Below are positions 1-64,000 of a DNA stretch of 64,000 nt, in pieces. Where the stretch lies: NCBI GenBank assembly GCA_035577985.1, contig DATJZY010000035.1, positions 1 through 64,000 of the forward strand, given 5' to 3'. The DNA is from Candidatus Eisenbacteria bacterium (GTDB lineage Bacteria; Desulfobacterota; Binatia; DP-6). A model generated the notes under the pieces. That model made no database searches, was not told the DNA's origin, and saw only the letters and a program-made list of their open reading frames with translations. Both the position numbers and the translations under genes were made by a program. How positions within the stretch are numbered: the first letter of the stretch is position 1; the number at the start of each line of letters is the position of its first letter.

Positions 1-274
1 TGTCGCGGCCAGCAAAGCTGGCGCGACAGGCTTGGCACGCCCGCCACGCCGCCCGGCAGGACCTGACTGCGGACGGGCGCGACCTGCGTCGTCACTCTCA
101 AGCGCGGGGGCGTCGCCGCGGCATGCGTCCTGCGCACGACGTCTACGCCCGCGCGACCTCGGGTGCGTACCTCGTGTGTCGCGCCAGCTTTGCTGGCCGC
201 GACAGGCCGGTCGCGCGTACCCCGGACGCCACACCCTCGCGTCCTCCCCGGCCCAAGACGGAGTCTTGGGCCGG
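1..274. repeat. Palindromic intergenic repeat, copy 1 (left end cut by window edge)
   Basis: No gene is visible here. Positions 1-28 form a hairpin (stem TGTCGCG, CCAGC; loop AAA), and 177-204 is its exact reverse complement, so two hairpins face each other around a central spacer. The right end (248-274) is a 12-bp perfect stem with loop GGA. The same plan is complete at 23630-23949, which suggests that a left terminal hairpin lies just outside the window. It sits downstream of lpdA. Confidence 0.8.
248..274. terminator. Terminal stem-loop downstream of lpdA
   Basis: CCGGCCCAAGAC pairs perfectly with GTCTTGGGCCGG around loop GGA. It ends one base before the lpdA stop codon region (276-278), so it would be transcribed right after lpdA. 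There is no T-tract, so Rho-independent termination is uncertain. It may instead protect the 3' end or belong to the repeat family. Confidence 0.5.
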
Positions 275-275
275 A

Positions 276-1673
276 TCAAATGTTGATGGTGCGTTTTCCC
301 ACCGCGAGCGCGGCTTCCCTCACCGCTTCGGGAAGCGTCGGGTGCGCGTGGCAGGTGCGCGCGATGTCCTCGGCGCTGGCCGAGAACTCCATCGCGATCG
401 CCGCCTCGGCGATCATGTCCGAGGCGCGCGGCCCGAGGATGCACACGCCGAGCACGCGATCGGTCGTGGCGTCGGCGACGATGCGCGCCTGACCCTCGGT
501 CTCCCCGAGCGCACGCGCCCGGGCGTTGGCCGTGAACGGGAACATCCCGACCGTGACCGCGAGCCCCCGCCGCTTCGCCTCGTCCTCGCCGATGCCGACG
601 CTCGCCAGCTCGGGGAACGTGTAGACGACGTTCGGCACGAGGTCGTAGTCCACGTGCCCCGGCTGCCCGGCCATCATCTCCACGGCGGCGATGCCGTCCT
701 CTTCCGACTTGTGCGCGAGCATCGGCCCCGGGATGCAGTCGCCGATGGCGAAGATGCCGGGGACGCTCGTCTCGAAGCGGGCATCGACGACGATGCGCCC
801 GCGCTCGTCGAGCGTGACGCCCGCCTCGCGCGCGCCGAGCCCTTCGGTGTAGGGCCGGCGGCCGACCGCCACCAGGACGACGTCGACCTCCACGGTCTCG
901 GTCGCGCCGCCCTTCGCCGCGAGCGTCACGCGCACGCCGTCCGTCGTGCGCTCGGCGCCCGTGGCGCCGGTCTCGAGCCGAAAGACGATGCCCTGCTTTT
1001 CGAGCGAGCGCTGGAGGAGCCGCGCGACGGCCTTGTCGAAGGCCGGCACGATCTGCGGCAGGAACTCGACCACCGTCACCTCGGCGCCGAGCCGGCGCCA
1101 CACCGATCCCAGCTCGAGCCCGACCGCGCCGCCGCCGACGACGAGCATCCGCTTGGGAACGCTCGGCAGCGAGAGCGCCTCGGTCGACGAGACGATGCGG
1201 TCGCCGTCGAATGCCAGCCCCCGGAGCGGCGTCGCCTCGCTGCCGGTCGCAATGAGGATCCGCGCCGTCTCCAGCTCCTGCTCGCCGCCCTCCCCTTTCA
1301 CCACGACGCGTCCAGGGCCCGCGATGCGGGCCGTACCGCGCACGCTCTCGATCTTGTGCTTCTTGAAGAGGCCGACGATCCCCTGCGTGAGGCCGCGCAC
1401 CACCTGGGCCTTGCGCGTCATCATGGTCGGAAGGTCGAGCGTCACGCCGGCCACCTTCACGCCGTGGTCTGCGAGCCCGCGCAGCGCGTGCGCGTAGTGC
1501 TCGCTCGAGTCGAGCAGCGCCTTCGACGGGATGCAGCCGACGTTGAGGCAGGTGCCGCCGAGGGTCGGGTCCTTCTCGACGCACACGACCGACATCCCGA
1601 GCTGCGCGGCGCGGATGGCCGCCGTGTAGCCCCCGGGTCCGGCGCCGATCACGACCAGGTCGACGCGCGCCAT
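276..1673 (-). CDS. lpdA: Dihydrolipoyl dehydrogenase (E3)
   Basis: This is the FAD flavoprotein that reoxidises dihydrolipoyl groups of 2-oxoacid dehydrogenase complexes with NAD+. The 465-residue product has the usual length. It opens with the FAD-binding GAGPGG motif (residues 10-15), carries the redox-active disulfide in GGTCLNVGCIPSK (Cys42-Cys47), a central NAD-binding VVGGGAVGLELG segment, and ends with the dimerisation domain holding the catalytic HAHPTLPEAV His-Glu pair. Its ATG overlaps the sucB stop by one base (TGATG), so translation is probably coupled. It is the last gene of a sucA-sucB-lpdA operon, which makes the 2-oxoglutarate complex the likely partner, although E3 is often shared with pyruvate dehydrogenase. 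Confidence 0.97.
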   Translation of the reverse strand: MARVDLVVIGAGPGGYTAAIRAAQLGMSVVCVEKDPTLGGTCLNVGCIPSKALLDSSEHYAHALRGLADHGVKVAGVTLDLPTMMTRKAQVVRGLTQGIVGLFKKHKIESVRGTARIAGPGRVVVKGEGGEQELETARILIATGSEATPLRGLAFDGDRIVSSTEALSLPSVPKRMLVVGGGAVGLELGSVWRRLGAEVTVVEFLPQIVPAFDKAVARLLQRSLEKQGIVFRLETGATGAERTTDGVRVTLAAKGGATETVEVDVVLVAVGRRPYTEGLGAREAGVTLDERGRIVVDARFETSVPGIFAIGDCIPGPMLAHKSEEDGIAAVEMMAGQPGHVDYDLVPNVVYTFPELASVGIGEDEAKRRGLAVTVGMFPFTANARARALGETEGQARIVADATTDRVLGVCILGPRASDMIAEAAIAMEFSASAEDIARTCHAHPTLPEAVREAALAVGKRTINI

Positions 1674-2956
1674 CACACGTCCAGGACGAGCCGCGCGGGG
1701 TCTTCGAGCCGCTCCTTCACGCGCACGAGGAAGGTCACGGCCTGCTCGCCGTCGACCAGCCGGTGATCGTACGACAGCGCGACGTACATCATGGGCCGCA
1801 CGACGACCTGATCCGCGATCACGACCGCCCGCTTCTCGATCTTGTGCATCCCGAGGATGCCGGACTGCGGCGGGTTCAGGATGGGCGTCGAGAGGAGCGA
1901 GCCGTACACGCCGCCGTTCGAGATGGTGAACGTGCCGCCCGCGAGGTCGTCGGGCAGGAGCTTGCCGTCGCGCGCGAGGCCGGCCAGGCGCGCGATCTCG
2001 CGCTCGAGGCCGGCCATCGACAGGAGGTCGGCGTTGCGCACGACCGGCACGACGAGCCCGCGCTCGGTGCCGACCGCGACCCCGAGGTGGACGAAGTCCT
2101 TGTAGACGACGTCGTCGCCGCGAATCTCCGCGTTGACGGCGGGGATCTCGCGCAGCGCGGCGATGCACGCGACCGAGAAGAGCGACATGAAGCCGAGCCC
2201 GATGCCGTGCTTCTTCTCGAAGCGCTCCTTGTACCGGGCGCGGAGGTCCATCACGGCGCTCATGTCGATCTCGTTGAAGGTCGTGAGGATCGCCGCCGTG
2301 TGCTGGGCGGCGACCAGGCGCTCGGCGATGCGCTTGCGGATGCGCGTCATCGGGACGACGCGCTCGGAGCGCGGTTCGGCCGTGGCGGGGTGCGGGGGCA
2401 CCGGGGGGGCGCCGCCTTCGCTCCCCGATAATCGCTCGGGGCGGCGCCCCCCCGGTGCCCCCGCGACCGCCGGTGCCGGCGCGGCGGCGCGCGCGAGGAC
2501 GTCGGCCTTCGTCACCTGGCCGCGCTTGCCGGTGCCGGCGATCGCCGCGGCGTCGATCCCCTTCTCGGCCAGGAGGTGGCGAGCTGCTGGGCCTGGAGCT
2601 GGTGGTGGTGTGCTCGGTGTCGGAGCAGGTGCCGGTTTGCTCGCCGGCCGAGCTTCGCTCGGCGGCGAGGGGGCGGCAGCAGCAGGTGCGGGCGCCGCTG
2701 GTGGAATCGCTTTGGCGGCGGCGCCGTCTTCGATTTCGGCGACGAGCTCGCCGACCTGGACCGTCGAGCCGGCGGGCTTCAGGATCTTCACGACGCCGGC
2801 GTGGTCGGACGGGATCTCCATGTTCGCCTTGTCGGTTTCGAGCTCGAGCAGGACGTCGTCGACCGCGATCGCCTCGCCGTTCTCCTTCGCCCACCGGACG
2901 ATCGTGCCCTCGGTGACCGATTCGCCGAGGCTCGGAATCCGTACCTGGAACGCCAT
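1673..2956 (-). CDS. sucB: 2-oxoglutarate dehydrogenase E2, dihydrolipoyllysine succinyltransferase
   Basis: This enzyme transfers the succinyl group from E1 to CoA through a swinging lipoyl arm. The 427-residue protein has one lipoyl domain (residues 1-77, lipoylated Lys43 in [12 protein letters not shown]), an Ala/Pro-rich linker, a peripheral subunit-binding domain (about 122-160, [21 protein letters not shown]), a second linker and the catalytic domain ending in [13 protein letters not shown] (catalytic His and Asp). A GGGAAGG ribosome site precedes the ATG, and the gene starts 33 bases after sucA. Both linkers contain DNA palindromes (2394-2462 and 2640-2669), and linker codon use looks unlike the domains. 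The N-terminal [12 protein letters not shown]-type sequence and the sucA neighbour favour the succinyl over the acetyl enzyme. Confidence 0.95.
2394..2462. repeat. Perfect 23-bp inverted repeat inside sucB
   Basis: Bases 2394-2416 are the exact reverse complement of 2440-2462, with a 23-base loop. The palindrome lies in the coding sequence for the linker between the subunit-binding and catalytic domains of E2 and keeps the frame open. It reads as Gly/Pro/Arg-rich residues with no family conservation that I recognise. Confidence 0.85.
2640..2669. repeat. Hairpin inside sucB linker between lipoyl and E3-binding domains
   Basis: CTCGCCGGCCGAG pairs with CTCGGCGGCGAG around CTTCG, with one bulged base. 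It is the second palindrome placed in a flexible linker of the same gene. Confidence 0.6.
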
Positions 2957-2989
2957 GCGCCCTTCCCTGGTGCGTCGTGCTCGCGCGCG

Positions 2990-5779
2990 CTAGCGCGCGA
3001 GGGCGCGCCCCACGAACTCGGCCTCCTCGGCCTGGTGCACCTTGTAGGAGCCGGTTGCCGGGCTCGCCGCGGCGTCGCGACCGATGTACGTGAGCGTGCC
3101 GCCGTCGGGCAGGAGCCGGCGAAGGCGCGGCTCCATGAACGTCCATGCGCCCATGTTCTGCGGCTCTTCCTGCACCCAGCAGATCTGCCGCGCGCCCGCA
3201 TACTGTGCGAGGATCGCCTTCAGCTCCTGGTGCGGGAACGGATGGAGCTGCTCGACCCGCACGATCGCCACGCTCGCCTGCGCGCGCTCGCGCCGCTCGT
3301 GCAGCAGCGTGTAGTACACCTTGCCGCTGCACAAGAGCACGCGCGTCACCTTCGTCGCGTCGAGCGCGAACCCCGCCTCGGGCGCGCCGGTGCGTGCCGG
3401 GTCGTCGATCACCGTCTGGAAGGCGCCGTCGGTGAAATCGCGCAGGCTCGAGACGGCGGCCTTGTGACGGAGCAGGCTCTTCGGGCTCATCACGACGAGG
3501 GGCTTGCGGAAGCTTCGCTTCATCTGCCGGCGCAGGGCGTGGAAGTAGTTGGCCGGCGTGCTGAGGTTCACGACCTGCATGTTGTCGTCGGCGCAGAGCT
3601 GCAGGTAGCGCTCGAGGCGCCCGCTCGAGTGCTCGGGCCCCTGGCCCTCGTAGCCGTGCGGCAGGAGCAGGACGATGCCGCTGCAGCGCTGCCACTTCGA
3701 CTCCGAGCAGGCGATGAACTGATCGATGATCACCTGCGCGCCGTTGGCGAAGTCGCCGAACTGCGCCTCCCACACGACCAGCTTGTGCGGCTCGGCGACG
3801 CTGAAGCCGAACTCGAACCCGAGGACGGCGTTCTCCGAGAGCATGCTGTCGAGGATCAGCACGTGGCCCTGGGTGGGGCGGATGGCGTTCAGCGGCGTGA
3901 AGCGTGCGTCGGTCTCGACGTCGTGCAGCACCGCATGGCGATGGCTGAACGTGCCGCGCCCGCTGTCCTGGCCGCTCATGCGGATGCCGACACCTTCGAG
4001 CGCGAGCGTGCCGAGCGCCAGCGCCTCGCCGCACCCCCAATCGATCTTGCCGTCCGGCGTGACCATGTCGCGCCGCTGCTCGAGGAGCCTCACCGCCTTC
4101 GGCAGCGGCGTGAAGCCGCTCGGCACGCGCGGCAGCGCCGCCGCCACTTCCTCGAGCAGCTCGGCCGGCACGCGCGTGTCCGCCGTCCAGTCGTCGCCGG
4201 CCCAGGTGAGCCCCTTCCACAGGCCGCCGAACGCGAACACCGGCTGGCGCGGCATGAAGTCGCGCGCGTAGCTCTGCGCGTCGCCCATGAGCTCGCGGAA
4301 TTCCGCGATGCGGCGGTCGGCGTCGTCGGCGCTCGCGACGCCGGCGGCTTCGAGACGCCGGCGGTAGATGGCGAGCGGCGTCGGATGCGCGGCGATCTGG
4401 CGGTACATGACGGGCTGGGTGAAGGTCGGATCGTCGAGCTCGTTGTGGCCGTGACGGCGGTAGCACACGAGGTTGATGAACACGTCCTTCTTGAACGCCT
4501 GCCGGAACGCGATCGCGAGGCGCGCCGCCTGCACCGCCGCCTCGGGATCGTCGCCGTTCACGTGGAAGATGGGCGCCTGAATGATCTTGCCCACGTCGCT
4601 CGGCTGCCCCGTGAAGCGGTAGAACTCGGGCGGGGTCGTGAAGCCGATCTGGTTGTTGACGATGATGTGGATCGTGCCGCCGGAGCGGTAGCCCGTGAGC
4701 TCGGAGAGCCACAGCGTCTCGGCGACCACGCCCTGTCCGGTGAACGCCGCGTCGCCGTGCATGAGGATCGGCACCACCTGCGCGCGTTCCTTGTCCTGCA
4801 TGCGGTTCTGCTTCGCGCGCACCATGCCCTCGATGACCGGATTGACGGCTTCGAGGTGGCTCGGGTTCGGCGACAGCGAGAGATGCACCTTTTGTCCCGC
4901 CGCCGTCGTGTGATCCCGCGAGTAGCCGAGGTGGTACTTGACGTCGCCGTCACCCGTCGCTTCCCTGGCGAGCAGCGCGCCCTCGAACTCGGCGACGATC
5001 ATCTCGTAGGGCTTGCGCAGCACGTTCGCGAGCACGTTCAGGCGCCCGCGGTGCGGCATGCCGAAGACCATCTCGACGACGCCGTGCTCGGCGCCGGTTT
5101 CGATGAGGGTGTGCAGCATCGGCACGAGCGCATCGGCGCCCTCGAGCGAGAAGCGCTTCGCGGTCGGATACTTCAGCTGGAAGAACTGCTCGAGGCCTTC
5201 GGCCGTGACCAGGTGCTGCAGGATCTGCAGCCGACTCTCGGCGGAGAGCGCGGGCGTGTTGCACGTCGGCTCCATGCGATCCTGCAGCCAGTGGCGCTGC
5301 TCGGCTTGCTGGATGTGGAGGTACTCGACCGCGAACGTCCGGCAGTAGGTCGCCTGCAGGCGCTCGATCAGCTCGCGCAGCGGCAGGCGGTCGGCACCCT
5401 TGAACGGCGCGGCGTCGACCACGCGATCGAGGTCCGCGTCGGAAAAGCCGAACTCGTCGGCGTCGAGCATCGGGTGGACCGGCGGCGCCGGCGCGAGCGG
5501 ATTCAGGTGCGCCATCAAGTGGCCGAGCTCGCGGTACGCCTGCACGAGCCCGTACACGCCGAGGACCCGCACCTCGCCGGTGTCGACGATCGCCTGCGCG
5601 CCGGCGCCGTTCCCGAGCTCGGCGGCGGGTCCGTGCCCGTTGCCGTCGACGCCGAGGTCGAAGCCGGCGAAGAAGATGGCCCAGCGCTCGTCGACCGACG
5701 CGGGATCCTCCTTCCAGCGACGATACTGATCCGCGACGTAATCCTTGTTCGCGAGCGAGACGGCCTCGAAGCCACGCAT
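2990..5779 (-). CDS. sucA: 2-oxoglutarate dehydrogenase E1 component
   Basis: This is the thiamine-diphosphate enzyme that decarboxylates 2-oxoglutarate and succinylates the lipoyl arm of E2 in the citric acid cycle. The 929-residue product shows the family's FGMPHRGRLNVLAN segment, the TPP/Mg loop in HGDAAFTGQGVVAETLWL, NNQIGFTT, and C-terminal KVYYTLLHER and EEPQNMGAW blocks. The start at 5779 is chosen because AAAAGGGAGA lies eight bases upstream and MRGFEAVSLANKDYVADQY matches the usual E1 opening. The open frame continues upstream to 5887 without family likeness. It is the first gene of the operon, and its promoter must lie in the 73-base gap shared with the divergent small gene at 5853. 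Confidence 0.96.
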   Translation of the reverse strand: MRGFEAVSLANKDYVADQYRRWKEDPASVDERWAIFFAGFDLGVDGNGHGPAAELGNGAGAQAIVDTGEVRVLGVYGLVQAYRELGHLMAHLNPLAPAPPVHPMLDADEFGFSDADLDRVVDAAPFKGADRLPLRELIERLQATYCRTFAVEYLHIQQAEQRHWLQDRMEPTCNTPALSAESRLQILQHLVTAEGLEQFFQLKYPTAKRFSLEGADALVPMLHTLIETGAEHGVVEMVFGMPHRGRLNVLANVLRKPYEMIVAEFEGALLAREATGDGDVKYHLGYSRDHTTAAGQKVHLSLSPNPSHLEAVNPVIEGMVRAKQNRMQDKERAQVVPILMHGDAAFTGQGVVAETLWLSELTGYRSGGTIHIIVNNQIGFTTPPEFYRFTGQPSDVGKIIQAPIFHVNGDDPEAAVQAARLAIAFRQAFKKDVFINLVCYRRHGHNELDDPTFTQPVMYRQIAAHPTPLAIYRRRLEAAGVASADDADRRIAEFRELMGDAQSYARDFMPRQPVFAFGGLWKGLTWAGDDWTADTRVPAELLEEVAAALPRVPSGFTPLPKAVRLLEQRRDMVTPDGKIDWGCGEALALGTLALEGVGIRMSGQDSGRGTFSHRHAVLHDVETDARFTPLNAIRPTQGHVLILDSMLSENAVLGFEFGFSVAEPHKLVVWEAQFGDFANGAQVIIDQFIACSESKWQRCSGIVLLLPHGYEGQGPEHSSGRLERYLQLCADDNMQVVNLSTPANYFHALRRQMKRSFRKPLVVMSPKSLLRHKAAVSSLRDFTDGAFQTVIDDPARTGAPEAGFALDATKVTRVLLCSGKVYYTLLHERRERAQASVAIVRVEQLHPFPHQELKAILAQYAGARQICWVQEEPQNMGAWTFMEPRLRRLLPDGGTLTYIGRDAAASPATGSYKVHQAEEAEFVGRALAR

Positions 5780-5852
5780 GTGCGGTCTCCCTTTTAGCCA
5801 GCGCGCAGATGAGTCGCCACCCTGGCCGCTCCGTGGTAGTTCCGGGCCGGCG

Positions 5853-6149
5853 ATGGACTGGAGCCGGGTCGTCTTCACCAAGCACATGACCGAGGCGGCC
5901 GCCCTGGTCGCCGAGTGTCAGGTCGTGCTCGACTTCTCGCCGGGGCCGCGGGCCACGTACGAGATGAGGGTCTACCGGGTCCTCAAGGGATCGGGTGCGC
6001 CGTTCTTCGCCACCGGCGAGCGGCGCGACGATGCGTCCACGGGTTTCCGCCCGCTCGGCGAGGGCGCGTCGCCGGAAGAGGCGCTGCAGGCGTGCCTCGA
6101 GGCGGCCGGCGTCTACCATCGGCGCCAGGAGCGACAGGGCAGCATCTGA
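5853..6149 (+). CDS. Small conserved-looking hypothetical protein (98 aa)
   Basis: This is a soluble 98-residue protein with no signal peptide, membrane segment or cofactor motif. It has an N-terminal alpha/beta part with YEMRVYRVLKG, then FFATGERRDD, GFRPLGEGASPEEALQAC and LEAAGVYHRR. I recall short uncharacterised proteins of this shape but cannot name a family. The start ATG follows CCGGCG with no clear ribosome site. It is divergent from sucA (73-base gap) and 44 bases upstream of the FKBP gene, so it may begin that transcript. Codon-position GC bias looks like a real gene. Confidence 0.7.
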   Translation: MDWSRVVFTKHMTEAAALVAECQVVLDFSPGPRATYEMRVYRVLKGSGAPFFATGERRDDASTGFRPLGEGASPEEALQACLEAAGVYHRRQERQGSI

Positions 6150-6193
6150 ACACGCGGCTTGCACCCGGGGCGAGTCGCCGCTAAGCGGGCCGG

Positions 6194-6889
6194 ATGCGAT
6201 ACCTTCTCGTGCTGGCGCTCACCGCGGTCCTCGTCCACCCCGTCCTCGCAGCAGATCCGCAGACCGACGATCAGAAGGCGTTCTACGCCCTCGGGGTCGG
6301 GCTCTCCAAGCAGCTCACCAAGATCCAGCCCCTGTCGCCGGAAGAGATCCAGATGATCACGACCGGTTTCGCCGATTCGCTCGAGGGCAAGCCCATCAAG
6401 GCTGACCCGGACACGTTCGGGCCGAAGATCCAGGAGATCGCGACCAAGCGGTGGGCCGCCGCAGGCGAAGCCGAGAAGAAGAAGGGACAGGAGTTCCTCG
6501 AGAAGGCCGCCAAGGAGAAGGGCGCGAAGAAGACCGAGTCGGGCCTGATCTATCAGGAGATCACCGCCGGCAAGGGCGACTCCCCGAAGGCGAGCGACAC
6601 GGTGAAGGTGAACTACCGCGGTACGCTCATCGACGGCACCGAGTTCGACAGCTCGTACAAGCGGAACCAGCCTGCGACGTTCCCGCTCTCGGGCGTCATC
6701 AAGTGCTGGACCGAGGGCGTGCAGCTCATGAAGCCCGGCGGCAAGGCGAAGCTCGTCTGCCCCTCCGACATCGCCTACGGCGAGCGCGGCGCGCCGCCGC
6801 ACATCAAGCCCGGCTCGACGCTCGTGTTCGAGGTCGAGCTGCTCGAGGTCGGAGGCGGCGGCGACAAGCCCGCCGCCGACAAGAAGTGA
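6194..6889 (+). CDS. FKBP-type peptidyl-prolyl cis-trans isomerase, exported
   Basis: This enzyme catalyses cis-trans isomerisation of Xaa-Pro bonds, assisting folding of exported proteins. It is 231 residues long. Residues 1-19 are a signal peptide ending VLA-AD. Residues about 20-115 form the charged helical dimerisation domain of the FkpA/Mip group (QKAFYALGVGLSKQLTK). Residues about 118-220 form the FKBP domain with VKVNYRGTLIDGTEFDSS, VIKCWTEGVQLMKPGGKAKLVCPS and IAYGERG. A His/Asp/Lys tail follows. The stop codon overlaps the GTG start of the selenoprotein gene (GTGA), which indicates coupled translation. A periplasmic location is expected. Confidence 0.93.
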   Translation: MRYLLVLALTAVLVHPVLAADPQTDDQKAFYALGVGLSKQLTKIQPLSPEEIQMITTGFADSLEGKPIKADPDTFGPKIQEIATKRWAAAGEAEKKKGQEFLEKAAKEKGAKKTESGLIYQEITAGKGDSPKASDTVKVNYRGTLIDGTEFDSSYKRNQPATFPLSGVIKCWTEGVQLMKPGGKAKLVCPSDIAYGERGAPPHIKPGSTLVFEVELLEVGGGGDKPAADKK

Positions 6890-7929
6890 CGTTCACGCTC
6901 CTCGACGAGACGCGCCCGCTCACGGTCGATGCGCGGATCGACGGGGACCGCGTGCGTCTCCCCCGAGCGGCCGTCCGTGACGCGCTCGGCTGGGAGCTGA
7001 AACCGCAGGGGCTCTGTCGCGGCGAGCGGTGCGTGCTCGTCCTGGCCCCTGCCGAGCTCATCCGGGACGGCGACGTCGACCTCGCGGCGTTGGCGAAGCT
7101 GCTCGGCCGTCCGCTCGCGCTCGATGCGGCGGAAGGCGCGGCCTGTCTCGGCGCCGCCGCGGACGAGCGTGCGGAGCGCCTGCGGTCGCTCGACGCGCCC
7201 GACTTCACGCTCCCCGACGTGAACGGGCGTCCGCACACGCTGTCGGGTTTTCGCGGCAAGAAGGTCCTGCTCGTCGCCTGGGCCTCCTGGTGAGGCTGCC
7301 GTTACGACCTGCCGGTCTGGCAGGCCCTGTCCGAAGAGCTGGCTGACCGGGGCCTCGTCGTGCTCACCGTCGCGCTCGATCGCAGCGCCGACGACGCCCG
7401 TCCGTGGATCGAGGCCGCGAAGACGACGCATCCTTCGCTCGTCGACAGCGAGCACGTGGTGGCGGATCTCTTCCGCATCGTCAACGTGCCGACCGGCATC
7501 TGGATCGACGAGCGCGGCCGCATCGTCCGCCCGAACGACGCGGTCTTCGGCACCGACACGTTCGTCGAGATGCACGGCATCGCGTCCGGACCGCATCTGG
7601 AAGCGCTCCGCGCGTGGGTGACGGCGGGCGCCGCCCCCTTCGCCACCGCCGACGACGTGCGCGCCCACCAGGTGCTGCCGACCGCCGAGGAGCAACTGGC
7701 CCGCGCCGAGTTCACGCTCGCCTGGCACTTGCACCGCCGCGGACGCATCGAAGCGGCGGAGCGGCATTTCCTGCGGGCGGGCGAGCTCGCTCCCCACGAC
7801 TGGACGATCCGCCGCGGCTCGATGCCGATCCGCGGCCTCGACCCGATGGGCGAGGCCCTGATCCCGCTCTGGAACGAATGGGCCGCCGCGGGGATGCCGT
7901 ACTATCCTCCCATGAAGCCGCGCGGCTGA
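6886..7929 (+). CDS. Thioredoxin-fold redoxin selenoprotein, in-frame TGA (Sec136)
   Basis: The frame is open from GTG 6886 to 7929 except for a TGA at 7291-7293. It falls exactly at the redox centre, WASW-U-GC-RYDLP, where TlpA/redoxin proteins carry a catalytic Cys. Reading TGA as selenocysteine gives a 347-residue protein with Sec136 and Cys138. Residues about 1-95 are an unfamiliar N-terminal domain with its own Cys pair (GLCRGERCVLVLAP). Residues 103-230 are the redoxin fold (APDFTLPDVNGRPHTLSGFRGKKVLLVAWASW; VNVPTGIWIDERG with the cis-Pro). Residues about 255-347 are a helical tail (ARAEFTLAWHLHRRGRIEAAERHFLRAGEL) like a tetratricopeptide unit. The hairpin at 7308-7324 supports Sec insertion. 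Translation is coupled to the FKBP gene. No export signal is visible after the GTG. Confidence 0.88.
7291..7330 (+). promoter_or_regulatory. Sec codon and bacterial SECIS element
   Basis: After the TGA (7291-7293), CCTGCC (7308-7313) and GGCAGG (7319-7324) form a six-pair stem closing the loop GGTCT (7314-7318). The apical GG lies 20-21 bases from the TGA, inside the spacing known for bacterial SECIS elements. As I recall it, the loop equals the GGUCU loop of E. coli fdhF that binds SelB. Confidence 0.82.
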
Positions 7930-7972
7930 TCGGGTCACGAGCCGTTCGATCAAGTCCGCCCCGGCGACCGCC

Positions 7973-7978
7973 GATAGT
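7973..7978 (+). promoter_or_regulatory. -10 box, leaderless zinc-ribbon transcript
   Basis: GATAGT is followed seven bases later by GTG 7986. The same GATAGTCGTGGTG string recurs before the aldolase gene (19300). No convincing -35 was found. Confidence 0.45.
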
Positions 7979-7985
7979 CGTGGTG

Positions 7986-8837
7986 GTGTCGACCGGAGCC
8001 CAATCGCCGGTGGGTCGTCTCGTCGCCTGCCCGAGCTGCCACGCGCAGTTCGACGCGACGGGTGTCCGGGGCGAGTCATTTCTCTGTCACTGCGGCGCGC
8101 GGGTGAAGAGCGCGGCGCCCGTGGCGGTCGACGCGCCGGTGCGGCGGTGCAGCGCCTGCGGCGCCACCCTCGAGGCCGGCGCGGAGAAGTGCGGCTATTG
8201 CGGGTCGCCGGTCGGCGCGGGGGCCGGGCGGCTCGTCTGTCCCGAGTGCTTCGCGCGCAACGCCGGCCAGGCGCGTTTCTGCTCCGCTTGCGGCGTCGCC
8301 TTCCGCCCGCAGCCGGTGCTGAGCCAGGGCGATCCGGTCGCCTGCCCCGTCTGCAAGACCGATCTCGCCATGCGCAGCGTCGCGGGGCTCGCGGTGCAAG
8401 AGTGCGAGACGTGTCGCGGCCTCTGGGTGCCGACGGCGAACTTCGACGCGCTGGTCGCACAGGCGCGCGAGCACCAGGCCCCGGACGCGACCGACGGGCT
8501 CCACGCGGCGCCGATCGACAGGCCCCGGGCGGCGAACGCGGTCACGTATCGCCCCTGCCCCGTGTGCCGGCAGCCGATGAACCGCAAGAACTTCGCGCGC
8601 GTCTCGGGCGTCATCGTCGACTGGTGCCGCGCGCATGGCACCTGGCTCGATGCGAACGAGCTCGAGCACATCGCCGCCTTCGTCGCCGACGGCGGCATGC
8701 AGCGGACCGCCGAGCTGGAGAAGGCCGAGGAACGCGACCGCGCCGCGATGGAGCTGCTGAAGACGATGCAGGCGCCGCCCGTCGGCGTCGCCGAATCGGA
8801 CTCGTTCGCCGACCTGCTGACCGCCTTGCTCAAGTGA
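7986..8837 (+). CDS. Multi-zinc-ribbon protein with TFIIB-type zinc fingers
   Basis: This is a roughly 283-residue soluble protein built of Cys pairs. The order is CPSC/CHCG, CSAC/CGYC, CPEC/CSAC (double zinc ribbon), then two TFIIB-like fingers, CPVCKTDL..CETCRGLW and CPVCRQPMNRK..VDWCRAHGTWLDANELE, and a charged helical tail. Such proteins are thought to be scaffolds or adaptors, and no enzymatic residues are seen. Three tandem GTG codons (7980, 7983, 7986) could start it. I chose 7986 because of the preceding -10 box. It lies 11 bases upstream of the SPFH/GYF gene. Pairing of a TFIIB-finger protein with a YdjI-like SPFH protein suggests one membrane-associated complex, which is an inference. 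Confidence 0.85.
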   Translation: MSTGAQSPVGRLVACPSCHAQFDATGVRGESFLCHCGARVKSAAPVAVDAPVRRCSACGATLEAGAEKCGYCGSPVGAGAGRLVCPECFARNAGQARFCSACGVAFRPQPVLSQGDPVACPVCKTDLAMRSVAGLAVQECETCRGLWVPTANFDALVAQAREHQAPDATDGLHAAPIDRPRAANAVTYRPCPVCRQPMNRKNFARVSGVIVDWCRAHGTWLDANELEHIAAFVADGGMQRTAELEKAEERDRAAMELLKTMQAPPVGVAESDSFADLLTALLK

Positions 8838-8848
8838 AGGAGAGCACC

Positions 8849-9901
8849 ATGGGACTCATCGAGAAGCTGCGGGCCGAGTTCGTCGACGTCGTCGAGTGGC
8901 TCGACGACGTGCCGCAGACGCTGGTGTGGCGCTTCCCGCGCTATCACAACCAGATCAAGAACGGCGCGAAGCTCGTCGTGCGTCCCGGCCAGGTCGCCAT
9001 CTTCGTCTCGGGCGGCAAGATCGCCGACGTCTTCGAGCCCGGCACGCACGTGCTCGAGACGAAGAACCTGCCGCTCCTCTCGACGCTCCAGGGCTGGAAG
9101 TACGGCTTCGACAGCCCGTTCAAGGCCGAGGTGTGCTTCGTCGCCACGCGCCAGGTGGCCGACCTCAAGTGGGGCACTCCGAACCCCGTCATCGTGCGCG
9201 ACCCGGGTCTGGGGCCGGTCCGCGTGCGGGCGTTCGGCACCTTCACGCTGAAGGCGAGGGATCCGCGGCGCCTCCTGACCGAGCTCGTCGGCAGCGACGC
9301 CACGTTCGTCGCGGACGAGGTCACGACCCTCGTGCGCTCGATCATCGTGAACGCCTTCGCCGAGCTGGTCGGCACGACGGCGACGTCGGTCGTCGACCTC
9401 GCGGCGTCGTATCCGGCGCTCTCCGAGCGCCTGCGCCGCGCCGTCGTCGAGCGCATCGACGACGAGTACGGCCTCGACGTGCCGCAGCTCTACCTCGTGA
9501 ACGTCTCCGTTCCGTCGGAGGTCGAGGAGGCGCTCGACGCGCGCTCGAGCCGCGCCGCGGTGGGCGACGTCGACGGCTACCGCCAGTATCAGCTCGGGCG
9601 CGCGACGCCCGTCGCGGCCGCGAATCCAGCCGGCGGCCTCGCTGCCGCCGGGGTCGGGCTCGGCATGGGCATGGCGTACGTGCAGGGCGGATCGTCGGCG
9701 ACGCCGCCGCCCCTTCCGGGCTGGCACGTCGCCGAGCAGGGCCGCTCGGTCGGGCCGCTCGACTTCGCGGCGCTCGCGGCCGAGATCGCCGCGGGGCGCG
9801 TCTCGCGCGAGACGCTCGTGTGGACGGCCGGGATGGCCGCGTGGGAGCCGGCGTCGCGGGTGACGGCGCTGCAGGCGCTCTTCCCGCCGCCGCTACCCTA
9901 G
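8849..9901 (+). CDS. SPFH-domain (virion core/YdjI-like) protein with C-terminal GYF_2 domain
   Basis: The product has 350 residues. Residues about 25-240 match the SPFH fold of YdjI/virion-core-like proteins (VWRFPRYHNQIKNGAKLVVRPGQVAIFVSGGKIADVFEPGTHVL, split here by its strands, and VRAFGTFTLKARDPRRLL). A Gly/Ala-rich segment (280-300) follows. The end is a GYF_2 module, GWHVAEQGRSVGPLDF..LVWTAGMAAWEPA, of the kind that binds proline-rich peptides. There is no transmembrane helix or signal peptide. AAGGAGAG lies eight bases before the ATG. Function is unknown; SPFH proteins organise membrane microdomains. The gene ends at a hairpin shared with the convergent pilT. Confidence 0.85.
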   Translation: MGLIEKLRAEFVDVVEWLDDVPQTLVWRFPRYHNQIKNGAKLVVRPGQVAIFVSGGKIADVFEPGTHVLETKNLPLLSTLQGWKYGFDSPFKAEVCFVATRQVADLKWGTPNPVIVRDPGLGPVRVRAFGTFTLKARDPRRLLTELVGSDATFVADEVTTLVRSIIVNAFAELVGTTATSVVDLAASYPALSERLRRAVVERIDDEYGLDVPQLYLVNVSVPSEVEEALDARSSRAAVGDVDGYRQYQLGRATPVAAANPAGGLAAAGVGLGMGMAYVQGGSSATPPPLPGWHVAEQGRSVGPLDFAALAAEIAAGRVSRETLVWTAGMAAWEPASRVTALQALFPPPLP

Positions 9902-9905
9902 AGGA

Positions 9906-9932
9906 CCGAGCCAAGACTACGTCTTGGGTCGG
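9906..9932. terminator. Solo hairpin between convergent SPFH gene and pilT
   Basis: CCGAGCCAAGAC and GTCTTGGGTCGG pair with one mismatch around TAC. It fills the 36-base gap between convergent genes and equals the left terminal hairpin of the repeat at 23630 apart from one base. No T-tract flanks it. Confidence 0.6.
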
Positions 9933-9937
9933 CCGTG

Positions 9938-10996
9938 CTAGGCCGCGCTTGCCGCGGCGCCGCCGGCCATGCCGGCCATCGGCGACTTCGGGATCTGCGA
10001 GGCCTCGATGAGGCCCTTCTTCAGCAGCTCCTGGAGCGCCATGTCCATCGTGCACATCCCGACGCCCTTGCCCGTCTGCATCATCGACGGGATCTGGTGC
10101 AGCTTCTGCTCGCGGATGAGGTTCCGCACGGCGGGGACGCCGATCAGGATCTCCTGCGCCGCGATCCGGCCGCCGCCCTTCTTCTTGAGGAGGGTCTGCG
10201 CGATGATGGCTTCGAGCGACTCGGAGAGCATCGAGCGGATCTGCGCCTGCTGATCGCCGGGGAACGCGTCGATGATGCGGTCGACGGTCTTGGGCGCGCT
10301 CGAGGTGTGGAGCGTCCCGAACACGAGGTGGCCCGTCTCGGCCGCGGTGATCGCGAGCGAGATCGTCTCGAGGTCGCGCATCTCGCCGACCAGAATGACG
10401 TCGGGGTCTTCGCGGAGCGCGCTGCGCAGCGCGTTCGAGAACGACTTCGTGTGCATGCCGACTTCGCGCTGGTTGACGAAGCAGCGCAGCGGTTGGTGCA
10501 CGAACTCGACCGGATCCTCGACCGTCAGGATGTGCGCGTCCCAGGTCTCGTTGATCTCGCGCACCATGGCCGCGAGCGTCGTCGACTTGCCCGAGCCCGT
10601 GGGGCCGGTCACCAGGATGAGGCCACGCTCGCGCGTGCAGAGCTCCTTGAAGATGGGCGTGAGACCGAGCGACTCGATGGTCGGGATCTCGGTCGGAATC
10701 AGGCGCAGCACCGTGCCCGGCCCCCGGTGCTGGATGAAGGCGTTCACGCGATAGCGGCCGACGCCCTCGAGCGCGGTCGCGAAGTCGCACTCCCAGTTGT
10801 CCTTCAGCTCGGCCTTCTGCTCGTCGTTCATGATCGACTCGACGAGCCGCAGGACCTCGGACCCCGAGAGCGGCGGATTCTCGGAGCGTTTGAGGTCACC
10901 CCGGACGCGCAGCGCCGGCGGCTCGCCGGTGGACAAGTGCAGGTCGGACGCCTCGTTGTCGTTCGCCCAGCGCAGGAGCTGTTCCATCGTCACCAT
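9938..10996 (-). CDS. pilT: Type IV pilus retraction ATPase PilT
   Basis: This hexameric secretion-type ATPase depolymerises type IV pili for twitching motility. The 352-residue protein has the N-terminal PAS-like domain (NEASDLHLSTGEPPALRVRGD), Walker A GPTGSGKST, the Asp box LTVEDPVEF, Walker B VILVGEMRDLETI, the His box GHLVFGTLHTSSA, and the PilT signature AIIAQTLL followed by a short Ala/Gly tail. The start at 10996 (MVTMEQLL) has GGAG eight bases upstream; 10987 is possible. No other pilus gene is near. The chemosensory locus 30 kb away is a plausible controller of the same motility, but that is inference. Confidence 0.95.
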   Translation of the reverse strand: MVTMEQLLRWANDNEASDLHLSTGEPPALRVRGDLKRSENPPLSGSEVLRLVESIMNDEQKAELKDNWECDFATALEGVGRYRVNAFIQHRGPGTVLRLIPTEIPTIESLGLTPIFKELCTRERGLILVTGPTGSGKSTTLAAMVREINETWDAHILTVEDPVEFVHQPLRCFVNQREVGMHTKSFSNALRSALREDPDVILVGEMRDLETISLAITAAETGHLVFGTLHTSSAPKTVDRIIDAFPGDQQAQIRSMLSESLEAIIAQTLLKKKGGGRIAAQEILIGVPAVRNLIREQKLHQIPSMMQTGKGVGMCTMDMALQELLKKGLIEASQIPKSPMAGMAGGAAASAA

Positions 10997-11113
10997 GGCG
11001 CTCCGCACGGTGCAAGACCCGGACCATGCCACGCGACGACGGGGCTCGGGCTCGCCGGCACGCCACCGACGACCCCGTAACACCCTCGGTGCAATCGTGT
11101 CGCTACGTCGCGT

Positions 11114-13252
11114 TCACTCGGCCGGGATGGTGTACGTTTTCAGGACCTGGCCGGTGTTGTCACGATAGGTCACGACCGCCTGCGTCTGGTCGGCCCGCAC
11201 GGTGGCGACGTTGAACCGGTCGAGATCGTAGTACTGGATGCTCGGGAAGAGCGCCGGGAGGCCCGGCACGGCCGGGAGAACGCTCGCCGGCAGCTCGCGG
11301 AAGATCGGGTCCATGCCGATCGCGCCGGACACCAGCTCGCGGATGGTCGGCGTGCCGGGGGTGAGCCGGTTGTTGATGATCGCGGCGTGGATGTCGGTCG
11401 ACAGGAACACCACGTTCTTGATGTCGTTGGTGGTGATGAAGTTCAGCATCTCGGTCCGCTCGGCGGCGTAGCCCTCCCAGCGGTCGTACGGCACGAACAG
11501 CAGGGACGAGATGAGGGGACCGTTCATCACGAACTTGAAGGTCGCCGTCGACGTGAGGAGGCCGTTCTCGAGCCATGCCTTCTGCGCCGCGCCCAGGTAG
11601 GTGCGCGCCGGATTCTGGATCTCCCCCACGCAGGCGCCGGCCGGGAGCGTCGCCGGCTCGCCGGCGACGAGGCACGCGGGTTGCGTCACGTACGCGGGCG
11701 CCGAGCGGTACTGCCGGTCGTCGATCAGGAAGAACTCCGCCACCTGTCCCCAGCGGAAGCTGCGATAGAGCTGCGTCGGATCGCCGCCATTCTCGCGCAG
11801 CGGCATGTAGTCGCGGAACGCCTGGTTGCCGTCCGCCATCTGCGTCGCGAGCGACGGGTCGGTGCCCCAGAAGTCGTTCGTCACCTCGTGGTCGTCCCAC
11901 ATGGCGTACACGCCGAACCCGGCGAGCGCGTTCCGCAGCCCGTTGTCCTCCCGGTTCTCCTTGTACTTGCCGTGGTAGTCCGCGCGCGTGACGGCGACGC
12001 CCGTGCCGCTGCGCGCGTCGTCGCCGTAGATCGTGTCGCCGATGTAGAGCCACATCTGCGGATCGTCGGCGAGCAGGTTGTCGAGCACGTTGAACGGCTT
12101 GAAGAACGCGTTCGAATCCCCGGTCCACGTGAAGGTGATCGGCGCCGTCGACGAGGGCGCGGGCGCCGTGCGGATGCGACCGGTGCGGCTCGTCTCGGCG
12201 GCCTGCACGAAGCGATAGAAGTAGACGGAGTCGGGCGCGAGACCCGTCACCTCCGTCTTGACGACGCCGTCGGCCGCGGCGTTCGGCGTGAGCCCCGGCT
12301 GGGTCACGACGATGCCCCGGAACGCGTCGTCGATCGCCACGTCCAGCGTCACCGCACCGGGGCCGTCCGTACGCGTCCAGGCGACGAAGGCCGTGTCCGT
12401 CGCGTCGCCGGCCGCCACGCCGTACGAGAACGGCGCGGCGTCGCGCAGCGGGTACGCCGTCTCGTTGCCGAGATCGCCATCGCCGGCGGCCGCCGCGGCG
12501 AGGCAGCGCACGAGGCGCGTCACCGGCGGGATCAGGTTGTTCACCGTCGCGCCGTCGCGATCGAAGGTGATGAGGTCGAAGGCCTCGCACGGAAAGCCGA
12601 AATCGACGCTCGGGTCGGCGATCTGTGTGTCGGTGCAGCGGAGCTGGATCGCGCCGATCATCTTCTCGCGCGCCTTGTCGAGCTTCAGCTGCGTCTTCGG
12701 CGTCGGGCACGGCGGCGCGAGGTGATCGGCTTCGAGCTTCTTGCCGCACGCCGCGCGCTGCTTCAGGCGCGCGAGGGCGTACTTGCCGGCCTGCTTTCCG
12801 ATCGTCTTCTGGCAGAGCTGGATCCCGGGGTCGGGAAGCGTCGCGGAAGCGTCGTAGACACTGGTCACGAGGTTGTCGGCGTCGGCACCGTGCGCGTCGT
12901 CGGTGATGCAGGTGACGAGGTCCGCGACCGTGGTGACGCTCTGGCACGGGATGCCGAGCTGCAGCTGCGCCACGAGCGCGTCCGTGCAGCGCGTCGCGAG
13001 CTGGCTCTCGAGGCGCGACAGGGCCCGGGCCAGCGTCGGCGCCACCTCGGGATCGGCCGGTCCGCAGAGGACGGGCTGCCCTTCGGCCTGCTGGTCGCGG
13101 CACGCGCGCAGCGTGTCGTAGCGGACCTTGAAATACGTGCGGGCGGCGTTCGCGATGCGATCGCGACAGCCGAGCTCCGGCGTCAGCGCACGCCCCGGCG
13201 CCGGAGCGAGCGCGACCAGCAGAGCGACCCCAGAGACGATACGGCGCGACAT
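11114..13252 (-). CDS. PhoD-like alkaline phosphatase with duplicated Cys-rich N-terminal module
   Basis: This is an exported phosphodiesterase/phosphomonoesterase of the PhoD (metallophosphatase) family, 712 residues. Residues 1-22 are a signal peptide. Residues 29-115 and 147-250 are two copies of a cysteine module (Cys29/51/63/89/103/115 against Cys147/169/182/206/222/250, each with an RCTD and a G-PC motif). Residues about 262-345 are the PhoD_N fibronectin-like domain. The catalytic part from about 355 has FTWTGDSNAF, LYIGDTIYGDDA, VYAMWDDHEVTND and FLSTDIHAA, the metal ligands of the family. AAGGGGGG precedes the ATG. The N-terminal module is not part of known PhoD enzymes. Iron and calcium are the usual PhoD metals. 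Confidence 0.9.
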   Translation of the reverse strand: MSRRIVSGVALLVALAPAPGRALTPELGCRDRIANAARTYFKVRYDTLRACRDQQAEGQPVLCGPADPEVAPTLARALSRLESQLATRCTDALVAQLQLGIPCQSVTTVADLVTCITDDAHGADADNLVTSVYDASATLPDPGIQLCQKTIGKQAGKYALARLKQRAACGKKLEADHLAPPCPTPKTQLKLDKAREKMIGAIQLRCTDTQIADPSVDFGFPCEAFDLITFDRDGATVNNLIPPVTRLVRCLAAAAAGDGDLGNETAYPLRDAAPFSYGVAAGDATDTAFVAWTRTDGPGAVTLDVAIDDAFRGIVVTQPGLTPNAAADGVVKTEVTGLAPDSVYFYRFVQAAETSRTGRIRTAPAPSSTAPITFTWTGDSNAFFKPFNVLDNLLADDPQMWLYIGDTIYGDDARSGTGVAVTRADYHGKYKENREDNGLRNALAGFGVYAMWDDHEVTNDFWGTDPSLATQMADGNQAFRDYMPLRENGGDPTQLYRSFRWGQVAEFFLIDDRQYRSAPAYVTQPACLVAGEPATLPAGACVGEIQNPARTYLGAAQKAWLENGLLTSTATFKFVMNGPLISSLLFVPYDRWEGYAAERTEMLNFITTNDIKNVVFLSTDIHAAIINNRLTPGTPTIRELVSGAIGMDPIFRELPASVLPAVPGLPALFPSIQYYDLDRFNVATVRADQTQAVVTYRDNTGQVLKTYTIPAE

Positions 13253-13329
13253 GAAGCCCCCCTTCGTCGGGCTGGACGCTAACAAAGTCGCGCGCGCCGG
13301 GGCAAGGCAAAAAACCGGGCTCGCGGCCG

Positions 13330-14844
13330 TCAGGAACGCAGGAAGAACCGTCCGGCGGGGTTGTCACTTTCCTCGCGGTAGGAAAAGCCCAGCGCATCGA
13401 GACGATCCCGCAGCTCGTCCCGGTCCGCGAGCGGCACCTCGAGGCCGCACAGCACCCGGCCGAACGCCGCGCCGTGGTTCCGATAGTGGAAGAGCGAGAT
13501 GTTCCACCGGCTGCCGAGCCGGGTGAGGAACTGCAGCAGCGCGCCGGGACGCTCCGGGAACTCGAAGCCGTACAGCACCTCGTCTCCGACCTGGGCCGTG
13601 CGCCCGCCCACCATGTGCCGGATGTGCGTCTTGGCGAGATCGTTGTCGGAGAGGTCGACGCACGGGTAGCCGCGCCGCTCGAGGTCGGCCGCGATCGCGC
13701 GCGATTCCTCCACCCCGGCCACCTCGAGCCCCACGAAGATGTGCGCCTCGGCGCGTGTCGCGAGCCGGTAGTTGAACTCGGTCACGCTGCGCTCGCCGAT
13801 GGCGGCGCAGAAGCCGAGAAACGCGCCGGGTCGCTCCGGGATCGTCACCGCGAAGATCGCTTCGCGGTGCTCGCCCACCTGCGCCTGATCGGCGACGTAG
13901 GCGAGCCGCGCGAAGTTCATGTTGGCCCCCGAGGTGACGGCCACGACCGATCCCGGCGCGAGGCCGCCTGCTTTGGCGGCGCGCTTGGCGCCGGCGACGC
14001 TGAGCGCGCCTGCGGGCTCGAGGATCGAGCGCGTGTCCTCGAACACGTCGGCGATCGCGGCGCAGATCTCGTCGACGCCGACGGTGATGCAGTCGTCGAG
14101 GTAGCGACGGCACAGCGCGAAGGTGTGCTCGCCGACCTGCTTCACCGCCACGCCATCGGCGAAGAAGCCGACGTGCTCGAGCACGACGCGCTTCCCGGCC
14201 GCGAGCGAGCGGCGCATGGCGTCGGAGTCGTCGGGCTGGACGCCGACGACGCGCATGCCAGGCCGGACCGCCTTCACGACCGCCGCGACGCCGGACGCGA
14301 GCCCGCCTCCGCCGATCGGCACGAAGATCGTCGCGAGGTCGCGCGGCGCCTGATGGAGGATCTCGAGCCCGACCGTGCCCTGTCCGGCGATGACGTCGAG
14401 GTCGTCGAACGGCGGGATCATCGTGCGCCCCTCGGTGCGTGCGATGTCGGCGGCGTGCGCCGCGGCGGCGTCGTACCCGTCTCCCGCGAGCACGACGTCG
14501 GCGCCGAGCCGTCGCACGGCGCGTACCTTGATCGACGGGGTCGTGAGCGGCATCACGATCCGTGCCGTGACGCCGAGGCGCTGCGCGGCGTAGGCGACGC
14601 CCTGCGCGTGATTACCCGCCGACGCGGCGACGACGCCGCCGGCCCGCTCCGCCGGCCGGAGCTGCGCCATGCGGTTGTAGGCGCCGCGGATCTTGAACGC
14701 GAAGATCGGCGTCAGGTCCTCGCGCTTCAGGAGCACCGGGACGCGGAGACGCGCCGAGAGGCTCGGCGCTTCATCGAGCGGGGTCGGCGTGGGGAGCACG
14801 TCGCCGACGCGGGCGTCGAGCGCGCGTCGCAGCAGGTCGTCCAT
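13330..14844 (-). CDS. ilvA: Threonine ammonia-lyase, biosynthetic
   Basis: This PLP enzyme converts threonine to 2-oxobutanoate, the first step of isoleucine synthesis. It has 504 residues, the usual length. The N-terminal PLP domain carries Lys51 in FAFKIRGAYN, SAGNHAQGVA (phosphate and substrate binding) and the glycine loop PIGGGGLASG. Two ACT-like regulatory domains follow (about 330-415 and 420-504; EAIFAVTIPERPGAFLGF and VLYGFEFPERPGALLQFL), which in the family mediate isoleucine inhibition and valine activation. GATAGA on the minus strand (14858-14853) lies eight bases before the ATG. A T6 run follows in the gap before phoD (13314-13309 on the minus strand), but without a strong stem. 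Confidence 0.96.
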   Translation of the reverse strand: MDDLLRRALDARVGDVLPTPTPLDEAPSLSARLRVPVLLKREDLTPIFAFKIRGAYNRMAQLRPAERAGGVVAASAGNHAQGVAYAAQRLGVTARIVMPLTTPSIKVRAVRRLGADVVLAGDGYDAAAAHAADIARTEGRTMIPPFDDLDVIAGQGTVGLEILHQAPRDLATIFVPIGGGGLASGVAAVVKAVRPGMRVVGVQPDDSDAMRRSLAAGKRVVLEHVGFFADGVAVKQVGEHTFALCRRYLDDCITVGVDEICAAIADVFEDTRSILEPAGALSVAGAKRAAKAGGLAPGSVVAVTSGANMNFARLAYVADQAQVGEHREAIFAVTIPERPGAFLGFCAAIGERSVTEFNYRLATRAEAHIFVGLEVAGVEESRAIAADLERRGYPCVDLSDNDLAKTHIRHMVGGRTAQVGDEVLYGFEFPERPGALLQFLTRLGSRWNISLFHYRNHGAAFGRVLCGLEVPLADRDELRDRLDALGFSYREESDNPAGRFFLRS

Positions 14845-14852
14845 ACGCCTCG

Positions 14853-14858
14853 TCTATC
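14853..14858 (-). promoter_or_regulatory. -10 box upstream of ilvA
   Basis: Minus-strand GATAGA lies eight bases before the ilvA ATG, matching the close-spaced -10 pattern seen before other genes here. A start about seven bases downstream would make the mRNA leaderless. Confidence 0.4.
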
Positions 14859-14954
14859 ACATCGCAGCCCGGTCACGCCGCCGGCGCGGCTCCCGAACCG
14901 TCTTGAGTCGGGTCCTCGCGGATGTCACCACGGCGCACGGGAGGACAGCCGCAC

Positions 14955-15569
14955 ATGAAACTCTACGACTTCGCCATCGCGCCCAACCCGAAGAAGGTCC
15001 GCGTCTACCTGAAGGAGAAGGGACTCGATCTGCCGGTCGAGCCGGTCGACCTGATGAGCGGACAGAACCGCACGCCCGAGTTCCTCCAGAAGGTGAACCC
15101 GCTGGGCGGTCTGCCGGTGCTGCAGCTCGACGACGGCGGCAATCTCACCGAGTCGCTCGCCATCATCCAGTACCTGGAGGAGCTGCACCCGACGCCGCCC
15201 ATGATCGGCACGACGCCGCTCGAGCGCGCGCGCGTGCGCGAGACCGAGCGCATCTGCGAGCTCGGCGTGCTCGGCAACGTCGCGACGATCTTCCAGAACA
15301 CGAGCCCGTTCTTCGCCGGGCGCCTGAAGCAGTCGCCCGACGCGGCCGACAACGCCCGCGGCCGCCTCGCCAACAACCTGAAGGTGCTGGACGCCAAGGT
15401 CGGCGCGAAGCCGTTCTTGTGCGGCGATCGCCCGACCATCGCCGACTGTACGCTCTTCGCGGCCACCGAGTTCGCCGCCTTCGGCGGCAACGCGCTCGAC
15501 TTCTCGGCCACCCCGAACCTCGCGCGCTGGTACGAGACGTTCAAGCAGCGCCCGAGCGCGCAGGCCTGA
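14955..15569 (+). CDS. Glutathione S-transferase family protein
   Basis: This cytosolic GST of 204 residues has the two-domain build. It has a thioredoxin-like N-terminus (MKLYDFAIAPNPKKVRVYLKEKG; NPLGGLPVLQLDDGG; LTESLAIIQYLEE, which carries the cis-Pro and glutathione gamma-glutamyl contacts) and an all-helical C-terminal domain with the N-capping box FLCGDRPTIADCTLFA. The start at 14955 follows GGGAGGACAG. In GSTs of this bacterial type a Ser or Tyr near residue 5-10 activates glutathione; Tyr4 and Asn11-Pro12 are present but the catalytic residue is not obvious. The gene is divergent from ilvA, and its last 29 bases overlap the convergent MFS gene. Confidence 0.92.
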   Translation: MKLYDFAIAPNPKKVRVYLKEKGLDLPVEPVDLMSGQNRTPEFLQKVNPLGGLPVLQLDDGGNLTESLAIIQYLEELHPTPPMIGTTPLERARVRETERICELGVLGNVATIFQNTSPFFAGRLKQSPDAADNARGRLANNLKVLDAKVGAKPFLCGDRPTIADCTLFAATEFAAFGGNALDFSATPNLARWYETFKQRPSAQA

Positions 15570-16839
15570 GCCGCGTCGTCCGGCGGAGATCCTTGCGAAC
15601 GTCCCGGGCGGCGAGCGCGAAGTGCGCCGCCGCCCAGAGGTTCGTGAGACCGACCAGGAGCAGCGAGTAGCGGATCGCCTCGGCCCCGAAGGTGCCCTTC
15701 ATCGCGTCGTTCAGCACGCCGACGGCCTGCGGGCCGAGCCCCAGGCCGATCAGGTTGATCACGAACAGAAGCACCGCCGACGTGAGCGCGCGCATGTCGG
15801 GCCGCACGAGCGTCTGCGTGGTCGCGAACACCGGGCCGAGCCACATCGCTCCCGCGAGGATCCCGGGCACGGCGATCGCGAGCGCCGGGCCGGGCGTCGG
15901 CCACAAGAGGAACGCCACCAGGAACGGCACCTCGACGATCGACGCCAGGGTCGGGACCCACAGCCGCCATCGCTCGTCGCGCGCGCCCAGCCGATCGGCG
16001 AGCGTGCCGCCGAGGATCGCGCCGATCATGCCGCCGAAGCCGGTGATGAGCCCGAGCCACGTGCCGATCTCCGCGCTCCCCATGTGATGGACGCGAGCGA
16101 GGAACGCCGGCCCCCACGCCGCGAGCCCGTAGCCCGCGAACGAGTGCAGGCCGGCGCCGATCGCCATGTGCCGCAGCGAGCCGAGCTTGCGCAGGATGCC
16201 GAGGGCCTCCGAAACGGACGGCATCTCGGTCGCGTGCGCGAGGCCGTCGGTGATGCCGCGCACCGGCTCGCGCACCGTGAGGCGCACGACGATCGCCAGC
16301 ACGAGTCCGGGCAGCCCGACGATGAAGAACGCCTGCCGCCATCCGAGGAGCTGGTTCGCCCATCCGCCGACGATGAACCCCACCAGGATCCCGACGTGGA
16401 TGCCCATCGCGTAGATCGCGAGCGCCGTCGCGCGCCGTTCGGGCGGGAAGTAGTCCGCGAGGAGCGAGTGCGCCGGCGGGCTACACGCCGCTTCGCCGAC
16501 GCCGACCCCGACGCGTGCGAGGGCGAGCTGCGCGAACGTCTGCGCCATGCCCGAGAGCGCGGTCATGCCGCTCCAGAGCGCGAGGCCGACCGCGATCACC
16601 GTGCGGCGCGAGCCGCGATCGGCCATCCGCGCGATCGGAATCCCCGCGACCGTGTAGAAGAGCGCGAACGCGATGCCGGTCAGAAACCCCATCGCGGTGT
16701 CCGACGCGCCCAGGTCGGCCTTGATCGGCTCGAGCAGGATCGCGAGGATCTGGCGATCGACGAAGTTGAAGACGAAGACGACGAACAGGATCCCGAGCAC
16801 GTAGCGCGCGTAGGCCGGCGAGTGGCTCGGGGCGGGCAC
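15541..16839 (-). CDS. MFS transporter, Spinster-like
   Basis: This is an inner-membrane transporter of about 432 residues with 12 predicted helices. The N-terminal FVDRQILAILLEPIKADLG and FYTVAGIPIARMADRGSRR segments (motif A between helices 2 and 3) and GEAACSPPAHSLLADYFPPERR are typical of the Spinster-like group found in many Proteobacteria. The substrate is unknown; relatives have been linked to lipids and organic anions. The start is uncertain. The frame opens at 16929, overlapping the next gene's promoter, so I chose GTG 16839, which follows a TATGGT box. The C-terminus runs 29 bases into the convergent GST gene. Confidence 0.88.
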   Translation of the reverse strand: MPAPSHSPAYARYVLGILFVVFVFNFVDRQILAILLEPIKADLGASDTAMGFLTGIAFALFYTVAGIPIARMADRGSRRTVIAVGLALWSGMTALSGMAQTFAQLALARVGVGVGEAACSPPAHSLLADYFPPERRATALAIYAMGIHVGILVGFIVGGWANQLLGWRQAFFIVGLPGLVLAIVVRLTVREPVRGITDGLAHATEMPSVSEALGILRKLGSLRHMAIGAGLHSFAGYGLAAWGPAFLARVHHMGSAEIGTWLGLITGFGGMIGAILGGTLADRLGARDERWRLWVPTLASIVEVPFLVAFLLWPTPGPALAIAVPGILAGAMWLGPVFATTQTLVRPDMRALTSAVLLFVINLIGLGLGPQAVGVLNDAMKGTFGAEAIRYSLLLVGLTNLWAAAHFALAARDVRKDLRRTTRLRPARSGAA

Positions 16840-16911
16840 CGGGGCCGCACCATAGGACGGCCGTGGGCCGGCGGGGAAGGCCCGGCGTTTCGGCGGCCGG
16901 GTCTTTCGGCC

Positions 16912-16917
16912 TATAGA
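16912..16917 (+). promoter_or_regulatory. -10 box TATAGA before acyl-CoA synthetase
   Basis: TATAGA lies ten bases before ATG 16928. No good -35 is evident. No ribosome site fits between them, which suggests a leaderless message. Confidence 0.5.
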
Positions 16918-16927
16918 AGTCCGCTGC

Positions 16928-19090
16928 ATGCCGACGCTCTCCGAGCACGATTCGAAGGAGATCCTGGCGCGCTACGGCGTTCCGGTCGCGCGCGAGCGGC
17001 TCGTCGCCGATCCCTCCCTGGTCGCGGAGGCGGCCGGCGCGATCGGGTTTCCGGCAGTCGTGAAGCTCTGCGGCCCCGCCATCGCGCACAAGACGGAGCG
17101 GAGCCTCGTGCGGCTCGGCATCGCCGACGCGGACGGCGCACGCCGCGCCGCGGAGGAGCTGTGGGCCCGGCGCCGTCCCGAGGACGGCGCGGTGGAGCTC
17201 CTCGTCGCCGAGATGGTGGCCGGGCGCCGCGAGCTGATCGCGGGCATCGTTCGGGATCCGCAGTTCGGCCCGTGCGTCATGCTGGGACTCGGCGGCGTCT
17301 TCACCGAAGCGCTCGGCGACGTCGTGTTCGCGTCCGCGCCGCTGTCGCACGCCGAAGCGCTCCGTGTCGTGGCGGGCTTGCGGACGCAGAAGCTCCTCGG
17401 CGCCTTCCGCGGCGAGCCGGCGGTCGACCGCAACGCGCTGGCCGCGGTCCTGGTCGGCCTGGGGCGGCTCGCCGCCGAGCGGCCCGACGTCGCGAGCGTC
17501 GACGTGAATCCGCTCATCGTGCGCGGCGCGACGCCGGTGGCCGTCGACGCGCTGGTCGAGATCGGGCCGGCCGCCGCAGCGAAGGCCCGGCGGGCGCCGG
17601 GCGACGACGAGCTCCGCGCGCGGTTCGCGCCCCTCTTCCACCCGCGCGGCATCATCGTCGCCGGGGCGTCGTCGCATCCCGGCAAGTTCGGCTTCGCGGC
17701 GCTCCACAATCTGCTCGCGTTCGGCTACCGCGGCACGATCTTCCCGGTGAATCGCGACGCCCGCGAGGGTACGGAGATCCTCGGACGCCCGACGCTCCCG
17801 GACGTCGCACAGGTCCCGCAGGGCGCGGCCGATCTCGTCTTCGTCTGCACGCCGGCGGCGGCGAACACCGCCCTCGTGCGGGCGTGCGCGGCGCGCGGCG
17901 TGCGCGCGGCCTTCGTCGCGAGCGGCGGCTACATCGAGGCCGGGGACGAGGGCGCGGCGCGCGAGCGGGAGCTGGTGGCGGCAGCGAACGAGGCGGGCCT
18001 CGTCCTCGCCGGCCCGAATGGCCAGGGGCTCGTCTCGACGACCGAATCGATGTGCGCGCAGATCGTGGCGCCCTACCCGCCCGCGGGGCGGATCTCGATC
18101 GCGAGCCAGAGCGGCAACCTCCTCTCGTCGCTCCTCAACTACGCGACCCTGACGGGAATCGGCGTGTCGAAGGCGATCTCGGCCGGCAACTCCGCCCAGA
18201 CGACGGTCGCCGACTACGTCGCCTATTTCGCAGCGGACCCCGAGACCGCCGTCATCGTCGCCTACGTCGAAGGCGTGGGCGACGGCACCGCCTTCGTCGA
18301 CGTGCTCAGGCGGGCGACGGCGCGCAAGCCCGTCGTCCTCTTGAAGGGAGGCGCGTCCGCCTCGGGTCAGCGCGCGGCCGCGAGCCACACCGGCGCGTTG
18401 GCGAGCGACGATCGCGTCTTCGACGGCATCTGCCGGCAGACGGGCGCGCTGCGCGCCCGGGCGGTCGAGGAGGCGTTCGAGTGGGCAGCGACGTTCGCGA
18501 CCCAGCCCGCGCCGCACGGCCGTCGCGTGCTGGTGCTGACGACGGTCGGAGGATGGGGCGTGCTCACGGCGGACGCGATCGCGGCATCCGGGCTCGATCT
18601 CGTCCCGCTGCCCGACGACCTCCGCGCCGCGATCGACCCGCTCGTGCCGTCGCGATGGAGCCGGCAGAACCCGATCGACCTCGCGGGCGGCGAGACGCGC
18701 GAAACGATCCCGACCGTGCTCGATCTCGCGGTGGCGCACGCGGACGTCGATGCGGTCGTCTTCCTCGGCCTCGGCGTGCAGGCGAACCAGGCCCACGTGC
18801 TCCGCACCGGCCCGTTCTTTCCGGACCACGGCCTCGAGCGCATCGTCGAGTTCCACGAGCGACAGGACCGCCGCTACGCGGAGGCGGCGCGCGAGGCGTC
18901 GGAGCGTTACGGAAAGCCCGTGCTGGTCGCGACCGAGCTCGCCGTCGCCGACCGCTACTACGGCGAGGGCAACCCCGGTCCGACGGCCGTTCGCGCCGGG
19001 GGACGTCTGTGCTATCCGAGCGGGCATCGTGCCGTCTCGGCCCTCGCCGCGCTCGTCGCGTACGCGGACCTCCGACGATCGAACGGGTGA
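16928..19090 (+). CDS. Acyl-CoA/acetyl-CoA synthetase, ADP-forming (fused beta-alpha)
   Basis: This enzyme interconverts acyl-CoA + ADP + Pi and acid + CoA + ATP. It is a 720-residue fusion with the ATP-grasp beta part first (residues 1-225: EILARYGVPVARERL, FPAVVKLCGPAIAHKTE, GVFTEALGDVVFASAPL, ASVDVNPLIV). The alpha part follows: a CoA-binding Rossmann domain from about 235 (PRGIIVAGASSHPGKFGF) and succinyl-CoA-ligase-like domains with SQSGNLLSSLL and the phosphohistidine loop ASHTGALASDDRVFDG. Substrate choice cannot be read from sequence; relatives use acetate, branched or aromatic acids. It is divergent from the MFS gene, which might move a related acid. Confidence 0.92.
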   Translation: MPTLSEHDSKEILARYGVPVARERLVADPSLVAEAAGAIGFPAVVKLCGPAIAHKTERSLVRLGIADADGARRAAEELWARRRPEDGAVELLVAEMVAGRRELIAGIVRDPQFGPCVMLGLGGVFTEALGDVVFASAPLSHAEALRVVAGLRTQKLLGAFRGEPAVDRNALAAVLVGLGRLAAERPDVASVDVNPLIVRGATPVAVDALVEIGPAAAAKARRAPGDDELRARFAPLFHPRGIIVAGASSHPGKFGFAALHNLLAFGYRGTIFPVNRDAREGTEILGRPTLPDVAQVPQGAADLVFVCTPAAANTALVRACAARGVRAAFVASGGYIEAGDEGAARERELVAAANEAGLVLAGPNGQGLVSTTESMCAQIVAPYPPAGRISIASQSGNLLSSLLNYATLTGIGVSKAISAGNSAQTTVADYVAYFAADPETAVIVAYVEGVGDGTAFVDVLRRATARKPVVLLKGGASASGQRAAASHTGALASDDRVFDGICRQTGALRARAVEEAFEWAATFATQPAPHGRRVLVLTTVGGWGVLTADAIAASGLDLVPLPDDLRAAIDPLVPSRWSRQNPIDLAGGETRETIPTVLDLAVAHADVDAVVFLGLGVQANQAHVLRTGPFFPDHGLERIVEFHERQDRRYAEAAREASERYGKPVLVATELAVADRYYGEGNPGPTAVRAGGRLCYPSGHRAVSALAALVAYADLRRSNG

Positions 19091-19265
19091 TCTCGATCCC
19101 GACGTCGGCCTGTGCTCGATCTGCCGCCATGCCCGCCTCCAGACCACGGCGCGCGGCAGCAGATTCTGGCGCTGCCTGCGCGCGGACGCCGATCCCCACT
19201 ACGTCCGCTATCCGCGGTTGCCGGTCGTGAAGTGCCGCGGGCACGAAGAGCCGGCCGGGGACTGA
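19029..19265 (+). CDS. Small CxxC protein, start uncertain
   Basis: The conserved core (from about 19107) is GLCSICRHARLQTTARGSRF, then a WRCLRADADPHYVRYPRLPV stretch, KCRGHEE. This pattern (CxxC, a later Cys, YPxLPV, C) is one I recognise from short uncharacterised bacterial proteins, perhaps metal-binding. The start is unclear. The only standard start codon in frame near it is GTG 19029, which would overlap the synthetase gene by 62 bases, while the core begins just after that gene's stop. CTG initiation near 19110 would leave only a minimal protein. It is probably co-transcribed with the synthetase. Confidence 0.6.
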   Translation: MPSRPSPRSSRTRTSDDRTGDLDPDVGLCSICRHARLQTTARGSRFWRCLRADADPHYVRYPRLPVVKCRGHEEPAGD

Positions 19266-19299
19266 CGTCCGCCGGCGTTTGAGAAACGCGGCGGGCGTC

Positions 19300-19305
19300 G
19301 ATAGT
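19300..19305 (+). promoter_or_regulatory. -10 box GATAGT before aldolase gene
   Basis: The box and its surroundings (GATAGTCGTGGTG) duplicate those at 7973. ATG 19316 follows after ten bases, with GTG 19307 and 19310 as alternatives. Confidence 0.45.
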
Positions 19306-19315
19306 CGTGGTGGGC

Positions 19316-19927
19316 ATGGGGAGCGCGCTGCAGGACCTCCGCAAGGAGCTGGCCGACATCTGCCACCGGGCGAGCGAGCGGTGGCTCACGGCCGGATCCG
19401 GCGGCAACATCTCGATCCGCGTGCCGGGAACCGATCGTTACTTGTGTACGGCGACCGGCGTCACCTTCCGGGATACCGAGCCGGACAACGTCGTCTTGAT
19501 GGACCTCGCAGGGAAGCAGCTCGACAACTTCGACTTCAAGCCGTCGAAGGAGTTCCGCTGGCACGCGGGCGTGTTCGCCACCTGCCCGGACGTGAACGGC
19601 GTGGTGCACACGCACTCGACGGCGACCATGGCCTTCGGGATCTGCGGCATCACGCCGCCGCACATGACCGGCCAGGCGCGCGCGCACCTGAAGGAGATCC
19701 GGATCGTCCCCTACGCCGACGCCGGCTCGGAGAAGCTCCGCGACCTCGTCGTCGACGTCTACAAGCGCGCCCCCGACACGCGCATCGTGCTGCTCGCGAA
19801 CCACGGGCTCGCAGCGTCCGGTCCGACGCTCCTCGAAGCCTACAACCGCGCCGAGATCGTCGAGGACTCCGCCCAGGCCTACCTGCACTGCAAGCTCCTG
19901 GGCCGCGAGCCGAAGCTCGACTTTTGA
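19316..19927 (+). CDS. Class II aldolase/adducin family protein
   Basis: This zinc-dependent lyase fold has about 203 residues, like L-fuculose-phosphate aldolase and methylthioribulose-phosphate dehydratase. Visible motifs are the phosphate loop TAGSGGNISIRVPG, TGVTFRDTEPDNVVLMD, the acid/base region KEFRWHAGVF, the zinc ligands HTHS and the third His in LLANHGLAASGPTLLEAYNRAE. The substrate cannot be assigned. The Glu that acts as base in fuculose aldolase may be the one in KEF. It stands alone between the small CxxC gene and a convergent cyclase, so context does not help. Confidence 0.85.
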   Translation: MGSALQDLRKELADICHRASERWLTAGSGGNISIRVPGTDRYLCTATGVTFRDTEPDNVVLMDLAGKQLDNFDFKPSKEFRWHAGVFATCPDVNGVVHTHSTATMAFGICGITPPHMTGQARAHLKEIRIVPYADAGSEKLRDLVVDVYKRAPDTRIVLLANHGLAASGPTLLEAYNRAEIVEDSAQAYLHCKLLGREPKLDF

Positions 19928-19942
19928 AATCTCGGGTCGGAA

Positions 19943-21511
19943 TCAGCCGATCCGATAGACGCTGACGGATTCGCCGCGTCCGCGCGGCACGATCGCGTCG
20001 GCGTGCGCCTCGGGGAGCCACGCGCCGCCGCTGCGCGCCAGCTCCCACGACGCCGCCGACACGATGACCTCGCAGCCGTGCTCCCGGCAGAGCTCCTCCA
20101 GGCGCGCGGCGACGTTCACGGTGTCGCCGATGACGGTGTACTCGTGGCGGTCTGCGGCGCCGATCGTGCCGGCGACGACCGGCCCCGTGTGGACGCCGAC
20201 CTTCATGCCGAGCGGCATCTGGCCGAGGCCGATCCGATCCTCGTTCAGGCGCGCCAGCCGCTCGCGCATGCCGAGCGCACAACGCACCGCGGCCGCGGCA
20301 CCGTCCGACGGGCCGCGCCCCGGCGCGTCGTCGAGGAGCCCGAACACGACCAGGAGGCCGTCGCCGATGAACTTGTTGACGAAGCCGTCGCACTCGCGCG
20401 CCCAGGTCGTCATGGTCGTGAAGAACTCGTTCAGCGTGCGCACCAGCTCGCGCGGCGCGGTGCGCTCGGCGAAGGTCGTGAAGTCACGCAGGTCGCAGAA
20501 CAGGATCGACGCCGTACGGACCTCGCCCTCGCCGCGGAGGTCGCCCGCGAGGAGCCGGTCGCGCACCACGGGCTCGACCACCCGTCCGAACGTCTGCAGG
20601 ATGCGCTCGCGCTCGCGGAGCGTCGCTGCCATCGCGTTGACGCTCTCCTCGAGGATGCCGATCTCGTCGGCCGACGTGACCCGGACCGGTTGATCGAGCG
20701 TACCCGCACGCACGCGACGCAGCGCTCCCGTCACTTCGGCGAGCGGCCGGGTGAAGGTGCGCGCGAGGACCGCGGTCAGCACGAGGCCCAGCGCCACGTA
20801 CAGGAGGAACGTGCTCTCGCTCGACTGTACGAGCTCCGGGACGACCTTCCCGATGTCCCATCCCGCGTCGAGCCGCGCCGCCGCGGCCCGGATGAGCCCC
20901 AGCATCGTGAACAAGGGCACGAACGCGACCGCGACCAGGAAGACCCCCAGGCGCGCGCCGACGCCGAGCGTCGCCGTGGCGCCCGCGCTCGCCCGGCCGT
21001 CGGCGAAGACGTGCGACACGACGCGCGTGCGGAAGACCCAGTCGACCACCAGGTACGACGTGGTCGCGGCGAGAAACCCGTTCACGAGCGGCGACAGCAC
21101 GTGCTGCGACATCAGCTCCGGCGTCCAGCGCCCGAAGTGGGCGATCGTGATCAGCGGGAAGACGACGACGCTCGACACCCACCCCGAGAAGCCGACGCTC
21201 GCCATCACGAACGGGCCGTTGACGGCGCGGCGCTTCACGGCGACCGACGGCTCGACCGACCTCCCGCAACGGAAGTAGGCGATGAGGGGCCACAGGTAGA
21301 TCAGGGTGACCGCCGTGAGCGCCGGGTAGGCGAAGCATCGCCACAGGGGCAGCAGCGCGGCGTCGTGCTCGCGCACGGCGATCGCGAAGGGCGTCACGCC
21401 GTGCATCAGGTTCACGGTCACGGCGGTCGCGGCGCCCGCGACGAGGTTCGCCGCGATCACGACCACCAGCGACAGGAGCAACCACCCGGGTACGACGACG
21501 GGCCTTCCCAT
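19943..21511 (-). CDS. Membrane adenylate/guanylate cyclase with HAMP domain
   Basis: This class III nucleotide cyclase has 522 residues. About six hydrophobic helices occupy residues 8-290 (GWLLLSLVVVIAANLVAG; FLVAVAFVPLFTMLGLI; FLLYVALGLVLTAVLA). A HAMP linker (TRPLAEVTGALRRVRAGTL, SADEIGILEESVNAM) couples them to the catalytic domain from about 330 (ASILFCDLRDFTTFAER with metal Asp; KFIGDGLLVVFG with second Asp; GDTVNVAARLEELC). This resembles membrane cyclases of deltaproteobacteria. ATP rather than GTP is the probable substrate but is not proven. AGAGGGAG precedes the ATG. It is divergent from the glycosyltransferase. Confidence 0.92.
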   Translation of the reverse strand: MGRPVVVPGWLLLSLVVVIAANLVAGAATAVTVNLMHGVTPFAIAVREHDAALLPLWRCFAYPALTAVTLIYLWPLIAYFRCGRSVEPSVAVKRRAVNGPFVMASVGFSGWVSSVVVFPLITIAHFGRWTPELMSQHVLSPLVNGFLAATTSYLVVDWVFRTRVVSHVFADGRASAGATATLGVGARLGVFLVAVAFVPLFTMLGLIRAAAARLDAGWDIGKVVPELVQSSESTFLLYVALGLVLTAVLARTFTRPLAEVTGALRRVRAGTLDQPVRVTSADEIGILEESVNAMAATLRERERILQTFGRVVEPVVRDRLLAGDLRGEGEVRTASILFCDLRDFTTFAERTAPRELVRTLNEFFTTMTTWARECDGFVNKFIGDGLLVVFGLLDDAPGRGPSDGAAAAVRCALGMRERLARLNEDRIGLGQMPLGMKVGVHTGPVVAGTIGAADRHEYTVIGDTVNVAARLEELCREHGCEVIVSAASWELARSGGAWLPEAHADAIVPRGRGESVSVYRIG

Positions 21512-21551
21512 CCACTCCCTCTTGCCCGTGGCGGGCACCCTGACGCAATCG

Positions 21552-21580
21552 TTGACGCTCCCCCGCCCACCCCCTAGTGT
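21552..21580 (+). promoter_or_regulatory. Sigma-70-type promoter before glycosyltransferase
   Basis: TTGACG (21552-21557), 17-base spacer, TAGTGT (21575-21580). ATG 21593 lies 12 bases after the -10, so the leader would be about six bases. Confidence 0.6.
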
Positions 21581-21592
21581 CGGCGCGGTCGC

Positions 21593-22486
21593 ATGCCGGC
21601 CGTCTCGGTCATCATTCCGACCTACAACTGCGGTCGCTACCTGCGGGCGAGCCTCGAGAGCATCTTCGCCCAGACCGACCCCGACCGGGAGATCGTGGTG
21701 GTCGACGACGGGTCGACCGACGACACCCCGGCGATCCTCGCGGCGTACGGCGACCGGCTGCGCACGGTGCGAGGTGCCCACGCCGGCATGGCGGCGGCAC
21801 GCAATCTGGGCCTGGCCCACGCGATCGGCGAGTGGGTCGCCTTCCACGACGCCGACGACGTGGCGCTCCCCGATCGCCTGGCCCTCCTGCGGGCGTACCT
21901 GCGCGCGCATCCGGAGGTCGACGCGGTGTTCGCCGACGGCACGCGTCTGGGCGAGCCCGATGCGCACCTCGTGCCGCGCGAGCTGGGGGCACGTTGCGCC
22001 GCGCGTCCCCTCGGCTTCGCCGATCTCTTCGACGGCTTTCCGGTGTACTTCCAGACGGCGCTCGTCCCGCGGCGCGTGTTCGCCGCGGTGGGCGACTTCG
22101 ACACCCGGCTGCGTACGCAGCCCGACCTCGAGTACGGCTACCGCCTGCTGGCACATTGTCGCGCGGGTTACGTCGACCGGCCCGTCTTCCACTACCGCTG
22201 GCACGACGCCAATACGACGCGCGATCGCCTCGAGGTGCGCGAGGATCTGGCCTACATCCTGGAGCAGCTCGCGGCCCGCGTGCCGGAAGCCGTGCGAGAG
22301 GTCGGATCGCGTCGCGTCGAGACCCGGCTCGCCCGTCACCACTTCCGGATCGGCGAGCTGCGGCTCGCGCGCGGCGACGTCGGCATCGCGCGCGCCGCCT
22401 TCTCGCGCGCGGCTGCTCTCCGTCCGCTGCATCCCCGCTATCAGTGGATGCGTCTTCGCACTGGCGCCCAGCGGGCGGAGTCGTGA
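21593..22486 (+). CDS. Glycosyltransferase family 2
   Basis: This is a GT-A-fold inverting transferase of 297 residues with no membrane helix. It has VSVIIPTYNCGRYLRASLES, the nucleotide-sugar motif VVVDDGSTDDT, the metal-binding AFHDADDVALPDRL (DxD), and an acceptor-side segment ending PDLEYGYRLLAHC, where the ED-like pair supplies the base. The C-terminal 60 residues are helical with FRIGELRLARGDVGIARAAF, like a tetratricopeptide unit. Donor and acceptor are unknown, since the locus has no other polysaccharide genes. It is followed 13 bases later by the FIST gene. Confidence 0.92.
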   Translation: MPAVSVIIPTYNCGRYLRASLESIFAQTDPDREIVVVDDGSTDDTPAILAAYGDRLRTVRGAHAGMAAARNLGLAHAIGEWVAFHDADDVALPDRLALLRAYLRAHPEVDAVFADGTRLGEPDAHLVPRELGARCAARPLGFADLFDGFPVYFQTALVPRRVFAAVGDFDTRLRTQPDLEYGYRLLAHCRAGYVDRPVFHYRWHDANTTRDRLEVREDLAYILEQLAARVPEAVREVGSRRVETRLARHHFRIGELRLARGDVGIARAAFSRAAALRPLHPRYQWMRLRTGAQRAES

Positions 22487-22499
22487 TAGGAGATCCCAC

Positions 22500-23627
<1,128 letters not shown>

Positions 23628-23629
23628 GA

Positions 23630-23949
23630 CCGAGCCAAGACTACGTCTTGGCTCGGGGGGGACGCGAGAATGTCGCGTGCGTGGCACGCACGACCGGCAT
23701 GCCGCGGCCGGCGAAGCCGGCGCGGCACCCGAGGAACGCATGGGGGGCGACGGCCACCACACCGGCCGAACGCCGGCGGTCGTGGTGCAACGACGATGAC
23801 CGGCGCCCTGGTCCAGCGCCGGCGTCCTGGAACGTCGCGCGTACCTCGGATGCCGCGCCGGCTTCGCCGGCCGCGGCATGCCGGTCGCGCGTACCACCGA
23901 CGCGACATTCTCGCGTCCTCCCCCGAGCCAAGACGGAGTCTTGGCTCGG
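23630..23949. repeat. Complete palindromic intergenic repeat, copy 2
   Basis: No gene is visible. The element is a long imperfect palindrome of nested hairpins. The terminal 12-bp stems are at 23630-23656 (loop TAC) and 23923-23949 (loop GGA). The inner 28-base hairpins at 23700-23727 and 23851-23878 are exact reverse complements of each other. The arms between them also match in inverted order (GGACGCGAGAATGTCGCG against CGCGACATTCTCGCGTCC). A central hairpin lies near 23755-23787. It fills the whole gap between the convergent FIST and receiver-MBL genes. Confidence 0.9.
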
Positions 23950-23953
23950 CCTC

Positions 23954-25183
23954 CTAGATGTCGAACGAGGCCCCTTCCTCCGGCGCGACGACCTCGGTCG
24001 GCGTGCCGCGCGCCGCCAGCATGCTGCGCGCCGCAGCGAGCTTCGCGTCGACCGCGGCGTCGCTCTGATCCGGATCGTGGTGGATGAGATAGAGCTTCTT
24101 GGGACACGCGCGTGCCGCGAGGTCGACCACCTGACTCACCGACGAGTGGCCCCAGCCGAGCTTGCGCGGATACTCCTCGTCGGAATACGTGCAATCGGTG
24201 ATGAGCACGTCGGCGCCGCGCGTGAAGTCGGCGAGGTGCTCGACGTACTCGGGCGAGTAGAACTCCGATTGCGGCGGGTAGATCTCGTTGTCGGTCACGT
24301 AGCAGAACGACTTGCCGCCGTGGTCGACCCGATAGCCGAGACAGTTGCCGGGGTGGCTGAGGAGCATGGTCGAGACCCGCACGCCCGCGATCTCGAACGT
24401 GCCCTCGGCGAGGTCGCGGTACGTGAGGCTCGCGCAGAACTCGCGGACCGTCACCGGGAAGTAGACGCCGTCCATCTGCGCAGACAGCAGCTCGCGCACG
24501 CCGACGTCGCCGTGCTTGCAGCCGCAGATCTCGAACTTGTGCCCCGGCACGTAGAAGGGCACGAAGAACGGCAGCGCATTGATGTGGTCCCAGTGGGGAT
24601 GCGTGATGAAGATCGTCCCTTCGATCCGGCTGCGCTTCGCGGCGATGAGGGCATCCGAGAGCGCCTTGATGCCGGTGCCGGCGTCGAACACGAAGAGGTG
24701 GCCGTCGGCGAACTCCAGGCCGACGCAGCCGGTGTTGCCGCCGTAGCGCCGCGCGTCGGGCCGCGAGACCGGCAGCGTGCCGCGCACGCCCCAGAACGTC
24801 ATCGTGAGCGCGTCGGTGACGATCCGCTCGAGCTCGTGCGCGAAGGTCGAGGGATGAAGCGGTTTCACGAAGTATCCGTTGGCGCCGAGGTCGAACGCCC
24901 GCTTGCGCTCGAACGGGTAGGCCTTGGTCGACATCATCACGATCTTGGTCGTGGCGAGCTGGGGCACCTCGCGTAGGCGGCGGCAGAGCTCGTAGCCGTC
25001 CACCTCGGGCATCATGAGGTCGGTGAGAACGCAGTCCGGCGCCCGGGCCGGGATCTCGCGCAGGGCGTCGCGGCTCGCGGGGTAGACGGTGACCTTGTGG
25101 CCCGCCCGCTCGAGCAGCGCGCGCACGATGTCCGCCTGCACCGGGCTGTCGTCGACGACGCAGACGTCGAGCTGTCTAGGCAT
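23954..25183 (-). CDS. Response regulator with MBL-fold hydrolase output
   Basis: The product has 409 residues. Residues 1-123 are a receiver domain with the acidic pair Asp11-Asp12, phospho-acceptor Asp55 ([12 protein letters not shown]), the Thr/Ser switch MMSTKAY and Lys107. Residues 128-409 are a metallo-beta-lactamase-fold hydrolase of the cyclic-phosphodiesterase/RNase Z-like type: [11 protein letters not shown], metal motif THPHWDH (His195, His197, Asp199, His200), [29 protein letters not shown] and [10 protein letters not shown]. Phosphorylation would therefore control a hydrolase. The substrate (cyclic nucleotide, phosphodiester or other) is unknown. It is divergent from a hybrid kinase 83 bases away, the obvious partner. 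Confidence 0.9.
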
Positions 25184-25266
25184 CCTGCCACCCCATCGAG
25201 AGGGTGCATGCCCAGAGGCCGAGCGCCAACGCAAGGGGGGGTTGTGCGCGACGGGGTGGCGCGCCG

Positions 25267-27951
<2,685 letters not shown>

Positions 27952-27960
27952 CCGCGCCGG

Positions 27961-28521
27961 CTACTTTCGCACGCGCGCGGCGTCGTCCGGCGTCCGGGTC
28001 ACCTCGCTCGGCGGGGCGGCCTCGCGGGCCGGCGGCGCGCTGCTGGCGGCTTCGTCCAGGAGAACACGCATGGCGCGGTTGAAGTCGTCGATCCGCTCGC
28101 GTGCCGTCGGATCCATTTCCCGGAGCGTCGTCGCCATCATCGTGCTCCAGGTCGGATCGAGCGCGTCGATCCCGCGTTGCACGCTGTGGACGGCGCGCAT
28201 CATGGCCATCGTCTCGACCTCGTTGTTGGCGTTCTCCTGGTCGATGACGCGGAGGTAGATGCGTGCGTTCGGGTTCGGGCGCAGCTCGACCTGTGTGAGT
28301 GTCTCCGCCACGTCCTGCGACAGCGTCCGGATCTGGACTTCACGCTCGAGTGCGCCAACGACGATGGGCCGATCGTCGGGGGGCATCTTCTCGAAGACCT
28401 TCACCAGCCGCGCCAGCAGCTCGTCGCCTTGCAGATCGCGCGCGAGGCTGTGGGCGGCGTCCACCACCCATTTGAGGGCCTCGAGGGGATCGACGGCGCC
28501 TGGCTGGACCACCGCGAACAC
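27961..28521 (-). CDS. Hypothetical soluble protein (186 aa)
   Basis: I do not recognise a family. The product starts at GTG 28521 (FAVVQPGAVDPLEALKWVV), is helical and acidic through EVQIRTLSQDVAETLTQVEL, has RVIDQENANNEVETMAMMRAV, and ends in a Pro/Ala/Arg-rich tail (about 155-186). There is no signal peptide, membrane helix or Cys pair. It is convergent with the hybrid kinase, nine bases away, and lies 48 bases downstream of the VCBS gene start direction's neighbour without shared strand logic. Codon-position bias favours a real gene. Confidence 0.65.
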   Translation of the reverse strand: MFAVVQPGAVDPLEALKWVVDAAHSLARDLQGDELLARLVKVFEKMPPDDRPIVVGALEREVQIRTLSQDVAETLTQVELRPNPNARIYLRVIDQENANNEVETMAMMRAVHSVQRGIDALDPTWSTMMATTLREMDPTARERIDDFNRAMRVLLDEAASSAPPAREAAPPSEVTRTPDDAARVRK

Positions 28522-28569
28522 CCTGCAACTGGTCCCCCCACCCTGTCAATCACTTTCGCGGAGGTGCAA

Positions 28570-30558
28570 TCAGTCCGACTTGTCCGACAAGCTGGCTGTG
28601 TCCTGCTTCAAGAACGGCGGGCTGAAATCTGCGCCCCAGCAGGTCGCGCCGCCGCTGCGGTGCAGGCGCACGGCGATCGGACCCGTGAAGGACATCGGCG
28701 CCGGCATGAGCAGGGGCACGCCCTTGCCCTTGAACGCGATCTTCGCCTTGCCGTCGACCAGCCCCTCCTTCAGCAGGACTTTCTGGGTGCCGTCGGGCGT
28801 GAGCGCCGTGTTCTTGTAGACGAGGCTGGTCGGCTTGTCGGTCCACGACGCGCCGGCGCCTGCGGTGGCGCTCGCGACCAGCTCCGCGGCGTCGTAGATG
28901 CACAGGGCGTAATCGTCGGTCGTGGCCGGCGACCCGAAGTCGGCCTTGGGCGTCGCCTGCCCGGCCCACTTCCACACGAGCTGGTCGCGCGTGTCCGGCG
29001 ACTTGTCCTTCAGGGTGAACGACGACTTGCGGGGAAGGACGGTGGTCCGGCACGCGGCGGGTGCCGATGGGCAGAGCGGGTTCGGGCCGTTCGTGCTCCG
29101 CAGCAGCAGCACGACGTCGGCGATCTCGTCGGAGAGCGCCAGGTCGATGTCGCCGTCGTTGTCGAAGTCGAGCAGCACCGCGCACGAGGGGTTCGAGACC
29201 GCGGGGATGTCCTGGTCGAACGTGAAGGTCCCCGATCCGTCGTTGACGTAGATGCGCCACAGCCCGGCACCGTAACTCGACAGCACCCAGTCGAGATCGC
29301 CGTCGCCATCGAGGTCGCCGAGGTCGCTCGCCGGTACGTGCCCGGGCATCGGCACCGTCACCGGCAGCGCCATCGTCCCGTCGCCGTTCCCATGGAGCAG
29401 CGCGCCGTTGCTCGCCGGGGCTGCGTTGCCGAGCGCCGCGTCGACGTTCCCGTCACCGTCGACGTCGCCCACCGCGACCTGCCATGGTGGTCCGGCCGCG
29501 TCCTGCGATGGCATGCCCGTGAACGTGCCGTCGCCGTTGCCGAGCAGAACGGCGGCGCGCTCGTCGATCACGCAGCCCGCCACCAGATCGATGATGCCGT
29601 CGTTGTTCATGTCGGCGGAGGCGAGGCCCCACGGACCGCTGCAGCCCGGGTCGAAATAGCTCGGCGACCCGAAGGTCCCACTGCCGTCGTTGAGCAGCAG
29701 CGCGAGCTGGCTGTCGCCCTCGACGGCGTCCACGATGTCGAAGTCGCCGTCGCCGTCGACGTCCAGGACGACGACGCCGTGCGGCGTGGTACCGGTGAGG
29801 ATACTCTGCGACCCGCCGAAGGTGCCGTCCCCGTTCCCGTGCAGGATCCACACCCCACCGCTGTCGGTCGCGGAGACGACGATGTCGGTCTTGCCGTCGT
29901 TGTCGAAGTCGGCCGGCTCGTTCGGGCTCGACTCGACGCCGATCGGCACCGGCGTGAGGAACGGCTGGTAGAGGCCCGTGCCATCGCCTCGGTTCATGAA
30001 GACGCGCAGGTCGGCGCTCGTCTCGTTGACGGTGGCGAGATCGATCCAGCCGTCGCCGTCGAGATCGGTCTGCACGGCGCCGTAGATCTGCGTGTGCGGG
30101 CCGCCGTTGCCGCCAGTTCGGTTCGACATGACGTCGATGGGCTCGTAGACGCGCGCGACGGCCGCCGAGCGCACGATGAACTCGAAGGCATAGCCCGCGC
30201 TGCGCAGCGGGGTCGAGTCGGCCGCGCGCACGTCGTGCGAGAGGTTCACCAGCACGGTCTCGCCCGCCGAGAAGGTCCGCGTCGGGGTGAAGGTCACGGT
30301 CTTGTTCGCGTTCGAGAGCGCGAACGACCCGGCCGCCGTCCCGGTCGCGCGCCCGAAGACCCGTACGCTCGCCGAGTCGATCGACGACGGCAGGATCGCC
30401 TGGTCGAACGTGATCGCGATCGTCGTCCCCGCCGGCGCGAAGGTGTGTCGCACCGGGTTGGTCGACACGACCACCGGCTCGCTCGCCGCCGCCAGGCGCG
30501 CGACGAGACTCCCAGCGACCACGAGAAGCGAAACCCGACGCCCGTTCCGAAAGTGCAT
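28570..30558 (-). CDS. Secreted FG-GAP/VCBS repeat protein with Ig-like and C-terminal Cys domain
   Basis: The product has 662 residues. A signal peptide (1-25) is followed by an Ig-like Big/SbsA-type domain (about 27-130, EPVVVSTNPVRHTFAPAGTTI). Next come seven FG-GAP repeats with calcium-loop motifs (DLDGDGWIDL, DFDNDGKTDI, DVDGDGDFDI, DMNNDGIIDL, DVDGDGNVDA, DLDGDGDLDW, DFDNDGDIDL), which predict a beta-propeller. The last 150 residues are a separate domain, CRTTVLPRKSSFTLKDKSPD, DFGSPATTDDYALCIYD and GATCWGADF, with paired Cys. No enzymatic residues are seen. An adhesive or surface role is likely. TAGAGG lies six bases before the ATG. Confidence 0.88.
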   Translation of the reverse strand: MHFRNGRRVSLLVVAGSLVARLAAASEPVVVSTNPVRHTFAPAGTTIAITFDQAILPSSIDSASVRVFGRATGTAAGSFALSNANKTVTFTPTRTFSAGETVLVNLSHDVRAADSTPLRSAGYAFEFIVRSAAVARVYEPIDVMSNRTGGNGGPHTQIYGAVQTDLDGDGWIDLATVNETSADLRVFMNRGDGTGLYQPFLTPVPIGVESSPNEPADFDNDGKTDIVVSATDSGGVWILHGNGDGTFGGSQSILTGTTPHGVVVLDVDGDGDFDIVDAVEGDSQLALLLNDGSGTFGSPSYFDPGCSGPWGLASADMNNDGIIDLVAGCVIDERAAVLLGNGDGTFTGMPSQDAAGPPWQVAVGDVDGDGNVDAALGNAAPASNGALLHGNGDGTMALPVTVPMPGHVPASDLGDLDGDGDLDWVLSSYGAGLWRIYVNDGSGTFTFDQDIPAVSNPSCAVLLDFDNDGDIDLALSDEIADVVLLLRSTNGPNPLCPSAPAACRTTVLPRKSSFTLKDKSPDTRDQLVWKWAGQATPKADFGSPATTDDYALCIYDAAELVASATAGAGASWTDKPTSLVYKNTALTPDGTQKVLLKEGLVDGKAKIAFKGKGVPLLMPAPMSFTGPIAVRLHRSGGATCWGADFSPPFLKQDTASLSDKSD

Positions 30559-30564
30559 GTGGCG

Positions 30565-30570
30565 CCTCTA
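30565..30570 (-). promoter_or_regulatory. -10 box of the VCBS gene
   Basis: Minus-strand TAGAGG ends six bases before the ATG at 30558, the same spacing as the other close-set -10 boxes here. Confidence 0.4.
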
Positions 30571-30651
30571 CCACGCCGCCGCGCGGGTGCCGAGCGTTTT
30601 TCGCGACATGGCGCGCCCGCGGTGCCCCGCCGCCGGCCACGCGACGCCCCG

Positions 30652-30681
30652 TTGACACGGCGCAGCAGCCGAACGTACAGA
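30652..30681 (+). promoter_or_regulatory. Sigma-70-type promoter before acyl-CoA dehydrogenase pair
   Basis: A consensus -35 TTGACA (30652-30657), an 18-base spacer and TACAGA (30676-30681). ATG 30688 follows after six bases with no room for a ribosome site, so a leaderless mRNA is predicted. Confidence 0.65.
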
Positions 30682-30687
30682 ACCTCG

Positions 30688-31866
30688 ATGGACCTCCAGC
30701 TGACCCCCCAGCATCTGAAGTTCCGCGACGAGCTTCGCGCCTGGTTGAAGGCGAACCTCGCGCGACCGTGGCGCGAGGAGCTCCGCGATCCCACGCACAC
30801 CGAGGACAGCCTCATGGAGTTCCGCCGCGCCTGGCAGCAGAAGCTCTACCGGGCCGGCTACCTCGGAATGGACTGGCCTGCGGAGTGGGGCGGCCGCGGC
30901 GCGACCGAGGTCGAGAAGTCGATCTTCGAAGCGGAGATGGCGCTCGCCGACGCGCCGCAGATCCTGAACATCCTGGGCATCGGGCTGCTCGGTCCCGCGC
31001 TCATCCACCACGGCAGCGAGGAGCAGCGCCGGCGCTTCATCCCGCCCATGCTCGAGGGGACGGAGATCTGGTGCCAGGGGTTCAGCGAGCCGGGCGCGGG
31101 TTCGGACCTGGCGTCGCTCAAGACGACGGCGACGATCGAGGGCGATCACTTCGTGCTCAACGGCCAGAAAGTCTGGACCACGTTCGGGCCGTGGGCCGAC
31201 TGGATCTTCGTGCTCGCCCGCACCGACCCCAAGGACCGCTACGGAGGCATCTCGTTCATCCTCACCAAGCTCGACACGCCGGGGATCACCGTACGACCGC
31301 TGCGCCAGATCACGGGCGAGAGCGAGTTCGGCGAGGTGTTCTTCGAGAACGCGCGCGTTCCGAAGGAGAACCTGGTCGGCAAGATCGGCGAGGGCTGGCG
31401 CATCGCCATGACCGTGCTCGCCTACGAGCGCGGCGCCATGTCGCTCGCGTATTCGGTCCGCTTCGGGCGCGACATCAAGCTCCTCGCCGACGCGTGCAAG
31501 GAGCACGGCCGCATGAACTCGGCCACGCGCGAGAAGATCGCCCGCCTCATGGTCGACAACGAGGTCATGCGCGCCAACGGCATCCGCACGCTCGCCAACT
31601 TCGCCGACGGCAAGGTGCCGGGCCCGGAATCGTCGATCGAGAAGATCTACTGGAGCGAGTTCGACAAGCGCTTCCGCGAGACGGCGATCGACCTGCTCGG
31701 CCCGGGCGGCCAGCTCCTGCGCCTCAGCCCGCACGCGCGTCCCGACGTCGACTGGGCGCGCGAGTTCCTGTGGTCGCGCGCCGGCACCATCTACTCGGGG
31801 TCGTCCGAGGTGCAGCGCAACATCATCGCCAAGCGGGTGCTGAACCTGCCGCAGGACCCGCGCTGA
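30688..31866 (+). CDS. Acyl-CoA dehydrogenase, catalytic-type subunit (FadE-like)
   Basis: This FAD enzyme of 392 residues introduces a 2,3-double bond into acyl-CoA. Visible motifs are WPAEWGGRGAT, the FAD-binding WCQGFSEPGAGSDLASL and VLNGQKVWTTFGPWADWIF. A C-terminal SGSSEVQRNIIAKRVLNLP has Ser where medium-chain enzymes carry the catalytic Glu (YEG). The likely base is instead Glu247 in LAYERG, the position used by isovaleryl-CoA and actinobacterial ChsE4-type enzymes. The second dehydrogenase gene follows 19 bases later, an arrangement typical of heteromeric alpha2-beta2 enzymes that act on steroid or bulky side-chain CoA esters. The substrate is not known. Confidence 0.93.
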   Translation: MDLQLTPQHLKFRDELRAWLKANLARPWREELRDPTHTEDSLMEFRRAWQQKLYRAGYLGMDWPAEWGGRGATEVEKSIFEAEMALADAPQILNILGIGLLGPALIHHGSEEQRRRFIPPMLEGTEIWCQGFSEPGAGSDLASLKTTATIEGDHFVLNGQKVWTTFGPWADWIFVLARTDPKDRYGGISFILTKLDTPGITVRPLRQITGESEFGEVFFENARVPKENLVGKIGEGWRIAMTVLAYERGAMSLAYSVRFGRDIKLLADACKEHGRMNSATREKIARLMVDNEVMRANGIRTLANFADGKVPGPESSIEKIYWSEFDKRFRETAIDLLGPGGQLLRLSPHARPDVDWAREFLWSRAGTIYSGSSEVQRNIIAKRVLNLPQDPR

Positions 31867-31885
31867 ACGCGCCGAAGGATCGCCG

Positions 31886-32938
31886 ATGAAGTTCGACCTC
31901 TCCGAAGACCAGACGCTGCTCCAGAGCTCGACGCGGGACTTCTTCGCGAAGGAGTTCCCGCTCGAGAAGACCCGCCGCGTGATGGAGCACGAGGCCCGCG
32001 GTTTCGAGACGCCGGCGTGGCGCCAGGTCGCCGAGATGGGGTACCCCGCCCTGCTCGTTCCGGAGTCGGCTGGCGGCCAGGGGCTGGGCCCGCTCGAGCT
32101 CGCGATCGTGTGCGAAGAGGCCGGCCGCGCCTGTCTGCCCGGGCCCCTCTTCGACGTGCAGCTCGCGGCGGCGACGCTCGCGACGGCGGGCAAGCAGGAG
32201 AGCCTCCTGCGCGAGATCGCGGCGGGGCAGAAGATCGTCACGATCGCGTGGCGCAACGCGCCCTTCGCCGGCGAGGCGAAGCACACCACGCACTTCGCGA
32301 ACGGTCGCGTGAAGGGCACCAAGTACTTCGTGCCGTTCGCCGACTCGGCCGACGCGCTTCTCGTGACGACGCCCGAGGGCCTCGCGCTCGCACGAGGTCC
32401 GTTCGAGGTGAAGGCCCTCCAGACGATCGATCTCGCACAGCGCTTCGGCGAGGTCGCGCTGGATCACCCTGCGACGCTCCTCGGCCCGACCTCGCTGCTC
32501 GAGCGCACCGACCTGCTCGCGGCCGTCGGCGCGAGCGCGACGCTGCTCGGCATCATGGGGAAGTCGCTCGAGATCACGCTCGGCTATCTGCAGACGCGCG
32601 AAGCCTTCAAGCGACCCATCGGCACGTTCCAGACCCTGCAGCACCGCATGGCCGACATGCTCCTGCGCACCGAGTCGTCGCGCTCGGCCGTCTATCGCGC
32701 GGCGTGGTGCCTGGCCGAGAACGATCCCGAGACCGCGCTCGCCTGTGCCACGGCGAAGGCCTACGCGGGCGACTCGGCGCGCCTCGTGTGCGCCGAGACG
32801 ATCCAGATGCACGGCGGCATCGGCTTCACCTGGGAGCTCGACGTCCACTTCTTCTTCAAGCGGGCGAAGACCTACGAGATGCACTACGGGTCGACCGAGG
32901 CGCAGCTCGAGCGCGTGCTCGCCGCCGCCGGATACTGA
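31886..32938 (+). CDS. Acyl-CoA dehydrogenase, companion subunit
   Basis: The product has 350 residues and is shorter than the first subunit. It has the three-domain fold (N-terminal FDLSEDQTLLQSSTRDFFAKE; GYPALLVPESAGGQGLGPLE; C-terminal helices with REAFKRPIGTFQTLQHRMADM and IQMHGGIGFTWELDVHFFFKRA), but the middle beta domain lacks the strong FAD-binding Ser/Thr motif of its neighbour. No catalytic Glu is evident in HYGSTEAQ. This matches non-catalytic or FAD-sharing partners of heterotetrameric FadE pairs. It is probably translated from the same transcript. Confidence 0.92.
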   Translation: MKFDLSEDQTLLQSSTRDFFAKEFPLEKTRRVMEHEARGFETPAWRQVAEMGYPALLVPESAGGQGLGPLELAIVCEEAGRACLPGPLFDVQLAAATLATAGKQESLLREIAAGQKIVTIAWRNAPFAGEAKHTTHFANGRVKGTKYFVPFADSADALLVTTPEGLALARGPFEVKALQTIDLAQRFGEVALDHPATLLGPTSLLERTDLLAAVGASATLLGIMGKSLEITLGYLQTREAFKRPIGTFQTLQHRMADMLLRTESSRSAVYRAAWCLAENDPETALACATAKAYAGDSARLVCAETIQMHGGIGFTWELDVHFFFKRAKTYEMHYGSTEAQLERVLAAAGY

Positions 32939-32939
32939 T

Positions 32940-33512
32940 CTGCACTTCCTGGTCGTCTACGGGTCGGTACGGACCGCGCGCCAGGGGATCAAGGCGGCGC
33001 GCTTCGTCCTGCGCCAGCTCCAGGGCCGCGGCCACGAGGTCGTCCTGGTGGATCCCGTCGACGTCCGGCTGCCGCTGCTGGACAAGATGTACAAGGAGTA
33101 TCCCAAGGGCACCGCGCCCGAGCTGCTCGAGCGGATCGCCGGCTGGATCCGGGCCTCCGACGGCGTCGTCGTCGTGACGGGCGAGTACAATCACATGCCG
33201 CCACCCGGCTTGACGAACGTCCTCGACCACTTCCTCGAGGAATGGTTCTGGCGGCCGTCGGCGATCGTGTCGTACTCCGCGGGATCGTTCGGCGGCGTGC
33301 GCGCCGCCTCGCACCTGCGCGACACGCTCGCCGAGCTCGGCATGCCCTCGATCCCGAGCTCGGTCCCGGTCCCGAAGGTGCAGGACGCCTTCGACGACGA
33401 CGGCACGCCGCGCGATCCGGCGTGGGAGCGCCGCGTGCAACGTTTCCTCGACGAGCTCGAGTGGTACGCGCGCGCCTTCGCCGCCGAGCGCGCCCGCGGC
33501 GTCCCCTACTGA
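32940..33512 (+). CDS. NADPH-dependent FMN reductase family protein, apparent CTG start
   Basis: This flavodoxin-fold oxidoreductase of about 190 residues begins LHFLVVYGSVRTARQGIKAARF, where GSVR..S-type loops bind FMN phosphate. It has GVVVVTGEYNHMPPPGLTNVLDHF (the SPEYN-like FMN loop, here TGEYN) and SYSAGSFGGVRAASHLRD. It would reduce quinones, azo compounds or supply reduced flavin. No ATG, GTG or TTG lies in frame near the start; the next is about 190 bases upstream inside the dehydrogenase gene. The best start is CTG 32940, two bases after the preceding TGA. It could serve electrons to neighbouring redox enzymes, but this is speculative. Confidence 0.82.
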   Translation: MHFLVVYGSVRTARQGIKAARFVLRQLQGRGHEVVLVDPVDVRLPLLDKMYKEYPKGTAPELLERIAGWIRASDGVVVVTGEYNHMPPPGLTNVLDHFLEEWFWRPSAIVSYSAGSFGGVRAASHLRDTLAELGMPSIPSSVPVPKVQDAFDDDGTPRDPAWERRVQRFLDELEWYARAFAAERARGVPY

Positions 33513-33517
33513 GGTGC

Positions 33518-33609
33518 CGACCCGAGACTTCGTCTCGGGTCGGGGGCGAGGGTGTGGCGCGGGTGGCACGCGCGAGCGCTATGTCGCGGCCGGCAAAGCC
33601 GGCGCGACA
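33518..33609. repeat. Half copy of the palindromic intergenic repeat, copy 3
   Basis: An 11-bp terminal hairpin (33518-33542, loop TTC) is followed by the spacer GGGGGCGAGGGTGTGGCGCG and the 28-base inner hairpin 33582-33609. That hairpin differs from copy 1 (1-28) only by a compensatory pair change. The right half is missing. It occupies the gap between the convergent FMN reductase and acetyltransferase genes. Confidence 0.8.
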
Positions 33610-33642
33610 TGCTGGGTACGCATGGTGGGTTCGGGAGTCGGC

Positions 33643-34101
33643 TCAGGCGAGCTGCTTCCAGTAGAGCAGCTCGTCGGCGTCGGGGAGGACGAGGCGCGGG
33701 AGCGTGCCGACGCGGCGGTAGGCGTGGCGCTCGTAGAACCGCTGGGCGTCCGTGTTGAAGTCGCTGACGAGCAGGAACGCATGTCGGGATTCGGCGGCGA
33801 CGGCGCGCTCGAAGGCGGCGAGTAGCGCCGCGCCGACGCCCGCACCTTCGCGTCCGGGTGCGACGGCGATGAGTCGCAGGTAGCCGCCGAGGGCGAGCGT
33901 CCCGCGCGGGAGGAACCAGGCGAGCCCGCACGCACCGCCGCCGTCGTCCGCAGCGAGGAGGCCGTCGCCGCGCGCGAGCGCGTCGGCGAGATCGCGTCCG
34001 AGCGCCGCCGCGTCGCGCCGGTAGCGGGCGAGGAGCGGCAGTCGGGCGATCGCCGGCGCCAGCACCGCCACGTCCGCCGCGACGAGGGGGCGTATCGTCA
34101 T
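33643..34101 (-). CDS. GNAT family N-acetyltransferase
   Basis: This 152-residue protein carries the single GNAT fold: MTIRPLVAADVAVLAPAIAR, the acetyl-CoA loop VAPGREGAGVGAALLAAFE (R/Q-x-x-G-x-G/A type) and the C-terminal LVSDFNTDAQRFYERHAYRRVG with the usual Asn and Tyr. The acceptor is unknown. Its ATG overlaps the stop of the upstream deacetylase-like gene (ATGA), so translation is coupled and the pair may act on one substrate, for example an acetylated/deacetylated sugar. Confidence 0.88.
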   Translation of the reverse strand: MTIRPLVAADVAVLAPAIARLPLLARYRRDAAALGRDLADALARGDGLLAADDGGGACGLAWFLPRGTLALGGYLRLIAVAPGREGAGVGAALLAAFERAVAAESRHAFLLVSDFNTDAQRFYERHAYRRVGTLPRLVLPDADELLYWKQLA

Positions 34102-35903
34102 CGCGCCTCCACTACCACGTCCTCGAGCCGGAAGAACGACACCGGCGCTCCCGCCCGTGATGCGCGCACGGTGACGGCGGCGCCCGCGTCGAGATCGAGC
34201 CACACGGACGTCCCGTCCGCGTCGGCGCGACGGCCGGCGACCGCGGCGCCGCCGACGTCGAGGTCGAGACCCTGGCCTGGAACGCCAAGCGTCACGCCGC
34301 GAATGCGCGACGCACCGTGGTTCTCGACCGCGGCGGTTCCGTCGGGCGCGTAGCGGACGACGACGTCGGCGAGCGCCCGCAGCCGGTCGCCGACCTCCCG
34401 CCACGGCGCGACCAGGAGGGTTCCCGCCGCGGCGCGCGTCGCGAGACGTGCCAGCATGGCGTCGAAGACGGGGGCGATCTCGAGCCCGCCGCTCGCGGCA
34501 GGACGCACGACGAGCATGCGCCGATACGCCGGCGTCGGCGTCGTCTGCGCCGACGGCGAGAGGTAGGTGTGGAGCACGGCGAGCCCGCGGCGGCGCTCGA
34601 GATCGTCGAGCGCCTCGTCGCGCAGGCGATGCGCGAGCGCGTCGGGCGCCGCCGCGAACCACGTGCTCCGGAACACCCACAGCCGCGGATCGGCGGGGAG
34701 CGGAAACACGACCGGCGTCTCGACGGCGAAGAGGTCGAGCTCGCCGCTCTTCTCGTCGGTCGCCGCCCACAGCCAGCGATAGCCGCGCGCGGCGAGGAGG
34801 TCGCGGACGCCGAACGGCGGCCGGTCGTCCCATCCCTGGTTCGAGACGGCCTCGCAGTTCGTGTACGGCTCGTGATCGACCCACGTCGTCGCGTGCCACG
34901 GCGCGAAGACGTCGAGCGCGTCCTGCACCCGCTCGCGCGCGTCGGCGTGCGCCGTGATGGAATGGTTGCCGACCTCGCTGCCCGACTGGGCGAGCGCGTC
35001 GGCGAGCTGGCGCGCCGACTCGTCGTCGGCGAGCGTGCCGACGCCGCCACGGGCGAAGAACGTCTTGGTGAGGGCCAGGCCGCGGCCGATGAATCCGCGC
35101 TGGGCGGCGCCGCCGCCCGTCGAGCTGCCGTACAGGACGGCGCGCAGCGCCGCCGGATCGGTCCGGTCGGCGTGATCCGTGAAGACGAGCGCCGCCTTCG
35201 CTCCCGCCGGCCATCGCTCGACGACGAGCGGGAGCGCGCCCCGGCCGTCGCGGAGCGCGTACAGCGTCGCGTGCGCCCGCACGCGCTCGCCCGCGGCCCG
35301 CGACAGACGATCCTCCGGATGTCGGCGCTCGAGCGCCCTCCAATCAGGCGGGCTCGGCAGCCGCTCGAGGCACGTGTCGTAGACCGAGAAGGGATGCGCG
35401 GCGCGGTCGTCGAGGATCAGCTCGACGTCGACCTCGTCGCGATGGGGCGCGAAGCGCGCGGCGGCGAAGCCGCCGTCGGCCGTCACGGCGAGCGCGGGTG
35501 TGAGGACGACGGCCGGGGTTCCCGGTCCGACGCGAACCGGCGACGTCAGCGCCGAGAGCCGCAGGTCACGACCGAGCGCGCGCGCCGGGCCCGCCAGCCG
35601 GAGGTGCACGACCTCGTGGTCGACGGTCGCCGGCGCGACGTAGGCGAGCTCGACGTCGAGCCCGATCGCCCCGCCCGCGGGAGCGAGGCGTACGGTCGCG
35701 TCGACGACGGGGGTGTGAAGCGTTCCGACCGCTGCGTCCCCGGACTGGCGCCACGCGAGCCCCGACGTGTCGTGGCCGTTCGCGCCGATCTCGAATTCGA
35801 CGCCGGACAGCACGACGTCGCCGTGGCGGCGCAGCACCACCTCGGCGCGCGCCGACCCGAGCGCGACCGCGAGCGCAGCGACCATCCATCGAAGGCGCGG
35901 CAT
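34098..35903 (-). CDS. Secreted polysaccharide-deacetylase-like protein
   Basis: The product has 601 residues. Residues 1-20 form a signal peptide (VAALAVALGSARA-E). Residues about 22-220 form a beta-rich N-terminal domain without a family that I recognise. From about 232 the sequence fits a NodB-like barrel: ALVFTDHADRTD (Asp243 and Asp246 in the metal-Asp position), SGSEVGNHSITAH (His314 and His319, spaced one residue wider than usual) and later EPYTNCEAVSNQGWDD. The C-terminal 90 residues are a beta domain. An exported carbohydrate esterase is the best guess. The altered metal triad lowers certainty. It overlaps the acetyltransferase gene by four bases. Confidence 0.72.
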   Translation of the reverse strand: MPRLRWMVAALAVALGSARAEVVLRRHGDVVLSGVEFEIGANGHDTSGLAWRQSGDAAVGTLHTPVVDATVRLAPAGGAIGLDVELAYVAPATVDHEVVHLRLAGPARALGRDLRLSALTSPVRVGPGTPAVVLTPALAVTADGGFAAARFAPHRDEVDVELILDDRAAHPFSVYDTCLERLPSPPDWRALERRHPEDRLSRAAGERVRAHATLYALRDGRGALPLVVERWPAGAKAALVFTDHADRTDPAALRAVLYGSSTGGGAAQRGFIGRGLALTKTFFARGGVGTLADDESARQLADALAQSGSEVGNHSITAHADARERVQDALDVFAPWHATTWVDHEPYTNCEAVSNQGWDDRPPFGVRDLLAARGYRWLWAATDEKSGELDLFAVETPVVFPLPADPRLWVFRSTWFAAAPDALAHRLRDEALDDLERRRGLAVLHTYLSPSAQTTPTPAYRRMLVVRPAASGGLEIAPVFDAMLARLATRAAAGTLLVAPWREVGDRLRALADVVVRYAPDGTAAVENHGASRIRGVTLGVPGQGLDLDVGGAAVAGRRADADGTSVWLDLDAGAAVTVRASRAGAPVSFFRLEDVVVEAR

Positions 35904-35973
35904 CGCCCGGGGTTTACCCGGCCGACCGGCGAGGTGTAAGCAGGCGACAATCCACCCGCAGAAGGAGTCACCC

Positions 35974-37026
35974 ATGCGCGCAGCCGTCTTCGAAGGAGTC
36001 CGCAAGCCCCTCGTCGTCCGCGAGATGCCCGATCCGACCTGCGCGCCCGACGGCGCCATCATCCGCGTCGAGGCGAACGGCATCTGTCGCACCGACTGGC
36101 ACCTGTGGACGGGCGACTGGAGCTGGGTCGGCATCCAGCTTCCGACTCCGCACGTCTTCGGCCACGAGTTCTGTGGCGTGGTCGAGGAAGTCGGCGCGAA
36201 CGTGCGCAACTGGAAGAAGGGCGACCGCGTCCTCGTGCCGTTCAGCCAGGGCGAGGGCACCTGCGAGTGGTGCCGCACCGGCCACCACAACGTGTGCGAC
36301 ACGCCGCTCGTGCCGGGCGTCGCATACTGGGGCGGCTTCGGGCGGCTCGTCGGCCTGCCCTACGCCGACGTCAACCTCGTGCGCCTGCCGGACGCCGTCG
36401 ACTTCGTCTCGGCCGCCAGCATGGGCTGCCGCTACATGACGGCGTTCCACGGCGTCGTCGATCAGGCCTGCGTGCGGCCCGGCGAGTGGGTTGCCGTCCA
36501 CGGCTGTGGCGGCGTCGGGCTCTCGGCGGTGCAGATCGCTTCCGCCATGGGGGCGCGCGTCATCGCCGTCGACGTGTCGGAGGAGAAGCTCGCCGCCGCC
36601 CGCGGCGAAGGCGCCGCGCACACGATCAACGCGTCGAAGGACGAGCCCATCGGTGCCATCATGGGCCTCACGAACGGCGGCGCGCACGTCTCGATCGACG
36701 CCCTCGGCGTGGCGGCGACCTGCCGCAACTCCGTCATGTGCGTCCGCAAACGCGGTCGCCACGTCCAGATCGGTCTCACCTCGAGTGCCGAGAAGGGCGA
36801 GATCTCGCTCCCGATCGACATCATCGTCCTGAAAGAGGTGCAGATCCTCGGCTCGATGGGCATGCAAGCCTCGCACTTCGGCGGCATGCTGCAGATGGTC
36901 GAAGCCGGCCGTCTCAACCCCGGCAAGCTCGTCCACCGCAAGATCAAGCTCGAGGAAGCGAGCGGCGTGCTCGAGTCGATGGACAAGTTCGGCACGCTCG
37001 GCGTCACGGTCATCGCCCAATATTAG
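35974..37026 (+). CDS. Zinc-dependent alcohol dehydrogenase family protein
   Basis: This medium-chain dehydrogenase/reductase has 350 residues. Catalytic-zinc residues are Cys38 (ICRTDWH), His64-Glu65 (GHEF) and a later Cys (GCRYM). The structural-zinc loop is E94-x2-C97-x2-C100-x7-C108, so the first of the four usual Cys is Glu. The Rossmann segment VHGCGGVGLSAVQIASAMGA with VIAVDVSEEKL (Asp after beta-2) predicts NAD(H). The substrate is not determinable. A perfect GAAGGAGT precedes the ATG. It is divergent from the deacetylase-like gene. Confidence 0.92.
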   Translation: MRAAVFEGVRKPLVVREMPDPTCAPDGAIIRVEANGICRTDWHLWTGDWSWVGIQLPTPHVFGHEFCGVVEEVGANVRNWKKGDRVLVPFSQGEGTCEWCRTGHHNVCDTPLVPGVAYWGGFGRLVGLPYADVNLVRLPDAVDFVSAASMGCRYMTAFHGVVDQACVRPGEWVAVHGCGGVGLSAVQIASAMGARVIAVDVSEEKLAAARGEGAAHTINASKDEPIGAIMGLTNGGAHVSIDALGVAATCRNSVMCVRKRGRHVQIGLTSSAEKGEISLPIDIIVLKEVQILGSMGMQASHFGGMLQMVEAGRLNPGKLVHRKIKLEEASGVLESMDKFGTLGVTVIAQY

Positions 37027-37029
37027 TCG

Positions 37030-37229
37030 CCGACCCGAGCCACGGCTCGGGTCGGGCCCGAGGGTGGAGCGCGGCGAGCATCCTGTCATTGCCAGGGCGG
37101 GTGAGGGTGTCGGGTGGGGGTGCAGGCGATCTCCGCAGCGCGGTGGGTGGCGGCTGCGGGCGGGGCGGGGGTGCGCGAGGACCGTGAGCCGGCACTCCCA
37201 CCCGGCGCCCTCACCCGCCCGCGCATGAC
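37030..37229. repeat. Palindromic intergenic element, variant copy 4
   Basis: No gene is visible. An 11-bp hairpin (37030-37055, loop CACG) starts four bases after the dehydrogenase stop. A 28-base segment (37095-37122) then recurs inverted at 37193-37220 with three mismatches, flanked by TCAT/ATGA extensions. The build (terminal hairpin plus facing arms) matches the other copies, though the inner sequence differs. It separates convergent genes. Confidence 0.7.
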
Positions 37230-37232
37230 GAG

Positions 37233-38327
37233 TCACGCCCGCTCGACGGCGAGCAGCGTCACCGGCTCGTCGAGCCCTTTCAGCATGCGCTTCCCGGCGG
37301 GTTCGAACCGGAGACGACTCCCGCTCGCCGCGGCCGCGACCTCGGCCGTCACGAGCATCTCGTTCGGCACCGCGAGCTGCGCGACGCGGGAGGCGAGGTT
37401 CACGATCGGGCCGTAGTAGTCGCCGCTGCGGACGAGCAGCTCGCCGACGGCGACGCCGCCGCGCGGCGTGACGGCGGGGTCGCCCTTGAATCGCTCGACG
37501 AGCGTGAGGGCGATGTCGCAGGCTGCGGCCGGATCGCGCACGACGAACATGACCTCGTCCCCGATGACCTTCACGAGGCGGCCGTCGAGCGCCGTCACCA
37601 CGTCGTGGGCGGTCTCCTCGAAGCGCTCGACCACCTCCCCCAGCTCCTGGGTCGAGATGCGGTGCGAGAGCGTCGTGAACCCGACCATGTCGACGAAGCC
37701 GACGGCGAGGAGCGCCGTGTCGGCCGACTTGCGCGGACGCGCCAGACGCAGGCGCCGAATCGCCGACTCGACGTGGGCGCGGAAGAGGACGTGGATGATG
37801 CGCTCGACGACCTGCAGCGCTTCGATCGCGCGGAGGTTCTGCTGCGCGAACTCGAGCTCGGTGCCTCCCGCGGCCCGGATCGGGCCCTCGACGTTCACCT
37901 GGTACAGCGTGACCGCCGCCTCGGCCACGCGGCCCAGGGCCGACCCGATCGTGTGCGTGAACCGCCGCGTCGCCGTCTCGCCGAACAGCGTCCGCCCCAC
38001 CGCGAACCCCGCGAACATCTGCACGTCGCCCTCGGAGTACACGGCTTCGTCGCGCGCGACGTTGAGACCGGCGGCGAGGCTCAACCCGAGCACCTGCTCG
38101 ACCGGCACACCGGCACGCGCTGCGACCTCGTCCGCCGTGAAGCGACGGCCCGGACGCAGGGCGAGGTCGGCGGCGAGGCCGGTGAGCGAGGTCTCGCGCT
38201 GCGCGTGGACCATCTGCTCGATCGTGATGCCGCGCGCGGCGAGCCACTCGAGGAGCTCCTGGCGCTCGCTCGCGTTGGCGGCCTTGGGATCGTACAGGCC
38301 GGCGGCTTCGTAGGGAGCGACGTCCAT
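37233..38327 (-). CDS. Adenylate cyclase, Rv1264-like with N-terminal regulatory domain
   Basis: This soluble class III cyclase has 364 residues. The N-terminal 190 residues (YEAAGLYDPKAANASERQEL, FTADEVAARAGVPVEQVLGL, YSEGDVQMFAGF) match the helical regulatory domain of mycobacterial Rv1264, which makes that enzyme pH-responsive. The catalytic part (about 200-364) has GFVDMVGFTTLSHRI (metal Asp), VKVIGDEVMFVV (second Asp) and GDYYGPIVNLASRVAQLA (Asn/Arg transition-state pair). Start 38327 avoids overlap with the divergent dapL; a longer form from 38405 is possible. It probably makes cAMP in response to an internal cue. Confidence 0.9.
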   Translation of the reverse strand: MDVAPYEAAGLYDPKAANASERQELLEWLAARGITIEQMVHAQRETSLTGLAADLALRPGRRFTADEVAARAGVPVEQVLGLSLAAGLNVARDEAVYSEGDVQMFAGFAVGRTLFGETATRRFTHTIGSALGRVAEAAVTLYQVNVEGPIRAAGGTELEFAQQNLRAIEALQVVERIIHVLFRAHVESAIRRLRLARPRKSADTALLAVGFVDMVGFTTLSHRISTQELGEVVERFEETAHDVVTALDGRLVKVIGDEVMFVVRDPAAACDIALTLVERFKGDPAVTPRGGVAVGELLVRSGDYYGPIVNLASRVAQLAVPNEMLVTAEVAAAASGSRLRFEPAGKRMLKGLDEPVTLLAVERA

Positions 38328-38403
38328 GAACGCGCCGATACGACTCGCACGGGAGCAACGCAAGGTTGCCTCGCCGCCGGCCGCGTCGTAGGACACGCTC
38401 ATC

Positions 38404-39636
38404 ATGAGCGATCCCTATTTCCAGCGCCTGTTCGCCGAACGCATCGGCGGCGCGGGCTACGGCAAGGGCACCGACATCTACAAGTTCGAGAAGATCAAGC
38501 GCGCGAAGCGGCAGGCCCTGGCCGAGCATCCGGAGCGGACGCTCATCGACTTCGGGATCGGCGAGAACGACGGCATGGCGCCGGAGAACGTGCGCCGCGT
38601 GATGGTCGAGGAGATCTCCAAGCCCGAGAACCGCGGCTACGCCGACAACGGCATCCCCGCCTTCAAGGAGGCCGTCGCGCGCTACATGCAGCGCTTCTTC
38701 GGCGTGACCGTCGATCCGGCGACCGAGGTGAACCACTGCATCGGCTCGAAGCCGGCGCTCGCGATGGTTCCCGCCTGTTTCATCAACCCCGGCGACGTGA
38801 CGCTCATGACCGTGCCCGGCTATCCGGTCGCCGGCACGCACACGAAGTACTACGGCGGCGAGGTTCATCGCCTGCCGCTCCTGCGGGAGAACCAGTTCTT
38901 CCCCGACCTCGACGGCATTCCCGCCGACGTCCGCCGGCGCGCCAAGCTGCTCGTCCTGAACTACCCGAACAGCCCGACGGGCCGCGTCGCGACGGTCGAC
39001 TTCTACCGCAAGGTGGTCGACTTCGCGCGCAAGAACGACGTCGTCGTCGTGCAGGATGCGGCACACACCTGCCTCACCTTCGAGGGCGCGCCCCTCTCGT
39101 TCCTGGCGGTGCCCGGCGCCAGGGAGGTCGGGATCGAGATCCACTCGCTTTCCAAGGGCTTCGACATGATCGGCTGGCGCATCGGCTGGTTCTGCGGCCA
39201 CCCGCGCCTCGTCCAGGCGCTCGCCGACGTGAAGGACAACAGCGACTCCGGACAGTTCATCGCCATCCAGAAGGCGGCGATCGCGGCGCTCGACGACCCG
39301 TCGATTCCCGTCCGCACGAAGACGAAGTACGAGCGGCGGCTCCGCAAGCTCGTCGCGATGCTCGGGCGCTGCGGCTTCACTTGCGAGATGCCCGGCGGCT
39401 CCTACTTCCTGTACACCCCGTCGCCGAAGGGCACCGCCGGCGGCCTGCGCTTCGAGGACGCCGAGGCGGCGAGCCAGTTCCTCATCCGCGAGCATTCGAT
39501 CGTCGTGGTGCCCTGGGACGACGCGGGACCGCACCTGCGCTTCTCGGTCACCTACGAAGCGGCGGACGAGCGGGCGGAGGACGCGCTCATGGCCGCGGCC
39601 GAGGAGCGCTTGAAGCAGATCCGCCCGGTCTTCTGA
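38404..39636 (+). CDS. dapL: LL-diaminopimelate aminotransferase-like class I/II aminotransferase
   Basis: This PLP aminotransferase has 410 residues. Motifs are the substrate/PLP segments TLIDFGIGENDGMAPENV, GYADNGIPAFKEAVARYM, NHCIGSKPALAM, VLNYPNSPTG, VVVQDAAHTCLTF and the Schiff-base Lys251 in HSLSKGFDMIGWRIGW. Overall it looks like the DapL group, which makes LL-diaminopimelate from tetrahydrodipicolinate in one step for lysine and peptidoglycan. The N-terminus differs from plant-type DapL, so a related amino-acid substrate cannot be excluded. A methyltransferase gene follows after two bases. Confidence 0.82.
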   Translation: MSDPYFQRLFAERIGGAGYGKGTDIYKFEKIKRAKRQALAEHPERTLIDFGIGENDGMAPENVRRVMVEEISKPENRGYADNGIPAFKEAVARYMQRFFGVTVDPATEVNHCIGSKPALAMVPACFINPGDVTLMTVPGYPVAGTHTKYYGGEVHRLPLLRENQFFPDLDGIPADVRRRAKLLVLNYPNSPTGRVATVDFYRKVVDFARKNDVVVVQDAAHTCLTFEGAPLSFLAVPGAREVGIEIHSLSKGFDMIGWRIGWFCGHPRLVQALADVKDNSDSGQFIAIQKAAIAALDDPSIPVRTKTKYERRLRKLVAMLGRCGFTCEMPGGSYFLYTPSPKGTAGGLRFEDAEAASQFLIREHSIVVVPWDDAGPHLRFSVTYEAADERAEDALMAAAEERLKQIRPVF

Positions 39637-39638
39637 GC

Positions 39639-40412
39639 ATGGACTCGCGACACCTCGTGCGCGAGCAGTTCGGGCGGTCGGCGCGCGCCTACGCGACGAG
39701 CGACGTGCACGCGCGCGGCGACAGCCTCACGATCCTCCTCGAGTTCCTCGCGCCGGCCGCCACCTGGCAGGCGCTCGACGTCGCGACCGGCGCCGGGCAC
39801 ACCGCTTGCGCGATCGCGCCGCACGTCGCGCACGTGGTCGCGACCGACATCACCCCGGAGATGCTCGCCGAGACGGCGCGCCTCGCGCGCGAGCGCGAGC
39901 TCGCGAACGTCGACACGCGCCTGGCCGACGCCGAAGCCCTGCCCTTCGCGGACGCCAGCTTCGACCTCGTCACATGCCGGCTCGCCTTCCACCACTTCCC
40001 CCATCCCGCGACGGCGATGCGGGAGTTCGCCCGGGTGCTGCGGCCGCAGGGCACGCTCGGGTTCGCCGACAACATCGCGGTCGAAGATCCCGCCGGTGCG
40101 CGGGCCTACAACGACTACGAGCGGCTGCGCGATCCGTCGCACCACGAGGTGTTGCCGTTCTCGCGCCTGGTCGCGCTCGTCGAGTCCGCGGGCCTGCACG
40201 TCGAAGCCACGCGCACCTTCGCGAAGGAGTTCGAGTTCGGGCCGTGGGCCGACCGCATGCACGTCGGCGACGCGGACAAGGCGCACCTGCTCCAGATGCT
40301 GCGCGACCTGCCGGCGTCGGCGCGGCCGCTCCTGGCGCCGCGCTTCGCGGACGACGGCACGGCCTGGTTCTCGCTGTGGGAGACGGCGCTGGTCGCGCGG
40401 CGTCTCGAGTGA
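39639..40412 (+). CDS. SAM-dependent methyltransferase, UbiE/type 11-like
   Basis: The product has 257 residues. It has an N-terminal helix HLVREQFGRSARAYATSDVH, SAM motif I ALDVATGAGHTACAIAP, acidic end of beta-2 VATDITPEML, motif II DAEALPFADASFDLVTCRLAFHHFPHP, and motif III RVLRPQGTLGFADN. The substrate is unknown; the family methylates quinones, sterols and small metabolites. A similar enzyme is encoded at 52849-53610 (shared FHHF and DPSH motifs), suggesting paralogues. It starts two bases after the dapL-like stop, so co-translation is likely. Confidence 0.9.
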   Translation: MDSRHLVREQFGRSARAYATSDVHARGDSLTILLEFLAPAATWQALDVATGAGHTACAIAPHVAHVVATDITPEMLAETARLARERELANVDTRLADAEALPFADASFDLVTCRLAFHHFPHPATAMREFARVLRPQGTLGFADNIAVEDPAGARAYNDYERLRDPSHHEVLPFSRLVALVESAGLHVEATRTFAKEFEFGPWADRMHVGDADKAHLLQMLRDLPASARPLLAPRFADDGTAWFSLWETALVARRLE

Positions 40413-40425
40413 GCGGGGGCGGGGC

Positions 40426-40800
40426 TCAAGCCGCGGACAGCAGCCCGATCTGCTTCAGCTGCTCGACGACCGCCGCCTTCGCGAACGGCTTCATGATGTA
40501 GGCGTCGACGCCGGCGCCGAGCGCCTTCACGACGCGCGTCATCTCGGTCTCGGTCGTCACCATGACGAGGCGCAGCGCGTCGAACTCGCGCTCGGCGCGC
40601 ACGGCCTGCACGAACTCGAACCCGTTCATCTCTGGCATGTTCCAGTCGACGAGCGCCAGGTCGGTGCAGCCGATCTCGTGCAGGCGCTCGAGGGCCTCGC
40701 GACCGTTGTCGGCCTCGAACACCTCGAAGCCGAGCTCGGCGAGAATGCGTCCGAGGACCGCACGCATGGCCCTGGAATCGTCGATGATGATCGCTCGCAT
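40426..40800 (-). CDS. cheY: CheY-like response regulator
   Basis: This single-domain receiver of 124 residues has Asp7-Asp8, phospho-acceptor Asp52 (ALVDWNMPEMNG), Thr-Thr switch (VMVTTETEMT) and Lys in YIMKPF. GAGGTG precedes the ATG. It lies 10 bases after cheX on the left-reading arm of the chemosensory locus. CheX is a CheY-P phosphatase, so this CheY is its probable substrate, distinct from the second CheY at 46225. The output (flagellar or pilus motor) is unknown; pilT is in the window, and no flagellar gene is. Confidence 0.93.
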   Translation of the reverse strand: MRAIIIDDSRAMRAVLGRILAELGFEVFEADNGREALERLHEIGCTDLALVDWNMPEMNGFEFVQAVRAEREFDALRLVMVTTETEMTRVVKALGAGVDAYIMKPFAKAAVVEQLKQIGLLSAA

Positions 40801-40810
40801 CGTTGGCACC

Positions 40811-41266
40811 TCAACTCGCCGAGGCGGTCCGAATGATGACGACCGCCAGTGGCTCACCTTCGCAGTCGAAAAAGACCCGGGAGAGCATCAGGCTGCCGGG
40901 CTGGCGCGGCACGGTCGATCCGCTCCACACCGACGGCATCGAGAGCTCGCACGGACCGGGGAGCACCTCCATCAGGTTGCCGCCGGTGACGTTCGCGAGC
41001 TCGCGCAGCGCGTCCTCGGCCTGCGCCGCACTGATGGCGGTGCGGTCGAGCGCGAACATGATGGCGGCGGCCCGGTGCGCGAGCTCGGACGAGCACTGCA
41101 CGCGGACCTCGCCGTCCCACGCGCCGCTGATGCGAACCGTCCCTGCCCACGCGTCGTCGACGCCGGACGCCGGCGGCGCCGGCAGCCGCTGGACGTCGAG
41201 CCCGAGCAGCGTCGACCAGACGGTCTCGACCACCTGCTGGATCGAGTTCGTGAGCGGGGCACTCAT
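40811..41266 (-). CDS. cheX: Chemotaxis phosphatase CheX-like protein
   Basis: The product has 151 residues. The CheX/CheC fold is shown by the N-terminal helix SAPLTNSIQQVVETVWSTLL, the phosphatase helix signature (E-x2-N) in EDALRELANVTGGNLMEVLPG, and a strand with SLMLSRVFFDCEGEPLAVVII. It would dephosphorylate CheY and reset signalling. It is the first gene of the left-reading cheX-cheY pair and is divergent from cheA across a 193-base gap that holds the sigma-54 promoter. Confidence 0.85.
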   Translation of the reverse strand: MSAPLTNSIQQVVETVWSTLLGLDVQRLPAPPASGVDDAWAGTVRISGAWDGEVRVQCSSELAHRAAAIMFALDRTAISAAQAEDALRELANVTGGNLMEVLPGPCELSMPSVWSGSTVPRQPGSLMLSRVFFDCEGEPLAVVIIRTASAS

Positions 41267-41427
41267 GCTTCCAACCGCTTCGAAGCAACCGTCGTGCCGC
41301 GCATCCCCTGCCCGCGCCGCGCGGAATGTGGCAATGCCGCAATCCGGATCCCTGACCCGCCCGCCAAGCGAATGACGGGGGCGGCACGCCCACCACGCCG
41401 CTTCTGGTCGAAAACGCAGCGCCGACG

Positions 41428-41443
41428 CGGCACGACTCTTGCC
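41428..41443 (+). promoter_or_regulatory. -24/-12 (sigma-54) promoter of the che operon
   Basis: CGGCACGACTCTTGCC fits TGGCAC-N5-TTGC with the obligatory GG (41429-41430) and GC (41441-41442) ten bases apart. The start would fall near 41454, just before cheA ATG 41460. It would require an RpoN activator, none of which is in the window. Confidence 0.65.
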
Positions 41444-41459
41444 TTTGGGGGGGTCGAGC

Positions 41460-43103
41460 ATGGATCCCGTGGTGGAGATCTTCTTCGAGGAGGCGGCCGA
41501 GCTGCTCGCCGACTTCGAGGCCGGGCTGCTCGAGCTCGAGGAGTCGCACGGGGACGCCGAGCTCCTCAACCGCATCTTCCGCGCCGCCCATACGATCAAG
41601 GGCAACGCGGGCATGCTCGGGTTCGAGGAACTCGCCCGCTTCACCCACGGGCTCGAGTTCCTTCTCGAGCAGATCCGCAGCGGCGCACGCTCGGTCACCA
41701 CGGACGTCATCGAGGCCCTGCTGTCGGCCGCCGACGTCGTGCGCCGGATGCTGCGCACGCAGCAGACCGGCGCCGAGCCGAGCACGACCGAGATCGAGGT
41801 CGCGCAGGCGGTCCTCGATCGCCTGCAGGCCGCACCGGTCACCCACGGCCAGGTGGCGACCGCCGATCGGCACCATCCGAAGGCGTCGGCGCGTCCGACC
41901 GCGGGCGCGCAGATCACCAGCATCCGCGTCCCCATCGCCAAGGTCGACCGCTTGATCAATCTCGTGAGCGAGCTCGTCACCACGCAGTCGATCGTCGCAC
42001 AGGGCGTCGCCAACTTCTCGCCCGACCGGCTGGCCGCGCTCGCCGAATCGGTCGCCCAGATGGACCGGCACGCGCGCGCCCTGCACGAGCACGTGCTCGC
42101 CGTCCGCATGATTCCCGTTCGATCGCTGTTCGCGAGCTTTCCGCGCCTGGTGCGCGACGTCGCCGCGGCGCTCGACAAGGAGGCGGTGCTCGAGATCTCG
42201 GGCGAGGACACGGAGCTCGACCGGACCGTCATCGAGCGGATCGGCGATCCGCTGACGCACCTGATCCGCAACGCCGTGGACCACGGCCTCGAGCCGCCCG
42301 AGGAGCGCACGGCGGCCGGCAAACCCGCCGCGGGCCGCATCCGCCTGAACGCCTACCAACAGGGCGGCAACATCTACATCGAGGTCTCCGACGACGGGCG
42401 CGGCCTCGACCGCGACCGCATCGTCGCCAAGGCGGAGCGGCACGGCCTCATCGCCCCCGGCCACCAGGCCACCGACGCCGAGGTCTGGGCACTCATCTTC
42501 CAGCCCGGGTTCTCGACTGCGGAGGCGGTGACGCAGGTTTCCGGCCGTGGCGTCGGCATGGACGTGGTGCGCGAGAACGTCGAAGCGCTCGGCGGGATCA
42601 TCACCATCGACACCGAGTCCGGCCGCGGCACGAGCTTCCGCATCAAGCTGCCGCTCACGCTGGCGATCCTCGACGGCCAGGCCATCCGGGTCGGCTCGCA
42701 GGAGTACATCATTCCCCTGGTCGCCATCCGGGAGACCATTCGCCCGGAGCGCGGCAGCGTGCACACGGTCGGCCCCGGCGCCGAGCTGGTGGTGGTGCAC
42801 GGCAAGCCCCTCCCCGTCCTGCGGCTCCACCGCGTGTTCGGTGTGACGCCCGGGACCGAGGATCCAGCGAGGGGATTGCTCATGATCGTCGAGTACGACG
42901 GCCGTCTGGCCGCGTTGCTCGTCGACGAGCTGCTCAGCCAGCAGCAGGTCGTGATCAAGAGCCTCGAGGCCAACTTCATCAAGGTCGACGGCGTCGCCGG
43001 CGCCACGATCCTGGGAGACGGCCGCGTCGCGCTGATCCTCGACGTCGCGGGTCTGATCGCGCTCGCCAACACCGACTCGGCCCGGCTGCGGGCCGTTGCC
43101 TGA
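41460..43103 (+). CDS. cheA: Chemotaxis histidine kinase CheA, short form without P2
   Basis: This kinase couples receptors to CheY and CheB. The 547-residue product has a P1 (1-105) with phospho-His44 in [14 protein letters not shown], a linker, P3 dimerisation helices (about 150-215), P4 ATPase ([43 protein letters not shown]) and a P5 CheW-like domain (about 405-547). There is no P2 CheY-docking domain between P1 and P3, so response regulators must dock directly on P1, as in Frz-like or gliding systems. A G7 run precedes the ATG, but with the sigma-54 start it would lie upstream of the mRNA. Confidence 0.95.
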
Positions 43104-43116
43104 CAAGGAGCGAGGA

Positions 43117-44820
43117 ATGAGGCAGGGCATTGGGAACTGGACCATCCGGACGAAGCTGCTCTTGAGCTTCGTCGTGGTCGGCGCGCTCGTCGCCGTCGTC
43201 GGGCTGCTCGCCAGCCGGCGGGTCGACGCCATCGGCAACGCCCTGCAGGAGATCGTCCAGGGCAACCAGGAGATGGCGCAGCAGAGCCGCCTGCGCACCG
43301 GCATGCTGCAGCAGATCGAGGCCGAGAAGAACTATCTCCTCTCCGGCTACGGCAAGTACGTCGACGTCCACCGCAAGCTCGCCCACGAGAACGACGAGCT
43401 CTTGAAGGCGCTCCAGACGTCCGCGGACGGTGACGACGAGAAGGCCACGACGCTGCGCGCGCTCGCGGGCTCGTACAACGAATACAAGGAGAGCTTCGAC
43501 CAGGTCCAGCAGATGATCGCCGATCAGAAGACCGACGCGGCGATCTTCCACTCGACGACCCGCTCGGGCGCGATCGCCGAGAAGCTCATCAGCCTCTCGG
43601 ACGAGCTGCGGGACCGGCACGAGGCGCGCGACCAGCTCGCGGCGGCGGAGGCGCGCGAGACCGTGCGGAGCGCCCACGTCTTCATGATCTCGGTCTCGAT
43701 CATCGCGATGGCGCTCGCCATCGCGTTCGGCTACCTGACGAGCCGCCTCGTCACGCGTCCCGTGCAGGAGACCTGCGCGCTGCTGCAGGAGCTCGCCCAG
43801 GGCGACGGCGATCTCACCCGGCGCCTGCCCGCCGACCGCGACGACGAGATCGGCCAGATGGCGCGCTGGTTCAACACGTTCGTCGAGAAGCTCCATGGCA
43901 TCGTCGCGCAGGTGGCCGAATCCGCGGAGTGGACCGGCGCGACGGCCCAGCAGCTCGCCACGGCGAGCCAGCAGCTCTCGAGCGGCGCGCAGGAGCAGGC
44001 CTCGAGCCTCGAGGAGACGGCGGCGAGCCTCGAGCAGATCACCGCCACCGTCAAGCAGAACGCCGACAACGCGCGGCAGGCGAACCAGCTCGCGACGGCC
44101 TCGCGCGAGACGGCCGACAAGGGACGGCAGGTCGTCACCTCGGCGGTGGGCGCCATGGGCGAGATCAACCACGCCGCCCGGCAGATCGCCGACATCATCA
44201 ACGTGATCGACGAGATCGCGTTCCAGACGAACCTCCTGGCGCTCAACGCCGCGGTCGAAGCCGCGCGTGCCGGCGAGCAGGGGCGCGGCTTCGCCGTCGT
44301 CGCGGCCGAGGTCCGCAACCTCGCGCAGCGCTCGGCCACGGCGGCCAAGGAGATCAAGGGCCTCATCCAGGACTCCGCCACGAAGGTGGAGACGGGCTCC
44401 GGCCTCGTCGACACTTCGGGCCGTACGCTCGAGGAGATCGTCGTCTCCGTGCGACGCGTGACCGACATCATCGCCGAGATCAGCGCCGCCTCGCAGGAGC
44501 AGTCCCAAGGCATCGACCAGGTGAACCGCGCCGTCGCGCAGATGGACAACGTCACGCAGGCGACCGCGGCGCAGACCGAGCAGGTGTCGGCGACCGCCCA
44601 GTCGCTCGCCGCGCAAGCCGAGCAGCTCCAGGTGCTGGTCGGACGCTTCAAGCTCGGGTCTACGCGGGCGCGAGCGGTCGAAGCCACCGGGAGCGCGCCG
44701 GCGACGCCCGAGCTCGCATCCGCCCTGCCCCCCACCGCCCCGCCGTCGCGTATGCCGGCGCCCGCGGCGGACGTGAAGGGCTGGGCGGCCAGCCTCGACT
44801 CGGACTTCGAGGAGTTCTGA
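43117..44820 (+). CDS. Methyl-accepting chemotaxis protein
   Basis: This transmembrane receptor has 567 residues. TM1 is about 13-33 ([20 protein letters not shown]). The periplasmic region (34-190) is helical and polar. TM2 is about 190-211, HAMP about 212-265. The signalling helix pair ends at the tip [20 protein letters not shown] (about 366-385), with Glu/Gln pairs for methylation on both arms. A Pro/Ala linker leads to the terminal DSDFEEF, which resembles the xWxxF peptide that tethers CheR and CheB, with Phe for Trp. AAGGAG lies upstream, and the start is 13 bases after cheA. Confidence 0.95.
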
Positions 44821-44827
44821 GGGCGCC

Positions 44828-45322
44828 ATGGCTCGACTCGATCCGCTCCACAATCTCGGTTCCTCCGCCGCCGACGGCGTCCAGTACCTCACCTTCTCGC
44901 TCGGTGCCGAGGAGTACGGTGTCGAGATCCTGAAGGTGCAGGAGATCAAGGGCTACACGACGATCACGCCCATCCCGAGCACGCCACCGTACGTGAAGGG
45001 CGTCATGAACCTGCGCGGCACGATCGTCCCGGTCGTCGACCTGCGTCTGCGGCTCGGCATGCCCGCGGCCGAGTGCACGCCGTTCACGGTCATCATCGTG
45101 ATGGCGGTCGGCACCAAGGTGGTGGGCGCGATCGTCGACAGCGTCTCGGACGTCGTCGACGTGCCGCGCGACGACATCCAGACGACGCCCCACTTCGGTA
45201 GCGGCGTGGACGTCCGCTACATCGCGGGCATCGCGCAGACGGGCGAGAAGCTGATCGTCCTGCTCGACGTCGACGCCGTGCTCCGCAGCGAGGAGTTGCC
45301 AGCGCCCCTTCCCGCCTCGTGA
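44828..45322 (+). CDS. cheW: Chemotaxis adaptor CheW
   Basis: This 164-residue protein has the double SH3-like CheW fold: VQYLTFSLGAEEYGVEILKV, EIKGYTTITPIPSTPPYVKG, VMNLRGTIVPVVDLRLRLGM and the second-half IVDSVSDVVDVPRDDI, IAGIAQTGEKLIVLLDVD. It bridges the receptor tip and CheA-P5. It starts seven bases after mcp, with no strong ribosome site. A Gly/Asn/Arg pattern around NLRG is conserved as expected for CheA binding. Confidence 0.96.
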   Translation: MARLDPLHNLGSSAADGVQYLTFSLGAEEYGVEILKVQEIKGYTTITPIPSTPPYVKGVMNLRGTIVPVVDLRLRLGMPAAECTPFTVIIVMAVGTKVVGAIVDSVSDVVDVPRDDIQTTPHFGSGVDVRYIAGIAQTGEKLIVLLDVDAVLRSEELPAPLPAS

Positions 45323-45335
45323 TCGGCCGGCCCGC

Positions 45336-46205
45336 ATGATGCCCGACGCGCCCACGCAGCCGAGCAGCATGACCGGCCTGGAGTTCCAGGTCTTCCGGGA
45401 TCTCGTGCATCGCGAGACGGGCATCGCCCTCGGACCCCACAAGCGCACGCTGCTCGAAGCGCGGCTTACCAAGCGGCTGCGGGCGCTGCGCCTGCCGTCG
45501 TTCAGCGCCTACCTCGAGGTGCTGCGCCGGCACGACCCCCAGGGCGAGGAGCGCACGCGGTTCGTGAACGCCATCACGACGAACGAGACGGCCTTCTTCC
45601 GCGAGCAGGTCCATTTCACCTACCTCGCGTCCGAGTGGCTCCCGGCGCGCCGCGCGCGCGCGTCGGCGACCGGCGACCGCACGATCCGCATCTGGGCCGC
45701 GGCCTGCAGCACGGGCGAGGAGCCGTACTCGATCGCCATGACGATCCTCGCCGGCATGGACACCCTCGCCTGGGACGTGCGGATCCTCGCCTCCGACATC
45801 GACACCGACGTCCTCGACCGCGCCGCCGCAGGCGTCTACACGAACGATGCGGCGGCCGTCGTGCCGACGCCGCTGCTCCATCGCTTCTTCCTGCGCGGGG
45901 TCGGGCCGCGCAGCGGGATGGTCCGCGTCCGCCCCGAGGTGCGGTCGCTCGTCACGTTCCGCCACATCAACCTGCTCGAAACGCCCTGGCCGATCCGCTC
46001 GCGCTTCGACCTGATCTTCTGCCGCAACGTGCTCATGTACTTCGACCGGCCGACCCAGATCCAGATCGTCACGCGCCTGGCACAGCACCTGGTTCCGGGC
46101 GGGCTGCTCGCGCTGGGGCACGCCGAGAACCTCCTCGGTCTCGCGACCGACATGCGGCGCGTGACCAGCACCATCTATCGGCACGCCGAGGCGCCTCCCG
46201 CATGA
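45336..46205 (+). CDS. cheR: Chemotaxis protein methyltransferase CheR
   Basis: This enzyme methylates receptor glutamates with S-adenosylmethionine. It is 289 residues long, the usual length. It has an N-terminal four-helix domain (FRDLVHRETGIALGPHKRTL), TTNETAFFREQVHF, the SAM pocket IRIWAAACSTGEEPYSIAMT, LASDIDTDVLDRAAAG, FRHINLLE and FDLIFCRNVLMYFDRPTQ. Two adjacent ATG codons (45336, 45339) can start it. Whether its beta-subdomain can bind the DFEEF tail of the neighbouring receptor is an open and testable point. Confidence 0.96.
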   Translation: MMPDAPTQPSSMTGLEFQVFRDLVHRETGIALGPHKRTLLEARLTKRLRALRLPSFSAYLEVLRRHDPQGEERTRFVNAITTNETAFFREQVHFTYLASEWLPARRARASATGDRTIRIWAAACSTGEEPYSIAMTILAGMDTLAWDVRILASDIDTDVLDRAAAGVYTNDAAAVVPTPLLHRFFLRGVGPRSGMVRVRPEVRSLVTFRHINLLETPWPIRSRFDLIFCRNVLMYFDRPTQIQIVTRLAQHLVPGGLLALGHAENLLGLATDMRRVTSTIYRHAEAPPA

Positions 46206-46224
46206 GGCGCGCCATGGAGACGTC

Positions 46225-46599
46225 ATGCCATCAACCATCCTGATCGTCGACGATTCGACCACGATCCGCGCCATGGTACGGCGCGCGCTCGAAGAGGATC
46301 GCCACGAGGTGCTGGAGGCCTCGCACGGGGCTGCGGCGCTCGCCGCGCTCGAGCAGGCGAACGCCGACCTCGTCATCACGGACCTCTTGATGCCCGGCAT
46401 GGACGGCCTCGCCTTGACGCGCGCGCTGCGTGCGAGCGAGCGCTTCCGCGCCACGCCGATCCTGGTCCTGACCACCGAGGGCGGCGGCTCGATGAAGGAG
46501 CAAGGCCGCGCCGCGGGCGCGACCGGATGGCTCGTGAAGCCCTTCCAACCCGACGTCCTCCGGCAGACGGTCCGGCGCGTCCTCGAGCAGCGCGCGTGA
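46225..46599 (+). CDS. CheY-like response regulator (second)
   Basis: This receiver-only protein has 124 residues: [20 protein letters not shown], Asp9-Asp10, phospho-acceptor Asp53 ([13 protein letters not shown]), the switch Thr in LVLTTEGG and Lys in WLVKPFQP. It lies between cheR and cheD. Its TGA overlaps the GTG of cheD. Two CheYs in one locus suggest either a phosphate sink or separate outputs. Confidence 0.94.
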
Positions 46600-47138
46600 C
46601 GTACGAGAAGATCATCACCCTGCACGTGGGCGGCGTCCACGCATCGGCCGAGCCGACCGTCATCAAGACGCTGCTCGGATCGTGCATCGCCGTCTGCCTG
46701 TGGGATCCGCGGGCGCGGATCGGGGGCATGAACCACTTCATGCTGCCCGAGGGTCGTGGCGACGGCTCGATCGAAGACGCGACCCGTTTCGGCGTGCATG
46801 CCATGGACCGCCTGATCGGCGAGATGCTGAAGCTCGGCGCCGAGCCGCGCCGGTTCGCCGTGAAGGTCTTCGGCGGCGCCAGCGTGCTCGCGCTGAAGGG
46901 CGCGGCGAGCGTCCCGCAAGCCAACGTGGAGTTCGTCCGGACCTTCCTCGCCCGCGAGGGGTTCCACCTCGCCGCCAAGAGCGTCGGTGGGACGTATCCG
47001 CGGCAGGTCCACTTCTTCACCGAATCGGGGAAGGCGCTCGTGCGCCGGGTGGTAGGGCCCCAGGTCGAAGCCGCCCTCCTCGAGCAGGAGCAGCGCCGGC
47101 GGCCGCGGCCGCAATTCGGCGACGTGACCCTCTTCTGA
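46596..47138 (+). CDS. cheD: Chemoreceptor glutamine deamidase CheD
   Basis: This 180-residue enzyme deamidates receptor glutamines and in some species stimulates the CheC-type phosphatase. It has the thiol-hydrolase core [20 protein letters not shown] with the catalytic Cys, MNHFMLPEG with the catalytic His, [12 protein letters not shown], and [20 protein letters not shown]. The start is GTG 46596, overlapping the preceding TGA, because the coding frame upstream has no family likeness. The presence of CheX on the other arm fits a CheD-CheX regulatory pair. Confidence 0.94.
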
Positions 47139-47149
47139 GGCCGGACGGG

Positions 47150-48253
47150 ATGGCGCGCAAGATCAAAGTCCTCGTCGTCGACGACTCGGCGGTCGTGCGG
47201 CAGATCCTCGCCAGCTCGCTCGCGCGCGATCCCGGGATCGAGGTGGTGGGGACGGCGCCGGACCCGTACATCGCCTGGGAGAAGATCCGCGCCCTCGCCC
47301 CGGACGTGCTCACGCTCGACGTCGAGATGCCGCGCATGGACGGCCTCGCGTTCCTGCAGATGCTCATGCGCCGCCATCCGATGCCGGTCGTCATGGTCTC
47401 GTCGCTGACGGAAGCCGGCTGCGCCACGACGCTGCGCGCGCTCGAGCTCGGCGCCGTCGACTTCGTCACCAAGCCCATGACGTCGATCGCCGAGCGGCTG
47501 CCGGAGCTGGCGCGCGAGCTGATCGAGAAGGTCCACGCCGCGTCGACCGCACGCGTGCGCCTCCCGTCGGCGTCTCCGAGCCCGGTACCGGTCGCCTCGC
47601 CCGCCCTGCCGCGCACCACCCACCGAATCATCGCGATCGGCGCGTCGACCGGCGGGACGGAGGCGCTGCGCGAGTTCCTCGTCGCGCTCCCGGCCGACGC
47701 GCCGGGCGTGGTGATCGTGCAGCACATGCCCGAGAAGTTCACCCACGCCTTCGCCGAGCGGCTCGACCGCCTCTGCCGCGTGAGCGTGAAGGAGGCCGAG
47801 GACGGCGATCGGGTGCTCGCCGGCCACGCCCTCATCGCACCCGGCAATCAGCACATGCGGCTCGCGCGCGACGGCGCGACGTATCGCGTCCGCCTCGGCA
47901 TGGAGGCGCCGGTCAACCGCCATCGCCCGTCGGTCGACGTGCTGTTCCAGTCCTGCGCCGAGGTCGGCGGCGCCAACGTCGTCGGCGTGATCATGACCGG
48001 CATGGGCGACGATGGAGCCCGCGGGCTGCTCACGATGCGGCGGGCCGGCGCACGGACGCTGGCCCAGGACGAGGCGAGCTGCGTCGTCTTCGGCATGCCG
48101 CGGATCGCAATCGAGATCGGGGCCGCGGAACGCGTCCTGCCGCTCGCCCGTCTCGCGGAGGCGGCGCTGCTCGGCTGTCACGACGCGCATGCGCCGGGCC
48201 GTGCAGGGACGCCCGATTCGGGCGCCACGACGACCGGTCTGTCAGCGAAATGA
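47150..48253 (+). CDS. cheB: Protein-glutamate methylesterase CheB
   Basis: This response-regulated methylesterase/deamidase has 367 residues. It has a receiver with Asp57 ([13 protein letters not shown]), a Ser/Pro/Ala linker (about 135-158), and a catalytic domain with the triad in [12 protein letters not shown] (Ser), VIVQHMP (His) and [12 protein letters not shown] (Asp). It demethylates receptors to reset adaptation and closes the canonical part of the operon. The gene starts 11 bases after cheD. The terminal 30 residues are a low-complexity tail. Confidence 0.96.
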
Positions 48254-48299
48254 CACGCGCCACGCCGAGCCTCGGCTTCTCACTCGAATATGCCGACAC

Positions 48300-48305
48300 T
48301 ATCCT
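48300..48305 (+). promoter_or_regulatory. Possible -10 box before coiled-coil gene
   Basis: TATCCT lies six bases before GTG 48312, like other close-set boxes here, so the coiled-coil gene may have its own promoter as well as read-through from cheB. No -35 was recognised. Confidence 0.35.
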
Positions 48306-48311
48306 GTGAAC

Positions 48312-51050
48312 GTGGTGGAGGAGTCTGCGCCGTCGGCGTCGACCTTCAAATCGATGCAGTCCGGAACGTCGAGTAGCGATCCCGCCGGGTCGGCGGGACC
48401 CGGGCACGTGCCCGTTGCGGCGGGGGATCGCTCCCCCGTCGACGCGCTCGCGCAGAGCGCGCTCGCCGCGATTCGTGACGTGAGCCTGGAAGTCGCGCGC
48501 CTGCTGTGCGCGACCGCGACGCGGGTGACCGACGGTACCCCGATGGCGCCGCTCGTCCGGGCCCTGCTGGGCGACGTCCGCGCGTCGCTCGAAGGCCACG
48601 CGACCCCGCCCGGCGTCACCGCCTGGGCCGCGCGCGTCGCCGACGCCGAGCAGGCGCTGGCGCTCGCCGTGCAACGCGCAACCCAGCTCGAGGAACGCCT
48701 CGAGCGCACCGTGCTCGAGCTGCGCGAAGCCGGCGATCGCGAGCGCGCGCTGCGGGGCGAGCTCTCGGCGACGCTGGAGCGCACGTGCGCCGAACGCGAG
48801 TCCATCGGGCGACGCGCGGACGAGCTGGCCGCCATCGCCGAGGAGCGGCGCGCCGCGGCCGCGCGCGAGGCGGAGTCGGCGCGCGCCCAGCTCGCCACCG
48901 TCCAGCAGGCGTCGCTCGCGCAGCGCAACGAGCTCTCCCTCGCGCGCAGCGAGACTGCGCGCCTCGGCGCCATTGCCGAGGAGGCGCAGCACGCTCGGAC
49001 GAAGCTCGAGGAGGAGGCGCAGGCGCTGCGGGCGCGTCTCTCGGAGGCTCAGGAGAAGGCGCGCAGCCTCGAGATCGATCGCGCGCGCGCCGCGGAAGAG
49101 CGCCGGCGCGCCGAGCGGTCGGCGCAGGGCGAGCAGGCCGAGCGCGAGGCCCGCTGGCAGGAGGAGCTGTCGGAGCTCCGCCTCGAGCACGGGCGCGAGC
49201 GCGACCGGGCGCAGGTGCTGGCCGAGCAGCTCGAGCGGCAGCGGGTCGAGGTCGAGTCGAACGAGCGCCGCGAGCTGCGTCTCCGCGAGGAGCTGCGCGA
49301 GGTCACAGCCCGGGCCGAGGCCGACCGTGAAGAGACCGTCCGGCGCGCGCAGGAGATGGTTCAGGCGGCGGAGCGTGCTCGCGCCGCGGCGAACGCCGAG
49401 CTCGAGGCGATCCGCTCCGCGCTCTCGAACGACAAGGCCCGCCTCCACCAGATCCAAGCCGAGCAGGTGCGCGCCGAGCAGGGTGTCGCCGAGCGCGAAG
49501 CCGCGCTCTCGAGTGCCCAGGGCATCATCCAGCAGCTCGAGGCGAGCCGCGCCGCCGCCGCCGCCGAGGCCGAGACCGCCCGCGCACAGCTTGCCGAGAC
49601 CGAGAGCAAGCTCTGGGCGCTCCAACACGAGCTGCGACTGGCGCAACGCCAGCTCGACAAGCTGTGCACCGCGCACGACGACCTCGTGGAGGATCACGCC
49701 CGCACCTCTGCCCTCCTCGACGGCGCGCACGCGACCGAGACGAACCTGTGGGCGCAGACCGACGATCTCCGCGGCCAGATCCGGGCTCTCGAAGCCGAGC
49801 GCACCCGGTTGCTCGAGATCGAGCGCAAGTACCAGGAGTCGGGAGGGCAGCACGCCGACGCCTCGGAGCGCGTCACGAAGCTCGAGGCCGAGCTCGAGGG
49901 CCTGCGGCGGTGGGTTCGGACCGTCGAGGGCGAGGTCGCGCAGAGCACCGCGTCGCTCGAGCAGTCGGCCCTTCGCGAACGACGCCTGCAGGAAGCGCTC
50001 GCCGCGACCGAGGCGAGCATGCGCGAGCACGAGGAGACGCTGCGCGAGGCGCGGGAGATCGCCGACGCCGCAGAGCGCGAGCGCGCGACGGCCGCCGCCG
50101 AGCTGGAGGCCCTGCGCACGGCGATGGCGTCGGCACAGCGGGTCGTGCTCGAGGCCGAAGCCGAGACGCGCGTGGCGCGCGCCGAAGCCGAACGTCTCGC
50201 CGTCGCGCAGGAGGCGACGCTGGCCGAGCAGCAGCGTTTGAAGGCGGGCCTCGCCGACCCCAAGGCGAGCGAGACGACGCCGCCGGAGCCCTCGGCGCCC
50301 AAGGCGGCGGCGCGCCCGGCCGCGCCGGCGAAGCCCGTGGGGCCCGTATCCCTCGAGGGGAAGACGCTCGTCGTCCTGGACGCCGGCGTGGAGTGGCCGG
50401 CGGCCGCGGGAGGGGTCGAGGTGCGCGTCCTCACGCCCGGCGAATCCGTTGCGGGCGAAATCGCAGGCATCGAGACGGGGGCCTGCATCGTCAACGTCGC
50501 GCGCGCCGACGCGCTGACCTCCGCGGTCGCGCTGCGCACGGCGGGCGTCTCGGTGCCGTTTTGGGCGGTTGTGGTGGCGAACGACGGGGACCGGGGGATC
50601 TGGCTGGGGCCGATCGACATCCTCGTTCGACCGATCGAGGCCGATGCCGTCCGCGCACAGTGCACCATGATCGCGCCGAAGAGCGCGCGCATCCTCGCTG
50701 TCGGCTCCGACAGCGCGACCTTCATCCCGTTGCGGCAGGGCCTCATGAAGGCCGGCATGTCGGTCTCGATCGCGTGGGACCTGAAGCAGGCGAGCGAGCT
50801 GATCGACATCGTGCATCCGCACGTCGTCGTGCTCGACCTGGGATTGCCCGCGCGGCGCGCCGCGAGCTTCGTCGCCGAGCTGTCCCGCGTCCAGGCGCCC
50901 CCCGCGCTCGTCGTGATCCCCGGGCCCGCCGAGACGTTGAGCGCGTTCAGCAACGCGATCGTCTCGCACATCCCGGCCGAGGGGGCGCGCACGCGCGCGA
51001 ATCTGCTGCGCCGCGCGACCGACGCGGCGACCAAGCCGGGCGGCGCCTAG
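48312..51050 (+). CDS. Long coiled-coil protein with two C-terminal degenerate receiver domains
   Basis: The product has about 912 residues. Residues about 35-105 are helical. About 110-660 is one continuous Ala/Glu/Arg-rich coiled coil (LEERLERTVLELREAGDRER; RARAAANAELEAIRSALSND). A Pro/Ala hinge follows (about 655-680), then two tandem receiver-like domains. The first (about 683-790) lacks the phospho-Asp. The second (about 790-905) keeps Asp842 in HVVVLDLGLPARRA but lacks the usual DD pair and Lys. There is no membrane segment. Starts at 48306, 48315 or ATG 48354 are also possible. Architecture resembles myxobacterial FrzS and AglZ turned around. It follows cheB by 58 bases and probably acts in the same chemosensory output. 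Confidence 0.85.
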   Translation: MVEESAPSASTFKSMQSGTSSSDPAGSAGPGHVPVAAGDRSPVDALAQSALAAIRDVSLEVARLLCATATRVTDGTPMAPLVRALLGDVRASLEGHATPPGVTAWAARVADAEQALALAVQRATQLEERLERTVLELREAGDRERALRGELSATLERTCAERESIGRRADELAAIAEERRAAAAREAESARAQLATVQQASLAQRNELSLARSETARLGAIAEEAQHARTKLEEEAQALRARLSEAQEKARSLEIDRARAAEERRRAERSAQGEQAEREARWQEELSELRLEHGRERDRAQVLAEQLERQRVEVESNERRELRLREELREVTARAEADREETVRRAQEMVQAAERARAAANAELEAIRSALSNDKARLHQIQAEQVRAEQGVAEREAALSSAQGIIQQLEASRAAAAAEAETARAQLAETESKLWALQHELRLAQRQLDKLCTAHDDLVEDHARTSALLDGAHATETNLWAQTDDLRGQIRALEAERTRLLEIERKYQESGGQHADASERVTKLEAELEGLRRWVRTVEGEVAQSTASLEQSALRERRLQEALAATEASMREHEETLREAREIADAAERERATAAAELEALRTAMASAQRVVLEAEAETRVARAEAERLAVAQEATLAEQQRLKAGLADPKASETTPPEPSAPKAAARPAAPAKPVGPVSLEGKTLVVLDAGVEWPAAAGGVEVRVLTPGESVAGEIAGIETGACIVNVARADALTSAVALRTAGVSVPFWAVVVANDGDRGIWLGPIDILVRPIEADAVRAQCTMIAPKSARILAVGSDSATFIPLRQGLMKAGMSVSIAWDLKQASELIDIVHPHVVVLDLGLPARRAASFVAELSRVQAPPALVVIPGPAETLSAFSNAIVSHIPAEGARTRANLLRRATDAATKPGGA

Positions 51051-51062
51051 TCACGTCGCGCC

Positions 51063-51092
51063 TTGTCACCGCGACGGGGCATTGGCTATAGG
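51063..51092 (+). promoter_or_regulatory. Sigma-70-type promoter before zinc-ribbon membrane pair
   Basis: TTGTCA (51063-51068), 18-base spacer, TATAGG (51087-51092). GTG 51099 follows after six bases, so the transcript would be leaderless. Confidence 0.6.
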
Positions 51093-51098
51093 CGCTCC

Positions 51099-51857
51099 GT
51101 GGCTGCGGACGACCCTGGCTCGACCGACGCTCTGCAGCTCGAGCATGCGGAGCTCCCCGACGCGCCGCTCGTCTGTGCCGGCTGCGGCGTCCCGATCGGC
51201 GACACCTACTTCGAGGTGAACGGGCGCGTCGTGTGCCCGTCGTGCCAGGGCCGCATCGTCGAGGCGCGCGCAGCGGGATCCGGTGCCGGCCGCCTCGTCG
51301 CGGCGGCCCTGCTCGGGGTCGGCGCGGCCGCGTTGGGCGCAATCGTCTGGTACGGGATTCGCGAGGTGACGGGCTACGAAGTGGGGCTCGTCGCCATCGG
51401 CGTCGGTCTCCTGGTCGGCGTCGCGGTCCAGCGCGGCTCGGGAGGTCGGGGCGGCGTGCCGTATCAGATCCTGGCCGTCGCCCTCACGTACCTCTCCATC
51501 GTCTCGGCGAACGCGCCGTACGTCTGGCAGGGGATCCGCATGGGCGTCGCGCGGCAGATCGACGCGCGCCGGGCGGGACAGACGCCGGACGTCGCCGCGG
51601 CGCAAGCGAAGACGCCGCCGAGCACCGAGGCCGAGGCGCAGGCCGACGAGTTCATGCACCACCTCCCCGCGGCGGCGTGGCTCACGATGGGGGCGATCGT
51701 GCTCGGCTCGCCGTTCATGGGCGGCTTCAAGAACGCCATCGGCTGGCTGATCATCTTCTTCGGGCTCCAGCAGGCGTGGCGACTCACCCGGAGGGCGCCG
51801 CTCAAGATCGCTGGCCCGTTCGCGCTCTCGGCGCGTCCGGCAAGCGGCGCCACGTGA
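51099..51857 (+). CDS. Zinc-ribbon membrane protein of unknown function
   Basis: The product has about 252 residues. The N-terminal zinc ribbon (about 23-45, CAGCGVPIGDTYFEVNGRVVCPSC) resembles the short ribbon seen before membrane domains. It is followed by four to five hydrophobic helices (LVAAALLGVGAAALGAIVWYG; YEVGLVAIGVGLLVGVAV; PYQILAVALTYLSIVS; LTMGAIVLGSPFMGGF; AIGWLIIFFGLQQAWRL). GTG 51099 is chosen because it directly follows the promoter, and the frame upstream lacks coding character. GTGA overlap with the M50 gene makes a translationally coupled pair. Confidence 0.82.
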   Translation: MAADDPGSTDALQLEHAELPDAPLVCAGCGVPIGDTYFEVNGRVVCPSCQGRIVEARAAGSGAGRLVAAALLGVGAAALGAIVWYGIREVTGYEVGLVAIGVGLLVGVAVQRGSGGRGGVPYQILAVALTYLSIVSANAPYVWQGIRMGVARQIDARRAGQTPDVAAAQAKTPPSTEAEAQADEFMHHLPAAAWLTMGAIVLGSPFMGGFKNAIGWLIIFFGLQQAWRLTRRAPLKIAGPFALSARPASGAT

Positions 51858-52843
51858 GCACGCCCGCCGACGCGGCGGGCACGACCTGCGCCGGCTGCGG
51901 GGCGCAGCTCGGCCCGTCGATGCTCGCCTGCCCCGCATGCCGGCGCCTGGTCCATGCGGCGCGCCTGCAGGAGCTCGCCGCCGCCGCACGCGAGGCGACC
52001 GAGCGCGGGGACGCCGGCGCCGCGCTCGCCGCGTGGCGCGAGGCGCACGACCTGCTGCCGCCGCAGGCGCGCCAGCGGGCCGTGGTGGCGGAGCGCATCG
52101 CGGCCCTCAGCGCCACCGTCGGCGCGGCGCCGGCCGCGCGACCGCGCACGCCCTGGGGTTGGATCGTGTTCGCGATCGCCGCCGTCGCGGGCAAGGGCAA
52201 GCTCCTGCTCGCCGGCCTCACCAAGGCGACCACCATCCTCTCGATGCTGCTCGCGTTCGGCGTCTACTGGACGCAGTGGGGCTGGCGCTTCGCCGCCGGC
52301 TTCGTGCTGTCGATCTTCGTGCACGAGATGGGTCACGTGGCGGCGCTGCGTCGCTACGGCATCGCCGCCACCGCGCCGATGTTCCTTCCCGGGATCGGAG
52401 CGGTCGTGCGTTTCCGTCAAGGCATGGCCCCGGCCGAGGAGGCGCGGGTCGGGCTCGCGGGACCCGTGTGGGGCGGCGTCGGCGCCGCCCTCACCTACGC
52501 GGTCGCGCTGGCGACGTCGTCGCCGCTCGGGCTCGCGGTCGCCCACACGGCCGCCTGGGTGAACCTCTTCAACCTCCTGCCGATCGTTCCGCTCGACGGC
52601 GGGCGCGGCTTCCAGGCGCTCGACCGCGCGCAGCGCGTCGCCATGCTGGTCGTGATCATCGGCGCGTACTGGGCGACCGGCAACGGGTTGCTCGTCCTGC
52701 TCGTGCTGGGCGCCATCTATCGCCTGGTCGGACCGCCCGGCCCGGGCGACGAGCGCGCGGCCGTCGAGTACGCCGCGCTCGTCGCCGGCCTCGCCGTCCT
52801 GGCCCACGCGGCGGGGCCGAACGCGGGGTCGACCCCGCTCTGA
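51854..52843 (+). CDS. M50/site-2-protease-family zinc metallopeptidase with zinc ribbon
   Basis: This intramembrane metalloprotease has about 329 residues. The N-terminal ribbon CAGCGAQLGPSMLACPACRR is followed by a helical, tetratricopeptide-like stretch (LQELAAAAREATERGDAGAA) and then the membrane core. The core has the zinc motif FVHEMGHVAALRRYGI (HExxH) and NLFNLLPIVPLDGGRGFQ, where the Asp of LDGG is the third ligand. Such enzymes cleave membrane-anchored regulators. No anti-sigma factor is adjacent, so the substrate is unknown. The upstream ribbon protein may recruit it. Confidence 0.9.
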   Translation: MSTPADAAGTTCAGCGAQLGPSMLACPACRRLVHAARLQELAAAAREATERGDAGAALAAWREAHDLLPPQARQRAVVAERIAALSATVGAAPAARPRTPWGWIVFAIAAVAGKGKLLLAGLTKATTILSMLLAFGVYWTQWGWRFAAGFVLSIFVHEMGHVAALRRYGIAATAPMFLPGIGAVVRFRQGMAPAEEARVGLAGPVWGGVGAALTYAVALATSSPLGLAVAHTAAWVNLFNLLPIVPLDGGRGFQALDRAQRVAMLVVIIGAYWATGNGLLVLLVLGAIYRLVGPPGPGDERAAVEYAALVAGLAVLAHAAGPNAGSTPL

Positions 52844-52848
52844 GCTGG

Positions 52849-53610
52849 TCAGCGGGTGGCGCGCAGGATCACGACCGGGTACGCCGCGCGGATCTCGTCG
52901 CCGGCGCGGTGGGTCCCCAGCCCGAGCGCGTCGTCGTCGGCCGACGCGACGTAGGCGGCGCGGATCGTTTCCACGTCCTCCGGGCGCGGGAACGAGCGCT
53001 GGAGCAGGCCCTCGAGCTCGAACTTCAGCTTGTAGAAGGTCGCCGACGGTGCCGAAAGCCCGGCCGCCGGGAAGAGCCCCTCGAGCTCGGCCAGCGTGAG
53101 GGCGCGCGCGTGCGACGGATCGCGCAGCATCTCGATGCGATGGAACGCCGCCGCCTTCTTCGGATCGGGCGACGCCGTGAGATCGCACACGACGACCCGT
53201 CCGCCGGGCCGACACACGCGGCGCATCTCCGCCAGCACCGCGCCCGGATCCTGGAAGTGGTGGAAGGCGAAGCGCGATACGACCAGCGAGAAGGCGCCGG
53301 CGGCGAACGGCAGCGCGTACACGTCGCCGCTCTGGAGGGTCACGTTCGTGAGGCCGGCCGTCACCTCGCGCGCCCGCTCGAGCATCGCCGGCGTCACGTC
53401 GATGCCGGTCGCGTGCGCGGCGACGCGCGCGAACGCAGCGACGACGAGCCCCGGCCCGCACGCGACGTCGAGCACGGTGTCCTCCGGCCCGGCACCGCTC
53501 GCCTCGACCAGGAGCGCGAGCGCCCGCTCGTCCTTGATGCCGGGTGCGTTCGAGAACGGCACGGCCTGGCGGGTGAACTGGTCGACGATGCGGTCGCGGT
53601 GCGAGGACAT
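52849..53610 (-). CDS. SAM-dependent methyltransferase, type 11
   Basis: The product has 253 residues, with SAM motif I VLDVACGPGLVVAAFA, ATGIDVTPAML, SGDVYALPFAAGAFSLVVSRFAFHHFQDPG (the length split into strand and loop) and RVCRPGGRVVVCDLTASPD. The FHHF and DPSH segments are shared with the enzyme at 39639. The substrate is unknown. It is convergent with the peptidase gene (five-base gap) and divergent from the macroglobulin gene. AGCCTA read as TAGGCT lies five bases before the ATG. Confidence 0.9.
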   Translation of the reverse strand: MSSHRDRIVDQFTRQAVPFSNAPGIKDERALALLVEASGAGPEDTVLDVACGPGLVVAAFARVAAHATGIDVTPAMLERAREVTAGLTNVTLQSGDVYALPFAAGAFSLVVSRFAFHHFQDPGAVLAEMRRVCRPGGRVVVCDLTASPDPKKAAAFHRIEMLRDPSHARALTLAELEGLFPAAGLSAPSATFYKLKFELEGLLQRSFPRPEDVETIRAAYVASADDDALGLGTHRAGDEIRAAYPVVILRATR

Positions 53611-53673
53611 GCCGTAGCCTAGCACGACGGCGACGCTTGACCGCCAGGCGGCCGCGCGCAACCGTGCGCGCCC

Positions 53674-56600
53674 ATGCGAGTGGCAGGTGCGGTCGTCGTA
53701 CTCGTCGTGGCAGCGGGGATCGCGGCCGGCGCGGCGAGGCCGGCGACGCCCGGGATCCGCTTCACGCCGCAGGGAATCGTGAAGCGCGTGCGGCAGGTGG
53801 TCGCCGTCTTTCCCGAAGCGATGGTGGCGCTCGGCGATCCGCGGCCGGTGGCCGATCCGTTCCAGGTCGAGTGCGCGGCGCCGGGAACGGGGCGGTGGAT
53901 CGACACGCGCACGTGGACCTACGACTTCGAGCGCGACCTGCCGTCGGGGCTCCAGTGCCGCTTCCGCCTGGCGGCGGGCGTGCAGTCGCTCGCCGGCCGC
54001 CCGATCGTCGACGCCACCACCTACGAGCTCTCGACCGGCGGCCCCGCCGTCCGTGCCGAGGAGCCGCCCGACGACGGCACGATCGTGGAGGACCAGGTGT
54101 TCCTGCTCGCGCTCGACGGGCCGGTCGACGAGGCGTCGGTCGCAACGCAGGCGTACTTCGCGGTCGAGGGACTTCCGGAGCGGATCCCGCTGCGGGTCCT
54201 CCCGGCGGCCGATCGCGACGCCGTCATCCGGAGCGTCACGTACTGGGACAAGAGCGCGCCGTCGATCGCGGTCCAGGCCGAGCGGCGATTCCCGAACGGC
54301 GCCAAGGTCCACCTTCGATGGGAGGCGGGCATCCGTTCGCCGAGCGGTGTTGCGACACGTGACCCGCAGGTCCTCGATTTCACCGTCCGCGACGCCTTCT
54401 CGGCCGAGGTCGCGTGTGATCACGAGACGTCGCACGCGGGCTGCATCCCGCTGACGCCGATCGTGGTGCGCTTCACGGCACCCGTCGCGACGGCGCTCGC
54501 GCACGCGATGGCGCTCGTCGCCCCAGACGGCCGCCGATGGTCGCCCGAAGAAGCCGCGACATTCGTGCCCACCGTGCGCCGCGTCCGCTTCGTGCCGCCC
54601 TTCCCGCCCAAGAGTGAGCTGCGGATCGAGCTGCCCTCCGGTCTCGTCGACGAGGAGGGCCGCGCGCTCGAGGGCGCCGGCGTCCTCGCCCAGCCGATCC
54701 ACACCGACGGCTACCCGCCGCTCGCGAAGTTCGCGGGCCGCTTCGGCATCATCGAAGCGAAGGCCGATCCCGCGCTGCCGGTGACGGTACGAAACCTCGA
54801 GCCAGACGCCGCCGCGAGCATCGCGCAGATCCGCGGGGTCATGGCGCGCATTCCCGCCGACGACGTCCCCGCGATGCTCGGGTGGCTGCGACGGGTCGGC
54901 AGCGCGCAACGTGACCGGTCGGTGTTCGCATCCGCCAAGCCCGCGCCGCAACGGACGTCGTTCACGCTCCCGCAGGCGAAGGAGAACGACGCCTTCGAGG
55001 TGATCGGCATCCCGCTCACGCAGCCGGGGCTCTACGTCGTCGAGCTCGCGAGCACACGCCTCGGAACGGCGCTCCTCGAGAAGCCGGCGCCGCTCTACGT
55101 GCCCACGGCCGCGCTGGTCACGGACCTCGGCGTGCACTTCAAGTGGGGGCGCGAGCGGTCGCTCGCATGGGTGACGTCGCTCGAGACCGGCAAGCCGGTG
55201 GCGGGCGCGCGCGTGCGCGTCGCCGACTGCCGCGGCACGGTGCACGCGACCGGCACCAGCGACGCACAGGGCCTCGTGTGGACGGGCGCGCTGCCGTCGG
55301 CGAGCGACCTGCCCGCCTGCAACGATCCCGCGCAGGAGAGCGAAGACGCCTACACCGACGGGCGGGAGATCGAAGCGCTCTCGAGCCTCGCCGGCGGGCT
55401 CCTCGTGGTCGCAGAGACGGACGACGACGTGAGCTTCGTCCACTCGTCCTGGACCCGCGGCATCGAGCCCTGGCGCTTCCGCCTGCCCGAGCGGGGCTGG
55501 AGCGGTCCGGTGGCCGCGCACACGGTGCTCGATCGGACGCTCTTCCGCGCCGGCGAGACGGTGCACATGAAGCACATCCTGCGCCGCCAGACGCTGGCGG
55601 GCTTCGATGCCGTGCCGGCCGCCGAGCGCCCGACGAAGGTCATCGTCCGTCACGAGGGGAGCGACGAGCGCTACGAGCTCGGCGTTGCGTGGGGCGAGAC
55701 CGGGGCGGCCGAAACGACGTGGGACATCCCGCCATTCGCGAAGCTCGGTGCGTACGAGATCGTGCTCGCAACGGCGGCGCCGCCGGACGAGCCCTGGCGC
55801 CGCAATGAATGGACGAGTGGGGGATTCCGCGTCGAGGAGTTCCGCGTGCCGCTCATGCGCGGCACGCTGCGGCTGCCGACCGAGCCGCCGCTCGGCGGGA
55901 GCGTCGTCGCCGCCGACGTCGCGGTGCAGTACCTCGCCGGCGGTCCCGCGGGGAACCTCCCCGTGGTCCTGCGCGCCGAGACGCGCCCGGAGCCCTACGA
56001 CACGCCGGATCGCCTGGCCGGCTACATCTTCTCGAACGGCCCCGTTCGCGAGGAGACCACGCGCGGCGGCGACGACTACGATGAGGACGGCGACGACCGC
56101 CAAGACGCGGGCAAGCCCATGCTGCTCGGCCGCCGCGAGGTGACGCTCGACGCCGCCGGCACGGCTCGCATCGAGCTCCCGAGCCTCCCCGCGACCGACG
56201 TCCCCCGCCGGCTCACGACCGAGCTCGAGTTCCGCGATCCGAACGGCGAGGTGCAGACGGCGTCGGCCCGCACCACCGTCTGGCCGGCACGCGTCTGCGC
56301 GGGCATCAAGGCGCGCGATTGGGCCAAGACGCGCGGAGACCTCCGCGCCCAGGTCGTCGTGCTCGATCTCGGGGGCCGGCCGGCGGGCAACGTGCCCGTG
56401 CGCGTCACCGCCTTCGAAGAGAAGATCTACTCGACGCGCAAGCGCGTGATCGGCGGCTTCTACGCCTACGAGCACGTGCGCGAGGTGCGCCGCGTCGGCG
56501 AGCTCTGCCGCGGCACGACGAGCGCCGGCGGCCACTTCAAGTGCGAGGGCCGCCCGAGCGTCGAGGGCGAGATCGTGCTGCAGGTCGAGGCGACCGACCG

Positions 56601-59295
56601 CGACGGGCGGACGAGCGCCGCCAACACGCACGTCTGGGTCGGGCGCGGCGACGAGTTCTGGTTCGCCGCCGACGACCACGACCGCATGGACGTGCTGGCC
56701 GAGCAGCGCCGCTACGAGCCGGGCGAGACGGCGCGGCTCCAGGTGCGGACGCCGTTCCGCCAGGCGACGGCGCTCGTGACGCTCGAGCGCGAGGGCGTGC
56801 TCGACGCGCGGGTCGTGCCCCTCGACGCGACCGATCCCGTCGTCGAGGTGCCGATCCGCGACAGCTATGCGCCCAACATGTTCGTGTCGGTGCTCGCCGT
56901 GCGCGGTCGCGTCGGCGACGTACAGCCGACGGCGATGGTGGACCTCGGGCGCCCGACCTTCAAGCTCGGGATCGCCGAGCTGCGCGTCGGCTGGCGCGCC
57001 CACGAGCTGCAGGTGCGCGTCGAGCCGGATCGCGAGGTCTACCGCGTGCGCGACCGCGCCACCGTGCGCGTCGCCGTGCGAACGCCCGGTGGCGCGCCGC
57101 CGCCGCCCGGCAGCGAGGTCGCGATGGCGGCGGTGGACGAGGGTCTGCTCGAGCTGTCGCCGAACCGCAGCTGGAACCTGCTCGACGCCATGATGTCGCT
57201 GCGCGGCTACTCCGTCACGACGGCGACGGCCGCGATGCAGGTGGTGGGCAAGCGCCACTTCGGGCGCAAGGCGCTGCCCTCGGGCGGCGGCGGAGGCCGG
57301 CAGGCGACGCGCGAGCTGTTCGACACGCTGCTCCTGTGGCGTGCGAGCGTACCGCTCGACGCCGATGGCCGCGCGACGGTCGAGATCCCCCTCAACGACT
57401 CCCTCACGAGCTTCCGCATCGTCGCGGTCGCGACCGGCGCGCTCGGCAAGTTCGGGACCGGCGCCGCATCGATCCGCGCCTCGCAGGACCTGATGCTGTT
57501 CTCCGGCCTGCCGCCGCTCGTTCGTGACGGCGATCGGTTCCGCGCCGAGCTCACCGTGCGCAACGCGACCACGCGGCCGATGACCGTCGAGGTCCGGGCG
57601 ACCGCGCCGGCCCTTGCGGCGCCCCTCGCGCCGCAGTCGCTGCCCCTCGCCGCCGGCGAGGGACGCGTCGTCGGCTGGGACGTCACGGTGCCGGCGTCGG
57701 ACGCGCCGCTCGCGTACACGTTCGAAGCCGGCGAGGCGGGCGGGCCGCAGGACCGCCTGGCGGTGACCCAGCAGGTTCGCCCTGCCGTGCCCGAGCGCAC
57801 GCTGGCGGCGACGCTGCTCCAGCTCGCGGGCAGCTCGAGCGTGCCCGTGGCGCGGCCCGTGGACGCGCTGCCCGATCGCGGCGGCATCGACGTCACCATG
57901 TCGCCGTCGCTCGGCGTCGGGCTCGACGGCGCGCGCGACTGGATGCGGCGCTATCCCTACGGCTGCCTCGAGCAGCGCGTCTCGCGCGCCGTCGCACTCG
58001 GCGACGCGCGCGTGCGCGACGACGTCCTGGGTGCGCTGCCGAGCCACCTCGACGGCGCCGGCCTCCTGAAGTTCTTCCCGACCACGCAGAACGGCAGCGA
58101 GGTCCTGACGGCGTACGTGCTGTCGATCGCGCGCGCGGCAGGCTGGACGCTCCCGCCGAGCGTCGTCGACCGCACGACGGCCGGTCTCGCCTCCTTCGTC
58201 GATGGACGCCTGCGGCCGGACACGACGGTCCGCGGCGCCGATCTCGTGCTGCGCAAGCTGGCCGCCGTCGCCGCCCTCGCCGCCTGGGGCAAAGCCGAGG
58301 CGCGATCGCTCGGCGGCATCGTCGTCGAGCCGAATCTGTGGCCCACCTCGGCCGTCCTCGACTGGTGGGCGATCCTGCGCGCGCTGCCGGCGATCCCGAA
58401 TCGGGACGCCCATCTCCGCGACGTCGAGCAGATCCTGCGCGGCCGCCTCGACCTCTCGGGAACGACCCTGCGCTTTTCGGGCCCGGGAGACCACGAGCTC
58501 TGGTGGCTCCTCGTGAGCCCCGAGACGAACGGGGCACGCCTCCTGCTGCTCGCGCAGAGCGAGCCCGCCTGGCACGACGATCTGCCACGGATCGTCCGGG
58601 GGCTCCTCGCGCTGCAGCAGCGCGGGTCGTGGTCGACCACGACCGCCAATGCCTGGGGTACCGTCGCCGTCGAGGCGTTCGCCAAGGCGTTCGAGTCCGA
58701 GCCCGTCGCGGGGCGTACCACCGTGTCCCTCGGCCCGGAGACCCGCGTGTACGGCTGGGACGGCGCGCCGGGCGGCGGGACCCTCCACTTCCCGTGGTCG
58801 CCGGCCGACACGCTTGCGCTGCTGCAGGCGGGCAGCGGCAAGCCCTGGGCGATCGTTCAGGCTCGGGCCGCCCTCCCGCTGACCGCACCGCTCGCCAACG
58901 GCTACCGCGTGACGAAGACGGTGACGCCGCTCGATCACGGGTCGGGGCCGCTGCGCCGCGGCGATCGCGCGCGCGTGCGGCTCGACGTCGACGCGGAAGC
59001 CGACATGGGATGGGTCGTGGTGAACGACCCCGTGCCGGCCGGCACGTCGCACATCCGGACCGAGCCGCCGGCCGACGATCCGGCGTCGTCCTTCGCCCCG
59101 CCCACGTTCGCCGAGCGCGCCTTCGACTCGTTCCGCGCCTATTTCGCGTACGTCTCGAAGGGCGCGCTGCGTGTCGAGTACACGATCCGGCTGAACCAGA
59201 CGGGACGCTTCCAGCTTCCTCCGACGCGGGTCGAAGCGCTGTATGCCCCCGAGGTCTTCGGGGAGCTGCCGAACGCGCCGGTCGAGGTCGAGTAG
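53674..59295 (+). CDS. Bacterial alpha-2-macroglobulin-like protease trap
   Basis: This protein inhibits proteases by trapping them and forming a thioester-derived bond. It has 1873 residues. A signal peptide (1-20) lacks a lipobox Cys, so the protein should be soluble in the periplasm or secreted, unlike E. coli YfhM. MG-type beta domains fill the first 1100 residues (GLVWTGALP; VDEGLLELSPNRSWN). The thioester motif YPYGCLEQR has Cys1431-Leu-Glu-Gln1434, followed by the helical thioester domain and a receptor-binding-like C-terminus. It sits two bases upstream of PBP1C, the classical yfhM-pbpC arrangement. Confidence 0.94.
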   Translation: MRVAGAVVVLVVAAGIAAGAARPATPGIRFTPQGIVKRVRQVVAVFPEAMVALGDPRPVADPFQVECAAPGTGRWIDTRTWTYDFERDLPSGLQCRFRLAAGVQSLAGRPIVDATTYELSTGGPAVRAEEPPDDGTIVEDQVFLLALDGPVDEASVATQAYFAVEGLPERIPLRVLPAADRDAVIRSVTYWDKSAPSIAVQAERRFPNGAKVHLRWEAGIRSPSGVATRDPQVLDFTVRDAFSAEVACDHETSHAGCIPLTPIVVRFTAPVATALAHAMALVAPDGRRWSPEEAATFVPTVRRVRFVPPFPPKSELRIELPSGLVDEEGRALEGAGVLAQPIHTDGYPPLAKFAGRFGIIEAKADPALPVTVRNLEPDAAASIAQIRGVMARIPADDVPAMLGWLRRVGSAQRDRSVFASAKPAPQRTSFTLPQAKENDAFEVIGIPLTQPGLYVVELASTRLGTALLEKPAPLYVPTAALVTDLGVHFKWGRERSLAWVTSLETGKPVAGARVRVADCRGTVHATGTSDAQGLVWTGALPSASDLPACNDPAQESEDAYTDGREIEALSSLAGGLLVVAETDDDVSFVHSSWTRGIEPWRFRLPERGWSGPVAAHTVLDRTLFRAGETVHMKHILRRQTLAGFDAVPAAERPTKVIVRHEGSDERYELGVAWGETGAAETTWDIPPFAKLGAYEIVLATAAPPDEPWRRNEWTSGGFRVEEFRVPLMRGTLRLPTEPPLGGSVVAADVAVQYLAGGPAGNLPVVLRAETRPEPYDTPDRLAGYIFSNGPVREETTRGGDDYDEDGDDRQDAGKPMLLGRREVTLDAAGTARIELPSLPATDVPRRLTTELEFRDPNGEVQTASARTTVWPARVCAGIKARDWAKTRGDLRAQVVVLDLGGRPAGNVPVRVTAFEEKIYSTRKRVIGGFYAYEHVREVRRVGELCRGTTSAGGHFKCEGRPSVEGEIVLQVEATDRDGRTSAANTHVWVGRGDEFWFAADDHDRMDVLAEQRRYEPGETARLQVRTPFRQATALVTLEREGVLDARVVPLDATDPVVEVPIRDSYAPNMFVSVLAVRGRVGDVQPTAMVDLGRPTFKLGIAELRVGWRAHELQVRVEPDREVYRVRDRATVRVAVRTPGGAPPPPGSEVAMAAVDEGLLELSPNRSWNLLDAMMSLRGYSVTTATAAMQVVGKRHFGRKALPSGGGGGRQATRELFDTLLLWRASVPLDADGRATVEIPLNDSLTSFRIVAVATGALGKFGTGAASIRASQDLMLFSGLPPLVRDGDRFRAELTVRNATTRPMTVEVRATAPALAAPLAPQSLPLAAGEGRVVGWDVTVPASDAPLAYTFEAGEAGGPQDRLAVTQQVRPAVPERTLAATLLQLAGSSSVPVARPVDALPDRGGIDVTMSPSLGVGLDGARDWMRRYPYGCLEQRVSRAVALGDARVRDDVLGALPSHLDGAGLLKFFPTTQNGSEVLTAYVLSIARAAGWTLPPSVVDRTTAGLASFVDGRLRPDTTVRGADLVLRKLAAVAALAAWGKAEARSLGGIVVEPNLWPTSAVLDWWAILRALPAIPNRDAHLRDVEQILRGRLDLSGTTLRFSGPGDHELWWLLVSPETNGARLLLLAQSEPAWHDDLPRIVRGLLALQQRGSWSTTTANAWGTVAVEAFAKAFESEPVAGRTTVSLGPETRVYGWDGAPGGGTLHFPWSPADTLALLQAGSGKPWAIVQARAALPLTAPLANGYRVTKTVTPLDHGSGPLRRGDRARVRLDVDAEADMGWVVVNDPVPAGTSHIRTEPPADDPASSFAPPTFAERAFDSFRAYFAYVSKGALRVEYTIRLNQTGRFQLPPTRVEALYAPEVFGELPNAPVEVE

Positions 59296-59297
59296 CC

Positions 59298-61406
59298 GTG
59301 CGATACGTCCTCGGCTGCGCACTCGCGATCGCCGCGCTCGCCGCGGCGGCGCGATTCACTCGCCCGGTCGCGCCCGCGTTCGAAGCGGTGCGCCGGGCGA
59401 CGCGGGCTTCGGACGCGCAGCTCCTCGATCGTCACGGCGCCGTGCTCTCCGAGCAGCGCACCGACGCGAGCCGCCGCCGCTTCGCCTGGACGCCGCTCGG
59501 AGCCGTCTCGCCCGCCGTCCGCGACGCGATCGTTTCGAGCGAGGATCGCCACTTCGCGCGCCACGGCGGCGTCGACCTCCTCGCGCTCGGCGGGGCGGTG
59601 CGCGACCGCGTCGTCTCGGGGGCTTCGCGCGGCGCCAGCACCATCACCATGCAGCTCGCGGGCATGCTCGATCCCGCCCTGCGGCGCCGGCATGGTGTGC
59701 GCACGCTCCCACAGAAGTGGCGCCAGATGCGGCTCGCCTGGGCGATCGAGCGCGCCTGGTCGAAGGACGAGATCCTGGAAGCGTACCTGAACCTCGTTCC
59801 GGTGCGCGGCGAGGTCGAGGGCATCGGTGCCGGGGCGCGCGTCCTCTTCCAGAAGACGCCCGACGCCCTCGACTCGGTCGACGCCGCGGTGCTGACCGCG
59901 CTGCTCGTGTCGCCGACGGCGGCCGAGCCGGCCGTCATTCGCCGCGCGCGCGGCGCGCTGGTGCGTGCCGGCGAGGATCCCGGCGCGCTCCGGCTCGAGG
60001 ACGCCGTGCGGACGGCGCTCGCCGCAGGCGGCGCGACGGGCCGCGCCCTCGCGCTCGCCCCGCACGTGGCACGACGCCTGGTCGCCGGCGCGTCGCGCAC
60101 GAGCACCCTCGACAAGGACGTGCAGATCCTCGCGCGCGAGGCGCTCCGCCGCCAGCTCGTGCCATTGCGCTCCGCGAACGTCGAGGACGGCGCGATCCTC
60201 GTCACCGACAACGCGAGCGGCGACGTGCTCGCCTACGTCGGATCGAGCGGCGATCTCTCGCGCGCGCGCTTCGTCGACGGCGTGGTGGCACGGCGGCAGG
60301 CGGGCTCGGCGCTGAAGCCGTTCCTCTACGCGCTCGCGATCGAACGGGGGATCCTCACCGCGGCGGCGCTCGTCGACGACGCGCCGCTCGAGATCGCGGT
60401 GCCCGACGGGCTCTATCGTCCACGCAACTACGACGACCGCTTCCGGGGGCCGGTCTCGGTGCGCACGGCGCTCGCGTCCTCCCTCAACGTGCCCGCCGTC
60501 CGGACGCTCGGCCTGGTGGGAGCGGACGCCTTCGTCGATCGGCTTCGGGCCCTCGGCTTCGCGGGGCTCACGCGATCGGGCACGTTCTACGGCCCGTCGC
60601 TGGCGCTCGGATCGGCCGACGTGACGCTGTGGGAGCTCGTGAACGCGTACCGGACGCTCGCGAACGGCGGCCGCGCGTCGCGCCTCCGGCTCGCGAGCGA
60701 CGATCCGCGCGACAGGCCGCGCCCCGTGGTCGCGCCGTCGGCCGCCTTCATCGTGGGCGAGATCCTCGCCGATCGCGAGAGCCGCAGTCCCACGTTCGGC
60801 CTCGAGAACGTGCTCGCGACGCGCGCGTGGACGGCGGTCAAGACGGGCACGAGCAAGGACATGCGCGACAACTGGTGCGTCGGGTTCTCCACCCGCTACA
60901 CGGTCGGCGTGTGGGTCGGGAACTTCAACGGCGAGCCCATGCGCGACGTGAGCGGCGTCACCGGCGCCGCCCCGATCTGGCGCGAGATCATGGCGGCGCT
61001 CGAGGGCGACGTCGCCGCACCCGAGCCACCGCCGGACGTCGTCCGCGCCGCCGTGTCCTTCGACGGCGGGGTCGAGCCGCCGCGCGCCGAGTGGTTCATC
61101 CGCGGCACCGCGCCCCGGGCCCCGATCGCGCGCGCGCCGGCGTCGCCCCGCATCCTCGCACCCGCGAGCGGCACCATCGTCGCCGTCGATCCCGACATCC
61201 CGGCCGCCCACCAGCGTCTCGCGTTCGAGGCGCCCCGCGACACGACCGACGCCGTGTGGGTGCTCGACGGCATCGCGCTCGGCCCTGCCGCCGGCATCCG
61301 CCTGTGGCCGCCGCAGCCGGGCCGACACCGGCTCGCGCTGCGAGCGAGCGACGGTCGCCAGCTCGATCAGGTGGCGTTCGAGGTGCGCGGGCGGGCCGTG
61401 CGATGA
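59298..61406 (+). CDS. pbpC: Penicillin-binding protein 1C
   Basis: This bifunctional-type peptidoglycan synthase has 702 residues. The signal anchor (1-20) is followed by the glycosyltransferase domain (SSEDRHFARHGGVDLL with the catalytic Glu; GASTITMQLAGML; KWRQMRLAWAIE; LNLVPVRGEVEGI). The transpeptidase domain has Ser337-x-x-Lys340 (SALK), SSLN and Lys515-Thr-Gly (KTGTSKDMRDNW). A C-terminal beta domain (about 610-702) is the BiPBP_C type. The start is GTG 59298, two bases after the macroglobulin stop. The pair is thought to protect cell-wall synthesis against foreign proteases and repair breaches. Confidence 0.95.
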   Translation: MRYVLGCALAIAALAAAARFTRPVAPAFEAVRRATRASDAQLLDRHGAVLSEQRTDASRRRFAWTPLGAVSPAVRDAIVSSEDRHFARHGGVDLLALGGAVRDRVVSGASRGASTITMQLAGMLDPALRRRHGVRTLPQKWRQMRLAWAIERAWSKDEILEAYLNLVPVRGEVEGIGAGARVLFQKTPDALDSVDAAVLTALLVSPTAAEPAVIRRARGALVRAGEDPGALRLEDAVRTALAAGGATGRALALAPHVARRLVAGASRTSTLDKDVQILAREALRRQLVPLRSANVEDGAILVTDNASGDVLAYVGSSGDLSRARFVDGVVARRQAGSALKPFLYALAIERGILTAAALVDDAPLEIAVPDGLYRPRNYDDRFRGPVSVRTALASSLNVPAVRTLGLVGADAFVDRLRALGFAGLTRSGTFYGPSLALGSADVTLWELVNAYRTLANGGRASRLRLASDDPRDRPRPVVAPSAAFIVGEILADRESRSPTFGLENVLATRAWTAVKTGTSKDMRDNWCVGFSTRYTVGVWVGNFNGEPMRDVSGVTGAAPIWREIMAALEGDVAAPEPPPDVVRAAVSFDGGVEPPRAEWFIRGTAPRAPIARAPASPRILAPASGTIVAVDPDIPAAHQRLAFEAPRDTTDAVWVLDGIALGPAAGIRLWPPQPGRHRLALRASDGRQLDQVAFEVRGRAVR

Positions 61407-61416
61407 TCGCGCTGCC

Positions 61417-62073
61417 GTGAGCCTCACCGCCGATCCCGAGCGGCTCTTCACCGAGCGGCACGATTCGTACGACCGCTTCATCCGCTGGGTGCGGTACCCG
61501 CAGGGGCTGCGCGCGGTGTTCCTCGCATCCCCGCTCCTGCGGCCCGGACTGCGCATCCTAGACGCCGGCTGTGGGACGGGCGCCCTGACGCTCGCCGTCC
61601 ACGACGCCCTCGCGCGCCGCGCCCTGCCCGCCGCGGCGCTCCATGCCTTCGACCTGACGCCGGCGATGCTCGATCACTTCCGCGCCCGGCTCCGACGGCG
61701 CCGCATCGACGACGTCCGGCTGGCGCAGGCGAACGTCCTCGAGCTCGACGCCCTGCCGCAGGGCTGGACGGACTACGACCTCGTCGTATCGGCGTCGATG
61801 CTCGAATACGTTCCGCGCGACCGCTTCGTGCACGCGCTGCGCGGGCTGCGGGCGCGCGTTCGCGAGGGCGGGCACTTCATGCTCTTCACGACGCGTCGCA
61901 ATCCGCTGACGCGATTCCTCGTCGGGCGCTGGTGGGCGTCGAACCTCTACACGGAGACCGAGTTGCTCGAAGCATTCCGGGCGGCAGGCTTCCCGGCGAT
62001 CAAGTTCCGGCGCTTCCCGCTCGCGGGCCTCCACCTCGCGGCGTGGGGGCACGTCGTCGAGGCGCAGCGCTGA
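61417..62073 (+). CDS. Class I SAM-dependent methyltransferase
   Basis: The product has 218 residues, starting at GTG 61417. SAM motif I is RILDAGCGTGALTLAV, the acidic end of beta-2 is AFDLTPAMLDHF, the strand-4 region is YDLVVSASMLEYVPRDR, and motif III is VREGGHFMLFTTRRN. The C-terminal NPLTRFLVGRWWASNLYTE is aromatic-rich. The substrate is unknown. It follows pbpC by ten bases and is probably the last gene of that transcript, but no mechanistic link to the wall is visible. Confidence 0.88.
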   Translation: MSLTADPERLFTERHDSYDRFIRWVRYPQGLRAVFLASPLLRPGLRILDAGCGTGALTLAVHDALARRALPAAALHAFDLTPAMLDHFRARLRRRRIDDVRLAQANVLELDALPQGWTDYDLVVSASMLEYVPRDRFVHALRGLRARVREGGHFMLFTTRRNPLTRFLVGRWWASNLYTETELLEAFRAAGFPAIKFRRFPLAGLHLAAWGHVVEAQR

Positions 62074-62079
62074 CGCGGG

Positions 62080-62454
62080 TCAGCCCGCCGACGCTGCACG
62101 GATCGCCGGCGGGTGCGCGAGCAGGCGCTCGGCCGCGCCGCCGGCATCGATCGCCGCCGCATCGGCCTCCGCCCGCCGGCGCAGCGCCGCCACCTCGACG
62201 CCGCGCACGACGTCCGGGAACGCGCCCAGCTTCTCCGCGCCGAGCGACAGCATGCGCGACGCGCCGACGTTGCCCGAGGCGAGCTTGTGGTAGCCGACGG
62301 CCACCTGGATGAGCGCCACGAGGAGGTCCCAGCGCTCGTCCTCCTCGACCTCGTCGAGGCACTCCTCCCAGGCCTCGTGGGCCTCGAAGTAGTCGCCCGT
62401 ATTGAAGCGCCGCACGCCCACGGCGAACCCGGGCGGGAACGCGGCCGCGCTCAT
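62080..62454 (-). CDS. DUF309 family protein
   Basis: This small helical protein of 124 residues has the DUF309 signature FNTGDYFEAHEAWEECLDEV, where His and Glu residues line a presumed metal or active site, and LIQVAVGYHKLASGN. Function is not established. Its ATG overlaps the frmA stop (ATGA), so the two are co-translated. A role beside formaldehyde detoxification is possible but not shown. Confidence 0.88.
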   Translation of the reverse strand: MSAAAFPPGFAVGVRRFNTGDYFEAHEAWEECLDEVEEDERWDLLVALIQVAVGYHKLASGNVGASRMLSLGAEKLGAFPDVVRGVEVAALRRRAEADAAAIDAGGAAERLLAHPPAIRAASAG

Positions 62455-63560
62455 TCGTAGACGACGACGCTGCGGATCGCCTCGCCGCGGTGCATGAGAT
62501 CGAAGGCCTCGTTGATGCGGGCCAGCGGCATGGTCGCCGTCACCAGCTCGTCGATCTTGATCCGCCCGGCCATGTAGCGGTCGACGTAGCCGGGGAGCTG
62601 CGTGCGGCCACGCGTGCCGCCGAAAGCGCCACCGCGCCAGACGCGTCCGGTGACGAGCAGAAACGGCCGCGCGTGGATCTCCTCGCCCGCGCCGGCGACG
62701 CCGATGATCACGCACTCGCCCCAACCCTTGTGGCACGACTGGAGCGCCTGCCCCATCACGTCGACGTGGCCGATGCACTCGAAGGCGTAGTCGACGCCGC
62801 CGCCCGTCATCTCGACCAGCGCCGCGGCGACGTCGCCCACGGCCGTCGGGTCGACGGTGTCGGTCGCACCGAGCTGGCGCGCGAGCGGGAACTTCTTCGG
62901 GTTCGTGTCGACGCCGATGATGCGCTCGGCGCCCGCCATGACCGCACCCTGGATGACCGAGAGGCCGACCCCGCCGAGACCGAACACGGCGACGCTCGCG
63001 CCCGCCTCGACCTTGGCGACGTTCAGCACCGAGCCGATGCCCGTGGTGATGCCGCAGCCGAGCAGGCACACCCTGGCGAGCGGCGCGTCCTTGCGGATCT
63101 TCGCCAGCGCGATCTCCGGCACGACCGTGTAGCGCGCGAAGGTCGACGTGCCCATGTAGTGGTGGAGCTTCCTCCCCTTGTGCGAGAGGCGGCTCGTGCC
63201 GTCGGGCATGACGCCCTGGCCCTGCGTCCCGAGGATCGCGCTGCAGAGGTTCGTCTTGTGCGAGAGACAGAACGTACATTGGCGGCACTCGGGGATGTAG
63301 AGCGGGATCACGTGGTCGCCGACCGCGATCGAGGCGACGCCCGGCCCGACCTCCTCGACGACGCCGGCACCCTCGTGCCCGAGCACGGCGGGGAAGAGGC
63401 CCGACGGGTCGCGCCCGCTCATCGTGTAGGCGTCGGTGTGGCAGACGCCCGTCGCCGCCAGGCGCACGAGACACTCGCCCGCCTTCGGCCCCTCGAGATC
63501 GACCACGTCGACCTCGAGCGGACGCTTCGGCTCCCAGCACACGGCGGCTTCGACCTTCAT
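62451..63560 (-). CDS. frmA: S-(hydroxymethyl)glutathione dehydrogenase, class III alcohol dehydrogenase
   Basis: This enzyme oxidises the glutathione-formaldehyde adduct with NAD+, and also reduces S-nitrosoglutathione. It has 369 residues, the usual length. Catalytic zinc ligands are in TGVCHTDAYT, GHEGAGVVEEVG and GCGITTGIGS. The structural-zinc loop CRQCTFCLSHKTNLC is complete. VFGLGGVGLSVIQGA with VDTNPKKF binds NAD. Class-III features include STFARYTVVPE and LPGYVDRYM. Minus-strand CTATAC (63575-63570) lies nine bases before the ATG. Confidence 0.96.
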   Translation of the reverse strand: MKVEAAVCWEPKRPLEVDVVDLEGPKAGECLVRLAATGVCHTDAYTMSGRDPSGLFPAVLGHEGAGVVEEVGPGVASIAVGDHVIPLYIPECRQCTFCLSHKTNLCSAILGTQGQGVMPDGTSRLSHKGRKLHHYMGTSTFARYTVVPEIALAKIRKDAPLARVCLLGCGITTGIGSVLNVAKVEAGASVAVFGLGGVGLSVIQGAVMAGAERIIGVDTNPKKFPLARQLGATDTVDPTAVGDVAAALVEMTGGGVDYAFECIGHVDVMGQALQSCHKGWGECVIIGVAGAGEEIHARPFLLVTGRVWRGGAFGGTRGRTQLPGYVDRYMAGRIKIDELVTATMPLARINEAFDLMHRGEAIRSVVVYE

Positions 63561-63569
63561 GGCGTCGGC

Positions 63570-63575
63570 GTATAG
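63570..63575 (-). promoter_or_regulatory. -10 box of frmA
   Basis: Minus-strand CTATAC lies nine bases before the frmA ATG, in the 32-base gap shared with the divergent metallopeptidase gene. Confidence 0.4.
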
Positions 63576-63592
63576 CATACCGCCGGTCCGAC

Positions 63593-64000
63593 ATGAGCCG
63601 GGGTGCAACCGAGCCCGTCTGGGCGCACTGGCACGACAAGAAGCTGCTGCGCCTGCGCATGTGCGACCTCGGTGTCACGATCGGCACGAGCGCGGTCGCC
63701 CCGCGCATCCGCCAGCTCCACGAGGAGCTGAAGGCGCGCGGGCTCCGCTTCCGCCCCTATTTCTGGCTCTCCGACGACTGGTACACGCCCGACGGCGTGC
63801 CCGGGATCGCCGTCCCGTTCTACATGGCGCATCCCCGCCTCGCCCGGCTCGAGGCGTCGCAGATGCTCGAGGTCGAAGGTGGCACCGACGAATGGTGCAT
63901 GCGCATCCTGCGCCACGAGGCCGGGCATGCGATCGAGAACGCGTATCGCCTGCGCCGCCGGCGCCGCCGCATCGCCCTCTTCGGCCGCTCGTCGCAGACG
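63593..64000 (+). CDS. Putative zinc metallopeptidase, 3' end beyond window
   Basis: The frame is open from ATG 63593 to the window edge (136 codons, incomplete). It has PYFWLSDDWYTPDGVPGIAV, FYMAHPRLARLEASQMLEVE, then EGGTDEWCMRILRHEAGHAI with the HExxH zinc motif (HEAGH), followed by ENAYRLRRRRRR. I recognise this as the uncharacterised putative zinc-binding metallopeptidase family of many environmental bacteria. There is no signal peptide. The rest of the protein, including the third ligand, lies outside the window. Confidence 0.85.
   Translation, partial: MSRGATEPVWAHWHDKKLLRLRMCDLGVTIGTSAVAPRIRQLHEELKARGLRFRPYFWLSDDWYTPDGVPGIAVPFYMAHPRLARLEASQMLEVEGGTDEWCMRILRHEAGHAIENAYRLRRRRRRIALFGRSSQT

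Follow-up and report, generated by a model that had tools for sequence, protein, structure and literature searches.

Results

The locus and its chemosensory operon

The whole stretch of DNA analysed here, 64,000 nucleotides long and called the window below, carries a chemosensory operon whose last gene encodes a long coiled-coil protein. On the forward strand, cheA (41460..43103) is followed by genes for a methyl-accepting chemotaxis protein (MCP; 43117..44820), CheW (44828..45322), CheR (45336..46205), CheY (46225..46599), CheD (46596..47138) and CheB (47150..48253), and then by the coiled-coil gene. A CheX phosphatase gene (40811..41266; PF13690) and a second cheY-like receiver gene (40426..40767) lie divergently on the reverse strand. 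Two further forward-strand genes served as synteny markers: an aminotransferase gene upstream (38404..39636), 84% identical in G001, a genome of a sister genus, and a gene for an alpha-2-macroglobulin-like protein downstream (53674..59295), 49% identical there.

The encoded CheA contains Hpt, H-kinase_dim, HATPase and CheW domains only, that is, one Hpt, no P2 and no C-terminal receiver; the P2-less kinase of the preliminary description was thus correctly recognized. This is the only chemosensory system in the genome, which also encodes the flagellar protein FlhA. With CheD and CheX present, no ChpA-like kinase and FlhA in the genome, the operon looks flagellar-type, and it does not contain the multi-Hpt CheA with a C-terminal receiver that marks Chp/Pil-type systems. 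A pilT gene does lie within the window, as had been pointed out (9998-10987), but because the operon looks flagellar its presence is not informative. Elsewhere in the window, a gene at 23957-25141 joins a response-regulator receiver to a beta-lactamase-superfamily domain; its neighbour encodes a hybrid histidine kinase with Hpt.

The coiled-coil gene occupies 48312..51050 of the forward strand and encodes 912 amino acids when read from the GTG at 48312. Its frame is open from 47997 to 51050 and the start codon is uncertain, with an ATG at 48357 and a GTG at 48408 as alternatives. The nearest upstream gene end is the cheB stop at 48253 on the same strand, which leaves 58-154 bases depending on the start chosen (58 for GTG 48312), so the gene does sit directly behind cheB as described at the outset. 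Neither a terminator-like nor a sigma-70-like site was found between the two genes, a scan that is weak evidence in such GC-rich DNA. Close behind follow two co-directional genes (51099-52843), one with a weak match to a DksA/TraR-type zinc finger and the next with a match to peptidase M50, which may extend the operon.

A proline-free coiled coil ends in two pseudo-receivers

Numbered from GTG 48312, the protein begins with a short helical region. Residues 100-650 (48609..50261, forward strand) then form its longest proline-free run, with a strong hydrophobic periodicity of 3.5 residues (0.52; none of 500 shuffles exceeded 0.31), in agreement with the 550-residue coiled coil first noted. A linker rich in proline and alanine (50262..50360), placed by its proline positions and by the low pLDDT that the model of the module shows over residues 1-11, leads on the same strand into two tandem receiver-like domains, REC1 (50361..50681) and REC2 (50682..51047).

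The C-terminus had been read as two receiver-like domains, and a structure prediction had been called for. Pfam alone recognizes little of this in the window protein: PF00072 matches REC2 only, below the cut-off (E 5e-4), and it is in the relatives that the receivers exceed the cut-off. An AlphaFold2 model of the twin module, built from a seven-row alignment, returned the receiver fold with a pLDDT of 84.5 and a pTM of 0.84. Strands and helices alternate in both halves of the model; helices 1 and 4 are missing from REC1, and in REC2 only two residues of strand 5 remain in the DSSP line. When the module was submitted to Foldseek many of the matches were receivers, as were most top matches of REC1 alone, there with weak E-values (best 0.02). 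A family profile made from 28 diverse modules matches PDB receivers across both halves. Against PleD it covers both receivers, with a whole-sequence E of 5e-12, and it aligns REC1 to the second PleD receiver, including the Asn at the phosphosite and the Arg-Pro in strand 5. FrzS was absent among the best 60 PDB matches listed for this profile.

An alignment of 72 relatives indicates which switch residues have been lost. The position of the phospho-Asp in REC1 is occupied by Asn (codon 50493..50495, forward strand) in all 72, confirming that one of the domains has no phospho-Asp at all. REC2 carries an Asp at its phosphosite (codon 50835..50837, forward strand), which is Asp in 59/72 relatives and His in 13/72 and which is kept in 23/23 rows of the window's group and 19/19 rows of the che-labelled group. 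In none of the 72 does the Mg-binding pair of REC2 retain its first acidic residue, which has given way to Gly, Ser or other non-acidic residues, and the position of the switch Thr is taken by Pro or another residue. Under a published definition (PMC12632262), both domains are therefore, judging from these residues, pseudo-receivers: REC1 is an aspartate-less receiver resembling the second receiver of PleD, and REC2 counts as a pseudo-receiver despite its phosphosite Asp because the Mg-binding pair is lost. Neither is predicted to be able to act as an ordinary phosphorylation switch.

The twin module defines a family in Binatia

A profile search found the module in 41/148 genomes of the class (Binatia, Candidatus Binatota, of which UTPRO1 is an order (PMC8262859)), a slightly high count, since four of the weakest matches turned out to be ordinary receivers and were excluded from the tree. 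The window genome holds six copies, and its family-level relatives (n=6) hold one to five each at the protein-search threshold. The usual layout in the window's own family is GAF-coiled coil-REC-REC, with the genes scattered. A scan of genome contigs with the module gave six loci only, all from members of the class. In a sample of 395 genomes from elsewhere in the phylum, the best-scoring matches look like hybrid kinases. The eight matched genomes considered there as sources of relatives outside the class were rejected: what they encode seems to be hybrid kinases whose receivers are ordinary, a call made from kinase-like matches in the same ORFs.

The window protein shares the features of this family, namely Asn in REC1, Asp or His in REC2 and the tandem arrangement, and we found no published description of a coiled coil with C-terminal twin receivers in the literature searched, where a look for Geobacter che clusters also came up empty. 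The twin pseudo-receiver module is an undescribed protein family in the class Binatia, and the window protein is a coiled-coil pseudo-response regulator, a known type of protein in a new layout. In the sister genus, a GAF-like frame at 8954-9886 (L026, contig C1 of G001) lies upstream of a twin-receiver gene in a different reading frame, either as a separate gene or through a frameshift.

Chemosensory linkage is secondary for the window gene

In the module tree, the window copy falls inside a 23-row group of families f1 and f7 as sister to its own paralogue L021 (support 100/99), so that its closest module relative lies in the same genome. It stands outside the che-linked clade described below with strong support, even though it adjoins cheB. 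L021, which is not beside che genes, also lacks a GAF domain and has its N-terminal region in common with the window protein (z 9.1). The idea that the GAF domain was lost through insertion of the che operon is unsupported, since the unlinked L021 is GAF-less too and has the same N-terminal region.

No chemotaxis operon was found beside any other copy in the window's own family, L021 included; in genome G003, one copy has a CheR-CheB pair that stands by itself a few kilobases away. At the same locus in G001, the two marker genes, for the aminotransferase and the alpha-2-macroglobulin-like protein, flank a module gene that has no che neighbours, and the G001 che operon lies elsewhere, without a twin-receiver gene. 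Searches for CheA in three genomes that carry the module and are 99-100% complete (G003, G005 and G024) gave no match. For the window's family, the tree and the G001 locus lead us to reject che linkage as ancestral and general.

A separate clade is repeatedly linked to Pil-Chp-like operons

A clade that unites 24 modules of the families f6, f11, f13 and f15 (support 98/94) behaves differently. Seventeen of its 24 copies, in 15 genomes, are che-linked, four are unlinked, and three could not be judged at contig ends; two rows from genome G025, where the contig ends first, were not counted as linked, and L090, which directly follows a CheA fragment, was. Often a linked copy immediately follows cheB or cheA in a Pil-Chp-like operon, and at L080 cheB and the coiled-coil gene overlap. 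In f13, the operon encodes a CheW-DUF4388 protein, two response regulators, CheW, an MCP, CheR, CheA, CheB and the coiled-coil protein, and its CheA has three Hpt matches and a C-terminal receiver; it resembles Pil-Chp. The CheA encoded in the operon of the relative L121 carries several Hpt domains and ends in a receiver. FlhA was absent from 9/9 genomes tested of f11, f13 and f15, and PilT was present in 9/9. The window CheA groups with the CheA of G001, apart from the Chp-like CheAs. Since both the window copy and its CheA group stand apart from the che-linked clade, che linkage was acquired at least twice.

The preliminary description had treated the che association as part of what the protein is and had proposed a survey of homologues' neighbourhoods. 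That survey upholds the association for one clade, in 17 of 24 copies, and does not uphold it as a defining trait, given the unlinked copies of the window's own family, the G001 locus and the genomes lacking CheA. Pure coincidence, which the close relatives alone would suggest, is weakened as an account by the cheB- and cheA-adjacent copies in other families. At class level the che association is real; for the window gene it is secondary, this copy having been recruited to the single che operon of the organism, which is flagellar-type.

Several arrangements were noted in passing. A CheW-like domain fused to DUF4388 opens the Chp-like operon at L121 (5117-6127), and the first genes at L122 and L124 look similar. 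At L066 and L084 (f11), a che operon closes with a tandem pair of twin-receiver coiled-coil genes, which belong to two separate subclades. A GAF-coiled coil-REC-REC gene of f7 adjoins a motA/motB-like pair in three genomes (L106, L110 and L077), a hint of another motility link. Members of the module family are thus repeatedly associated with motility systems, through che operons in four bacterial families and a motA/motB-like pair in f7.

Discussion

Pseudo-receivers joined to long coiled coils are known from chemosensory and motility systems, and the closest comparison, already drawn in the preliminary description, is with FrzS and AglZ of Myxococcus. FrzS of M. xanthus combines a pseudo-receiver that works without Asp phosphorylation with a long coiled coil and is tied to such a system (PMC1974792, PMC11580455), ingredients that the window protein shares. 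However, FrzS has one receiver, at its N-terminus (PMC1974792), whereas the window protein has two at its C-terminus and does not show the order of N-terminal receiver followed by coiled coil that characterizes FrzS and AglZ; the reversed layout that had been remarked upon is thus real, and homology to these proteins is evident in the receiver fold only. For the receiver pair itself, PleD of Caulobacter is the better comparison. It also has two adjacent receivers, the second of which is an adaptor pseudo-receiver with the same Asn and Arg-Pro as REC1. In contrast to PleD, the PleD-second-like domain comes first in the window protein, no GGDEF domain follows, and the other receiver has lost its Mg pocket as well. 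The pseudo-receiver of PleD takes part in dimerization (PMC12632262).

The operons of the che-linked relatives can be compared with Pil-Chp of Pseudomonas, a system with the polar hubs FimV and FimL: both have two response regulators, CheW, an MCP, CheR, a multi-Hpt CheA with a C-terminal receiver, and CheB. Among the Pil-Chp components found in PMC12632253, none corresponds to the coiled-coil twin-receiver protein, and the window operon differs further in being flagellar-type, with CheD and CheX. The window protein has the same module and overall layout as the che-linked Binatia clade, whose members also often lie directly behind cheB or cheA, but it falls outside that clade and beside a different CheA lineage.

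We give about an even chance to the explanation that the window protein is a phosphorylation-independent scaffold or adaptor with a pseudo-receiver head, a GAF-less paralogue placed behind cheB that serves the che operon. The long coiled coil would dimerize and provide the scaffold, and the receiver pair would most likely form a docking or dimerization head that works independently of phosphorylation, as in the receiver/pseudo-receiver stem of PleD. This GAF-less member of the family would have been placed after cheB in a flagellar-type operon that is the one chemosensory system of the organism. Presumably co-expressed with that operon, the protein would scaffold or localize che components, or connect them to a further partner. 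A broader version is that twin pseudo-receiver coiled coils are a general chemosensory accessory of Binatia that pilus-type and flagellar-type che operons each acquired on their own, where they would act as phosphorylation-independent scaffolds like FrzS or FimV with a PleD-like docking head; we consider this rather unlikely.

The che neighbourhood could also be incidental, the protein being a general GAF-coiled coil-REC-REC signalling scaffold upstream of which a che operon was inserted or moved by chance. The G001 locus, where the gene stands between the same two markers with no che operon, fits this account, as do the sister paralogue and the rest of the clade, none of them beside chemotaxis operons, and the CheA-less genomes that retain the module. 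Yet with six copies among roughly five thousand genes, the chance of one adjoining the only che operon is by our estimate about 0.2%, the gene lies a short distance after cheB in the same orientation, and proteins of the same type are che-linked in a separate clade. We regard an incidental neighbourhood as somewhat unlikely. A mistaken join of the che operon and the coiled-coil gene in the draft genome would be a more trivial source of the same adjacency. The assembly is fragmented, with an estimated contamination of 3.5%, but both flanks have close counterparts at one G001 locus, the window CheA groups with that of G001, the closest module relative comes from the same genome and the ORFs show no break, so that we find an artefact scarcely credible.

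Other accounts give the protein a different task. A polarity role of the FrzS/AglZ type, in which the protein would sit at the pole and recruit pilus or flagellar regulators, is possible by analogy, given the two shared ingredients and the Pil-Chp-like operons of the che-linked clade, whose genomes encode PilT and, in f11, f13 and f15, lack FlhA. We think it improbable for the window protein, whose domain order is reversed, which has two receivers rather than one and whose operon looks flagellar rather than pilus-type; moreover, REC1 best matches the second receiver of PleD with FrzS missing from the best 60 PDB matches listed, and roadblock (Robl_LC7, MglB-type) proteins are absent in 15/15 genomes examined, the window's included. 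It is also conceivable that REC2 still takes phosphate from CheA, which would make the protein a phosphate sink or an unusual output regulator. Its Asp is kept throughout both the window's and the che-labelled group, and the gene is encoded beside cheA. The loss of the first acidic Mg-pair residue in all 72 relatives, the replaced switch Thr and the reduced strand 5 make this very unlikely.

If the role is chemosensory, a class of uncultured soil bacteria would possess a scaffold type undescribed for Che or Pil-Chp systems, and the repeated recruitment to che operons would itself be evidence of function. How pseudo-receivers switch without phosphorylation has been described as an open question (PMC12632262), and it could be approached through the many natural variants in this family, in which one Asn substitution is invariant and the receivers stand in tandem. 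One further paralogue in the window genome (L025, 6838-7548 of contig C120 in G000) is a 236-residue protein that consists of the twin pseudo-receiver module alone with no coiled coil, and the module is therefore testable in isolation.
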